Source: Cliona cf. orientalis
Lineage: Eukaryota; Porifera; Demospongiae; Clionaida; Clionaidae
Reading direction: 5' to 3'
NCBI GenBank assembly: GCA_963930775.1
Contig: OZ005689.1
Coordinates: forward strand, 29,899,079-29,963,078
Length of the DNA: 64,000 bases
Made by a program: the position numbers and the translations under genes
Shown here: positions 1 through 64,000 of the stretch, piece after piece
Position numbering within the stretch: the first letter of the stretch is position 1
Layout of the letters: the number at the start of each line of letters is the position of its first letter
Notes under the pieces: generated by a model
Told to the model about the DNA's origin: nothing
The model's input: only the letters and a program-made list of their open reading frames with translations
The model's database searches: none

Positions 1-982
1 CAGAACTGGGCTAGCTTTATATGTACCTCATGCATAATCAGCACTTTCCATAACATTATAGTACAAATTGGTTATAGTAAGCCCACTCTTGGCATTAGGG
101 TTTATACTACTCCTGCTTTGTGTAATTCGCTAATACCACTCGTGGTTGTACTATAACCTGTATATATTGTGGGTCACTGTAATTCAAAATTTCAAATTCA
201 AATATGGATTGAGTAAAGATTTGAATTATGTGGACAAGGTACTATTACATATCACCAAGGGCTTATAGACCCCAGAGGGGGAGAGGGCATGCATGTAACT
301 GGCACCTGGCGAACTTCAAATCCATAGGCTAAATATAGTATAATCCACATTATCAGTCCATAGCACTAATGCAATCCAGATAGCAGCTGTTACTATAATT
401 GGGGCGAGCCCCCACATAAATGGTACAGCTGTGCGCGAATTTTATAGTATCATATATTATTATTATGGTACGTTGGTCATGCGAAATTATATACCCAGTG
501 ATGCTCTACGGACATAAATGCGAAACATTCTATTGCGCATTCTCATGCCTGGGACACGGGCCGTATATACGCCGTTCTAATTTAGCGAATTGCAAATTTA
601 CACAGGCTCCAAAGGAGGAGAGAGCGAGACAGAGCTCGTCATCAGTTTAACAGTGCAAGGACCAGCTAGCATAAAAATTGCCAGATCAGTAGACATTTGA
701 GCAACACCTAAGCATAACAATCCGATCAAAATTGGCTTCATATTTGGCAAGGCCCATAAGTGGGCATATATTATAGCCTAAGACAAGTATGCCCTACTTA
801 GAATCTGTGGCCAACCTCCTCTGTGATACATATATACCGTACGACAGGTTTTAATTGCGTAGTTTAATAATTGCGTTGTAGTCAAGTCAGGCCAAATTGC
901 GAATCCAATAATTGCGATAGACGACCCCGTACCGTACTCTAGTATACGTGCACGTTTACGTTTACGAATCTATTAATTATAT
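1..982. other. intergenic, no gene recognised
   Basis: AT-rich DNA with short open frames that show no domain, splice context or codon pattern I recognise. A short stretch near 905-935 (CGACCCCGTAC end) recurs inverted near 7887-7918, so this is probably worn repeat DNA. Confidence 0.5.
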
Positions 983-1257
983 AGAGCGCGAGACACAACA
1001 TTCTATTTATGTGTAAAGTCATAGCAGTGTGCTGGGCAGAAAGAAGTCGAGAAGCATAGAATCAGCAAATGACGCCAAAAATGGCCAACAAAGCGTTTCT
1101 ACGAAATCCACACAAATCATGCGTTTGGAACTCCATAAGGAGTATTATAACACTGCAGTTTGGACTCGCAAATGCGGTATGTAGCAGTTAGTGTGGTAAC
1201 AGACAGACAGACACACAGAACGACTACAGTAACCCTCGTGCATGCACCGAGGGTTAA
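983..1257. repeat. TIR repeat family, copy 1 (truncated left)
   Basis: This segment aligns over nearly its whole length with 51820-52100: both carry a GCGCGA-CACA start, a shared AACAAAGCGTT block, a shared ATCCACACAAATCAT block, a (CAGA)n run, and a TAACCCTCG..CGAGGGTTA near-palindromic right end (about 1231-1257). The left terminal repeat seen in the other copy is missing here. No coding capacity. Confidence 0.75.
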
Positions 1258-2086
1258 TAAGTCTCAAGGCCAACATGGCATACCTGATTGTTTCTATGGA
1301 TGTTTAAGGGTTTGATAGATACATGTAGAGGATACATTGTACGTGCATAGATCGTGAGTAAAAAAAATCTTAAAATTTTGTTTGCTCTCAGTTATTAATG
1401 TTTTGTTCTGCATATAGCATATTCGGAGCATCCCTACTAATAAACTCTACCAACTCTATGATAGGAACTAGCAGGTATCATGGTAATTTCATAGCATAAT
1501 CATGCTACATGTATGTTATGCTATAATATATGAACATGCCATAAACCAAAATCAACCATTAGAGACACACTTGGGACAGCTTCAAACTTATGTCCTGATT
1601 AAAGATGAAGTAGGGATGGCAGCACCGAAAAGTATACACACAAGATAAATTTTGTAGAGATAATCACAATCTTTACATCCCTATATTTGCTTTTTGAGTA
1701 CGAGAGTCAATATATGCATCAATGACACTAGCTGCATGATATACCGTGGATCTGGAAATTTTCATGTAAAGGTATGATAAATTTTCGTATAAAAAATATT
1801 TTCGTAGTAACAACCCCTTACTGCATTAGCGTTAATAGTGCAGGCTAATTTTCGTAAGATTAAAATTAATTTCGTAGCCACCATCGACTACGAAAATATT
1901 TTTACAAAGAAAATTTCCAGATTTACGGTAGTGTATACTAGAGTAAATATTAGACCTCAGCAGGAAATTGAGGCAAAGTGGGGAATGGGCAGATATTCCA
2001 TTACCTTACATTATCTTACATTACCTTGTTTGCTGATTCAGCACCTGTGCATCAGCTGGTATGCTGAATAAGCAAACAAAGGTGTA
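1258..2086. other. intergenic with degenerate repeat copy
   Basis: Around 1604-1690 there is a diverged copy of the GTAGGGATGG..CATCCCTA repeat seen at about 25.4, 37.9, 38.2 and 57.5 kb. No gene seen. Confidence 0.5.
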
Positions 2087-2568
2087 CCGTACTCGTTCCA
2101 ATTATCCGAACGGCCAAAAATAATTATTAATATCGCTGTTCGGTGTTAAATAGAAAGTAAATAATTTCGGGCAATGGCTTGTTCGACTGTAAATAGAACG
2201 GATCCAGTGCAAATGGAGAAAGTACTACCACAGCGATGAAGAAACAGCAGTCGATGTCCAACTATAGGTTTATTGTCGTCAGTTCCAGAGCCTGAGCGAT
2301 CGCAAAATTATCGCCGTCTGTGTAAGCTTAAGTCCATATTACCTTTCCGCTCTTACATACTGTCTGAGATATGGTAGCCACACTCTTCGATGAACGTGGA
2401 AGAGTTGTCTCAAGCTCCTGCTGTGGTGTACTGCGTGGCCGTTTGGTTGGTTTAGAGCGGGTGAGAAAACTTGAAATTCAAGATGTTCGATGAATTAGGA
2501 AGGAAATAAAAATACTTAAATCTGCCGTTCGGGCTATTAGAATGTTCGAATAATTAGAGCGAGTACGG
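2087..2568. mobile_element. MITE with CCGTACTCG terminal inverted repeats, TA target site
   Basis: The left end (2087 on, CCGTACTCGTTCCAATTAT) is matched in inverse by the right end, with substitutions, over about 27 bp. TA dinucleotides lie outside both ends (2085-2086 and 2569-2570). No protein-coding capacity. TA duplication fits a Tc1/mariner-type mobiliser, by inference. Confidence 0.7.
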
Positions 2569-2597
2569 TAAATCACGCCTTGAATAGATGAGGCATA

Positions 2598-3044
2598 CCG
2601 TATAGCGGGAAATTTTCGTATGGTGCTAATTTTCGTATATTTCGTATGCTCCATCCCTTATACGAAAACAAAAAGTACGAAAATTTAAACCTACGAAATT
2701 TTTCCTAGCGAGCGTGACCTTTGACCTACAACACACGCAGTCGCTAGCGCAGCTGCAGGTGCTAACGATGTCTCGGTATTGGTTCTTTGCCAAGGCTTCG
2801 AATTCTTCGCCAAAGGCAGCAGTCCAAATGCTCTTGTAAACTCATGGTAGCCTCTCACCATCGCTTCAATCGACAAGATGCCATTGTCAAGCAGTCGGGC
2901 GTGGCCTAGCTAGCATTGCGAGCTGCGCATGCACGCAATCTTAAACTGCAAGCATACGAAATTAAAAAATACAAAAATTTATTCTAAGGGCGCTTTGGTC
3001 AATCATATGAAAATTAGCACCAACGAAAATTTCCCGCTATACGG
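2598..3044. mobile_element. MITE with CCGTATAGCGGG terminal inverted repeats, TA target site
   Basis: Inverted ends of about 40 bp (2598-2640 and 3005-3044) share CCGTATAGCGGGAAATTTTC and a GGTGCTAATTTTC block, differing by small indels. TA flanks both sides (2596-2597, 3045-3046). The interior is non-coding. It starts with the same CCGTA core as its neighbours. Confidence 0.8.
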
Positions 3045-3046
3045 TA

Positions 3047-4891
3047 CATGTACATGTAGAGTTGCATGTAGAACCTGAGCAATGTGGAGTGCCTAAGGTC
3101 TTTCTACGTGTAAATCATGCGGAAACCTGGTAGTCGTGGTTTAACATACATGTACTTACTATACTCTCTCTAATTATTCAAATATTCTAATAGCCCATTA
3201 TCAATACAGCGTACTGTTGCATACAGAGGGGGGTCACACTGGGATTTCCCCCTCCCACACTTCCAGCAGAAATAATTTGATTACATACACAAGTATAAGA
3301 CATTGTTTATTAATAATTACAGAATTATTCTGTGATTTATTTACTAGTATACGCATGGCAGCAGCGCAAAACTGTTTATACACATTCAGTATATATGCCT
3401 AAGTACCGTTTTCCTCTTACAAGCATTGGACCAAACTATTGTTTGAGAAAATGACTTTCTGAATCCAAGAAACATAAACTAAATAGGTATGGCCTTTTGA
3501 GCAATCAACACACTAGTCTCGCTAGCCACACCCCTTCAATCTCAAAAGAGGTCTGGTGACCATGTGTACAGCTAATTGTTCCGTTGGAATGCAATAATTA
3601 CAACAAACATCACAGGTAACTGCAAACAATGCGGGGCCGACTATATTGCGCGGGCCGCCAGTAAAGCGTTGCCAAGCAATAAATTCAAATCTCGAATCTG
3701 ATTGGACGCGACCAAATCCTGTCGCCAGAACAACTCGTATGCACGGTCACCAGACCCCTCTTTCCCTCGGATTGGGGTGTGTGGCGCACGAGACTATCAA
3801 CACACAAGGTAAAGTACAAAGACTTTGAGTGATTGCTTGCCTCAAAGAAGGGTATTCACCACAATGAGCCCTGCACTTCCATCTGCAAATTATGGCAATT
3901 TTATAGAATGCTTCAAGAGAGCAATTAAGTGCTTTAGTTTGTCAACAAAAATCCTCCATTTCCACTATAGGCGGGAGTACCAGCTGCATAATGGTGACTA
4001 CCCTTTGGTGTATATAACAATCATCAGTGCCGCTGTCTACCCCTGCCCCCCCCCCCCCATCCCGCCAATATAAATTATTTACGTTCTAGTTCTCTGACCC
4101 GGCTACCATAGGATTCCAGCGGCTGGACCACTAGACTATTATATAGTCTCACGCTCTGAAATTATCATGCAAAGGTAACTTACTGCTCTGACTGCAGCAA
4201 GATCATTGACCGACGCACTTCGACCCAGGCCATGCGCGATTTGCGCAAGTGTGCGTGCGCTGACCTGCAGTACAGTTAACCCGCCTAGCTGGTTATTATG
4301 TAATAGTTATTCATAGTTATACCGTCACAACTGCGCATGTGCACAATAGCGCCGCGCACGCAGTGCGAGTGTAAGACTTTTAAAAACGACGACCCTAACC
4401 TTCGAAAATATTTTATACTTGACTTGCGGAAGATAGGAGTGCGATTTTGTTAACCAGCTATGTGAGACAATCTAAATGGTATGTTTTCTGATTATTTTGG
4501 AGAGTATACACCCACGCATTTTTTTACTTATAAAGATCGGACCTTAATTTAATTAAAGTCAAAATTTTAAGGGGGGGAAGCGAGGGAGTTTGGAGGGGAA
4601 GCTTCCCCCCCATTGGATGAAATCCTGCCAGCAAACAGTTCCACCTCATCATTAAAGAGGCTGACCTTCCCTCCTTACTTGCCCATCTCTCTCTCTCTCT
4701 CTGGTAATTTGCAATAGCACAGAAAAGCCAATATTCTCGCAGTAGTGATTTTGGGCCCAACCGCCAAGTTTAATTCCCGCCAATATTTCCCGCTATATGG
4801 TAATAATTATTCAGATGCTTGCAAATACCTGCCCTTGCTGGATACATGTACAATACTCTACTTGTTTACTCAAAAAGGCTAAGTTTAATTA
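3047..4891. other. intergenic, no gene recognised
   Basis: Contains a C-tract near 4046-4060 and a GA-rich stretch near 4690. Short open frames show no recognisable motif or splice structure. Confidence 0.5.
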
Positions 4892-5079
4892 CCGTATTTC
4901 TTCTAAAATTCGGCATGAAAATATTGCTTTAGCTTCGCCGAATTTTTAGAGGTTAATATTCAACATTCTGTCTGCGTGTGCATTCCATTCCCGTTTATAG
5001 CATATACGCATGACGACCTTTGCTGAAAAATTAGAGACTATATTCAATCATAAGGGCTGAATTTTTAAAAGAAATACGG
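4892..5079. mobile_element. 188-bp MITE, CCGTATTTCTT ends, TA target site
   Basis: Left end CCGTATTTCTTCTAAAATTC (4892 on) is inverted at the right (ending GAAATACGG at 5079). TA lies at 4890-4891 and 5080-5081. It abuts the next MITE, and the two share the TA at 5080-5081. Confidence 0.75.
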
Positions 5080-5081
5080 TA

Positions 5082-5549
5082 CCGTAGTGCTAGAAATAAA
5101 TGCGTGCTATTAATTAATGCGAAAAATGCGAGTTGCTGAGTGATCGCATTATTTAATATCGCAATGATTTCAACAACGCATTTTTTTTCCAATTGGTGCC
5201 CGCCCATGTTAGTGTGCACTTGCAAGAGCATTCAACACAAGGCGAGTGTACTTTAGAAAAAACTGGATCTCAACAGGAAGACTATAGTTTGCCGGTGAGT
5301 CAGATGACTTTAGATTCTGAAAATCATAATGTCTATGCATGGCTAACTTAGAAGCACTAGACTGGCAAGGCAGGCCAGCTGAAACTGAGCTTCATGATCA
5401 TGTGCATGTCACCGATGTCAGTGATGCAAGTAGCATGTTACCTGGACTCAGGAGAAACTCACATTATTAAAATTCGCATTGCTAAGAAAAATACTGAAAA
5501 TTTAAAGAATCGCAATGTTCTATACACGCAAAAATTTCTAGCACTACGG
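5082..5549. mobile_element. 468-bp MITE, CCGTAGTGCTAG ends, TA target site
   Basis: CCGTAGTGCTAGAAAT at 5082 is matched in inverse by ATTTCTAGCACTACGG ending at 5549, with TA at 5080-5081 and 5550-5551. The interior is AT-rich, with no protein I recognise. It sits back-to-back with the 4892-5079 element. Confidence 0.8.
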
Positions 5550-5551
5550 TA

Positions 5552-7062
5552 TCTCATAAATAACACCATAATTACCCCACATATAACCACAGAAAGTAAA
5601 TTGCTGCTGGAGATACGTACATAAGAACACATCAAGACTGCATGCACATAAAGCAGAAAGAAGTGGGACCACAGCACGCAGTGACACACACACACACATA
5701 ATTTTGTATATACACAGGTACACGAATGCATCCACATATGTACGCACATGCATGTTTGTGGAAATGAGAGAGAAGATACATCCTAGTGGTGCACATTGCA
5801 GTTCTCTGCACTGCTTCTACCTAGCATGGTTACCACACCCACCTACCCCTCTCCACCTTTTAGACACCTCCACAGTGTACGAGAATGGGTGCTTGTTCTA
5901 TGAATTTGTATAATTATAGTAACTCGGAATAGAAAGATAGAGATTACTAGCACTATAGCTGAAATGGATTTTTAAAATACGTCTCCTAGCTCAGAATGGG
6001 TCGAAACTAGTGGAAGAATTTGATTCACACCTTAAAATTTAAATAAGGTTATGGCACTTTGAAGTTTTCCCATACATTTGTATTCCGCTCACACACTAGG
6101 TGAGGGGCGGGGCCACACACGCACATAAATGCGACAACCTTTGTTTCAAATTATAGTGTGGGGCCTGCTTGCATTGTAAGGCTCTACAATGCAGTCTAGG
6201 TGGTTTTTCCGAGTTATATGTGCAAGAAGTATTGCTCGAAGAAGGCAGTGGCAGTCAGCAAATGTCGCCAGAACTAAAGGAAATTCATACGTGTATCCTG
6301 AAATGCCACATAAAGCCTAACGGCACCTTGTTTCAACGTATAAACCAGGCACGTAGATGTACTAGCTAGCTAGCTCAGTAACTCGGCCCCAACCACCGCA
6401 CAACTTCCCAGATACTTGGTTTAATGGTGTGCCATAATTTTTCCATAGACCATACTCTCCATGTAACACTGCATGCATAGTACTCCATAGCAGCTAGGGT
6501 ATGAAAACAGTGCACAACACCCTTAACTTCATATTTCGTTGTGAAATTTCGGCATAATTGGATAATTGGGCAGTGAGTGTGCCCATTCCTCGGAAATGGA
6601 CATTATTATAAATGATTACATCTTCTAGAGAGAGAGAGAAAGAGGAAAGAGAGCACTATCTCTGTTGATCCATGACCTCTTCTCATTATTAGCAGGAGCA
6701 TTATTAACCCAACAATTAAATGAAGTTAAACGCGGTTAACAGCCAAAGGTACAGGGTAGTGGTGTATGTATGTGTGCATACGGACGCCTTAGCAGGGAGT
6801 CGGGTGCGCATGCTTGCGCTCAATGAGGGCCAGCCACAGGCGTAGGTACGGCGCATTGCGGAACAGAGCGGCTCCATTGTCTGATGACAAAAGACAAGGC
6901 AGCCAGCGCTCAGAAGAGTCTCCACGCTCATAGAGAACACTGCTAGCTAACTGGCACCTCGAAGACACAGCAGCCCACCCAGCCCATCCCCGCATGCGCC
7001 AGAACCTGCTCGAGCGCTCAAGCGCTCAGCTGATCGATCAGCTCAGTGAACTAAAGATTATG
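5552..7062. other. intergenic, microsatellites only
   Basis: Holds a (CA)n run near 5690 and (GA)n near 6632-6656. Open frames here look like simple-sequence translations. No gene seen. Confidence 0.5.
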
Positions 7063-7455
7063 GTGCGAGTTAGCGCGAGCTGTCCGGATAATTAGAACAA
7101 CAAAAAATCAAATTTCATTGACTGTCCGGTGTAAGTAGAGGTAAAAAAAAATTCGAAATGGTGTCCGGATAATTAGAGATGTCCGTTAAATTAGAGACAA
7201 TACGGTATAGTGTAAACTCTCTGACAGTACTGTACTAAATACGCAAGCTAGCTTTTACCTGTTCTTTTGTACTGTAAAGCATTGCCACACATACACTGGT
7301 AGCGCGCTAGCGCGAGTTAGCGCGAGCTGTCCGGATAATTAGAACAACAAAAAATCAAATTTCACTGACTGTCCGGTGTAATTAGAGGTAAAAAATAATT
7401 CGAAATGGTGTCCGGATTATTAGAGATGTCCGTTAAATTAGAGACAATACGGTAC
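7063..7455. repeat. two direct copies of a 145-bp repeat
   Basis: Two near-identical units (7063-7207 and 7311-7455) each start GCGAGTTAGCGCGAGC, contain two GTCCGGATAATTAGA-type blocks and end GAGACAATACGGTA. They are separated by about 100 bp. The ACGGTA end resembles the terminus of the local CCGTA MITEs in inverse, so these may be half-elements. Confidence 0.8.
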
Positions 7456-7672
7456 TTGATTAATCCAGTGCAGTGTTTCTGAAGCCTGCAATATCAGTAG
7501 TTATCTACTCCAAAGAGGACTCATTTTTTGAAGACAAGCTCCAGAGACATTGTGGAGTCTTTTGTAATGAAAAATCAGTAGCAACACCTACAGTAGTGAA
7601 GAAGTGGATCTGCAACAATTGGACCGCTGGCGTAACGGCTGTATGCATATAAAATACTTACCATTCACATAT
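7456..7672. other. intergenic, no gene recognised
   Basis: No coding or repeat signal beyond its flanks. Confidence 0.4.
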
Positions 7673-7822
7673 GGTAATTCACAAAAATTTCATTGTTAAA
7701 TAATTTTCATCTCTCGCAAAAGTGACGAAAATAGTAATACTATATACGGTGAGTCGCCATTTGATATGAACAATAATGTTGTCACACAAAAATTTCTAAC
7801 ACAAATATTTCGTGAATTACGG
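7673..7822. mobile_element. 150-bp inverted-repeat element (MITE-like)
   Basis: GGTAATTCACAAAAATTT at the left is inverted at the right as AAATATTTCGTGAATTACGG, about 20 bp with two mismatches. No coding capacity. Confidence 0.55.
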
Positions 7823-7971
7823 TACCGTAGGTTGGGTTTTCAATGATTGTGAATTACAAGTTTCTTTCAGTGTATTACAATTATGAAGTACGGGGTCGAC
7901 CATCGCAATTATTGTTGTCTTCTGAATGTACATGTGTATCCATGGTAGCTGTGCCACGGGATATAAGTAAT

Positions 7972-8092
7972 AGATAAACTATGGTTGCCCAGGATATACC
8001 GTTCATATACCACCCTGAGCTCGAGGGTGTAGCCCAAGAGCAAAGGTGGTATGGTATATGAATGGTGTATCCTGGGCAAACATGGTTTATCT
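7972..8092. mobile_element. 121-bp near-palindrome, foldback element
   Basis: The arms AGATAAAC-ATGGTTGCCCAGGAT and the inverted copy at about 8068-8092 pair over roughly 45 bp, and inner blocks TTCATATACCA/TGGTATATGAA also pair. The transcript would form one long hairpin. This fits a foldback MITE. Confidence 0.75.
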
Positions 8093-8782
8093 GTTTAATA
8101 TCTTGACCGTGAGTAGTCAGTGTAATCAGCAGACTGTTTACTTATTCATATTTGAAACTTGAACAGTTGGAGTACAGTAGGTAGCTAGATCCTATCATAA
8201 TGACAATCTGTACAATAGTTAGTCTATCAAGCTGGAACCCTCCTCAGCTAGTGATTGTATTATGTGCATGTGGGAGCTACTGGCTATAGCTAGTGGAAAG
8301 CTAGTAGCTACAACACAAACTTAGCATGCTAGTGCTGTGTTATTGGACTATTGTCAGGGGTAGGGAGTTATAATGCCTGTGGGCTGGGGTATATGAGAGT
8401 TATACGATGGCTGTTACCTAGGATACAAGGCTAAGTCATGATATTAAAATAGTTATATCACAGACGCAAGGGATGTATGGCATTTACAGTCGATTTCGAA
8501 TGCGTTTGAATGTGCGTGTGTGCGTGGACACGCTGCGTACCAATGTGTGAAGAAGCTGGCCATTCATGCAAGTCCCTAAATTCATAAATTTGTCAGAATG
8601 ATCTACTAGGAGGCATAAATTGCGTGAAATTGGTGGCCTCCCACATGCTCCCACGCACTAGTGCACACATGTTCAAATGCAGCCGAAATCGACTGTACTA
8701 CACTCACCCGAGGGTGCAAAGATCACACTCTGCAATATGTATTGGTATAATACTTGGCAATTTTCAAGGGGGAAATCCCTGG

Positions 8783-8813
<31 letters not shown>

Positions 8814-9084
8814 GTTAATAGTGTTCTGACCGTATATGCTGTACTTGGATTGCAATGCTTGTGGGAAGCAAGTAAAAATGTTAATCACCCGCAAGCACTT
8901 CCTATGTGGCTCACACCATCTGAGTATGCATATGCACAGTACAGCTCACTGAAAGGTTGTGAAAGGTAAACGCTACAGACACGTTTTGCATTACCTCTAG
9001 ACGCTGCATTCTTATATCAACTTATTTTGGTTGTGTAATGCTGTAAGCCACATCCTACATGTATGTACACCTTGACCTTGTGCT
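8093..9084. other. intergenic with long C-tract
   Basis: A run of more than 25 C residues lies at about 8787-8813 (G-tract on the other strand). No gene recognised. Confidence 0.5.
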
Positions 9085-9372
9085 TGCACCATAGAGCTAG
9101 AGCTTGAGCTTGAGCTTGCACCATAGAGCTAGTAGCTAGATCTTGCAGCATAGAGCTAGAGCTTGAGCTTGTACCATAGAGCTAGCTAGTAGCTAGATCT
9201 TGCACCATAGAACTAGTAGCTAGATCTTGCACCATAGAGCTAGAGCTTGAGCTTGCACCATAGAGCTAGCTAGATCTTGCACCATGGACCTTGCACGATA
9301 AACAGCATGGTGCAAGACCTAGCTACATGTAGTGCGTAGCTACCTCTATGGTGCAAGCTGTATGGTGCAAGA
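9085..9372. repeat. minisatellite (TTGCACCATAGAGCTAG units) with inverted end
   Basis: At least seven imperfect units of 25-40 bp built from CTTGCACCATAGAGCTAG and AGCTTGAGCTTG. The last units (about 9305-9372) are in inverse orientation (CTATGGTGCAAG), so the array can fold on itself. It ends about 65 bp before the start of the small spliced gene. Confidence 0.8.
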
Positions 9373-9435
9373 TCATTTCTCATTATATAAAAAGATTCTT
9401 GGATTAAGGATTAGCAACGATTACAAGAAGTAATA

Positions 9436-9945
9436 ATGGGTGATATTTTGAGCGGTACGTAAGTAAACACAGTATTATGCAGTATCACTAACCTCTAGCT
9501 AATATCTTTAGTAGTTGCAGTTAACGAGCTCCACTATCTTCAGTGGCGGCTGGCTGAAAGGGAGAGAATATTGACTGAGATAGAGAGGAGGTGGAGAGCA
9601 GGAGAACGGCTATCTCATGCAGGTAAAACTGTACAAAGTATAAACATATAAAATTAACTCAACCCACCTACATGTGTAACAGCAGATCGTCATCCAAAGA
9701 GGAGCCGTAAACGTAGGAGAGGGCGGCGAAGGCATCCTCCATCTTCCCAGCCTTCTACTGCTGGCAAGTCTTTCCATTCACCTGGGTCCACTCCCACTGG
9801 AAGCTGTAGTCCCGGGCCTTCTACCTCAACAGAGTCTTCTCCTCTTCCTTCTCCTGCAGAGAATTTGATTAACCTTGATGACGTACCACAACCTACATCT
9901 GGACAGTCAATGGAGGGACTAATGGCTACTTTGAATCTTCGTTGA
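9436..9945 (+). CDS. small three-exon gene, basic Ser/Pro-rich protein of unknown function
   Basis: I do not recognise the family. Three exons join without a stop: 9436-9454 (ATG, encoding MGDILS), 9521-9622 and 9683-9945 (ends TGA). Donors GTACGTAAG and GTAAAA and acceptors TTGCAG and AACAG are good, and phases agree (19+102+263 = 384 nt, 127 residues). The third acceptor is an NAGNAG site (9683 or 9686), so one residue may vary. Residues about 7-40 are charged and probably helical (RLAERERILTEIERRW); residues 42-55 form a strongly basic patch (KRSRKRRRGRRR) that looks like a nuclear-localisation or nucleic-acid-binding stretch; the rest is Ser/Pro-rich, ending near MEGLMATLNLR. Nuclear location is inference. 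The gene would be missed by ORF scans because each exon is short. Confidence 0.6.
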
Positions 9946-9992
9946 AAGCAAACTATCCAATGACTGGTACATATTGCATTTAAAATTGTGAA

Positions 9993-10077
9993 AACAAAGA
10001 TTCTCTATGGACAACTTAGTGATTGATGGCAAGTTGTACACCGACCACTAAGCTATTCACAGAGAATCTTCGTTGTC
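9993..10077 (+). other. inverted repeat in the 3' region of the small gene
   Basis: ACAAAGATTCTCTATGGACA and CTTAGTG on the left are matched in inverse by CACTAAG and AGAGAATCTTCGTTGT on the right, about 45 bp downstream of the TGA. It could be a 3'-UTR hairpin or a small foldback repeat. Confidence 0.55.
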
Positions 10078-10739
10078 TTATTTACATTTCATGTTTATTG
10101 TATTTATTATAATACTATCAAATTTTATAAAAAATATTTTTCAGACAATTTTTTTATATAGTCCGTGTCTTAACCTACAATTGGTCAGAACTGTAGAGCC
10201 ATGTGCACAAATAAGGGTGGCCATAGAGATGCAATCTTGAACGAGTGCACAAAGCACCACGCGTTTTGAGAGGCCTACTGAGCAGGCCACCGAGCCTCGA
10301 GCGAAGCGAGAGGCGAGATGGACTGTTCTTTGTCATACCTGTGAATAGTCCAGTAGATTCGACATTCTCGGTCTGCTCGAATGTCTCCCTTGCACACTTC
10401 TTAGTGTTGGTTCGAGCATACAGCTACTGTTGGCCTGAGAGGTGTGGCCTACGCGATATTAGGTTCAAAGTTCATCTGTGCATGCGCACTGTACTAATGG
10501 ACTATCTACTGTTGACATGCAGGGAGATAATACCATTTAGATTTTCTCTTCTGAGCACGTACTGTCAATAGCTCGTGCATATTAGCCACACTATCCCATT
10601 ATTGTGACATCAAACATACTTGTTGTATACTGTCACATCTATATACAGTAATAGTGATGCATGGAATTATCATATAAAATGAATGGACGTGCATAATTAC
10701 CTACATGTACATAATAATATTACACGCACAAAACATACC
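10078..10739. other. intergenic, no gene recognised
   Basis: An open frame of about 100 codons (10245-10571, plus strand) has no recognisable motif and no convincing start context. I do not call it a gene. Confidence 0.4.
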
Positions 10740-13700
10740 AGCAGCAGCTCTTTTAGTGGCACGTACACGGATAGGCTCCTGAGACTCAGGCACACTTGAA
10801 GTCTCCTTCCTTAGAGCCTGCATTTACATATTATTACTTGCCCAGTAGCAATTTACTTTTCTGCAGTTATTAGGTAATGATGACGTAATCTATGAGGTAA
10901 TTGCCAGAAAACTCAGGGCCTCCGTGGAGCCTTTCTGAGACTTGAAAATCGGTATATATGTAGAGTATCTGACGCATGTACCCAGCGAATACATTATAAG
11001 CTGAGCGCTACTTCCTCTGCAAAGTACCGCCGGCCGAACTTCACACGTTCCCTTGGCTGACGTAATCCCGTGGATAAATAAAGCTAGCCTTGTGCTATAT
11101 ATAGCACGCATGCTGTGTGCCATGCCACGACTAACCTGATGTTCAGAAGCTGTCGAGTTCATCTCCTGTGATTGAAAATTGTCAGTGTCGAGGTCGAGAG
11201 TCGGCCGCGGTCGACTCTCAGACTCCATCTCTGTGATTGAGCATAGAATATATAATTTATGGATTGAGGCGCCAGTATCAATGTGTGTATGCACCATATT
11301 GACGACCTATTATCATATGAACCATTATGCATGCAGCTGCTGGGCAAGTGGTCAAGTGTTCATTTACATAATAAAGTGCATGTACTGACTACACAAACTT
11401 GCCATTAGAGCCAAGTTTAATGGCAGCATGCCCACGGGTAGACCTCATGGAAGGAGCAGGGTCAGGCAAATCTGGAGAAGCTATTGCACCAGTCTTGTTT
11501 GTGTCTACATTGAGAAAATAATGCTATTGTTAGATGTCATGCAACTTTGCACACCTATATACATGTACACAAACTCACCAGTTGGTTCCACCTCTCTTTT
11601 AGCAGGACGCCCACGGATAGACGTCAATGAAGGAGCAGGTAGCTGAGAGTCAGGCAAGTCCAGGGATTCTAGAAGTCCTTGCTTCTTCTGAGTGTCTAGA
11701 TTTAACAATAATATATACATGTCATGCAGGCATAGTCACATTATGAATACACTGACCAGTTAGCACTGTATCTCTTTTAGCAGCACGCCCACGGGTGGAT
11801 CTCACTAAAGGAGCAGCTTGCTCAGAGTCAGGCAAGTCTGGAGATGGCAGCTTCTGAGTCTCTATATTGAGCATTAATAATGCATGTGGATATGCACATG
11901 AGCTACACACAAAACTTAACCACCAGCAGCTCTTTTAGAGGCACACACACGGATAGGCTCCTGAGACTCAGGCACACTTGAAGCCTGTCCTTTCTTAGAG
12001 CCTGCATTCACACAATAAATAGCATAACACTTGTACATGTACATGTACATGTACTGACTACACAAACTTGCCATTAGAGCCAAGTTTAACGGCAGCACGC
12101 CCACGGGTAGACCTCATGGAAGGAGCACGGTCAGGCAAGTCCGGAAATGGCTTACGAGTCTTGATTAAGAAAACAATGTCATGCAAACTCATGTACAATA
12201 GACACAAACTGACCACTTGCATCTCTATTAGTAGCACGCCCACGCGTAGACGTCACTGACAAAGCAGCTACTGGCTTCTGAGTCGTGCTTGATTCCGTAT
12301 TGAGTAATAACAATGCACAATATAATACAAATGGAAGCATGTTACAGTATTGGTAGTCATGGTTAGCAAACATTCAGCTCTGCAAAAAAAGAATTATATT
12401 ATGTACATGCTGATGTGAATGTTTTAGGCCACTGTCTGCAGTGGCGTAGCTAGAGCTAGGAGTCTGGTAGGGCACAAATATGGTAAATGGTCACTTGTAG
12501 CGCTAAGTTTGACCACACCCCAAATCAACACTGCTGAATCTCAATGTTTAGCCTATAATCTGGATTATTTCTGCCCTATTCTCATAGAATTGAAGGGCTG
12601 ACATGATCAACGGTGCATTACAAGAACAAAGTTGGTCACCCCTGGCTACACCACTGACTGCATAGCTCTCGATTGCTAGTACGATCACGCATACACACAG
12701 TGACTATAGACAACAAAATTCCACCCATTGACGCATATTATAATATTATGTGTATACATGCATGGCTACACACTAAATTTACCAGCAACAGCTCTTTTAG
12801 AGGCACACACACGGATAGGCTCCTGAAACTCAGGCAAACTTGAAGCTTGTCCTTTCTTAGAGCCTGCATTTACACAATAAATAGCATAACACTTGTACAT
12901 GTATGTACATGTACATGTACTGACTACACAAACTTGCCATTAGAACCAAGTTTAATGGCAGCACGCCCACGGGTAGACCTCATGGAAGGAGAAGAGTCAG
13001 GCAAGTCCGGAGAAGCTATTGCACCAGTCTTCCCAGTCTTGTTTGTGTCTACTTTGAGAAAATAATGCTATCATTGGATGTCATGCGAACTTGCCTAGGA
13101 TAGGCATGCGCAAATCGACCACGTGGTCTCCATTTGTACTTTAACCCTACATTTACGTTGTATCTCTAGTTGAGATAATCGAGGTTAGACTGCAATAATA
13201 TTATTATACATACATACGCACACAAACTGACCAGTTCGAACTGTATCGCTTTTAGAAGCATGCCCACGGGTAGACCTCACTGAAGGAGCAGTTTGCGGAA
13301 ACTCAGGCAAGTCCAGAGACGCTAAAATATCTGCAATGAGCATAAGTATTGTTTTTGCCAGAAAATTCCAGCCAGTTGTTTGACTACTGTATACATGGAA
13401 ATAATATTATTTGCTATATAAAAAAAAAATTCTCCAAGCCCAGCTACCTTTGCATTGCATAAATTTTGGTGGAATAAATTTCATTAATGCGGTGCAAGTC
13501 GCCATATCCTCTATGCAATCATTAATAGAGGACAAAAAATTACCACATTGTCTGTTTCCTATTCCTTGATTGTGGGAGTGTCAGAGATGATAGAGTCATT
13601 CTATAGACAATACAGACCTACTTTAGCGTAGAAGCTCAGCTAAAATTACATTAACCTACTCATTTGTATTGCTAACAAAGCAATTTCTAGGTATCCTTAG

Positions 13701-13872
13701 CTAGTTATAATTACATGTACATGTACACTTTCCACTGTAGTACAAAAAGTATAGCAAGTCAACAATAATTATTACACACCATCTTCCTCCGACTCATCAG
13801 AACTTAGAGAAGAGCTTAAGTCGGAAACAGTGATCCTATTTATTTGAATCCTCTGTGGTGCCCTTTTCGGAC
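10740..13872 (-). CDS. array of phase-1 mini-exons with AT-hook-like motifs
   Basis: On the minus strand eight short exons have consensus-like acceptors and donors, lengths divisible by three and phase 1 at both ends: 13780-13872, 13232-13321, 12938-13048, 12783-12863, 11921-12001, 11757-11861, 11579-11695 and 11403-11504. Two kinds alternate. Type A carries DLPDS..AP..(R)STRGRAAKR or IRGRPAKR; type B (81 nt) carries SSVPESQEPIRV.ASKRA. RGRP flanked by basic residues is the AT-hook core, which binds the minor groove of AT-rich DNA; most copies here are degenerate (RGRA, RGHA). The first exon is acidic and Ser-rich (SSSLSSDESEEDG). Less certain units lie at 12072-12170 and 12214-12297; a type B unit at 10740-10818 is 2 nt short and would shift frame. 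The donor phase of the upstream coiled-coil segment (13923) matches, so this may be the 3' part of the pogo-like gene. Function unknown. Confidence 0.5.
12439..12656. mobile_element. hAT-type MITE (CAGTGGCGTAGC ends)
   Basis: CAGTGGCGTAGCTAG at the left is inverted at the right as CTGGCTACACCACTG. CAGTGGCG..CGCCACTG ends are typical of hAT elements. The 8-bp flanks ACTGTCTG and ACTGCATA agree at only five positions, so the duplication is worn or absent. It lies in an intron of the mini-exon array. Confidence 0.65.
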
Positions 13873-13922
13873 CTGAAATAATGAAATTCAGAGACAAACA
13901 TTCAATATTACAGTAACCTTAC

Positions 13923-15713
13923 ATTTTGCTGCTTCTTTCTTCTCTTGGGCATCTTCTATCTTCTTTTTTGCTTTCTCATCCCGCAATCTTTTTCTTTCTT
14001 CTTTTTGAAGTGCTTTCTCTTGTTACTGTTTCTCCCATTCTTGAATTAATTGCAAGTTTTCTAAACTAGTCAAAATTCGTCCAGCTGATTTTCCATGCTT
14101 TGTTGGGATTTGGTTTGGCCGGGGAGGAAGTACCAGAACTTGCTGAAGGTTGATGAACAAGGAAGAGGAACTGATACAACAGGAGCTTTAGATGATATGA
14201 AGGATTGATCAAATAGGTTGGGCTCCGAGTATGAAAGCGGAGTCATGTAACAAAGTGAGCGATCATTGCTACCTGGAGTGAATTGACATGGTGTACGTGC
14301 TCAGCTCAAGGGAGGTGTTGCCATCTCTTGAGTACCAGATCCATGTAAATGAGTAGCTCATGGGCGGGCAGGGCTATACAGAGGTATATATGCAAGCCCC
14401 GTCTTCTCAGTAAGAGAGCTAGGCTTGAATGAAGAGAAATCATCTTCGTCATCAGGTAAGCTGATAGCCATTCTGTTCAGTGGGCAGACACCAGTAGCCT
14501 TGAAGCTATTGATTATGTTTGGCATAGTGAATGATTTATAACAGGCTTTAGCGAACACCTCACAGAAGTCGTACCAAGATACAGTTCGTCCAGGATTAGA
14601 GGCACAAAATGAATGGCAAATTTCCCTCCATGCCATGCACCTTCAAAGGTGCAAAACACCCTATGTCCAGGGGTTGGGTGAGGTGGGTTGTGTGAGGTGG
14701 CAGAGCACAGAAGATAACCATTTCTTTTGCTGCCATTTGAATGGTTTCAGGACAATAGTGTGCCGAGTGGCCATCAAGGAGGAGAACAGGACGCACGCTT
14801 GGAATCGAATTCAAAAAGTGCTGAAACCATTCACAAAATATTTTTCTGGTGATCCAGCCATTACGGGAGAGCCCGTAGATGGATCCCGGCACCTCTCCCT
14901 TTGTCATGGAATCATTCAGTGTCATCCTGTCGAAAATTACCATGGGAGGAATGGGATACCCCGCTGCACATGTGCAGGCTAGCACTGTAATCTGTGTCTT
15001 AGACCCACTGGTATTATAGCTAGGATTTTTACATCCTACCCTGTCAACGACTTTGTGAGATTTAGCGTCGAGGGGAAGCCCAGTTTCATCACAATTGAAG
15101 ATAACCGCAGCTTTGTTTAGTAGTCCATTGGATCGCAGACAATCTTCTAGCATGTCAAAGTAACGATCAATGACCTCTCGGTCCGTTGCCATCGCTCTGG
15201 CATACGAAAACGGAACCGCTACTCTTAAAGTTATATTAGGATGCCGTTGAACGTATCGCTTCCACCAGCCATGGTTACAGTGGTTGCTATTCCTTTGCTA
15301 TTGACCATTTGCTGTACAAGTGCAAGGACTTGTTTCCTTATATGAGCATACCCTATCTTGGCCGTCTCAAGCAGGAAATTGGTTAACTCCTCCTCCTCTA
15401 TGGAAAGGTATGGCTGAGATCCAGACCTGGCTCCATGCACCAACTTTCCACTCACTCTATCAAAGAGAGTGCTTCGAGGAACATTGTATAACTATGCCGC
15501 ACGACGAACGGGCTCCCCCTTGTCAAAAGCCTTCAATGCATTCTGCATGCTTACATTGTCCCATGCCCTGTATGCACCACGAGCCAAACGAAATTCGTCG
15601 GCACTGAAGGGTGTCTGCGATGACGTATCCCTTATGATGCGCTTTGACAGTGGAAGCAGCTTTGGCTGCTGGTGCATCTTTGAACATTCACAGTAGTACA
15701 GGTCTCTGCACAA
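13923..15713 (-). pseudogene. pogo/Tigger-like (DDE_1) transposase, decayed
   Basis: DNA transposase of the pogo/Tigger type, minus strand. In order: a psq-like helix-turn-helix start (15713-15492, WDNVSMQNALKAFDKGEPV); a stop TAG, then VPRSTLFDRVSGK and the second HTH (15455-15231); a one-base shift near 15270 that moves the frame into GWWKRYVQRHPNITLR; the catalytic part (15192-14596) with FNCDETG, LLLDGHSAHY and PPHTTHLTQPLD, which are DDE_1 catalytic-block motifs; a 4-nt CATG duplication near 14634 that shifts frame into AWREICHSFCASNPG and INSFKATGVCPLNRMA; then a Lys/Glu coiled coil (about 14130-13923) with an in-frame TAA. At least one stop in each end and two frameshifts mean the protein is not made as such. 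The family usually has 450-600 residues, so the length is near complete. Terminal repeats were not found. Confidence 0.85.
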
Positions 15714-17821
15714 GAATTATAATTATGGTAGCTCAATTATAAGGTCCATTTGCGAGGCAAACTTACTATCTAGCTCCTATAAGTCAGCTAGACTGATTCT
15801 GATGCTGTCCTCGTGGAGTATTGCATTAACTTCACGTGTCCGAATAATGATCACATGACACAAATTTTTCATGCGCATGACTTAACCGCAACAATGCACG
15901 TTTGCGGTCAATATTTTAGCGCATGCTAGCGGAAGGGTCAAAGGTCTATGATCTCGAATCCGAAGGCTGTACGACGTTCACAGCCATTTCTGCGCGCCAA
16001 AGTCGAATAATGATCGTTTTGTCCGAAAACTGCAATTTTCAACCCCTTCACTTTTCTTTGATGTGGCGCCGCGGCACATTGAGCTCTCCAGGTCATCGCT
16101 ACTTTGCAAGTAGCGCAGAGGCTGAGGTTTTCGCTGGTGCAAGCGCCAGATCAAGAGCTGCTACCGTTCGTCCAGGATGCATGTCCGAAAATTGGTCCGT
16201 CCGACTTTTGATCGCTTACTCTACCTCACCTTTCGAGTTTTGCTACTGTTTCAATGATCATCTTCACTGTCAAAATAGCTCCACTTTTGATCAGCTCCAT
16301 CCATTTGTTCCTGTTTTTATCAAAGCACACTGTAAATATTGCAGTTCATCGCATCACTGTGTACATAGACATGCTGCAGATTGAGCCAGCTCTGAAGCTG
16401 AACATACTCAATCGTCCAGTCCTGTGTATTTCTTTTCAGCACTATATAGTGGTACGTGCACACACATAAAACATGAGTAATACAAGCACTGTACCTGGTG
16501 AGCGACTGATACTATTAAGCCGCTTCAATTCTTTCTCTCTAAATTGAGGTAACATTGTCGTCAGCTCATCAGGAGTAACAGCAAGTGATGCACAGATTCT
16601 CTTCAGTTCTTGTTCAGATGTCAAGTTTGTGCTTAAAGCTTTCTCAATTTGCTGAACAATACTCTTCTCTGAATAAGTGTCAAATTGAAAATGAAGTCTC
16701 ACCCTTTCTACTCTACTACACTTTTGGTACGGATAATAACAGGGCATCAGCAAGTGTGTCGATTCGATGTGCTGGGTTCATCTCTTTGGTCATCTTACAG
16801 TAGCTCCAACCTCTAAAATTAGAGGTGTTTTAAGGATATTAGAATCTCCAATTGAACTTTGAGGCACTTGCTCCTCCAAGACCTTGATTCAAAAGCGCGA
16901 TGATAGGCGATCATTATCGCGTTTGTTTCGCGAAAAACGGTCAACTAGCTTAGGAGTTACGTGCGCATCAAATTTCATTCCACGAAAATGCCATACAAAA
17001 CATATGGGAATAAAATTCTTCCAAAAAATATATTGCGTTTGTGGCACTGCCCATACGACCGTCTGAATTTAATTTCCGCGAGAGCGTAAGCTATGCTGGG
17101 GTCATTTGACCGATCCTGGGCAAATCGGAGGTGCTCATTTCGAATTTGATGACTGTGTTTGGCCAGAATGCACGTATGTACCACTCACTATGCGGGCTAA
17201 AACAGGAATTGAGATAGCAAAACAAGCTATAACTGACGCATACTTACCCGTATCACAGGCGGGTATTATCGTAGGAGAGCAAAGTCAATCCGCTCACAGC
17301 AGTATTATTGCAATTAATGAGCTTCACAACTCCGGAAACATAATAAAAGAGTGTAGTGGTGAGTAAATCTTTGATAGCCATAGACTGGCATAGTTCGTGG
17401 GTATTTATCGCAGCCGACCATTACCATTACCATTACCATTACCAGTTTAGCCGCAAACGGTCCCCTAAGGATAAGAGCAGGTATGTTTACATGTAAAATC
17501 TCTGTTTAAGCATGTTCAAAGAATCTTTAGCTAGCTAGAGCCTAGATTATAACTTATAATTCGTCCATCTTTGGTATGCTTATATTTTAGCTAGCTAGAT
17601 AGCTACATACATAGCTACAACTTGAAAGTTTGGTCTTATTCTAATAAACGCACGCCGCATACCATGCATGTCCCAGGTTCCTAATTAATCAGCATTAAAC
17701 CAAGTCAAGTTACCACTCAGTAAGGGTGCTGGCCATAGTAGACCAGTGATTGGCCGGGTCACTCATCTGTAGGGTATATGTCAGTCAGCTTCACTCCTGT
17801 ACATGCAGGTATCCTAGCAGT
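15714..17821. other. intergenic with two exon-like stretches
   Basis: On the minus strand 16753-16490 reads as a possible exon (QQIEKALSTNLTSEQELKRI.. to RLNSISRSPG) ending at a CAG/GTACAG donor. On the plus strand about 17160-17356 reads KTGIEIAKQAITDAYL..GEQSQS..NIIKECSG before a GGTGAGTAA donor. Neither has a recognised domain or a partner exon I could join. An (ATTACC)n microsatellite lies at about 17418-17446. Confidence 0.35.
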
Positions 17822-19758
17822 ATGGCAGCACTCAACTACCCTGGCCCCTTCTGCGAGCAGATTGGTATCCTTACTGATGCTCTCACTGCATCTGCTGATA
17901 TAAGCACTTTGCCTACTATTGAGGTAGAAGAATTTAATAAAGGCGTACTAGAACTAAACGAGTTTCGAAAAAATAATAACATTCCCTGGGAGCAGTTTTA
18001 ATCCTGGATAAAGCAGCTTTATTGTGTTATTGTACCCTCATTGCATTCTATTCAAGTCAAAATAAATCGTATCGAGGGAAAATTGAAGCAATTTAAGAGA
18101 AACAAGTTGCATGATGCACTCTTAGAATTAAAGAGCGAACCTTTTTTTTGGCAATGAAGTGCGCGTGCATAATGAGCAATGTCCAAAAGTAGTAAGCTGC
18201 TATGGTGAATTCTTTTGATATGGAAGTGCTTAGCATGGTTAATCACAAATTAGCTGCTGAACTTACATCAACAAGTGAGTCTTTAGACTTAGAGCAAGCC
18301 AAAACAGACCAATTATCGGAGAAATTGAGCAAGTTATCCATCCGCAATGTAAACAAACGGTTGCGACGCAGAGATAATCAAATTATCTGCTTAAAAGAAC
18401 AAGTTAAGGAGAAGGTTAAGATCGAATCTAACCTTGAAAATGCTGAAAAGGTCTCTAAGATATAATAGAGTACATAGTTGCCAAGTGTCCCAGTTTGGCC
18501 GGGACAGTCCCGGATTTTGGCCCTATGTCCCGGTTGTGTCCCGGTTTACCTGATTTTGCAGCATTGTCCCGGAATCCAGCTCGATTGCACAAATGGAGGT
18601 GTGGCACAAGCATAAACTCAGTAGCGTAATGTGCCAATTACCGACAGGTATCAACTATCGGAAATACGGGTATCGATTATCGACATAGGGCCTTAGTATA
18701 GGCAGTGGGCGTGGCGCATTTAATAATAACTTCGCGTGGTAGGATCGCGACTCGCTTCTGTGCTTCAGGCTGGACTTTTGAAGGTAAGTTTTGCTTCATT
18801 TGTGATAAGATGACCCTCACAGTGTCTTACTTTCTCAATACAGGGGCAAAGACGCGATGGTGCCGTTCCCGAGGCGCTTCTGCCAAGATTGAAAAAACGA
18901 TAAAGATCGAACAAGCTCACCTATGAACATGAAGTTGTCTCAGTAGTTAGAGCTCATGATTATGCACTTGCTAGTATTTTTTATATAATTTTCTTACTCT
19001 TGGATTGCATGCACTGTGATGACAAAGCTCCAAGTGACGATAATTGATTGTATTGAAAGTATACGGTGTGCCGATAATACGTACCGACTGTTGATAACTG
19101 GCATTCGCAATTATAAGCTAAAATTGCCATTGCAGACGTATTTTGATCGGTAGCCCCCTGAGACTTTAGGTACTTGTAGCCCTGGCGACCCCCTACCTTT
19201 TGGTCCAAGTTCGAAGTTCAGGCGATGTTCCTAAGCAACAGCACACGCGGGAGAAAACCGTATGTCGATAATTGGCACTTTACGCTATATTATCGAATTT
19301 CAATCCGTATATCTCGATGTTTAGTGGGTGTGGCAGTACAACTCGCCCGAAAGTGGGTGTGGTCTCCCAAAAGTGGGCGTGGTCCGTAAAATTTTGCACG
19401 CGCTTTGCGCGCATTAATTATATTTTCTACTTTGTCCCAGTCTCTCTTCTTGTAAACTTGGCAACTATGAGAGTAGATGCTCATAACTATGTTTCTATTA
19501 TAGGAGTGGAGAACTGATGGAGCTTTGTTAATAACGTAGTTCTTGGATAATCATCAATAATACAGTACGTTTGACACGAGGTCCTTCAGCTGTACATACA
19601 ATACTATTGAGCACAAATCAAGAATAGTTAACAGATACAGGATGTAAATTGTGATGTATTATGATGTAATTAATGAATAATTATCAATCAGGTGATCTGG
19701 TCAGGTGACTGGGAGTGCGCTCCAAATGGAGTTGAGTTGGTAGCCTTGATCCAAGTTC

Positions 19759-20640
19759 ATGGGATCCTGGAAGGAGCGTATGTGCAGCGCTTCTTTGATC
19801 TTGCGTTTCCTCCAGTTCCAACAAAGAAGCAGCATCCAGTTTACCATGGAATTGGAGAACGAAGGATCCATCCCTTTTCTGGATGTCTTGGTCAAGAGGA
19901 GAGGTGTGGTGACTCATGTCTACCAAAAACCGACGCACACGAACCGTTACCTCCATTTCAAATCCAATCACCACCCCAGGATTAAGGCTGGCATCGTAAA
20001 ATGTCTCACACACACAGCGAAAGAAGTCTGTCACCCGAGCATGCTACAGCCAGAACTTGACCACATCCACGGAGTGTTTGAGGACAATGGCTACCCCAAA
20101 CAGCTAGTCAGAAGGTGCATTGAACAACAGAGCAACAAGAAGCCGGGAAGGGTTGATGAGACACCCAACGAGAACACACAAGAAAACACCACCATCTTCT
20201 GCCTCCCATATGTCAAAGGTTTGAGTGAAAGTATCGAATGATCCTGTGAACAACTCAACATTAAATTTGCCTTCAAATCCAGAAGAATCCTCCGACGACT
20301 CCTAACCCGAGTCAAAAATCCAATCCCACCAGAAAAGAAAGGGGTGATCTATAAGGTACACTGCAGCTGTGGCAATACCTACATATGTGAAACAGGGAGG
20401 ACTTCAGATGTCAGGTTGAAAGAACACCGGAGAGCAGTGAAGGTCAACAACAGTAGCAATGGAATTGCAGCACATGTGAACAAAACAACACATGACATTG
20501 ATTAGAACAGTGCTGAGGTCATCGATCAAGAACAGAACTGGAGGAAACGCAAGATCAAGAAGCGCTGCACATACGCTCCTTCCAGGATCCCATGAACTTG
20601 GATCAAGGCTACCAACTCAACTCCATTTGGAGCGCACTCC
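19759..20640 (+). pseudogene. Penelope-like retroelement: C-terminal RT piece plus GIY-YIG endonuclease
   Basis: From about 19800 the plus strand encodes the C-terminal part of a Penelope-type reverse transcriptase (SIPFLDVLVKRRGVV, VYQKPTHTNRYLHFKSN, KAGIVKCLTHTAKE). After a stop at 20239 comes a GIY-YIG-like endonuclease block (about 20335-20450): KGVIYKVHCSCGNTYICETGRT and VRLKEHRRAVK. The usual YIG is YIC here. RT catalytic motifs upstream are missing, so the copy is 5'-truncated; a second stop lies near 20504. Such elements reverse-transcribe their RNA into a nick made by the endonuclease. This copy cannot move by itself. Confidence 0.8.
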
Positions 20641-20744
20641 CAGTCACCTGATCGATAATTATTCATTAATTACATCATAATACATCACAATTTACATCCT
20701 GTATCTGTTAACTATTCTTGATTTGTGCTCAATAGTATTGTATG

Positions 20745-20783
20745 TACAGCTGAAGAAGGGGCTCATGTCCGAAACGTACTGTA
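20745..20783 (+). ncRNA. hammerhead-ribozyme-like motif in Penelope-like 3' region
   Basis: Core CTGAAGA (20750-20756, matches CUGANGA) is followed by a short stem II candidate (GGG..TCC, with one extra A before it) and GAAAC (20771-20775). UACAG (20745-20749) pairs with CUGUA (20779-20783) as stem I. ACGU (20774-20777) is a palindromic stem III with no loop, and A20778 fits the UH cleavage site. Hammerhead motifs are known in Penelope-like elements, where minimal forms act as dimers. Activity is inference: stem II is weak. Confidence 0.55.
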
Positions 20784-21896
20784 TTATTGATGATTATCCA
20801 AGAACTACGTTATTAACAAAGCTCCGTCTCTAAGAGACTTCAAGTTAATTTGTGCTATGCAAAAAAACGCTGCAAAGCCATTACTGATGAATGCCAAGCA
20901 CTAAGCACCCATTCTCAAATTATTGATGAGAAAGTTATTGGACTACGGGAGGCGCTAGATGATGTTAGGAGTGAACGTGATTTTCTAATTCAACGTGTTG
21001 AAGAACTGGAGTCACACACATTGGAAACCAAAGACCACAAAATGAAATATTTGGATAGTATGAGGCAGTGCTATATTGAACTACTTGCTATGAACGTTGG
21101 TATCAAGAATGTGGATTCTGTTATTAGGTGTGTACTCAAGCACATTGTTTCAATCGAAGTTAAAGAGTTGCCTCACTCAACCTCATTGGTCCGTATGTTT
21201 GCTGAAATGAAGGGTTTGGCTTACCAACAACTAGCAGAAGAATTGAGCGAACAGGATAATCTTACCCTCCACAGTGATGGCACATCCAAATATGAGCAGC
21301 ACTATTATTCATTTCACGTTTCAACACAAGATAGTGCATACTCTCTTGGAATGGCTGAAATGTTTACTGGTTCCACAACACAGGTGCTACACACATTTAA
21401 GCAGATTCTCTCTGATGTGTAGCTTGTTGCAGGGCCTAATTCTGGAAAATGTATTATCCAGGATAAAAAATACTATGTCTGATAGACATGTAATGGAGAA
21501 GTTTAACGAGGTTCTTGAAGACTACCGCAATGGGATTCTCCCAACTATCGTTCAGTCCTGGGAACAGATGACACCTGATGAGCAAGGTAGCATCAGTACA
21601 CTAAACAATTTCTTCTGTGGTATGCACGTGGTGGTGGGCATGGCTGATACAGTCTCATCAGTTTTGTTGCGATGGGAATCAGCCCATTTTGATAAGAGTG
21701 TAGGAGCAGCAGTGTCCCGTGCAAGAAAACGCAGTCTGGTATAGTGCGCTTAGTTCGAACAGCATGCAAAGCACTATGTAAGCACGGTAGTGAACAAAGT
21801 GGTGCATATCAGGCATTCACTTCGTATCTATCATCAAATGGTATCAAGAGAAATCCCCTTGCCTCCTTTAGAGGTAATCGGTTCAATATACTATTT

Positions 21897-22562
21897 GTGA
21901 CCGGATTTGGGAAAACCCTCCGTATGGGATTTTTTCAGAAAATTGAGTTTGATGCATGGTTGATAAGCTCTACCATAGAGCTAACCCGCGTTCAAGTCTT
22001 AGGCCGATCGTGTGCTTGGTTGTGGAGATACAGCGCTTTGTTTGCGATCGTGCCACACCCCCAATAATCGAGAAATTACGGTCTAAAGGCGTTGCTAGGC
22101 ACGCGTATGGCGTTTCCGCATACTACCGTGACCCGGAAATCAATTAAATGGACCTGGGCGGAGCCGTTCGAAATGAACGTAAAGATCGAGCAAGAGTTGA
22201 ATTTCGTTGTTGACAACGACAGCCGATTGTTCTTAGATGCCCAAGAAGCTAAAAAGGTGAGCGAACGTACAGTAGATCGATGAATCTAGCTGTCTCCAGG
22301 TAGAGATTTCTAATTACCGCCCATAGCAACAGGCTCCGTGTACGGCGGCTGTGCCGACTAAGTGGGTCAAAATGAAGGCTTATTTCGCCTTCGTATAGCA
22401 CGACTAGCCTCCGTAGAAGACGGCAACAGTTAGAAGAAGGGTTGTTCGACATGTATATGACAAAATCTGGACTTTGACAAATTTCGACCTGAGCTACTAA
22501 AAACGCGCATTGCGCGAATCGCACGCGGATCCCATACGGAGGGTTTTCTCAAATCCGGTCAC
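21897..22562 (+). mobile_element. MITE family M1, copy A (666 bp)
   Basis: Ends GTGACCGGATTTGGGAAAAC and its inverse (..AATCCGGTCAC). ATTT duplicates at 21893-21896 and 22563-22566. Removing the element and one ATTT restores FRGNRFNILF-YDAGVLYY in the host frame. The interior has no full protein but carries a conserved short frame (MNVKIEQELNFVVDNDSR..) ending at a GGTGAGC donor-like site, and a small GAAGGC..GCCTTC hairpin. Confidence 0.9.
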
Positions 22563-23854
22563 ATTTTATGATGCTGGAGTGCTCTACTACATTTCAGATT
22601 TTATCAAATCCTTCTTCAAAGATGTTTGGCAAACTCCGAACCAGTTGCTAAGAGCTGTCTATAGTGACATACAAGTACCTGAATTCCTTGCTGGCTATAG
22701 AGCACTAGGTCTCGTAAACAAGATAGTCACTGGCCCACTTTGGCGTGTTTTGGAGTCATCACATATTTCTATTACAGAAATGAATGTTTTCTACCAAACT
22801 CTAGTCTCTTATATAGAGGAGTGGTCTCTAGATGCAAGTAAACTGCTTTGTGGTGAAGTAGTTCTCTTTCCTGATTTTCCCCCAAGCGAAGATGCAGTTT
22901 GGCACCATTTAACCACTGCTTCAGAGTCTGACAGTACAACACAAGAGATCCTCCAAATTATTTTTCATGCATTCTCAGCTTTACTTATTCGTTTGTTGAG
23001 TGATCACTTACCAGGCGGAGTTCATGACAATCCATGTGCACAACTTCAAGAAGAGACTAAGTCAGTACCAAAAACTAACGTCATAAGTGAACGGGATTTT
23101 GGCCAATTGGATCGCCTTCTTCGTGAAAAGCCAAATGCTAGTACATTATCTCTTGAAGCCATGGTGTTATTCTCCAATAATAAGACAGCTCAATGGCTAA
23201 ATTCAAAGCCACAAGCAGAGGTCAAGGTTCTACTTCAAAAAGCCCGAAATGCAGCTCCTGAATTTAAGCAATTATATGCAGACAGAAGAAAGCAAATGCA
23301 AGAGGAATGGACTCAGCTGCTCAAAGCAAAGCAATAGGCACTGCAAGCAGCAAAAGAAAAAGCTTTGAGACAGAAAGAACAGTTGACTCAAGAGATAGTG
23401 CAGTGTGGTCTTTGGCAGACACGTGATGATATCATGAAGGGTCTTGCTATGGAGAAATCAAAGTCTGCAAATATAGGCTCTCAAAGCTCAAATAAACTTT
23501 AGAAGAGTACTGGAACAACAGCATCCAGACAAGGAAGTATTTGCTTTATCCAGGAAAGGGAAACAACTTTCAGTGGATGAACTAGTCTCTATCCTTGAGA
23601 AATTGCTTTCTACGTCACCTCTACAAGACAGACATGCAGCTGAAAATCAACAATCATTAATTGGAAAAACAATCAGGCATAAGTGGTGTAATGAAGACGG
23701 AGAAGAACAATGGTATACAGGACATATCTTAAGTGCTGTTGAAGGAAGTATTGAATGGTTTAATGTACGGTACGATGATGATGGTGAAGAGGGTGTCTTT
23801 TCACTCAACCTTTATGAAGATATTGAGAATGGAGATTTGGATATTGTGGCATAG

Positions 23855-24507
23855 ATGAACACTATCGATATCAAATCATGCTTTGTATACATATACTACA
23901 ATAATTATAAATATTATTCAAAAGAATTAATACAAGAAATGAGTCTTAATACTAAATTTTATGTAACTGCGATGTTCATGGGGACTTTCCACTAGAGAAT
24001 CAAGCCCTGCAGTGGTACAACCATGCACACATAACTATGGCTACTTGTGGTTAAGATAGCTCTACAATATTAACAGTTTATGCCAGAAACATTGGGTTAA
24101 ACATAAGTATTCCATATTGTACAAAAGGGTAGAATAATATCTATGAAGCCATACAGTTTAATTATGTGACATCACTAATAATTAACTAATTAAAAATTTG
24201 ATCCTTTATTAGAGGTTTGGTGCAAGTTTCACTTTCACAGCTTGTTCTGAAGTGAAGTTATTGACAAAAGAAAACTACCACTTTTTGCCGTAGTCACGGT
24301 GCCGTTTTCTCTATGGAGAACGTGGAAAAGCAAAATTCCACTTATTTAATCATAACTTTGGTTTAGAATGAGATATAAACGTCAAATTTGCAGCAATATT
24401 TATCTTTTGAGCTGAAGAAACAATCTGAGCACAATAGGTGTTGTATTTGTGTGGTTTCAATTTTGGTTGGAAATGGCTACTTACAGAACCTTCCAAGGTA
24501 AGATCAA
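23855..24507. other. intergenic, no gene recognised
   Basis: AT-rich DNA after the Tudor-like C-terminus; it may hold the 3' end of that element. Nothing else seen. Confidence 0.4.
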
Positions 24508-25200
24508 TCATAGCTTTTCTAGAATTTCTCCATCTGTTAAGCCAAATCCAACCGTATGCCGGGAACTATACTCAGACTGGCAGTGGGCATTGTGAGCATA
24601 GGCATGAAAGATAGGAATGGCAACAGTGAAGACTGACAGTATATAGATTTCTAAATCACTCAAGGTAAGTACTACGGCAATACCTTCCAACTGGAGACTA
24701 ACTTGCAGCCAATATCGTACAGTAGATTGACTTTAGATGGGATCTTACTCTCCTCCACAAGCTTAGCTAATATAAAATCAGCAAAATATGCCAATCTGAA
24801 ACAATAGGAATACAAATGCATCCTGATTGTGTCTTACTTCTCTCCTTGTTTCATGCTTAGCATCTTGAGTGGGATGTCATGTCTACAAATTGCTCCAAAG
24901 ACTCCTGTTTCATCCAGTGCATGATAGCGTGATAGCGTGATTTTAATCTTAAAGCATCCCCGGCCTTTAATTCATGATGTTGAAGCTGCAGCTAACTTTA
25001 TCATGACTATTATCGTTAAGGAAACTTCATAGCATACCTTGTTTGACATTGAATCTCTCTCTAAGGTAACCAGCAGTAAAGAAGAGTGTACACAGCAATC
25101 AACATCCGACTGTTTCACAAAGACTCTATCACCACTCAACGGCTTCTCATATAATATACTTTGTTGACCAGCATCCTTAACGACGGCAAAAGTCTGAAGT
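24508..25200 (-). pseudogene. KDZ-type transposase remnant
   Basis: Minus-strand pieces match the KDZ (Kyakuja-Dileera-Zisupton) transposase order. 25200-25050: DAGQQSILYEKPLSGDRVF and KQSDVDCCV. 24950-24838: RYHALDETGVFGAICRHD and KMLSMKQGE, ending at GGAGAGAA/GTAAGAC. 24795-24703: LAYFADFILAKLVEE..VNLLYDIGCK, with a TTTCAG acceptor and a GTTAGT donor. 24690-24508: VAIPIFHAYAHNAHCQ and GFGLTDGEILEKL, then TGA where the family usually has a Trp. The intron between the first two (24796-24837) is only 42 nt. The acidic catalytic positions in ALDETG, LLYDIGC and LTDGE are visible. The rest of the protein was not found, so this is a fragment or a gene whose other exons have diverged. Confidence 0.7.
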
Positions 25201-25329
25201 TACCACCAGGTAAATAAATACCACATCATCTGAATCCTTAACATGCATAAACAGTGTACATATTATGTGTTGTGAACCTTAACTTATAGACTATAGACTA
25301 GTAATATTATCTTACCTCATTTCTGTAAT

Positions 25330-25455
25330 ATTGCACTATGCACAAGTATAAAAACAATTGAATAAAATTGAAGAATGAAGTAGGGATGGCAGGATCAAAA
25401 AGTACACGAACAAGAGATAATCGCATCTACTATACATCCCTACGCTTGCTTTTCT
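25330..25455. repeat. repeat family R3, short copy
   Basis: AACAATTGAATAAAATTGAA, then GTAGGGATGGCAGGATCAAA and a TACATCCCTAC end. The same string of blocks occurs at 37.9, 38.2 (inverted) and 57.5 kb. GTAGGGATG/CATCCCTAC form short inverted ends. Confidence 0.75.
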
Positions 25456-26814
25456 CGACTATTGTGCACCTATTAATCATGGTTGACGTGTTTGTTGAGT
25501 GCGGTATGTGGGAGACAGTATAATATATGTACAGAGTTGTCACGATGGTTCGGGTTTATCAGTTTGAATCAATCGCATTACTACTTGCACCCCTCAAAAA
25601 CAGGAATGGCCAAATGCGGCACCAGGGGCCGTTTGTGGCCCCTGACCAATTTTTTTTATGGCCCCTGACAGTAGTTGTGCTATGCATGCATGCATGAAAT
25701 AGTGTACTCTAGTTACTCACATCTGAAATGGATGTGGCCTGCACATATCCATGATCATACTGCTTAGTAGCTATACACTGTGTATGAAATGGAGCTGCAA
25801 TTGTTAATTATTGAAATGATGTGATCCTTTGAAATAGCTGGCCTTATGGATTGATTCAAGTGTATAGCTACCTCAAGCTTGAAATACAATCGGTGATTAA
25901 TATCTGTTAACCGTACCTCACCTTTTAATGTAGTTACAGTTAGGTGGGTCACAGCACACATTGCTAGCTATCATACTATATTATATTTGGTGATGTACTG
26001 AATGGTATTTTGGCGCATACCTGCCCTTGTGTTTGAACATTATTATTATTGATTTGATAAACACACCACCATAGGTGCAGCATATAAATTAAAGTATAAA
26101 TAAAATGGACATTATAGGATGATAAAGAAAATGAAATGTTAGGCTGAACAGATACAATTTCTTCGCTTAAATGTGAATTCAGGTATAACATAAAGGAAAG
26201 ATTTTACGCCAACCATATGAGTAGCGTAAACTCTTCTCTTTATACTAACGAACACAAGGTCGAGTTTATGTGCTGCGAACTCAAGGCTCTTAATGCGGTG
26301 GGCGGGGCTGAGCATGCGTACTTTTTGTAAATTAGTTATTGTGGGTGGAGCTGAGCATGCATGCGCAGATGTTCAATTTTAGGACAGCTGCGGATAGCGA
26401 TGATGACTTCGAACTCCCCTTCCTTCCAAGAAAGTAATTAACAGAGGATGGGGAAAATTTGCACACAAGGAATATCTTGATCTGTGTATTTATATTAGCT
26501 ATTATTATTGAATTGGTAAATACAATAGGTGCATCACAATTAGTGCATTCCGCTACTTAATGTAAGGGAAATGAACCAGTTATGAAAAAGTTCCACTTAT
26601 GGAACAGTGAGTTATAAACTGACTTTTAGATGAAACTAGATCTAATTAGTCATAACTGGTACATGTTTCATAACTGGTTCACTTCCCTTAGCTAGTATCC
26701 TAGTATGACAAGCCCAAGGGAGAGACTAGATCTTCCGAAGTACATTATTGTTGCATAATAGATCTACTTATCAAAACTGTTAGCTAAGTAGTTATGGTGC
26801 TGCTGTCTACCGAA
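25456..26814. other. intergenic, no gene recognised
   Basis: A small inverted motif GGGGCC..GGCCCC lies near 25620-25670, and two facing copies of a CATAACTGGT(T/A) motif near 26575-26690. No gene seen. Confidence 0.4.
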
Positions 26815-27140
26815 TGGCGATACTGTCAGCGAAGGCATCGGCGAAGATGTCAACGATGGTGTCAGCGATGGTATCGGTGATACTATCGGCGAAGGTGTCG
26901 GCGATGGCATCGGCGAAGATGCCGACAATGGTGTTGGCGATGGTATCGGGAAGGTGTTGATGATATTATCGGCAATACTACTATATCTTGCTGCACCTGT
27001 TGTGGTGTGTCTTATCAAATCAATAAGAATAATGACCATCGGCGACAACGTCGGTGAAGATGTCGGGCGTCGGCGACGACGTTGGCGAAGGCATCGGCGA
27101 TGATGTCGGCGACAGTGTCGGCAACGACGTCGGCGATGGT
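26815..27140. repeat. minisatellite of GTCGGCGATGG/ATCGGCGAAG units
   Basis: About 25 imperfect 12-bp units (TCGGCGATGGCA type), interrupted around 26950-27040 by a non-repeat stretch. The minus-strand translation is a Ser-Pro-Thr run, a by-product of the repeat. It replaces the left part of an M1 MITE copy. Confidence 0.85.
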
Positions 27141-27160
27141 ATCAGATTGCCCCTCTTGGC

Positions 27161-27314
27161 TTCCGTAGGAGATGGCAACAGTTGGAAGAAGGGTTGTTCG
27201 ACATGTATATGACAAAATTTGGACTTTAACAAATTTCGACCTGAGCTACTAAAAACGCGCATTGTGCGAATCGCTCGCGGATCCCATATGGAGAATTTTC
27301 CCGAATACGGTCAC
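27161..27314 (+). mobile_element. MITE family M1, copy B (right part only)
   Basis: Matches the right quarter of copy A (GGCAACAGTTGGAAGAAGGG through CGGTCAC), with the end mutated to GGAGAATTTTCCCGAATACG. The left part is absent; the minisatellite sits there. Confidence 0.85.
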
Positions 27315-29013
27315 ATATTAAGTATTGTGTGTTGTGTTTTTCTTGTAAGTCATGGACTTTACAATGTCATAATACTTTCAGACTGAGAGTGAGTTACAAA
27401 CTCCCTTCCAAAGCACTAAAGGTAATAACAAAACCAAACAGGGGTTATGGAATCCTTTTATGCAGCTTGCCAAATTTTCATTTACTTAGTGATTCAGTGA
27501 GCATACATACATACATACATACATGTACACTGTCTGTACCCATGCCCAATATTAAATATATAATTTTGTTAATACATCCTCCTTTTGGAAGCTAAATATA
27601 ACCATTATATCTCCAACAATGCATGTGACCAATTTCCTTGCACAGCTCATTTTCCAATTTCAAGTGATACAGACTCAGAATCTGATGGCGACGCTCTGGA
27701 AGTAAGGATAAAAATTACTGTTAGTGATATGTCTTACATTAGTTACTTCACGATAGAGCTTACCCAAAAGAGTGGAGGTGTCATTATCATGACTGCATTT
27801 GCTGTACACTTTCTGAAAGAAATATCAAGGATTCAACTACTCTCTGCAGCCAAGAGACTGATAGTGAATATCGATAAGAAAACATTGCAGGCATTCAATA
27901 AATGACTTTCTGATCCCACTAGGAAAGGCTTTCGTGGAGAGGGAGATAGTAAAAATAAAGGAGCCACAATACCAGATTTATCAAAAGGTGATGTAGAGAA
28001 TGTGGGGACATTCTAGCTTGCATATGTGAGCCACTATGGAAAAACCGGCCACTCGCACTAAAACATGATTTTGCAGTAGGGGGTTCGATACTCGACTCAA
28101 CGTTATTTTTTCTATTTTTTTCTTCCCATCCATTTATAAAATTTCAGCGCGATCCGAGCTTGTTCTGTGTGTATACCGCTCGAAAGAAAGAATGGCATTC
28201 AGTTTTAGCCAGCTACGTGAATGGACCTACAGTGTTATCGATCTATTATAATCAACAAGTCGCGGTCGATCACCATGACGATACCCGCGCTTAGCGAGCT
28301 AGCATAGCACAGTAAGTCAGTGGTGGCCGACTCGAGGCGCCTTGTCTTGCTTTCGATCCTACACAGAGCAGCCGCTCACCCTCGTCTCCACGATCGACGG
28401 CACCAGAAGTCAATCAAGAAGACAGTCCCACCCATCCACCCCACCCCCTAATCATACAATACACTGTCATAATACTGAATTGAATTGTTTACTAAAATCA
28501 ATATCAATGCCTAAATATCTATGTAGACCAGCAGAGCGCAACAGCAGCAGCCCAGTCCTGCCTGAGGGAGCCCACAGCCTTGAGCACAACAGTGCCTTGA
28601 GCTGTCTGAAGACTCAGAGAATCTAAGAGGGAGGGGGGGGGGGGAAGAGAGAAAGAGATAGATGGAATGGGGGAGAGGGGGGGGGGGGACAGACAGACAG
28701 ACAGAGAGAGAGAGAGAGGGAGAGAGTGAGAGAGTGAAAGAGAGAGTTAGAGATAAAGAGAGAGATGAGGTAAATACCGAGGTAAATTACATGGTCATAC
28801 AAGTACATTCACGGATAATTTGACATGCATGTTACTTGTACGGTTATGGACGAGGATGAAGGAACTAGCACCTGTGCAGCAAACTTCATAAACAGCTACC
28901 GAGAAGACCTTGTCAGGCTCAGAATCACTATTGAGTCAACAGCCACTATCCTCGTTGACATCCACACAAACCCCAGCTCAAATATGCCAGCTTGGATACA
29001 TACCTGTCCCACC
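27315..29013. other. low-complexity and unassigned DNA
   Basis: Contains (CATA)n near 27505, G-runs and a (GA)n block at 28637-28770, and open frames at 27585-27905 and 28342-28626 with no motif I know. The first (ISSDTDSESDGDALE..) could be an exon fragment, but no splice partner was found. Confidence 0.35.
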
Positions 29014-29406
29014 ATATGTGGTAGGATATGAGAAAAGGGACCTTATCGCGCAAAATGTGATTTTTTACTGTTTTTCAAACGGTCACCATTCCAGGGCCTT
29101 AAGAGCCCTAGGCTTCCCACTTGGTTTGTAGGTAGTTTGGGCCTTCTACTTCACAGATCCAATGTTACAAGCCTGGGCAAGCCTCCTGTCCTGAGCGGTG
29201 AGCTGCCAAAGCAAGGCATAAAATGGCAATTTTCGAGCGCAATCAATGCGCGTGCTCGCCCCGCCCACACCGGACGTGGGCGGGGCTCGCAACTCGAAGC
29301 GAGTGTGGCCAGATGATGGAACAATATTCAATATTCAATATAATATTATATGCAAATTCGGAAAATGTACGATAAGGTCCCTTTTCTCATACCCTACCAC
29401 ATAATA
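29014..29406. mobile_element. 393-bp TIR element, GAGAAAAGGGACCTTATCG ends
   Basis: The ends ATATGTGGTAGG and TATGAGAAAAGGGACC are inverted at 29370-29406 over about 36 bp. The interior (AGGCATAAAATGGCAATTTT, CGCCCAC..GTGGGCGGGG) is shared with 44380-44640 and 43490-43640, so these are one family. No protein. Confidence 0.8.
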
Positions 29407-30164
29407 TACGATCTCCTGTCCCACCGTATACCATCTCATGCAAGACTAGTCGACTCTCCTTCCTCATGTTTGTCGCCGGCTTTAAGCCCTTCTCTCCTTC
29501 CCCCTCCCCCCAATTTCTACAAGTACATCATACATGCACACATGCATACATGCACACACACTCTTCAACATGCACGCACACACTCCCTATTTTAATACTA
29601 TACATGTACCTCAGTTTTCCAAATCTTAAACAATGAGCAGACATCCTCACAGTGAGAGCATCCATCACATCCAGTCAGTTGGTAGACTCACAGCGCAGTA
29701 CAGAGCCTTCATTTCTTAAAACAAAGGTATAAAAGCTATCACAACCTGCACAGCGCAGTACAGAGCCTTCAAAATTACATTTTCTACAATAAAGGTAAAC
29801 TGAGCTTTTCACAACAGTAACTCATACCAAACAGCGCACACAGCTACTAGTAAATTCACAGCTACGAATGGCTATCTCATGTGTCAGACTCCTTCGTACT
29901 TTGCCAGAAGTACTTCATGTTGAATCACACCCAGGGGTGCATGTTTATTACATGCAGCCTTAGCTATAAGAACAATCATAGACAACTTACGAAGTGTAGA
30001 GTCCATCGCTTCTCTCGATATTATTCACTCCATCTGAGGACGGCACGTGATGTTGTGTGGGGCGTGGCCATGTATGCAAGGTGTGTCCATAGCGCACATG
30101 GACTTTGCGAACTTGGCGCGAAAACCAAACACATTGCTGGGCTCAAGAGTTGATATCTGTTGGG
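29407..30164. other. intergenic with short direct duplication
   Basis: CACAGCGCAGTACAGAGCCT occurs at about 29690 and again 60 bp later. No gene seen upstream of the first MULE-gene exon. Confidence 0.45.
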
Positions 30165-31134
30165 ATGAATTATTATGGAGGGGTTGTGAAAAACGTAGAT
30201 GATGTATTGGAAGAGCATAGAAGAGACACACACTGTACTTTTGGAACCAGAAGCTCAAAGAAACTTGGATCTCTCACTACAAACTCATGTCAGCAAACTG
30301 AAAGTGAGACTCCCTCCTCGGCGTTATCGTCGATTCAGCAGGATGAAAAGGAAAACGCTAACCCTAAGAAAGTACGTGAATATAAATATTCTGTGAATCT
30401 GGTGCTATTTTAATCTCTGTTTTAATACAGGCAACAAAAACCAAAATTTTCTGGCAGCACACAATAGAGAATGAACAAATTGAGTTCAACTACACTCCTT
30501 TCACAGTCACTGAGACAGGACGACTTGATTGTCAGTTTGGCAAACAATATTTTAAGGAAAAACCCGCCAAATCCAACCGCACTCAACTCCAAGGGACACG
30601 GAAAATTGGCTGTCCAGCCCACATCACCGTCAAGACTCTCACTCTCTTTCCAGAGTATGACATCGAAGATCCATCCTCACTTGATCCAAGGAAACTGAAG
30701 GAAACTAAAACAAAAAAAAATTGGAGGAATTACGTGCTGCTTCTGAAATGAAAACCGAGAAAAGGTATCATATTGTTCTCCCAACCAAAGAAGCACACCA
30801 CAGTGTACATCCCATAAAAGGTGCTATTGGGTATGCTCAAAGGATGCATCCAAAATTGGCAGAAAAAATTCAAGATTTGGTATCTGAAGGAACTACCAAT
30901 GTACCAGAAGTAACGAGGGCTTTAAAGTATTATGTTAACCACACCTTATGCCCTGACTCTAAACCAGACATCTCTGATCGGGCTTACTACCCCACTGCTG
31001 ATGACATAAGAAACCATATTTATCGTGCACAGAAATCATGCCAGCTCTCACATCTTGACCAGAAGAATCTACGCTTGAAAGTTGAACAATGGAAAAAAGA
31101 TGACCCAGAAATTTTATTTTTGTTTAGACCATTC

Positions 31135-33863
31135 CAGGGGCGGAACAAGTATATTTCAAGTGGTGGGGCTTAGATAAGTTATGAAGGTCGCACACGCAAG
31201 CGCGCGGCGAAAATTTTTGAGGTGCCACGCCCACTTTTGGAGGTCAAAGGACACGATAGCTGCAATACACAATATTAAACACATAATTTCAAATACACAC
31301 TCCAAATGTTTGTTTTCGTTCTGTGTTTCGCTGAATGAACTCTTTCATAGCTCCTTTGAGGTCAATAGGTCTCTCTTTATGTATGTATATCATCATGAGA
31401 TAGTTTAATCTCTCTTGGTTCACTGTAGTTCTGAGAAAGGTCTTAACAAGGCGGAGAGAAGAAAATGATCTCTCACTTGTGGCTGATGTAGCCGGGATTA
31501 CAAGAAGCAACTGAAGCAGTTTCATTAATTGTGGTAGGATTGCCTGATATTCATTAACTTTGGTTTTCAGGTTAGGGTAAGTGAATTCCATGGAGGCCAT
31601 CACATTCTTGAGCAGACTAAGTTCTGTACGCAATTCCAAGAGCTCTAAATCATCAACAAAATGATCGACTACTTCCTTCAAAAGTGTATCGGATATTTCT
31701 TTACCCTCAGCAGCCGACTGTAGCAATGATTCCATTTTTGTATACAATGAAAATGATGGAGATTCAAACCGTCTCTCAATCTCTCCTACAATGGTATCAA
31801 TAATCTCAAAGTAGTACCTTTTGTACATATCTGTCATGATATGTACTACCACTGGCTTCATCAAATCTTCGAGTGACTTTTCTCTTACAAGATAATGTTG
31901 GTTCACCAATGCCCAACTCAGTTGCCTTGGCGGTAGTCTGCACCCAAAACTCTTCAAAGTTTGAATCATTTCTTAATTCCTTCAAAGCACATAATTATTG
32001 TGATAGACGAAAATTTCTTAGCTGCGATTGCTGATAAATCTTTCTTTTGTAACGCTGTACTAAGCTTGTCAGTGATAGAAAACATTTTCTCACTTATTGT
32101 AACTCCAAATAGAAACTGAAAAGTCTCCATTGTTGTCAACACTCCTCTGGCTTGACAACATGCTTCAAAATTACCTTTGTACTCTTCCATAATTTCTTCC
32201 AGTACTGACATTATGACATCATAATTTGTAATCACTGACCGAAGAGATTCGGCTCTCACAGTCCATCGTGTAGGACAAAGTGGTTTTACACCAGGATTAC
32301 CTGGTGCTAGCTCATGTTTCAAGCATAGCCTTTTTCTTAGCACTGTATTTGAATATTTTTGAGAGTTCCAAAACTACATCAAAAGAAGCAGACATCACCT
32401 GTATTGATCTGCAAGTGTCCTGTACTGCTAAGTTCAGGCTGTGACCCATACAATGAATATACATAGCTCTGGGCTCTTTCTTTAGAATTTGAGTACAAAC
32501 ACCTGTATGTTTGCCAGACATATTAGATGCCCCATCATAGCACTGGCCACGACAACGATTCAATGGGAGATTAAACCGAGTTAGACTGTCGATAATTACT
32601 TTCGTAATAGTATCTGCATCAGTCCTATCAGTTGCATATAAGCCTACACAGTCTTCATAGACTTCCAAGGAGGTAGGATCTACATACCTGATGCATATTG
32701 TAACCTACACATGCATAACCACAATACATTTTATCATTGTTAACAGTATAACTATTCACATACCTGCTCAGTGCATCAATAGCTTCATCAGCCATCACAG
32801 AATACCACAAACTTGAGGATACATCCTTAAGTATTGACCGAATAATTTGATGTGACATTATTTTCAATATTTCATTTTGAATTTCATGAGATAAATAAGC
32901 TCTTTTACGTTCCATCCAAACTTGCAAATCCTTACAGTCATTTGCCCGTAGTTTAAGTAGCTGAGTAAAATTCCCCCTTTCATCTTCATGCCCACGTAGA
33001 GGTAAACCTTGACGAGCAAGGTATTCAATAGAAGAGAAGATGATTTCAAGACAATGTAAATTTTTCTTTTGTTCCAAGCTAACCTGCTTATTGAGCTGAA
33101 CTTGAATACTGGTACCTTTAAGATGGTGGTTCCACTTCAATACTGATTCCTTGTGACATTTGCTTAGTCGATGTTGCTCAAAAGCAGTAGTAGACCTTTT
33201 CCAATTGTCAAATCCTGCTGATATAAATGCATCGTCTGCATTTTTTGACGTTAGCTGCTGCATTTGAGAGATATTCTTACAAATATAGCAGAATGCTTTT
33301 TGTGATCGGTTGTCCCAATGAAGCCAAGGTGACCATTTATCATTATCAAACCATTTGGAATTAAAGCAACGCTGCTGTTTACCAAATTTTTTTGAAGGGA
33401 ACTTTTCATGACATGGCTGGTTTGGTTCATTAATAATTTCATTATCAGTTTCAGTACCTGTAATAGATATAGTTTCATCCTCTAATTCAGAGGGTGAACT
33501 TTCCTGATCTTGCACTGTAGCTGTGCCATCGTTAGTCATAGATCTAGACAAGTCATCAGGCTCCAAATTATCATCATCACTTTCCTCTTCCTCTGTTAGC
33601 AATTCAACATCATTTTGTTCTTCTGGTACTGACCTGCTACTATCAAACAATTCTTTTAAAGATCTCTGCCTTGACATGTAAGTCATGTAGCTATGTCACA
33701 TACAGGCCACCACGTGGTCACGGATCTGCTGACAGTGCAAAAGTAGAAGCGCTTAACGACCACTTACCATATTCATTACAAACGAGTGGTGGGGCTATGC
33801 CCCCATGCCTGGAGAAGTGGTGGGGCTATAGCCCCACCAGCCCCACCGTCTGTGCCGCCCCTG
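31135..33863 (-). mobile_element. 2.7-kb hAT element inserted in the MULE gene
   Basis: Ends CAGGGGCGG (31135 on) and CCGCCCCTG (ending 33863), with CATTC duplicated at 31130-31134 and 33864-33868. Deleting the element and one CATTC joins FLFRPF to TESEPGRDTRQ in frame. The inner sub-terminal sequence has repeated GTGGGGCT/AGCCCCAC blocks, possible transposase binding sites. A 5-bp duplication is shorter than the usual 8 bp of hAT elements, though 5-bp groups are reported. Confidence 0.9.
31289..33686 (-). pseudogene. hAT transposase (ZMYM/TTF-type), frameshifted
   Basis: Start ATG at 33686. N-terminal acidic tail, then a TTF-type zinc finger (WLHWDNRSQKAFCYICKN, HRLSKCHKES), the catalytic start YSVMADEAIDA, then VYEDCVGLYATDRTDA, RCRGQCYDGASNMSG, MYIHCMGHSLNLAVQ, GVKPLCPTRWTVRAESLRSV, and the C-terminal hAT dimerisation block (PATSATSERSFSSLRLVK, RLNYLMMIYIHKE). 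Between DALS and RYVDPTSLEVYED there is a possible intron bounded by two CAGGTATGTRRAT copies (about 32665-32765). The frame shifts at about 32330, near 31975 and near 31820, so the protein is broken. Full family length is about 750-850 residues, and nearly all of it is represented. Confidence 0.85.
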
Positions 33864-36329
33864 CATTCACTGAATCAGAGCCTGGCCGTGATACAAGACA
33901 AAACTCACCTAACACTTTAGAGGCACCGCCTTCTTCACTTTTATTCATCCATCAAAATGCGTGGCAACAGCAGCTCCTAATCAAGTACGGAAATACAATT
34001 TCACTATTGGATGCTACATACAAGACAACTAAATATGAACTCCCACTGTTTTTTCTATCGGTGAAGACAAATGTAGGATACTCTGTGGTTGCAGAATTTG
34101 TTATTCAGTCTGAGACTGCCCCTCAAATTAGTGAAGCACTAAATATCTTATCACAGTGGAATCCCACATGGAAACCCAAGTTTTTTATGACCGACTACTG
34201 CGACGCAGAGATGTCAGCTATTGCGGAGGTTTTCCCAGAATGTAAAACTTATCTTTGTGACTTTCACAGGGAGCAGTGCTGGGAGAGGTGGGTGAAAGAC
34301 AGAAAGCACGGATTTTTACAGGTAGAGGCAGAAGGGTTGCTCACTTTATTGAGAAAATGTGCACATGCCCAACCATCCAGTGATGGGATTGCTGTTGATC
34401 ATGGCTACCAACAGCAAGTTCGACTCCTAAAACAATCCTATATTTGGGGAAAAACTCAACAGGTTAGGGAATGGTTACAAACCAAGTGGCTGCTAATCCC
34501 TCAGGTAAGTTGTACCTCTACACAACCCCTCTAACTAGCATACGGTACTATGTGTGTGTGTCTGGATTAACAGTATTAACACAGTACAAGGCTGTACTGT
34601 AAACCCACAAACACTACCATCCTTGTAGTGGCTTGTTGTAATGTTTACTGTATAATTATGTAAATTGTACAAGTGTTGCATGCATGTGCACACTGCTATG
34701 GGATACAATAAACCACAAGTATGCATTTATTACAGAAATGGGCTAGAGCATACAGAGATGGATCGTACCATGCTGCAGTGAATACAAATAATGGAGCAGA
34801 GTCCCTAAACAAGGTGCTAAATAAAGTACAGTTTCCTTCCAAGAAAGAAATCCTTGACACTATCAAAAACAATTTCACTGCTTATCGACGATTTTCTACC
34901 AATAAGCCAACAGAAGTACTTATTCCAGAATTATTAACAATCAAGCCAATACATATCGTACAAAGGCTTTTGTGCCTGATTACTTGTGTGGACGACCTCG
35001 CAGTACAATACTACACTGCTTGGAGCGAAAAACGAAGGCACTCAAGTATTCTCTGAGTGATACAAATGCAATAGACTTGGAAAACGGGAAGTTTACAGTA
35101 AAAGGCACAAAGAATAAGACACATACCATTGATTTTGGATCAACAAATGCAGAACACATGCCTTCCTGCACTTGTCAAGATTGGACTCAATGGCACATGC
35201 CTTGTAAACATTTTTTTTGCGATTTTCAACCTCTATCCTGAATGGGGTTGGCATCAACTACCAAACGAGTACTTGAACAGTGCTTACCTCAGTACTGACA
35301 CTGATGCTCTTCAAAGCAATTTCTCCCTTGCACAACCAGAGGATCCTTTCAGCACTCAAGAACTACCTGAGGAAGACAATAGCACTACTAGCCCAGTGGT
35401 TGATAAAATACCAACACATAAGGTATTATAATAAGCATGACAGTAATACCATAGATTATTGACTACATTGCACTCCAGACACTGATAAGCTCTCTCAAAC
35501 AAGGAGAAAGGGCTAGAACAAATCTAAGAGTGTTGGAAACCCTCACATACAGCTGTATAAACCCCGGTGATTTGCACGAGCTTTCAGTAAAGCTAGACAA
35601 TCTTGCTAAAGAATTTCGATCAAAGTTACCACGGTCAGAGGGACTGGTATTACAGCCAAATGCAAGCAGAGCAGCCAGACGAAGAGCTCAACAGGTTAGT
35701 AAAAAGTACAAAGCACTACCCTTGAAAACAAGGCGTGGAAGAGTATGTACAGACTGGAAAGTCAGAAATCGTGTGGGTGCAAAAGTGGACCGGCTAAAGA
35801 AGGTAACAATTATTGGATCGAATAAATAAAATTCTTGACCCCCCCCCCCCCCACTATCATGTAGGCAGCAGGAGTGTTTCTGAAGCAGAGCTTTTCATGC
35901 AGTAATACCGTAACTTCCGCACATTTAAACCAAGCGAAGAAGCCATCCATGGGAAACGAGTTACTAGTGGATACTTCAACGAGTGGCTCACACACAATTA
36001 AATCTCAAAAAGCTGGTAAGTCGGGCACAAAATTAGCATCAGCTTCTATATTACACATTTACAGGAAAGAAGAGAAAGCGATGTGGTTTGTGTTCAGCTT
36101 GCTCTCTTGAAAACTGTGGGCATTGCTCATCATGCAAAGATATGCCAAAATTTGGGGGGCCGACATGCAAAAAGCAGTGCTGTGAACTAAGGAGATGTCT
36201 TGTCGCTGATGTTAACCTCTCAAAGGAGTGCAAATAAAATTTGCTTGTGCATGTTAAGCATGCTTATATAGGATCTAGGAGCAATTTGTCTATAATATAA
36301 ATCTCTCTCTCTCTTTGTCTCTCTTAAGG

Positions 36330-36950
36330 TATCTTCTCAATCCAAACAAGCAAATGAAGGTATAGGCACCAAGAAATTTCTTGAAAATCAAGCTAGATAG
36401 ATAGTGCCAATGCTACCAGATGGAAACTGTCTGTTCAGATCTGTAGCTCATCAACTTGTTGGGGATGCTGAACAGCATGATCAACTACGCCAAGCTACAG
36501 TTGCTTTCGCTGCTCAAAATAAAGAGGCACTGAAGGGATATTTACCCCAGGAAGAGGGAACTGAAAGTTCTTCATTACAGGATCATTTACAACGAATGTG
36601 CAAAGTAGGATGCTGGGGGACCCACTGTGAATTGAGAGCGATGGCCTCAATGCTACAAGTACCCATTTATGTTCTAACAGACTCACTTGTTCCTGGTGAG
36701 TGTAGATGGACCCGGTTTGACCCATGGCTTTCTCCTGGAGACGACACTACAGCTCTGAGTCCGAGCGATGAAAGTTGCACAACATCTTGGATAGCAGGAG
36801 TCCTTCAGGGTGGTCTACTACCACAGTGGATGTAAATATGCCACTCCAACGCGGTACACTATGACAGCATAGAGTTTAAGGGTCCAGGTCCTCACTCACC
36901 ACCATGTCTTTCCGAGAGTTCTGTTCCTGCTATTGTTGTCCTCGAATAGT
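36330..36950 (+). pseudogene. OTU-family cysteine protease domain, interrupted by stops
   Basis: After a CTCTTAAG acceptor-like site the frame reads VSSQSKQANEGIGTKKFLEN, a TAG (about 36397), then VPMLPDGNCLFRSVAHQLVG with the OTU catalytic Asp/Cys (DGNC), LQRMCKVGCWGTHCELRAMA, and after a TAA at 36833 the block NAVHYDSIEFKGPG, where HYD supplies the catalytic His. All three catalytic residues exist but the TAA removes the His. OTU proteases remove ubiquitin; several transposon groups carry one. It lies 90 bp after the MULE gene stop and may be a second ORF of the same element. Confidence 0.75.
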
Positions 36951-37480
36951 CTTAGCACTTATTATCGTGCAGTCTTTTTCCTTTTTTGTTTACATATCTT
37001 TGTGTATTGTGTATATGTGCCAATAATATTGTTGAACAGGATGTCACGTGGTGTAATAATTACTTCGGTTCACCAGATGGAGTGAATAAAGCGCCTCCCT
37101 ATATCTTCTCCTTAAGACCAGGACTGCTGTACTGGCGCTCTCTGTGGCCATCTTTCCCAGCAAATTCAGTATGGCGCTAACCACGTGGTGTAATACAGAG
37201 CGTATACGGAAACATTGAACGTTGAGCTATGTACGTACAAAACACTCCGTTTCTTGAAAAATTGTGAACTGAGGCACGGGTGACCCGTGTACAAATTTTT
37301 GGCCATAACTCGGCTTAGGAAGCTTTTTAGAGCCTGGCTCTTTGACCATTGAACTCTACAGTAAATTCTGCATCGATCTGTACCCAAAACGCGATTTTTA
37401 TGAAATCGCGAGTGGTCAGGTTTTCCATAGCAGGTCACATATACTTGTCAAGGATCCTAGTATTTCTATGCTAGTTATAT
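36951..37480. other. intergenic, no gene recognised
   Basis: Two near-identical CACGTGGTGTAATA motifs (37045 and 37183) suggest a small repeat or target-site footprint of about 140 bp. No gene. Confidence 0.35.
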
Positions 37481-37846
37481 GTGACTGGATTCCCTCCGTA
37501 TGGGATTTTTTCGGAAAATTGAGTTTTTTGCATGGTTGATAAGCTCTAGCATACCTGCGTTCAAGTCTTAGGCCGATCGTGCGCTTCGTTGTTGAGATAC
37601 AGCGCTTTGTTTGCCATCGCGCCACACCCCCAATAATCGAGAAATTACGGTCTAAAGGCGTTGCTATGCACGCATATGGCGTTTCTGCATACTACGCTTA
37701 ACCCAGAAATCAACTAAATGGACCTGGGCAGAGCCGTTCGAATGTATATGACAAAATCTGGACTTTGACAAATTTTGACCTAAGCTACTAAAAATGCACA
37801 TTGCGCGAATCACGCGCGGATGGAGGGTTTTCCCAAATCCGGTTAC
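37481..37846 (+). mobile_element. MITE family M1, copy C (internally deleted)
   Basis: Both ends are present (GTGACTGGATTCCCTCCG, AAATCCGGTTAC) but about 300 bp of interior is missing after GAGCCGTTCGAA. Flanks ATAT and ATAA are a 3/4 match to a 4-bp duplication. Confidence 0.9.
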
Positions 37847-37884
37847 ATAATTATTGTCCTGTGCATGTATGAATCTGCTCAATG

Positions 37885-39120
37885 TAATTAATACAAGTAT
37901 AAAAACAATTGAATAAAATCGAAGGATGAAGTAGGGATGGCAGGATCAAAAAGTACACAAATAAGATTTGTAAGGGATAATCGCATCTACTATACATCCC
38001 TACACTTGCTTTTCTTTATTATTACGCACTTATTAATGTCAACATACTTGTCGAGTGGAGTATGTTGAAGACATTCAGGTTATTCCTAGTTATCACAATG
38101 GTGGGATGGTCAATTTGATTCAATCATGCATTATTACTGGTCATTTTTGCGTACCTCAACTTGAAAGCAAGCGTAGGGATGTATAGTAGATGCGATTATC
38201 CCATGCAAATCTTGTTTGTGTACTTTTTGATCCCGCCATCCCTACTTCATCCTTCAATTTTATTCAATTGTTTTTATACTTGTTCCTGTTCTTTTTTTAT
38301 TGCACATAGTGCATTTTATCCATCTTACATGGCTTGCTCACAACTACTTAAGTGGACGATGGGAGGTCTTGATTTCAACTCGAGGTAGTCAGAGTGCACT
38401 CAGTTTTTACTACAGCTGACTTGGCAAATCATTTGCTCCACCCATTCAATTAACGCAGTAAGACCTGCCCACTAATCATCTGCATACAGTACTCTGCATA
38501 GCACTAGAGCTCTGTACTTTATCTCTTTCACTAACAAAAGGTGCTGTAACTACCCTAGCGGGCATGATCATGTAAAATTTCATAGCCTCAGAGGTAGGTG
38601 TCTATTTTATTTAGACACCTATAAATCAATCTGATTGGTCAGAATGTTACAACCATGGTACAAGATCTGTAAGTTACCTCTCCTCGAGCCTTGCGCCTTC
38701 AAGAGTCGCTGCCGTTTATGATAGAGTGTGTGATCTTTCCAGCGGAGCATTAGCGCGGCACGCGCTAGCGAGTAGCTCGCCTATGCCTAGCGCCTTACCG
38801 CTCCTCGAGCCTTGCGCCTTCTTATCCATGATCGATCCAGCGCACTGCTGCATGCGTTAGTAGCGAGTAGCTAGCTCGCCATGAGGAGTGCTCGAGCTCG
38901 CCTGGGGGAAGGGGCGCTATCACATGACTTCACCATGGCAACACATTATGAGCATGCGCATTATATCACAAAATGGCGTATCAGACACACCCAATTATCA
39001 ATGCGCCGTACACACCCACTATTACATAACTGTCGAGATAATGCCGAACTTGCGTGCCACTGCACTGCGCGCTACAAAATGGAGGGGATGTATACTCAAA
39101 CTAAGATGAGCGATTAAGGC
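37885..39120. repeat. repeat family R3: inverted pair and long copy
   Basis: 37885-38015 and 38163-38290 are inverted copies of the same R3 block (AACAATTGAATAAAAT..CATCCCTAC). From 38163 to about 39110 the sequence matches 57472-58240 in order and orientation, including CACATGACTTCACCATGGCA, TCACAAAATGGCGTATCAGA and GCGTGCCACTGCACTGCG blocks. No coding frame is shared between the copies. Confidence 0.8.
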
Positions 39121-39128
39121 ATTCTTGA

Positions 39129-39201
39129 GCTAGCCTAGCCTCGTCCCCAGGCTCTCTTGGAGGAGGGGAAAAGAGAGCCTGGGGACGAGGCTAGAGCTAG
39201 C
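39129..39201. other. long hairpin, 30-bp arms
   Basis: GCTAGCCTAGCCTCGTCCCC followed by AGGCTCTCTT pairs with its inverse at 39171-39201 with one small bulge, around a 12-nt purine-rich loop. It looks like a minimal foldback element or a structured RNA. Confidence 0.85.
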
Positions 39202-39589
39202 CATGATAATGAAAAAGAAAGAAAGAAAGATTGAGAAATGGCCATTTTTTTGAACATCTGGTTCTGGCATATACAATTGATTTGATGAATGATCTTGGTC
39301 TTGTTAGATAAATAATTTGCTGGAGATTCTGATTTTCACACTTAGAAATTTCACAAAATTACCTATTTTGAGATATTTGGATATTTGTAATGTATTACAT
39401 ATATGGCATATCCGGGCCATCCCTACTTATAGAGTCTACCGACTCTATGATTATATTTCTCAGTTTCGAAGCAATTTTCATCAACATGCACATTATTCAA
39501 TGGAAAATGAAATGATCTTCCTGACATTGACAATATCGAAATTCAGGTCCATCTCCATTGCTAGGAATGTTGAATCCAGATTCATCCCA

Positions 39590-40250
39590 AGATTGTCATC
39601 ACGTTTGATATTGGGAAATAGCTAACTCCAGATTGAGAAATAGCTAAATCCAGATCCATCCCAAGGTTGGAATCTATACATCCCAACTAGTATGTCCTAC
39701 ATTGGGAAATAGCTAAATCCAGATCCATCCCAAGATTGTAATCTGTATATCCCAATATGCCGACATTGGGAAATAGCAAAATCCAGATCCATCCCAAGAT
39801 TGCAATCTGTACATCCCAATATGCCGACATTGGGAAATAACTAAATCCAAGGTTGGAATCTGTACATCCCAATATGCCGACATTGGGAAATAGCTAAATC
39901 CAAGGTTGGAATGTGTACATCCCAATACGCCGTCATCAGGAAATAGCTAAATCCAGATCCATCCCAAGGTTGGAATCTATACATCCCAATATACCGTCAT
40001 CGTGAAATAGCTAAATTCAGATCCATCTCAAAGTTAGAAATTTCATCATCACAATAATATAGATATCCCAAGGTTGAAATCAAAACATCCCAATACATGA
40101 TAACATCGGTAAATAGCTAAATCCAGATACATCCCAAGGTTGGGAATCAAAACAATACTTTGGGAAACAGATAAATCCCAAAGTAGAAATCAATCACTAT
40201 GATGTTGGGAAAGGGTAGAATCACGGGATAAAGAACATGGTATGGATACT
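39590..40250. repeat. satellite of 60-70 bp units (TTGGGAAATAGCTAAATCCAG)
   Basis: About ten units, each ATTGGGAAATAGCTAAATCC, AGATCCATCCCAAGRTTG and a TACATCCCAATATGCCG part. Some units lack the middle block. Divergence rises towards 40.2 kb. Confidence 0.9.
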
Positions 40251-40312
40251 GGGAATGATCTTGGAATTTCAGTAAATCACAAGAAGGGGAATTGTTCTAC
40301 TACAAATCACAT

Positions 40313-40991
40313 GTGACTGGATTTGGGAAAACCCTCCGTATGGGTTCCGCGCGCGATTCGCGCAATGCGCATTTTTAGTAGCTCAGGTCGAAATTTGTCG
40401 AAGTCCAGATTTTCTCATATACATGTTCAACAACCCTTCTAACTGTTCCCATCTTCTACGGAGGCTAGTTGTGCTATACGAAGGCGAAATAAGCCTTCAT
40501 TTTGACCCACCTAGTTGGCACGGCCACCGTACCCGGAGCCCGTTGCTATGGGTGCTAATTAGAATTTTCTACCTAGATACAGCTACATTCTTCCAACTAC
40601 TGTACATTCGCTCACCTTTTTAGCTTCTTGGGCATCTAAGAACAATTGGCTGTCGTTGTCAACAACGAAATTCAACTCTTGCTCGATATTTACAACATGT
40701 ACGTTCATTTCAAACGGCTCCGCCCAGGTCCATTTAATTGATTTCCGGGTCACGCGTAGGCGTAGTATGCTGAAACACAATACGCATGCATAGCAACGCC
40801 TTTAGACCGTAATTTCTCGATTATTGGGGGTATGGCGCGATCGCAAACAAAGCGCTGTATCTCCACAACGAAACGTGCGATCAGCCTAAGACTCGAACGC
40901 GGGTTAGCTCTATGCTAGAGCTTATCAACCGTGCATCAAACTCAATTTTCTGAAAAAATCCCATACGGAGGGTTTTCCCAAATCCGGTCAC
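40313..40991 (-). mobile_element. MITE family M1, copy D (679 bp, inverted)
   Basis: Full-length copy in reverse orientation relative to copy A; same ends, flanked by ACAT and ATAT. The internal MNV..IEQELNFVVDND frame is open here too, with a short insertion. Confidence 0.9.
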
Positions 40992-41057
40992 ATATTGGGA
41001 AATAGAATTTTCCCAATGTCATTCCCAATATTGTATTTTCGATATTTTTCCCTGTGA

Positions 41058-41494
41058 TATGGGCGCTACTTGGAATTCCCACCAGTGGACTTTCGAGATA
41101 CAGCCAGATTCATGGAACTACTGTAAGTTTTAGCTCACCTTTTAAGCTTCTTGAGCATTGAAGAACAATCGGCTGTCGTTTTGAATAAAATTTGACCCTT
41201 GCTTGATCTTTACGTTCGTTTCGAACTGCCCCGCCCAGGGCCATTTAATTGATTTCCGGTTCACACGTATTATGTGGAAACGCTATATGCGTGCATAGCA
41301 ACGTCTTTAGATTGTAATTTCTCGATTATTGGGGGTGTGGCGCGATCGCAAACAAAGTGCTCTATTTCCACAATGAAGTGCGCAATCAGCCTATGACTTA
41401 ACGCAGGTTTGCTCTGTGGTAGTGCTTATCAATCATACATCAAATTCAGTTTTCAGAAAAATCCCATACGGAGGGTTTTCCCAAATCCGGTCAC
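41058..41494 (-). mobile_element. MITE family M1, copy E (truncated, inverted)
   Basis: Only the part from ATGGGCGCTACTTGGAATTC to the CCGGTCAC end remains. More diverged than copy D, 70 bp away, so an older insertion. Confidence 0.85.
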
Positions 41495-41533
41495 ATTTGG
41501 TGCTCTATGTACAAGAAATGATCAGAAATAGTT

Positions 41534-42222
41534 TTGGATCTTCCAAGTGTTCTATCATACATCCAATCTAAATCTACTGAGGTGATTGATCATGACTTAT
41601 TGAGTATGATTAATTTTGCAACCGTTATAATAGCTGCTATACTGTCTCCTAATTATTTATCACAGAATTGGAGCATTGAACGCATCTGGCCAGAAGTAAA
41701 CCAGCGTGTAAATTACCCCATTAAGAGGATTATTAAGATGGAAGAAAATGGCATAATAGATATGGATGTGCCTACCACTAAATTCTGTTAACGTTGCAAC
41801 TGTTGGTATTCAGGCATTCGTTCAAGCATGGAATTGTCACTCATTGCCAGGTAATTACAATTGATAAAGTTGGGAGTGATTAAATTCCCGTGGCTGATCA
41901 ATTGGGACTCAATGTATACCCAAAATTAGTAATTATTATTATGTCAATGTACATGCAGACGGTGGAAATCCTAATGATAGGGCACTACAAAGAATGGGAG
42001 TCACACCAATCCCTGTAGGAGTACTGCCACATGGTGATGTTGCCAGGCAACAATATATAGATTAAGAAGGATCCATAACACAGTTTGGAACCTTTGGTAT
42101 TGATCCCCTATGGAGTAGGGCTGATCTTGTCATCAGATGGGATGCACTGTTTAAAATGCAGAATCCATCATTTGATGTATTTTCCAATGTTGTTAGTGGC
42201 AATGGAAATTTATTACAGGGTC
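41534..42222 (+). pseudogene. integrase-core (rve-like) domain protein remnant, two exons
   Basis: 41534-41852 reads NWSIERIWPEVNQRVNYPIK, then after a one-base shift NVATVGIQAFVQAWNCHSLPG before a GTAATT donor. About 41959-42222 reads GGNPNDRALQRMGVTPIPVG, a TAA, FGTFGIDPLWSRADLVIR and FDVFSNVVSGNGNLLQ. This order is that of the integrase-core proteins abundant in invertebrate genomes (RIW..VN.RVNYPIK, AWN.H..PG, YPDF..VF..V). The N-terminal two thirds, including the first catalytic Asp, are absent. Confidence 0.65.
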
Positions 42223-42526
42223 AGTGGTGGATCTAGGATTTCTTGAAGAGGGGTTCTGTTATACTCTTGCGTACAAAATTATAGAAACCACGCCCATTTT
42301 TGATCGTTTGAGAGTAACTACCACTAGTTACTAACCCAACCAGTTCAAGTGATCGATTTTTGAATGAATTTTCTGCTGAAGCATGCTAAGGTGAGCCACA
42401 ACAGCAGGTTTCTTAGTTCTGTAGCCTGAAAGGGGGGTGGGTTCCAGTTCAGTACTTCTTAGTACTAGGTGCAGCCCAAAGAGGGGTTCGATCGAAACCT
42501 CCGAAACCCCCCTAAATCTGCCACTG
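42223..42526. mobile_element. hAT-type MITE (CAGTGGTGGATCTAGG ends)
   Basis: CAGTGGTGGATCTAGGATTT at the left and the inverse CCTAAATCTGCCACTG at the right. CAGTGG..CCACTG ends fit hAT MITEs. No clear 8-bp duplication. It abuts the integrase remnant. Confidence 0.7.
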
Positions 42527-42868
42527 AGGATTGCATACTAAAATTTATTTGTTACTAACAAATCTTGAGCAACTTCTGTGAACATGACATTAAATCAAAG
42601 TCGAATGTAAAGTTTCAATTAATTTGAATAGCCCACGTGAGACAAAAATCTGTGCATGTGCCTACATTGGTGGGTGTGTGTGATCTGTTACTCCTTTTCA
42701 ATCTACATGTCTTTTTCATGGTGAAGAACGATTCGTTGTCTCTTCGACTGAGACGAGGATTGCCACCCAAGGGAATATAAGATTCAACATCTGCCCCCAG
42801 TCCCTCTATCTAGTTGGAAGCAACGGAACGGTGGCGACGCCTGAAGAAGGTGACTTCGAACCTACAGT

Positions 42869-43279
42869 ATGAGCCAGGATACTGAGTGGACAGTCAGCAG
42901 AGATTCTTCGAAGCCAACTGGTAGTCATTCAGTGACCAATTTCCCCTCTGGTTCTGCCAACTCCCCCTATGCATATCAGGGCCAGCAGCCAGAAGCATCT
43001 CAGCCTAGTACATCGAAGTATGCAAAAGCGGGATCAAAAGTGGCCAAATGGAAGCCCTCTCTATCACTCTTTCTGATACGAAACAAACCACCTGGTGTGG
43101 CAAAGCAGGAATGTCAGAGAGGAAAGCCTGGCAAAGGCCACGGTAAGGCGTGGACGAAAACGATTGAAATATATACGTATGATGACAGCATGTATGCAAT
43201 AAGGAAAACACTCAATCTGCCAATAACACTGTCTGAAAAGACTGCATCTGTCAATTGTGTAGCTAAATTGTGTCCCTAG
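42869..43279 (+). CDS. unrecognised 136-residue open frame
   Basis: Starts ATGAGCCAGGATACTGAG and ends TAG. The N-terminal half is Ser/Gln/Pro-rich and disordered in character; the second half is basic (KQECQRGKPGKGHGKAWTKT) followed by IEIYTYDDSMYAIRKTLNLP. Composition is protein-like and unlike simple sequence. It may be the first exon or N-terminus of another element. I do not recognise a domain. Confidence 0.35.
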   Translation: MSQDTEWTVSRDSSKPTGSHSVTNFPSGSANSPYAYQGQQPEASQPSTSKYAKAGSKVAKWKPSLSLFLIRNKPPGVAKQECQRGKPGKGHGKAWTKTIEIYTYDDSMYAIRKTLNLPITLSEKTASVNCVAKLCP

Positions 43280-43396
43280 AGTCGTTTGAAGGCAAGAAGT
43301 TGTTCTTCGGGATTTGGAAAATCTAAAAATTCCGGACAGTGCTGAAACACGAGGTATGTGATTATCATAATTATTAATAAATTGTGATAGGATCTG

Positions 43397-43903
43397 AGAG
43401 AAGGGGGTAATTTCACGCAAAACACTAAATTTTGACATTTTTCAAGTTGCCACCACTCAAAGGTACCAAGAGCCATACATAGGCTTCATTCTTGGTTTGT
43501 AAGCACCACAGCCCTTCTACTAAAGAAATCTAACGTTAGAAAGCCTAGCTATGTTCTTACCTGAAATGGTGGAGCTCCAAAGTGAGGCATAAAACGGCAG
43601 ATTTTCGACCGCGTGCGATACCAGCGATCGCCACGCCCATGCTCGGAAGAAGCCGCCCCACGAGCCACACCCCCCGAGAGAACCGCGGCCAAGAGACAAC
43701 AGGCCACCGCTCAGAGTCAGACGACGGGCTCCTACCACGTCACCGGCTCCACGACAACCGACTCCACACGAAGGACCGCCACCAGCAGTCAAGAGACCTA
43801 CTCCATCCCCAAGAAGAAGCAGGTGGTTAGCATCGACCACGCCCCAAGGAGCGTCGGACACGCCCACCGTAGAACTGACTATTTAAGAACTGTACACTTG
43901 TAG
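43397..43903. other. TIR-family fragment and GC-rich segment of a retroelement
   Basis: 43397-43640 resembles the 29014/44314 TIR family (AAGGGGGTAATTTCACGCAA end; AGGCATAAAACGGCAGATTT). It runs into a GC-rich stretch (43610-43900) with two overlapping open frames of about 80-95 codons rich in Arg/Thr/Ser; neither matches a family I know. The hammerhead-like motif follows directly. Confidence 0.45.
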
Positions 43904-43915
43904 TTCTGCATTTTT

Positions 43916-43958
43916 TGCCCTGAGGAAGACTGCAGTATAGCAGTCGAAACTGTAGGCA
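43916..43958 (+). ncRNA. hammerhead-ribozyme-like motif, well-formed stem II
   Basis: Stem I TGCC (43916-43919) pairs with GGCA (43955-43958). Core CTGAGGA (43920-43926) matches CUGANGA. Stem II GACTGC (43928-43933) and GCAGTC (43940-43945) are perfectly complementary around ATAGTATA-type loop bases. GAAA is at 43946-43949, stem III is the near-palindrome ACTGT (43949-43953), and A43954 fits the cleavage position. As in the motif at 20745 there is one extra A between core and stem II. No Penelope protein is adjacent. Confidence 0.6.
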
Positions 43959-44029
43959 TTATGATGAATTATTTTTCATTGCGAGAAATAATGCGGGATT
44001 GGTGTAACAAGATCTAGCTCGTAGCTATC

Positions 44030-44290
44030 AATAATTCATCAATATCATCCAAATAGTGATGATCAAAATCATCCAACTATGGATGAGTTTTAACATGAAC
44101 TAATATCATCCAAATAGTGACGATCATAATTATCCAACTGTGAATGAATTTAAACGTGCATCAATATCATCCAAATAGTGATGACCAGAATCATCATCCA
44201 ACTGCGGATGAATTTAATATCATCCATGTAAGAATTTTAATCTGTGGCCCATTTTATCCATATTTGGATGTTTTTTAATGGGTCATTTTT
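44030..44290. repeat. tandem repeat, about 61-bp unit (ATATCATCCAAATAGTGATG)
   Basis: Four to five imperfect units combining AATATCATCCAAATAGTGA, GATCA(A/T)AAT.ATCCAACT and GGATGA.TTTAA. The last unit is shortened. Confidence 0.85.
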
Positions 44291-44313
44291 ATCCATGTGT
44301 GAGTGAATTTTTA

Positions 44314-44704
44314 GAGAAGGGGTAACTTTGCGCACTTTCTGAATTTTTGTATTAAAACGCTTATATCTCTGGAACCATAGCAGCTATGAACTTCAAACCC
44401 TGGCATGAATATTCTTTAATCATACTACTACACTTGCTGCAATTTACGAGCCCCGCCCACTTCCTGTATGGGTGGGGCGAGTGTGTGCATCGATTGCATT
44501 CGAAAAATGCCGTTTTATGCCTCACTTCGGCGGGTTATAGCTCAGGACAGGAGGCTTGCTCAGACGTCTAGGGTTGGATCTGAAATAGAAGGCCCAAAGC
44601 ACGAAAAAACTAAGTCTGATGCCTAGGGTTTTGACTAGCTTGAAATGATGGTAGGTTGAAAAGTGACAAAAAGTCATGTTTTGCGCAAAGTTACCCCTTT
44701 TCTC
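44314..44704. mobile_element. 391-bp TIR element, GAGAAGGGGTAACTTTGCGCA ends
   Basis: GAGAAGGGGTAACTTTGCGC is inverted at the right end (GCGCAAAGTTACCCCTTTTC). Interior blocks (AGCCCCGCCCAC..GGGTGGGGCG, TTTTATGCCTCAC, GACAGGAGGCTTGC) match the 29014-29406 element in inverse orientation. Family member with no protein. Confidence 0.85.
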
Positions 44705-45222
44705 AAATCCGCTTAAATATTTGGATTCGGAACATACCTCAGTGAGGACAAAGAAACGAGAAATGAGCCAGGTAAGCTGAATAATTCAACCAATAATTTC
44801 ATAGTAAGATAAGGTAGTATCCTTGACTTCATAGGCTCTCTTAGTGTCCTTTTTTATTTTCAGTGGTTACGGGGGAGTACATCATCCAGGTAAGTTTTGT
44901 GCATTTTTAGTAATACAGTGTTTCCACTACTATACTTGAAATGGGGCACCCCGCCTTGTTTGTGAGTGGCTGATTTGCAAAATGCTGACAGCTGCAACAG
45001 TGGTTTGCAGTACAGTAGTACTGAGTATTTCACTTCCCTTTGAACAGTGTACTCTAGCTCTAGTGAGCTGAGACAAGTGGTCAGTCAGTAGAGTTTACAC
45101 AGTAACAAGATAATTTAATATAGACACACCCATACATCACCACAGGCTATGCGCATGATCATTTGGCGTGCATAGCTCATGATTCAATGCAGTGAGCTGA
45201 TTGTGACTCTCGTATTAACGGC

Positions 45223-45404
45223 ATGGACCTAAAGCATTGGTACAACATCGGATATCTAAATGCTTTGCCAATGTGGGCACACAGCGATGCTAACTACAGG
45301 CCACCTTCTCAGCCTACCTTGGCATTCACTAACGCAGGACCCAGGCCGCGCTCTACCGCCATCATACATACCTCATGCTCAGTCAACCAGCGTATTTCCC
45401 CAGG
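45223..45404 (+). CDS. candidate first exon, unknown protein
   Basis: ATG at 45223, MDLKHWYNIGYLNALPMW.. SQPTLAFTNAGPRP.. NQRISP, then CCCCAG/GTAAGAGC, a strong donor. I found no convincing next exon. A Pro-rich open stretch at about 45840-46150, also ending at a GTGAGC donor, could belong to it, but phases were not resolved. Confidence 0.3.
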
Positions 45405-46339
45405 TAAGAGCTACATATATTATGGCTATTCGGCTATAAAAATTAAATGTGGTTTTAATTTAGCTACACATAAACTGGATATTTCTAATAAAAGCACACC
45501 ACATTTCCATGTATGCAGCCTACTCATCCTAACCCAATCTTAGACGTACCGGTTGATCATCCAATGTAGAGTAATCCTGATCCTATATAGTTGATCTAAC
45601 AAAAGCAACAAGTATTTCTGTTACGAGTTCTAATGCACCCACTAAATGACGTTTTATCCATTAAACGAAGTTAACATACGAGGGTGAGCCAGGCAGCGCC
45701 GCTGCATGACGGTATAATATACTACATGCATGCTAATGCATGCCATAAGCATCATAGGCGGGCCACGCCTGCATGATTATGTACATGTGCTCGGCTATAT
45801 GTGCCAAGAAACCAGCTGTTTGCCACACAAACATTGCAAGTGGGAAAGAGAAGCCGTGCATCAAGCATCCAGGCCCAAGTTGACTGGACCCCTACAGCGA
45901 ACTCCACTCGTGACAAATGGTGAAATCGGGCAAGAATGCTGACAGTAATCCTCTTTGTGATGGTGGGCCTCCTCGCAGTCCCACTCACCATGATCCCCCT
46001 CGGGATAAGCCCGAGGTTCAGGAAAAGAACCACAGCTGTCAGGCGAGCAGATGGAAGCCCTGGCCTCGCAGGTCAACCAGAACGTACTGAGGCACTTGAC
46101 GGGGTGCGGGACACCATCTTTGAGAGGACCATCGTCTTCTACCAACAGAGGTGAGCACTAGTAGCGAGGTACTATTGTCATATAGGTGACGACCACTTTT
46201 CACCAGCGATAAACTAACTCGTGTATATATGTAGTGCCAAGCCATCCCCAAGTGGCCGAAATGGTTTCATTAATACAAGCAGTGATGGTAGGTTGCTGTG
46301 ACGAACTGGTCCAAGGAACATACCGACATAGGGTCATTG

Positions 46340-46615
46340 CATGGTGGGTAACTAGTACATTGGCACAGGATCGATGGACACCGGCTAATAATACATTGGC
46401 ACAGGGCTGATGAGCTAATAAAATACATCGGCAGAGGGTCGATGGGCTAATAAATACCGGCACAGAGCTGACGGGTTAATTAACAGGCTATTAAAATGAT
46501 TACACATCGGCACAGGGCCAACGTGCTAATAAGGATACATATGCTAATACCTACATCAGCACCAGGCCAATGGGCTATTAAATGCATTGGCGCAGGGCTG
46601 ACGGGCTAATAATTC
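46340..46615. repeat. minisatellite, about 30-40 bp units (CATTGGCACAGGGCTGATG)
   Basis: Seven or eight imperfect units built from ACATCGGCACAGGGC, TGACGGGCTAATAA. The array stops about 10 bp before MITE copy F. Confidence 0.85.
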
Positions 46616-46622
46616 TTTATAT

Positions 46623-47289
46623 GTGACCGGATTTGGGAAAACCCTCCGTATGGGATTTTTTCAGAAAATTGAGTTTGGTGCATGGTTGATAAGCTCTACC
46701 ATAGAGCTAACCCGCGTTCAAGTCTTAGGCCGATCGTGCGCTTCGTTGTGGAGATACAGCGCTTTGTTTGTGATCGCGCCACACCCCCAATAATCGAGAA
46801 ATTACGGTCTAAAGGCGTGGCTATGCACGCGCATGGCGTTTCCGCATACTACGCGTGATCCGGAAATCAATTAAATGGACCTGGGCGGAGCCGTTCGAAA
46901 TGAACGTAAAGCTCAAGCAAGAGTTGAATTTCGTTGTTGACAAGGACAGGCAATTGTTCTTAGATGCCCAAGAAGCTAAAAAGGTAAGCGAACGTACAGT
47001 AGATCGATGAATCTAGCTGTATCTAGGTAGAGAATTCTAATTACCGCCCATAGCAACGGGCTCCGTGTACGGTGGCTGTGCCGACTAGGTGGGTCAAAAT
47101 GAAGGCTTATTTCGCCTTCGTATAGCACGACTAGCCTCCGTAGAAGACGGCAACAGTAAGAAGAAGGGTTGTTTGACATGTATATGACAAAATCTGGACT
47201 TTGACAAATTTAGACCTGAGCTACTAAAAACGCGCATTGCGCGAATCGCGCGCGGATCCCATACGGAGGGTTTTCCCAAATCCGGTCAC
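46623..47289 (+). mobile_element. MITE family M1, copy F (667 bp)
   Basis: Complete copy, same orientation as copy A, flanked by ATAT on both sides. The internal frame (QELNFVVDKDRQLFLDAQEA) is open. Confidence 0.95.
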
Positions 47290-47324
47290 ATATATATATG
47301 TACGTGCAAGGCCAATCAATACAG

Positions 47325-49459
47325 GGGCGGCGGAGCCTATACGGCAAGTCCGGCGCTTGCCGGACCAAACAAAATGAGTTTTTAATACCTTGATCAATGG
47401 TAAGTGTAGCTACTTCCGAGCGGCTTTTTCAGACACTCAGACAGCATTGAAACGGCCCACTGTCATTTGAGGGTGTGTCCAAAAGTACCACGCCCCACCC
47501 TAGACACTCGCACCCTATAACATTATTATGTGCATGCGCGCCCGAGGGCCGAGGGCGGAGTCTAGGGACAAACGCGCGCAAAATATGAAAAACATATACG
47601 AGTACAAGTCTCATGATAGGCACGTGATCGAAGGAGCACTGACCTCGAAAAGCCATGGCCATGTCTACTTTACCCGAGAGGTTCCATCCTCATAAGGTCT
47701 TTGTGTTTCCAAAACGCAAGTTTGGATCTAAGGGAGAGGAAAGGACATTTAGGGCGGACTGATATCCGTGGCTGCACTATGATGTTGTACAAGATGCCAG
47801 CAGGAAACGAGACCTAGCCTTCATAACTAAAGGATTTACATACTGGAAAGAGGCGACTTCGGCTTTTAAGAAGCACCAGTCGACCGACTGTCATATAGAT
47901 ATCCAAAATGAGTGTTTACAACTAATGGCATTACATATTCTTCGTCAAGTGAGTGCTGGTATTCAGGCCAGCCAATATTACAGCATAATGGCTGATGAAT
48001 GCACCGACATTGCTAACAAAGAACAGTTCACAATATGCCTCAGGTGGGTTGATGACAATCTGGATGATCATGAGGACTTCATTGGTCTATATCAGGTTGA
48101 CAGCATTGGTGCTAAGTCTTGTACAAGCTATTAAGGACACCCTGATCCGATTGAACTTACCAATATCTGATTGCCGAGGCCAGTGCTATGATGGCGCTTC
48201 AAACATGAGTGGCTGTAAGAATGGAGTTGCCACACAAATCATAGCTGATGAAAGCGGGCAATCTTTATCCATTGTCATGCACATGCACTTAATTTAGCTG
48301 TTGGAGATTGTATTAAAAAGTCCAAGATCTCTTGTGAAGCTCTTGAGACTGCCTTTGAGATCACCAAGCTCATCAAATTCTCTCCGAAGAGAAATGCTAC
48401 CTTTGACAAGATTAAGGCAGAGATGGCTAATGACAACTCGAGTGGTGGTATCCGCAAATTTTGCCCAACAAGGTGGACAGTTCGTGGAGGAGCAATCAAA
48501 AGCATACTCGAGAATTATGACGTCTTAAATCAGCTGTGGGAAGAGTGTCTAGAAGGAAGATTGGAGCCAGATGTTAAAGGGAGGATAATTGGTGTCCAGA
48601 CACGTATGTCACATTACGATTTACTGTTTGGGCTGAAGCTTTGTGAGAGGATCTTGTGCATTACCGACAACTTGAGCAAGACTTTACAGAAACAGTCACT
48701 ATCTGCTGCAGAAGCACAGAAGCTTGCCAAGTTAACCAATGAAACATTGAAAAGCTTCAGAATGGATGAGGCATTTGAACTGCTGATAGAATGCCTCAGT
48801 GACAAGGTTGGAGCAGATGGACCCACTCTTCCTAGAAAAAGGAAGGCACCAAAACGCTACGAAATTGGTGAAGGAGAAGGTTATCATAGCCCTACAGTCT
48901 CGGATCACTATCGCCAATTGTATTTTGAAGCTATTGATCTCGTCACATCTGGAGTCAACAACCACTTTTGATCAGCCTGGTTATCTACCAGAATTTAGAG
49001 GGACTACTTCTAAAAGCTGCAAACAAGGAAGACTACTCTTCTGAGTTCAGGGAAGTGACTACATTCTATGGAAGTGATATTGATAACAATGAACTTACAT
49101 CACAGTTGTTGATATTTGCGACAAAATTTGCTACAGAATGTCCGGCTGGCAAGATCACTTTAGTAGACATTATCTCCTTCTTGCGGAGTCTCTCTGAGGG
49201 ACAGCGTACTTTCTTCAGTCAAGTGTGTACCATTGCTCGTCTCCTAATTCTACCTTCTACAAATGCCGTCAGCGAAAGGTCCATGAGACGATTAAAGAGC
49301 TATTTAAGAAGCACTATGGGCCAAGCAAGGCTAAACCATCTCATGCTGCTCAGTATTTACAAAGACCTGCTTGATGGCCTAGATCTGAAAGCGATAGCCA
49401 GTGAATTTGTTCGAGAAAGTGAACATCGTCAGCGTGTATTTGGAGACTTTACTACTTAA
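47325..49459 (+). pseudogene. second hAT (ZMYM-like) element, left end and transposase
   Basis: A CAGGGGCGGCGGAGCC end at 47325 fits a hAT terminus; no right end was found. The transposase starts at 47661 (MSTLPERFHPHK, FPKRKFGSKGEE) with a TGA at 47760 where the family has Trp. Parts of the zinc finger and linker are deleted. Recognisable: TYWKEATSAFKKHQSTDCH, QYYSIMADECTDIANKEQ, CLRWVDDNLDDHEDFIGLYQ, DCRGQCYDGASNMSG, FCPTRWTVRGGAIKSILENY, and C-terminal SERSMRRLKSYLRSTMGQAR. Frameshifts occur near 48110, 48270 and 48970. It differs clearly from the 31-34 kb element (QYYSIMADECTDIANKEQ against LWYSVMADEAIDA), so it is a separate lineage. Confidence 0.85.
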
Positions 49460-50024
49460 ATTACACCATAATACCAGTGATACTAATTTCTAGCATTATC
49501 ATTGTTTTCTTGTTGGCTCCACAAACTTACTGTCTGCTTTTGTAGCGAGCTCGTGCACTATCTAGTGTACTTGTAGGTGAGCGCGCCCGCTATCTACGTG
49601 CATACGCGCACACTTGCGGTACACTAGGGATGACGTCGTGGTCATGAATATAATTAAAAACGTAAAATTACCAACTGTAAATAGCTTCCACTGGCCCTGC
49701 AATAGGGTATATAACAAGCAGGGACGCAGGGTGGCACACACCCATACGGATATCGCAGGGGGCCCTGTGCACAGCCCACTCTTGCATGGTGTCATTCTGG
49801 CATGTTAATAAGTGCACACACCAGACAAATTGGGTGCACTTCTAAGGTTGCTGGGGTCAGACCATTTACTCATCTCACAGCCATGGGTTGCACAGCATGA
49901 CACCCTAGGCATTTGGTCGCTTCACATCCCACCACCCCCCCCCCCCCCCCCCCCCCCCGTCTTTCTTTTTCTCTCTTACTCCCTCTCTCTTTAGTTCCCT
50001 CCTCTTCTCTCAGGGTGCACTTTT
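49460..50024. other. intergenic with long C-tract
   Basis: A C-run of about 30 lies at 49926-49958, followed by CT-rich DNA. No gene. Confidence 0.5.
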
Positions 50025-50650
50025 GTGACCGGATTTGGGAAAACCCTCCGTATGGGATTTTTTTTCAGAAAACTGAGTTTGCCATAGAGCTAACCCGCGT
50101 TCAAGTCTTAGGCTGATCGTGTGATTTGTTGTGGAGATACAGCGCTTTGCTTGTGATCGCGCCACACCCCCAATAATCGAGTAATTACGGTCTAAAGGCG
50201 TTGCTATGCACGCGTATGGCATTTCCGCATACTACGCGTGACCCGAATATCAATTAAATGAACCTGGGCGGAGCCGTTCGAAATAAACATAAAGATCGAG
50301 CAAGAGTTGAATTTCGTTGTTGACAACGACAGCCGATTATTCTTAGATGCCCAAGAAGCTAAAAAGGTGAGCAAACGTACAGCAGATCGATGAATCTAGC
50401 TGTATCTAGGTAGAGAATTCTAATTACCGCCCAAAGCAACGGGCTCCGTGTACGGCGGCTGTGCTGACTAGGTGGGTCAAAATGAAGGCTTATTTCGCCT
50501 TCGTATAGCACGAGTAGCCTCCGTAGAAGACGGCAACAGTTAGAAGAAGGGTTGTTCGACATGATCTGGACTTGGACAAATTTCGACCTGAGCTACTAAA
50601 AACGCGCATTGCGCGAATCCCATATGGAGGGTTTTCCCAAATCCGGTCAC
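50025..50650 (+). mobile_element. MITE family M1, copy G (626 bp)
   Basis: Complete ends with small internal deletions; flanked by TTTT and ATTT (3/4 match). Confidence 0.95.
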
Positions 50651-51631
50651 ATTTAGCTCCTGTCGTACTTGGTGCCATCCCACCCAATGCCAAATTGCCC
50701 CTCTCAGATAAGACCCCAAATACGGCTAACATATCTAGTAAATCCACAATCTGCATTAGCTGCCACCACAGCAACAGAATCTGCTACCACTTGGCTTAAT
50801 CTGCTACTCTCCATAATCTGGCTCTGCTGCAAAAGAGAAGGAAGTATGGATTGGTAATGGTCTTCCTGCCATCCCAAAGAAAATTCACGACGAAATTGCT
50901 GATTGAGAATTCATTGACTTAGCTGATCTAAAGCCAGCTGGTACTCTCGACTCCCTCAACCCAGAGCTGGAACCTCGAAATTACATAATTCTGCCAGGGT
51001 TGGAGATAGTGCGGGCCCGCCACAAGCCCATAAAGGACGTCATCATGTGGGTCCAATAGTTTGTGATATTTACGGCAGCTGTTCAGCAACACGACCCGGG
51101 AGCAATTAATGAGCTGTTAGCATACATGTTCACCATAGTCTGAGCAGCGCAGGAATTCGAGGATCCAGCCTGGAGAAGCTACGATGAGGCCTTCCGTGAG
51201 AAAGCGGCTGCAACAGGGAACCGCAAATGGTCAGAAATCAACTGTCATTTATAATAGGCGATGCCAGAAAAATTCCAATGGCCACCACCAACACAACAGG
51301 CCCCTGCCCTACAGACCTTCCCGGGCCTTCACATTCACCTGCGCAGCACACATATGTGACTGTATCTGACAAAACCTGGCATATGGAATCCGCGCGCTGT
51401 TTGCGCAATGCGCGTTTTTAGTACCACAAGTACAATGAACACCACTGGTGCTAAACCCTCGGCGCAGTCAGATTTATAGTAATGATATTATACTACGCAG
51501 GTAGCTATAAAGATGATTATATAATATTAGGCTGTGTCTAAAATTTAGTGCTTTGAGTATCGGCAAACTAGCCCACCAAAAAAGCTTAGAAAATTTTTGG
51601 AAATGGAAGAAAAAAAAATAATTCAAAAATC

Positions 51632-51698
51632 AAGCGAGATTCGAACCCATGACCACTTCTCCACCAGCACCAGCCCTAGTCCACTCAGCCAACCCAGC
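51632..51698 (-). repeat. tRNA-derived SINE head (pol III A and B boxes)
   Basis: On the minus strand TGGCTGAGTGGACTA (A box, 51681-51693) and GGTTCGAATCT (B box, 51637-51647) are spaced as in a tRNA, about 44 nt between starts. The A box is closest to Leu/Ser tRNAs. The acceptor stem does not pair and the T stem is poor, so it is not a working tRNA. AT-rich sequence follows at 51600-51630. Confidence 0.55.
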
Positions 51699-51774
51699 TT
51701 AATGCTGCTGGTTGCTGTTTTTTGCTAACTTAATACATCTCATTCATATGTCCCCTGACCCTACCCTGCCTTCG

Positions 51775-52100
51775 TAACCCTCGCGCATGCGTAGAACTAT
51801 TAGGCCTATGCCGTATATAGCGCGACACACCCAGCATTCTATTTACATATGAAAAGTTAGCTGGTCGAGATCGGAGAAGTCAAGAAGCTTAGAATCAGTA
51901 AATGACTCCAAAACTAGCGAACAAAGCGTTCTGTACGAAATCCACACAAATCATGAGTTTGGAACGCCATAAGGAACCTTATAACATTGCCATTTGGACT
52001 GCAAACGAGGTATGTAGCAGTTAGCGTGGTAACAGACAGACAGAAAGACACACACACACAGAACGACTACCGTAACCCTCGCGCATGCGCCGAGGGTTAA
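51775..52100. mobile_element. 326-bp TIR element, TAACCCTCGCGCATGCG ends (copy 2 of the 983-1257 repeat)
   Basis: TAACCCTCGCGCATGCG at the left is inverted at the right as CGCATGCGCCGAGGGTTAA, one base longer. The right end is itself a near-palindrome (52074-52100). The interior matches 983-1257. Inserted within MITE copy H. Confidence 0.8.
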
Positions 52101-52942
52101 AAATGTCAAAGTTGAGTTTTTGTCATATACATGCCAAAGAACCTTTCTCTACTAACCTTTACCGTCGTCCACGGAGGCTAACTGTAAGTTACAAAGGTGA
52201 AATAAGCCTTCATTTTGACTTACCCAGTCTGTACAGCTACTATGCACGGAGCCCGTTGCTATGGGTGCTAATTATAATTCTCTACCTAGATACAGCTAGA
52301 TTCATTGAACTACTGTACGTTTGCTCATCTTGAGCATCTAAGAACAATCGGCTGTCCTTATCAACAACGAAATGCAACTCTTGCTCAATCTTTACGTTCA
52401 TTTCGAACGGCTCCGCCCAGGTCCATTTAATTGATTTCTGGGTCATGTGTAGTATGCGGAAATGCCATACGCGTGCATAGCAACGCCTTTAGAGAGTAAT
52501 TTCTTGACTATTGGGGGTGTGGCGCGATCACAAACAAAGTGCTGTATCTCCACAACGAAGCACAAAGTCGGTCTGAAACTTGAATGCGGGTTAGCTCTAT
52601 GGTAGAGCTTATCAACCATACATAAAACTCAACTTCCACAAAAAAATTCTATATGCCGGGTTTTCTCAGAGATGGTCACATATTACTCCGAGCGTCACCC
52701 TATCGCAAACGCCCAGCACCCATGCGTTATAATGCATCACAGAGCGATATATGCTACCTCTTCAACCACGGCGGATGCCATTTCAGTAATATGTGCAAAT
52801 TCCGCCACGTGTTCAACCTGCTTGGGGTGCCACCCAAGGGTGTGTCATGCAAAGCTGGTAGACCAGCCACACAGGGTCCAAAAGAGCCAATGATGGAGAA
52901 AGCCCCACTCTCCTAGCAGTAACACCATAGCATTGTAATTAA

Positions 52943-53545
52943 CCGATTATAGGCGAAGAGATGATGACGTCACACGTACGGCCAACGCCGAAATTTATTC
53001 AAGAAAGTATAGCAGCACAAATAAAGTGTATTGTACAGCATAGTATCACAGCTACACAGGCAGTACAGGCCTTTGTGATATGCAAGACAGGTTGCTGCAT
53101 CATTCTAGTATGCCGCTAGGGCGCTACTGTACATACTATAAGCTACAAACACACAAAAGCTTATAAGCTTACTTACCTCTATAATGGCCGCCGTCTTCGA
53201 GTCGCTCCCAGGTAAGTGCTTGGCTCTGTTGAAAAGCTCGTCATATCTGTGTAGGAATAGACCTATATACTTAGCGACAGAGCTGTACCTCCTGCCCTGT
53301 GGTAGAAAACGTACCACTCTCGTACCCGGATCGATCGCCATTATTGTCAATCTTCACTTTTTAGTAGTGAGCGGTGGGTTGGGCCAACCGTCACCTCACG
53401 CCACAGGTATGCAAGGGAGGCCCCCTAGTAGTGATAGATAGGAAGCCAAGCCTATGGCTTCTCGTTCTTTGGAATGTAGGCTGTGCCATAGCGCTAATAT
53501 AGCTATACTGGCTCGATTTCGCGCCTATGGCATACATATAATCGG
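52943..53545. mobile_element. 603-bp piggyBac-type element carrying an exon
   Basis: CCGATTATAGGCG at the left and TATAATCGG at the right, with TTAA outside both ends (52939-52942, 53546-53549). The ends match those of the 3.5-kb piggyBac element at 53964. There is no transposase, but a well-formed exon lies inside on the minus strand. Confidence 0.85.
53177..53350 (-). CDS. exon inside the small piggyBac-type element
   Basis: ATG at 53350, MTIMAIDPGTRVVRFLPQGR.. KYIGLFLHRYDELFNRAKHL.. SKTAAIIE, then GAG/GTAAGTAAG. 58 codons, no stop, protein-like composition. A TTTGTAG acceptor downstream would add LIVCTVAP and a stop, giving a protein of about 66 residues. No family recognised. It may be a captured host exon or a small element-encoded protein. 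Confidence 0.45.
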
Positions 53546-53563
53546 TTAAGGAATCAGAACAAT

Positions 53564-53927
53564 ACCATAGAAACTGGTTGTTAAGCGCATGCGCTTATAA
53601 CATGCGGCAGCAAGAAAATATGCGCCTCAACAAAAAGTATGCGCTTAACAGGAAGCATGCGCTTGATTAAAAGTGCTAAAACACGGTAGGTGGGGCGTGC
53701 ATAAAGAATGTGTCGAGGGTAGAAAGGCCTACAACGGTGGCCAAGACGCAACCAGAGAGCGTAATTTTCGACGTTTTCTTCTCCAGCCTACTTCTAGCCT
53801 TCTTTCTGGGCTCGTGTAACCGATCGCTCGTCGCTTGCTGGGCATGTGCGCCTAACAAAGAGCGGTAAACCTCGCATAAAACTATGCGCTTAACAGCAAG
53901 CAGCGCTTAACAACCAGTTTCTACGGT
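53564..53927. mobile_element. 364-bp TIR element with internal GCGCTTAACA repeats
   Basis: ACCATAGAAACTGGTTGTTA followed by AGCGC is inverted at the right (GCGCTTAACAACCAGTTTCTACGGT). AAT flanks both ends (53561-53563, 53928-53930). Inside, ATGCGCTTAACA-type motifs recur at least five times near the two ends. Lies between the two piggyBac-type elements. Confidence 0.85.
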
Positions 53928-54302
53928 AATAGCATCTCTGCCTATTAAACTTTCATTGTTTAACCGATTATATGCGAGGTACGCGGTGCGCGCGCGTTCT
54001 ATTACAGCGGAATTAATTTCGTACGGACAGTAATTTTTGAAGACCATATGACAAAAGCAGTCATAACCGCCTTGGGGAGCATTTTTTGTCCAAAGACGTA
54101 CATCGTTACAAAGGACGATCGATGGACTCTTTATTGGTACCTAATTCGATCGTGATCGCCATTTCTGGAGAGGAAATCGATCATCTTTGTTTCAGGTAAG
54201 CGTTGCATGCGTAGATTCATAGAGTAGGTAGGGACCGTATGAGTCCATAGTTAGTTGATGGCCCTAGTAGTAGGCTCTAGAGCCTACCACGGGCGAGTAA
54301 AT

Positions 54303-57092
54303 TCATGATAAAAGTTTGCATGGGGTGTCATACAAGAGTAGTAGACATAAAATAATTATTAACACTGAGCTAATCTTGTTCTGGCAGGTGCTGATCATGC
54401 CACAGCATAAAACAATCAGTGTGTCGCTCTCCCGTATGGCAGAGCCATAGCTGACACTCGTGGCAGTACCAGGAGGTGTAGGTCGGGCCCTCTTGTGCTT
54501 GGCCTTCTTGGTGGGATCTTCCTCTGCGATGGTGGTGGGATAGTGGCGGAGAGGAAGAGTGCGTATCACGCCAACAGCACCCCGACCAATCCTTCGTCGA
54601 CTACAGTAGTCTCCAATGAGTTCAGTTGCCAGCTGCAGCCGGAAGGCCTTGATCGTCCTGAATGGTACACTGCCACAGTAGCCCTTCTGGAAAATGTAGG
54701 CGTTGGTGACAGCGACGTCGAACAGAAAATAAAAAATATACTTATAAAATTTTCTGCACTTCGTTCGGCAACTATAGTAGCCTCGAATCTGGTCACCCCT
54801 GTCAACTCCGCCCATGAACTGATTATAATCGATGATGGACAGTGGACAAGGAACAGTTATCCTTGTACCATCCTTCTGCCGATGGAGTACAGTGCCCATC
54901 TCTGGTTGAGTGGTGGTAGACATGACTGTCACAACCTTCCAGTCCATCCACGAGCTGGCGCAGACATTACCCTTCTGGACGGTGAGGGTGTCACCTCTAC
55001 ATTATGCATTTAGGTAAATGTGTGCATTACACAGGACGGTGTTATTATAAAGATGTGGAGTGAACTTGCCTAGTTATACATTGTATTGCGTGCACTTACC
55101 CCTACGCCGTTTACCTACCTACCTACATGTATTCTACACATGCGTTACTCTCCCCTCTCCCCCCCCTCCCACACACACACAGATATGCATACATTATTGA
55201 CTATCAGTTCTCTCTACAATGTGTTTGTATATAGTTTTGTATACATGCATGCACACACACATTTATGCACATGTAAATTTACTATTCAGGTACGCTGCTG
55301 ATTCATTCATTGTTACGATCGTTCCACACTTTCCTTTACATGCATACACATGTATCACATGACAAATTATTTCATATTCACACTACCTGTCGGGCATTTT
55401 TACAGGTAAGCACATTGCTCATTATTTTCGACACACGTGCACACCCCCCTCATATACACACGCACACGTGCATGCATGACCCCCCTCACATACACATACA
55501 CACGCACACGTGCATGCATGATCCCCCCCTCACATACATACACACGCACACGTGCATGCATGACCCCCCCCCCTCACATACACACGCACACATGCACACA
55601 TGCACCCCTCCTCAAATACACATGCATGCACATAAACAGGTACACTCGTCTTTAGGTACATCTGTTTGTTATGTTGTCCAGTCTCTCCATGTACACGCAT
55701 ACACACAGGTTCGTTCGTGCACATCTAATTTATTTTTCCATTCAGGTATGCTGCTTATTCATTCATACATTATTACAATCTTTCCATACTTGCTTCTACG
55801 TATGTATACACATGACAGGTTTTTCCGTGTTCACACTACCTGTCACAGGGATTTATAGGTACGTTGTATTCTCTATATTTGTACACACCCACACGCATGC
55901 CTTACACAACCACTTATACATGTATGCACACACACCTATTCTTGAGATTTGCCTTCTTGAGCAGGTCTGGAAAGCCCTTTCTGTCTTTCCTGGCTGTACC
56001 ACATGAGTGGATCTGATCTTTTTCGAGATCCTCCAGGAGACCGAGACTAGTAAAGTAGTTGTCAAAGTAGACATGATGGTGTTTGCCTTTTAGATCGGAG
56101 GTAAGTGTCTTGACAACTCGTGCTCCTAGCCCATGCTCGGTACTGTTCCCCTTCTTTCCTGTGTAGATCTCAAAACGAGAAAAGTAGCCATTGCTGCTGT
56201 CGGCAGCCACCCACACCTTGATGCCATGCTTTGTTGGTTTGAGTGGCATGTATTGATTCAGGGACGACCTGCCCTGAAACTTAATCATGGCCTCATCGAC
56301 GGCGACATCGCGGTGAGGCTGGTAAACATCGGCAAACTTTGTCGAGAGGTGATCAATGAGTGGTCACACCTTACCAAGTCAATCATGGCCCTACTCTCCA
56401 CGAGGTACTAACGTTTCGTTATCTACGAAATGGAGATATCGGGAGACTTCACGGAACCTATCTCGAGTGATTCGATCTGCCACAGGAGCGTACCTGAGGC
56501 GAGGATCTTTGGACCAGTAATCGTCCAGGGATGGAAGATGGTTTATCCCCATAAGAATATTGAATCCTAGAAACGCTTTGAACTCCTCGACAGTGATCTT
56601 CGTCCATCTGTCATACTTATCTAGGCCCATGACAACTTTAGCGTATTCATTACTTTGTTTCACTATTTCCTCCATTAGGTCAGGTGTGAAAAATAAGTCG
56701 AAGACTTCCATAGGGTGTTCAGAGATGTCTTCAATCGGACCAGTTGGAGAAGTGAATGGCTGAATTGGAATACGTGTCGTGGTAGATGTCCAAGTTGTGG
56801 AGCCAGGGGAGCCTGAGGAGTCCGAGCCAGAGGAGTCAGGGGAGCTAGGAGAGCTAGGAGAGCCAGAAGCGCTGGACGATTCAGGGGAGCCTGCATTGGG
56901 AGATGGATTTGGTCCGGAGTCAAGGTCGCCCTCGAGCTCATCCAAGTCGTTTCCCGCCAGGTCACTGAACTCATCGTCACTGCCATCCATGACAGGCTCA
57001 TCTGGATCATCAAAGTAGTCATCATCACAGTCCTCATCACTATCACAGTGCAGTAGCACCTCCTGAAGCGTCAAGCGGGACCTCTTAGTCAT
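54303..57092 (-). pseudogene. piggyBac transposase with one intron, decayed
   Basis: ATG at 57092. Acidic, Ser-rich N-terminus (DDYFDDPDEPVMDGSDDEF), then the DDE_Tnp_1_7 domain: PMEVFDLFFTPDLMEEIV, FKAFLGFNILMGINHLPSLDD, VDEAMIKFQGRSS (first Asp), VYFDNYFTS (second), GGVDRGDQIRGYY (third). Exon 1 ends AATAG/GTGTGT at 55936; exon 2 begins at 54996 after GTAG and joins KANLKNR to GDTLTVQKGNV in frame. The C-terminal Cys/His finger (CHECQLWLCHTGERHTDCFM) sits in another frame after a shift near 54480. Three in-frame stops lie at about 56390-56350 in RGE*GHD*LGKV*PL; at two the family normally has Arg. Catalytic residues are otherwise present. Confidence 0.9.
55040..55930. repeat. microsatellite/minisatellite block filling the piggyBac intron
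   Basis: CACATACACACGCACACGTG and CATGCATGACCCCCC units repeat about five times (55440-55625), within wider CA/TG-rich DNA. The block lies wholly inside the transposase intron (54997-55935). Open frames across it are simple-sequence translations. Confidence 0.8.
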
Positions 57093-57471
57093 TCTCTAGC
57101 TAGTGTAATGATTTATTATAGTATTATGATTAATAATAGTACTTATTATTATTATGATTCAATGTAAGTATTGATGTGTTGTGCATGCACTAACTTGACT
57201 TACTTCCTGGCCGAAAGTTCGCCGAATGTGCAACAAGATCAAGTTCTTTGACGACGGGAGTGGTTACCGGCATGACTCGTGATGAGGTAGCCGCGCGTCG
57301 AAGGTTCGTTGACCCTTCCTACTCTTGGCAATCTTTGCTGAACCGAAGCGCACTGCAGCTGATGCGAATTCGCGTCAACCGCGTTGAAGGCGCCGTGCAT
57401 GCACGATGCGAATTCGCATCAACCGCGTATAATCGGTTAACTATACTACCGTATTCTTTTCCCCCTCAAAA

Positions 57472-58240
57472 GGCAAGCGTAGGGATGTATAGTAGATGTG
57501 ATTATCTCTTGTTTGTGTACTTTTTGATCCTACCATCCCTACTCCATTCTTCAATTTTATTCAATTGTTTTTATACTTATTTCTGTTCTTTTTTATTGCA
57601 CTTGTGTAATTTATCAATGCCATCTTACATGGTTCTCACTACTGATTAAGTGGAAAATGGGAGGTGCACAAATTCTTAGCCATGCCGCCCCTCATTAACT
57701 TGCGTTCATAATATTGTTATGACGATGAACAGGATGACAAAGAAGGCTGCTTTAGGCGTGCCAAGTACTATTCCGCTAATAGGGAGAAAACCAAGTTCTA
57801 AGTTTTACTGTTGGCAGCAGCTAGCTACCGCTGCTCTCGAGCCTTGTGCCTTTGTATGATGGTATGATCGATCCAGCGTAACACTAGCGCTGCAAGAGCT
57901 AGCGAGTAGCTCACCTATGCCTATATAGCACCTTACAGCTCCTCGAGCATTGAACCGTCATATCCACAATCGGTCCAGCGCGCCGTTGCACGCACTAGCT
58001 TGCCTAGGCGCCTAGGCCATTAGGGCCGGTCAGGCGCTGTCACATGACTTCACCATGGCAATATATTCCGAGCATGTGCATTATATCACAAAATGGCGTA
58101 TCAGACACTCCTATTCGATAATGCGCTGCACGCACACACCCACTATTACGTAACTGTTGAGGTAACGCCAAACTAGCGTGCCACTGCACTGCGTGCTACA
58201 AAATAGAGTGGATTTATACTGAAACTTGAGTATAAATATT
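57472..58240. repeat. repeat family R3, second long copy
   Basis: Matches 38163-39110 in order and orientation; about 180 bp shorter through internal deletions. It starts 30 bp after the piggyBac right end. Confidence 0.8.
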
Positions 58241-59428
58241 CGCGTTTCGGCCCTAAAGGGTTAATTAATGCAAACTTGTACAGAAAGGCATAATTCACAT
58301 GCACATACACACGTGTCCATTTACATACGCACACAAACACAAACTAACTTCAAATTAGTGGAGTTGGAAAGGGTTGGTTTCTCCACCTCTGGTGATGGGT
58401 CGACTGCTCCTGAACGCAAAGGGCCGGCGTCGCTCGCCACCTCCTGTAGCAAAGATCTTAACGTGTCAGGATTTGCTCAAACCAGATTCTCTACAAAACT
58501 CCTTCCATCACTGTCTTCTTGGTTCCGTACTGACATCTATTTTGAGATAGATGGTCCAATATGTACCACCTGTGATAAGTAGCATATTGTATGATCAACA
58601 CCTTTGACAACTGTAGTTCAGCTAAATGAATGCGTAAATGATCCAAAGCCCAGCAGTCTCTATGGCCATCGAGGTCCTTACTGGGACCACCAAGATGAAC
58701 AAAGAAAGTGATCACCAATAAAACTCTCTTATACTTTTGGGAGGCATCTTCACGAATATTCTTGATTGGCACTTAGGTATATGGTATATTATGGCTTAAA
58801 CTCTCACTCGCTTCTTAGTGTAGTGAGCAAGAGAGGGTTTAGCTCGCTAGACTGTCCTTGAGGCTACATCCTTGACAAACATGACCGTGTAAATCTAACA
58901 ATAGAATCATTAGGTCTCCCTGTCCACCGCTGCATGCATACAGTGCTACAGAGCAAGAGAGTAGATTTTTACCACCGTGTGGTTTTTGCAGTGTTTTGTG
59001 GTTAAGCTTGCATGTATCTTTATTTGATTTGATACCCAGTTAGGTCAATGGATGGACTATCTACACATGCAGTGGAAAGCTGATATCATCTTCTATATGG
59101 CTTCAGCATGCAAGAATGGCCAAAAATTTCCGATTCTTATGTTAAGCACAGTTTCACGGGATTGGATTATGGATTATGGATTATAGTTAAGAACCATGAT
59201 TTGAATTGAAGATAGGCACCAACTAGATACATCTTTGTGCCAAATAAGAAGTCTTAACTACAAAGAGTCACGGAGATATTCACCAAAATAGCCTAAAATA
59301 TGGTCCATTTACGTTAGGCACAGAATCTTGCATGAAAGCTTTAGTTAAGAGTCAATATTGTGCTCTATGCATCCTTATGCATTAACAATCCTAGTGTATA
59401 ATTATGTGAAACTGCGAATATGTTGCAG
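58241..59428. other. intergenic, no gene recognised
   Basis: An open frame at about 58350-58580 (SGDGSTAPERKGPASLATSC..) has no known motif. A triplicated GGATTATGGATTATA motif lies near 59160-59185. Nothing else seen. Confidence 0.4.
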
Positions 59429-59636
59429 GAAAAGCCCAATCCGGAAGCAAATATTTCCGCCGGTTGCTCCAGACGGGTTCAAGTCTGCCTTGATGACGTA
59501 TGCCCAACGCACGTATATACAATAGTGACATTTACATTGACCACGCCCACTGGCGATCTAAGAACGAGAGGCAGCGAGAACCAAGCCCTTAGCATTCAAC
59601 GCGTGGAGTGCTTCGCTTCTGAAGCGTCAAAGGAAG
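59429..59636 (+). CDS. candidate internal exon, unknown protein
   Basis: TTGCAG acceptor, open frame EKPNPEANISAGCSRRVQVC.. VYTIVTFTLTTPTGDL.. QRVECFASEASKE, then GAAG/GTAAGATAG. No partner exon or domain recognised. Composition is protein-like. Confidence 0.3.
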
Positions 59637-60639
59637 GTAAGATAGTAACGGTAAGCAGCCTAAAAGCCTTTTTAATGCTCCATAGTATTTTTGTGGGGTG
59701 GATAGCTACCGCTTGACTAGGCGGTCCGACAGTTGCTCGTGTTAGCTACGTACGGTATTACTGTGTAGAAGCAGACATACCAGAGTGATTCTCTACCTTC
59801 AGAAACTTACCTCAACTCGTCCATAGCCTTCGATCTTGCAATTTTTGATCGTTTGTATTGCTATGTATAGCGCACGTGATACCAGACCAACGTCATCGTT
59901 CGTCATACCTTCTGTTACAGAGCGATGTTTGTTTGATGCTTTGTACACCAGTACTGCAGCTAAAAGTGCTATTTCTATTCATTGTAGGTCAAAATAAGTG
60001 TGCATGCAAAGTTAGAAAAAAAATCTACTCTTTTGCTCTGTAGCACTGCATGTACATAATTTGTAGCTTACCTTCTGCCTGAGTTCTCCCTTGCAGACAA
60101 ACCTGAATCCTCCTTTTCCTAGGTACTCATTTTCAATGATGTGTAGGAAGATCTCCACTGCTCAGGGCCTTCCTCATACAGAGGCTGGCGCGTTTGACAC
60201 TATAGATTTTAAATATTGCTGACTCAGCTTGGATCACAGGAGTTTTTTGAGAGTATGAGAATCATATAGGAAATAATTGATGTTGAATTCAGCTACATCT
60301 GACTTGTACAGAAATGTTGTCAGTGTTGGAATTCGAAAGAGTGTGTGTATTTACCACGGTGTTGGAAAAGCAACCAAAATTTTGTGAGTGTCAGAAAAAT
60401 CTTGATATCATTCCAAGCTTATGTAGGAATTTTCTAGTGTGTGAGAATCGTATAGGAAATAGCTATTCAGTGCTGGAAACATTTAAGGGTGCTTCCCATA
60501 GCAATGCGTTATGGTATGCAGGAATGCACTATCATGTTGCTATCTACCACAAACGGTATGCATATGGATATTAATGATTGATAAGCACTCTGCAGCTCTA
60601 TACTATACTATTACTAGCTGTACTCGGGGTGTGTGCACA

Positions 60640-60790
60640 CGAGATCAACTCTTATGTGATCAACTCCCCCGTGATCAATTCTTACAAGAGCTATTTTGTA
60701 TGATGTCAACTACCATGCCATCAACTTTCATAGGATCAACTCTAAGAATTCAACTCAACTCCTCAAATCAACTAGGTATTGATATGTCAA
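60640..60790. repeat. irregular repeats of GATCAACT
   Basis: GATCAACTC, GATCAATTC, GTCAACTAC, ATCAACTTT, GATCAACTC, TTCAACTC and ATCAACTAGG follow each other over 150 bp. Confidence 0.6.
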
Positions 60791-60896
60791 TGCACACACC
60801 GATACGTCAGCGATCCTGTCTTTGAGTAATTACGTATTCAGTAGTGAGCTTTTTCAATTTTGACCTTTTTTGAGTAATTAGTGCTTGCCAAAGGTC

Positions 60897-61102
60897 AATC
60901 TGTATCAACAGGTATATGTTGTCAATACCAACCGAGGAGGAAAAACCCTTCGATTGAGGGGCATATCTATGCGAAGATAAGGAATGGTGCAAATGGCTTC
61001 CAATTCTGGAGATGCCAAAATCGCAAGGCTGGATGCCCGTTGCCAGAAATGCCCTATGGAGCAGCGGACATCCATATGTTTGCATTATACAAGCCCTTGT
61101 AA
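60897..61102 (+). CDS. FLYWCH-like zinc finger fragment
   Basis: GHIYAKIRNGANGFQFWRCQ and RKAGCPL give the pattern of FLYWCH or MULE-associated fingers (aromatic, then WRC.....C). It ends at a stop with no His ligand in a clear position (HMFALYKPL). Likely a fragment of a transposon or of a gene related to one. Confidence 0.4.
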
Positions 61103-61539
61103 TTACTAATTACAAGCGTACAAGAAGTCATGAATATCATTATAAATTTCACGATCGACAAAAATCAACTTATTTATCATTATAATCAGGCCTTTGTAGG
61201 CTCCTACAATGTAATTTAATTTAAAATAGCTAGATAGTACCTTCAGTTGCCGTTTGTGATAAAATAATGTAGTCCACAGCAGATCAGTACAGTTCAACAA
61301 TGATACTTGACACTTGACGGCTAAATCTAGCTACTGATGGATGATAACTACACTAAAGTAGCCTAATCTTAACTTTTTTCAATCTAAATAGTCAACAGAG
61401 ACTTGATCTTGACACTCGCAGCAGTCTTGTCCACGATTCAGGGCCTCAGCTGTAGACCAGTTCAAAGGTCATGACATCACTAACTGCCGAGTCAGCAAAA
61501 ATTCTGCAATATTGCTGAACTTTGCCCTTGCAAAGTAAA
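61103..61539. other. intergenic, no gene recognised
   Basis: AT-rich DNA; nothing seen. Confidence 0.4.
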
Positions 61540-61789
61540 ATTTTAAGGTACCATTTAATTGTGTGGGCGTGAGCGTCAGGAATGGCTAATTCAATTAGCG
61601 AATCGTGAGGGGGCGTGGCCGAAGAGGCCATACGAGTGATTTTGGTCGAAGGTGGGCGTGTCCAGAATCGGCCAGGGATGATTATGCGCGTGTAATTAGC
61701 GACCGGAAGTGGCCCCTGAAGAAAAGGCCGGTAATTGCCCACATCAAAGCAAGATCAAAGCATTCTTGCTTAACTATTAACCGCAACGA

Positions 61790-61829
<40 letters not shown>

Positions 61830-62583
61830 ATTAGGCTTAATTAAGCATGTGGGCGTGTTCCTGGCACTGTGTGGAGTACGTCGAGTGTGTGCGTGTGCGT
61901 TAATGCAGGTTTTATTGCTTCCGATTGGGCGTGGCTTCACGGGCCAGTGCTTGGACATCGGGGCCGGGGACTTGGCTGCGGCGATAGGTGGGCGTGTCCC
62001 GGATGCGGTGGTGACCTTTGAACCCGTCCAGGAGGCTTTGGGGGCGTGGCAGGAGGTCAAAGGTGAGGCCATGTCTGTTAATGAGGCACTGTACGGCGGT
62101 GCGATCGAGGGGCCTGTACGGCCGGACGGAAGCTGACGATGGTTTGAGGCGGATGTGGTTGCGATGACGTGTTGTTACTCCGCCCACACAGGAAATGAGG
62201 TGAGCTCTTGTGTGGGCGGTGTGGCAGAACGGCCTCCAAGTGTTTGTGTGTGTTTTGGCCTTGAGGAAGCTGTGTGTTTTAATTGGGATTGATTGTGGGC
62301 TTCCGGTGGACATCCGGTGGTTAGTAGGCACTTGATTGAGAATGGTGGTCCTTGGGGAACAGGGTGGGGCTGTTTTGGGCGTGGCCTGGCCCCTCCCTTC
62401 CGGCTCGGCTTCCGGTCCATGGAGGATATTAAATGAACACTTCCGGCTCTAGCAGCCACACCCCTGAGACCTGTGCAATTAAAAGGGCGTGGTTACACAA
62501 CATGCACCTCACTAATGACTTTGATGTGGTTTAGGTGTCATATCCCCACCTCACGCCCACGCAATTTAATGGTACCTTAAAAT
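61540..62583. mobile_element. 1044-bp TIR element rich in GGGCGTG boxes
   Basis: ATTTTAAGGTACCATTTAAT and then GTGGGCGTGAG at the left are inverted at the right end over about 34 bp with few mismatches. The inside is GC-rich, unlike its surroundings, with about ten GGGCGTG/CACGCCC motifs and an A-run of about 33 at 61793-61825. Overlapping open frames on both strands have no known domain. No target duplication was identified. Confidence 0.7.
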
Positions 62584-62925
62584 GGCGATGAAGTGAGATT
62601 TAGGCTAGATCTATGAGGTTTCATAGCTAAATAAGTAGTCTAGATGATCGGAAGTCGAAATTTTAGGCTACTAGTGATGCAAAATCGTGCAAGTTTACAG
62701 GCACTTCAGCAAAAATGTATTGCTGTCTTAGTCTCGAACCCAGACCCCGCCCTTTTCCGCAGCGCTGGATGTATTGCATCACCAGCACGCGGAAGGAAGG
62801 GTCTGGCGACTCCTGCACGGTTTTCGTGTTCGCGTGGAATTTCATTAAACCTACAGTCACGAGGTTGGAATGCAATTATTAAACACTGGAATGAGTTCAC
62901 ACGCGTCCTCCCCGCAACTGCAGCT

Positions 62926-64000
62926 ATGAAGCGCTGTTCCTTGTGTTACTGTGAACTGCCCAAAGATTCGACAAAGCGGAGAAGACTTCATGGTACCTCT
63001 TCTAGCTTTTCGCTGCAAGCTTTAGTTGAAGTTAGCTCGGAGGCAGGACTTGGAAACGCAGTGCCCACGAAAGACAGAGGGGCTGATGGACCGTTTTTGT
63101 GCCTCCCGTGTCACTCTCAGCTGGAAAAGGTCTCCAAATTGAAGGGTAACTTGAGGTTCCTGACAGAAGATGTTAAGAAGAAGCTGAAAAACACGGCTGC
63201 GAGTCTCAACGTAGCCATGGCACAATCAGGTATAGCTTCAATCTAGTGTACAAATACATGTAAGTATCATGATTAAAATTTATGAATAGATGAACCCCCA
63301 CCGGATGGAACTCCAAGCAGGAAACGAGAAGCTCCTAAGGATGTGGAATCACCGGCAAGAAAGAGGAAGAAGCGCGAACAACCATCTACGCCGGTTCGTC
63401 GAGTACTTGTAGAATCTGTTGTCGAACGTTCTCCTGCTGTTGCAGTAAGTGACAGAGTTCATTTTTATAGTGTTGATTAGGTTCATACTGTGGTCTATTA
63501 ACAGGTAGTTGTGAAGCGCCGTCCTGGTTCAAAGCACAGTGTTCATTACCTCACACATTCAATGAAGAAGGTGGGAAGGAGTGTTGGCAGGCGAAAGTGT
63601 GGCCCGATTGCAAAGCAAGTCATGAGTCATCCTCGAATACGGCCATTCATCCTCAAAAGAGTTGGGAGACTGATCAGGAAAGATATGGAACGGATGTGTA
63701 GTGTTAAAGTGTCGTCTGTATTGAGGAAACGGACACCTACTGCAATGAAATCGTTTTCATGGGGAGATTTGATGGATGAATTGGAACGATTTTCACCAGT
63801 TTTTTGCCAGTTGCTAAAGGAGTGTGTACATAGAAAGAGGAGAAAGGTTTCAAAGCGGGGTACTTCCTATGCAGTTGATGATATTACAGTCATTGGTATG
63901 TGTGCAGCAATCCTCTTGTGCCACAGAAATACACACATGAACCTCGTGCAAAGGATCATATCCACGCTACTCTATAGTGGTCATGTGCCAAAGCAGGTAT
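62926..64000 (+). CDS. C2C2-domain protein of an expanded invertebrate family (partial)
   Basis: Three exons join cleanly: 62926-63229, 63290-63444 and 63505 to the window end (a CAG/GTAT donor may lie at 63996). Phases agree (304 + 155 = 459 nt). N-terminus MKRCSLCYCELP and, about 55 residues on, FLCLPCHSQLEKVSKLK form a CxxC..CxxC pair like a ZAD-type finger; a Lys/Arg-rich linker follows (RKREAPKDVESPARKRKKRE), then a helical region (RIRPFILKRVGRLIRKDMER, FSWGDLMDELERFSPVFC, MCAAILLCHRNTHMNLVQRI). This order is that of a family with many copies in sponges and cnidarians, of unknown function and often repeat-associated. No stop or frameshift in about 318 codons, so likely intact. An in-frame extension upstream to 62644 is possible, but it crosses repeat-like DNA. 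Confidence 0.75.

Follow-up and report, generated by a model that had tools for sequence, protein, structure and literature searches.

A degraded Mutator-like element of Cliona cf. orientalis and its relatives joining CARF/ALS2CR8, MULE, SWIM, CXXC and OTU parts, with a putative reader of unmethylated CpG

SWIM fingers are common, though not universal, in Mutator-like elements (MULEs), and CARF/ALS2CR8 proteins may have a WRKY-GCM1-like zinc finger fold in common with other MULE DNA binders. CXXC fingers of the MLL/CFP1 type are readers of unmethylated CpG with known roles for their signature residues. MULE superfamily insertions are flanked by target site duplications (TSDs) of 8-11 bp (PMC6446971). 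OTU domains in a MULE, in Ginger1 and in Helitrons are already in print: MuDR-6_HM of Hydra (group 14, Table 1) is given as a MULE with an "Ovarian Tumour Gene" motif and one ORF (PMC6446971), and the Ginger1 transposase is described as carrying a protease domain, OTU or Ulp1, at its C-terminus, with Helitrons reported to have OTU as well (PMC2836005).

The window analyzed here (the whole stretch of 64,000 nucleotides) contains a degraded MULE on the plus strand at 30022-37099. The sequence-only reading of this DNA, which had proposed one element joining CARF-type, MULE, SWIM and CXXC parts with an OTU protease behind them, is borne out, although its coordinates (30165-36950) are slightly short. 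It did not mention that this copy is broken by a nested hAT, frame changes and stops. The parts are as follows.

30022..37099, plus strand: degraded MULE copy over its full extent, nested hAT included; the outer end is lost on the 5′ side, ends compared with the related copy L009
30022..30036, plus strand: what is left of the inner 5′ end, TATTCACTCCATCTG; the outer GGGAGGCGC is lost, by comparison with L009
30138..30371, plus strand: exon 1 region, N-terminal block; tblastn to exon 1 of the copy L025; donor AAGAAA/GTACGTG
30431..31134, plus strand: CARF/ALS2CR8 DNA-binding block, 5′ part of exon 2 (PF15299); frame change near 30712-30718
31135..33863, minus strand: nested hAT transposon, outside the MULE gene (DUF4371, Dimer_Tnp_hAT); CATTC at both borders
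33864..34504, plus strand: MULE catalytic block, 3′ part of exon 2 (PF10551); donor CCTCAG/GTAAGT
34736..35422, plus strand: exon carrying the SWIM finger and, in NNGAESLN, the third catalytic residue; frameshifted in the window copy
35479..35802, plus strand: "mid", a conserved basic exon matching no Pfam family
35865..36015, plus strand: linker exon upstream of the CXXC; splice motifs, counterpart in L025
36065..36234, plus strand: CXXC finger exon with KFGG (PF02008); donor lost in the window copy
36329..36832, plus strand: OTU exon (PF02338); open DGNC part 36401-36832
37082..37099 (contig 29936160-29936177), plus strand: 3′ terminal inverted repeat; the minus strand reads GGGAGGCGCTTTATTCAC

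Flanking the hAT, which is missing from L009, the window copy and L009 are identical in 94% of their DNA on one side and 96% on the other. Relative to L009, the window copy lacks the start of the exon 1 region. Its reading frame shifts once within the ALS2CR8 part and two or more times within the SWIM exon. The aspartates of the catalytic block lie within DATYKTT and TDY. The donor 3′ of the CXXC is present in L009 and gone from the window copy, so that the CXXC frame there runs into a stop. For the OTU, one in-frame stop lies at 36398-36400 and a second at 36833-36835; the latter precedes the codons of the OTU histidine (HYD, 36857-36865).

Pfam matches in the window frames comprise ALS2CR8, Pfam's CARF family, in two overlapping frames (1.3e-14 at 30386-30748 and 2.6e-16 at 30709-31170), MULE (3.3e-13 at 33548-34531), zf-CXXC with KFGG (9.3e-13 at 36067-36234) and OTU (1.5e-16 at 36401-36832). 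SWIM falls under the cut-off in the window (0.11) because its exon is frameshifted there and exceeds it in L025 (1.3e-5). PF10551 is above its cut-off in both copies, with the D, D and E residues aligned. PF15299 scores 1.9e-30 in L025, covering nearly the whole domain length, and is present in all 11 members of the family alignment A2 (best 4.8e-35), among whose matches at E up to 1 there are no FAR1, FLYWCH or WRKY families. The zf-CXXC signature of cysteine pattern and KFGG is found in the family (KFGG in 18 of 23 aligned rows, KFSG in three and KYGG in two), some rows, L027 among them, have lost single cysteines, and the nearest solved chain to the finger is HRX (MLL1). The family likewise has the OTU fold, with both its catalytic Cys and its catalytic His. 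Predicted models show the expected folds for the OTU and transposase parts, and the aligned sequences show conservation of catalytic and zinc-type residues. In fold searches with whole chains the catalytic core took up the match lists, so that a missing FAR1 or WRKY row there is uninformative about the ALS2CR8 part, and a comparison of the latter with PDB sequences gave no match except one miniprotein (E 0.65).

Relatives were sought across the same 217-Mb Cliona cf. orientalis genome. Thirteen copies have inverted ends and TSDs of 9 or 10 bp, in line with the 8-11 bp of the superfamily; for the window copy itself, with its outer 5′ end lost, no target duplication was found. CARF/ALS2CR8, MULE, SWIM, CXXC and OTU occur in this same order in six diverged copies (L009, L013, L017, L018, L021 and L025), all of them with inverted ends and 9-10-bp TSDs, the terminal inverted repeats of L018 having only 7 matching bases. 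The sequence-only reading had treated copies without CXXC or OTU as a sign of chance neighbours. Such copies exist: CXXC and OTU occur together in 8 of the 13, four copies of one clade (L015, L016, L024 and L027) have CXXC without OTU, and one (L014) has OTU and no detected CXXC. Judged from these sequences, therefore, the CXXC is near-constant and the OTU optional, and neither is a chance neighbour.

An exon-by-exon reading of L025 gave a gene of nine exons with GT/AG junctions, encoding 1270 aa without a stop. The mid exon of L009 has a frame shift of 2 bases, and three copies (L023, L026 and L030) are internally deleted. Near-identical copies at separate places may be taken as an indirect sign of transposition; between subfamilies, dS is saturated or nearly so. 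In the tree, from which two of 24 rows (L023 and L030) were left out for short coverage, clades are firm (support of 100 for the OTU-less clade) and the backbone is weak (31-54), so that the OTU-less clade may reflect either loss of OTU or branching before its gain. The distant outgroup L034 gave no OTU match. Elsewhere, 25 stretches of a genome contig set and 19 of a viral contig set matched the A2 pattern, and none of them encodes a relative; animal genomes lie outside these sets.

Genome-wide, an OTU match lies within 1.5 kb downstream in at least 18 of 40 CXXC matches (0.018 expected), and at least 26 of the 40 lie in or beside element parts in this order, which places them inside or beside transposon pieces. 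No OTU within that distance upstream of a CXXC and no element neighbors in the wrong order were seen for any of the 40 among the matches listed (at least 127 OTU and at least 90 MULE). The scans took matches to E 0.01, some under curated cut-offs, and 150 of 181 OTU and 150 of 153 MULE candidates were scored, so that the co-localization counts are lower bounds.

Of the well-preserved copies, most sit in CpG-rich surroundings; the ends of the elements are CpG-rich too, and their interiors are CpG-poor. CpG observed/expected within 400 bp of the 13 insertions is 0.94, versus 0.65 around other repeats (p = 0.003), in a post hoc test devised after the sequences had been seen, with 59 other repeats (46-58 usable by bin), not CXXC-less MULEs, as control and with the element-like flanks of L024 and L023 left out. 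The peak is highest in the first 50 bp (1.24; p = 0.029 for 0-50 bp alone), background is reached again beyond 400 bp, and two of the 13 flanks are CpG-poor over 0-400 bp (L014, 0.30; L027, 0.25). The first and last 150 bp of 10 elements reach 1.16 and 1.23, versus 0.44 in the interior, and the ends of 13 elements have no TpG/CpA excess. In three close pairs, a small sample, 5 CpGs changed and 49 are shared at the ends, and 32 changed and 192 are shared in the interior. Flanks of the CXXC-less MULE L037/L040 gave 0.82, 1.39, 0.65 and 0.57 at 0-50, 50-100, 100-200 and 200-400 bp, values that come from few bases in two aligned copies with no clear TSD, the only usable pair among six MULE loci without ALS2CR8. 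From base composition alone, we infer the methylation state of these CpGs.

We consider it probable, at roughly 0.6, that the element in the window is a defunct member of an autonomous MULE family moving by cut and paste, whose CXXC finger held the transposase on unmethylated CpG-rich DNA. The nine-exon gene would be spliced into one transcript, encoding in order an N-terminal CARF/ALS2CR8-type DNA binder, a MULE DDE core with SWIM, a CXXC finger and, at the C-terminus in most subfamilies, an OTU cysteine protease. Recognition of the inverted ends may fall to the ALS2CR8 and SWIM parts. The finger, of MLL/CFP1 type and putatively binding unmethylated CpG, might keep the transposase on unmethylated CpG-rich DNA, at the element's own ends, which would mobilize unmethylated copies, and at CpG-island-like target patches, which would put new copies next to, and not on, CpGs of unmethylated DNA. 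The OTU, a putative ubiquitin-cleaving enzyme, could deubiquitinate the transposase or the chromatin at the insertion site; it appears dispensable because one clade does without it. The fuller version, that the CXXC both steers the MULE to unmethylated CpG-rich patches and couples mobilization to the methylation of the ends, with an optional deubiquitinase acting on chromatin ubiquitin there, is advanced tentatively, as somewhat short of an even chance.

The suggestion in the sequence-only reading that open, unmethylated chromatin is targeted is consistent with the CpG-rich flanks, but the CXXC would find an equally good site in the CpG-rich ends of the element itself. The finger could read only those ends, gating excision or the promoter by methylation, with flank CpG coming from a general preference of MULEs for promoter-like, open DNA. 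The high end ratios without TpG/CpA excess agree with this, as would a preference of MULEs for open or promoter DNA and gene 5′ ends, which may be general; the CpG peak, however, also lies outside the element and is maximal next to it, as target tethering would give, which does not separate the two readings. We regard a finger confined to the ends as possible but rather unlikely. Less likely still, CXXC and OTU would have chromatin, the stability of the transposase or silencing as their target and play no part in site choice, and flank CpG would be a survival or ascertainment bias; the mechanism proposed for it, that copies in unmethylated patches retain ends and TSDs longer, is given the same low standing. 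Only copies with recognizable ends were usable, eroded ones being excluded, which would suit such a bias, yet the trend holds when five copies without a recognized TSD are added (0.96 versus 0.65 for all 18 insertions, p = 0.0004), though one of these, L023, is low (0.57).

A second gene for CXXC-OTU within the element, unfused to the transposase, as mudrB is in maize, would suit the window, where a stop closes the CXXC frame, but we find it improbable, since in L025 the linker exon, the CXXC exon, a short exon and the OTU exon join in one frame with GT/AG sites and the CXXC donor and OTU acceptor of L009 match in phase. Low copy number and mostly silent changes in some close pairs would be expected of a domesticated host gene; the 13 copies with target duplications, the deleted copies and the broken window copy make this very improbable, and it was rejected for the family, though a single locus could still be domesticated. 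Accidental adjacency of a MULE, a CXXC gene and an OTU gene, against which the window copy alone is insufficient, was rejected as scarcely credible, given that diverged copies keep the same order between inverted ends and TSDs and that OTU co-localization is far above expectation.

If the preferred reading of a MULE held on unmethylated CpG-rich DNA is true, the family would consist of cut-and-paste transposons that bring along their own reader of DNA methylation, comparable to the chromodomains that some retrotransposon integrases carry, and how MULEs find open, promoter-like DNA would become a directly testable question. The sequence-only reading knew of no described element with this full arrangement, and no printed MULE carrying CXXC or ALS2CR8 was found in the literature; the OTU, by contrast, has printed precedents. 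MuDR-6_HM, compared by description only, is listed in PMC6446971 with no zinc finger, CXXC or CARF and with TIR "None". The core of Ginger1 is of the Gypsy-integrase type, not MULE, and no CXXC is described for it in the available part of PMC2836005. With the MULE/MuDR superfamily the family shares the DDE core, SWIM finger, inverted ends and 9-10-bp TSDs, and it adds the CARF/ALS2CR8 binder and the CXXC, both missing from the MULE group table in PMC6446971. The CXXC fingers of MLL1, CFP1 and DNMT1 have the same cysteine spacing, KFGG and KKQ, a finger that here lies inside a transposase. Human CARF/ALS2CR8, a name we take to stand for calcium-responsive transcription factor, has the same PF15299 that here forms the N-terminal part of the transposase, which suggests that the CARF/ALS2CR8 DNA-binding family may be transposase-related and, by tying it to MULEs, bears on the origin of such transcription factors.

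The Mutator-like element (MULE) lineage represented in the window is real and coherent and carries an unusual epigenetic-reader module. Domain scans of the 217-Mb assembly (E ≤ 0.01, all match counts being lower bounds) returned at least 40 CXXC, 127 OTU, 38 ALS2CR8 and 90 MULE matches. When same-strand neighbours were sought (ALS2CR8 or MULE within 8 kb upstream of CXXC, OTU within 1.5 kb downstream), 26 of the 40 CXXC matches listed had ALS2CR8 or MULE upstream and/or OTU downstream, 10 had all three neighbours and 14 had none. OTU lay downstream of 18 of these 40, against 0.018 expected if evenly placed, and none of the 40 listed had OTU upstream or ALS2CR8/MULE downstream within the same ranges. 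ALS2CR8 preceded 19 of the 90 MULE matches listed; CXXC lay downstream in 15 of those 19 and in 2 of the 71 listed without ALS2CR8 upstream. The 26 CXXC matches sit in, or adjoin, pieces of this MULE family, and CXXC gene counts in such genomes may therefore be inflated by transposons.

Using the exons of copy L025 as tblastn queries against 27 targets (26 larger loci of the same genome, L009–L034, and the window region), we identified ALS2CR8-MULE, SWIM, mid (a conserved basic exon without Pfam match), CXXC and OTU, all in order, in 12 targets; a differing order was found in 0 of 27.

Domain content of the 27 targets (tblastn) and copies with defined ends
Full order: L009, L012, L013, L017, L018, L019, L020, L021, L025, L028, L029, window
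5′ half only: L010, L011, L022
Without OTU: L015, L016, L024, L027, L034
Without CXXC: L014
Without SWIM exon: L023, L026, L030, L031, L032, L033
Inverted ends and target duplication: L009, L013, L014, L015, L016, L017, L018, L021, L024, L025, L026, L027, L030

Thirteen copies are bounded by inverted ends and a 9–10-bp duplication, although the ends of L018 have just GGGAGGC in common; a repeat pattern derived from copies of the family matched the genome 23 times, and 0 times when reversed. Every domain is present in six of the thirteen (L009, L013, L017, L018, L021, L025), and L026 and L030 retain CXXC and OTU despite internal deletions. L015, L016, L024 and L027 retain CXXC, with no OTU found before the 3′ repeat, and L014 contains OTU, its CXXC search giving no match. 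Set against the refuting condition of the sequence-only reading (intact copies lacking CXXC or OTU), this distribution speaks against OTU as an obligatory part but hardly against CXXC, and chance neighbourhood is excluded for both. The 5′ flank of L024 (1582–1889, reverse-complement coordinates) matches the ends of its own subfamily, so another copy or fragment stops about 11 bp before L024. A 1.46-kb element in L020 (7031–8488, reverse-complement coordinates; ends GGGTGTATCTATTCAC, 10-bp duplication GTACAAAGTT) adjoins the 3′ part of another copy and is perhaps a non-autonomous relative.

The window covers positions 29899079–29963078 of its contig. Its frames at 30.4–36.8 kb matched ALS2CR8, MULE, zf-CXXC and OTU with strong Pfam E-values. 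L009, bordered by GGGAGGCGCTTTATTCAC repeats and duplicated TTGTCAAAAA, is near-identical to the window copy (94% DNA identity on one side of a nested hAT transposon, 96% on the other) and hence shows where the element starts and ends.

Transposon features of the window
~30022–37099, + strand: window copy, by comparison with L009
31135–33863, − strand: nested hAT splitting it, absent from L009
14599–15297: DDE_1 transposase remains
48938–49456: transposase remains, further hAT dimerisation domain
54306–57095: DDE_Tnp_1_7 transposase remains

Compared with L009, the window copy has lost its outer 5′ end. It is dead: the reading frame shifts within the ALS2CR8 part and no fewer than two times in the SWIM exon, the splice donor after CXXC is missing, and the OTU exon contains stops at 36398–36400 and 36833–36835, the second preceding the histidine. 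The nested hAT encodes DUF4371, a hAT dimerisation domain and a sub-threshold zf-C17orf113. CATTC is present at both of its borders; against the empty copy L009 the apparent duplication is just these 5 bp, hAT duplications usually being 8 bp. The window is rich in transposons. A 5.2-kb stretch (41459–46658) carries inverted ends, each 44 nt long (AAATCCCATACGGAGGG...), together with the 8-bp duplication TTTCAGAA, and similar sequence, by eye, occurs at 37493 and beside L018. Positions 37893–38283 (120-nt arms, 95% complementary, 151-nt spacer) are likely a small inverted-repeat element, and a second pair of 34-nt arms lies at 29015–29403.

In 13 elements, interiors had a CpG o/e of 0.44 with excess TpG (1.30) and CpA (1.28), the trace that decay of methylated cytosines would be expected to leave; the first and last 150 bp had 1.17, 1.09 and 1.11, respectively. 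Flanks were compared for 13 insertions with target duplications, one element-like flank removed (12 insertions in the two outer bins), and for other dispersed repeats of the same sequence as controls.

CpG o/e of flanks: insertions; controls (copies); rank-test p; p with five more copies added
0–50 bp: 1.24; 0.72 (54); 0.029; 0.0057
0–400 bp: 0.94; 0.65 (54); 0.0027; 0.0004
400–800 bp: 0.66; 0.63 (58); 0.28; 0.081
800–1500 bp: 0.60; 0.66 (46); 0.64; 0.76

This flank test was post hoc. An earlier test of 11 insertions against random places, with the element-like L024 flank still included, gave p = 0.0037 (o/e) and 0.013 (CpG counts). A CpG falls inside the target duplication in one of 13 cases (L026 alone). 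Taken together, most of these elements occupy CpG-rich patches of about 0.8 kb, beside CpGs and not on them; L014 and L027, with CpG-poor flanks, are exceptions. The profile agrees with a CpG reader tethering the transposase, and this mechanism, possibly aimed at open, unmethylated chromatin, is plausible. A general taste for open DNA would fit the profile too. The one CXXC-less MULE that offered a pair of usable copies made too small a control, and close to its ends it did not differ clearly.

The sequence-only reading did not recognise the full arrangement as a described element. Repbase entries aside, we found no paper in the open literature describing a MULE with CXXC or ALS2CR8. In PMC6446971, which gives MULE duplications of 8–11 bp and whose group features include SWIM, FLYWCH, FAR1, SET and PMD (section 6, Table 1), the words CXXC, CARF and ALS2CR8 are absent. 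They are likewise absent from the text of PMC10027918, which reports three MULE-type FHY3 genes in the sponge Amphimedon. Word searches found no OTU, CXXC or SWIM in the text of the arthropod MULE paper PMC13359780, and OTU solely as 'operational taxonomic unit' in PMC6875170. Within the scope of these searches, both the CXXC reader and the ALS2CR8 DNA binder are new to MULEs. The protease fusion is an addition of a known kind, since Table 1 of PMC6446971 lists the Hydra element MuDR-6_HM with 'Ovarian Tumour Gene', and PMC2836005 describes Ginger1 transposases with a C-terminal OTU or Ulp1, as well as Helitrons with OTU and Mutator elements with Ulp1; it also proposes a role for the ubiquitin pathway in transposition.
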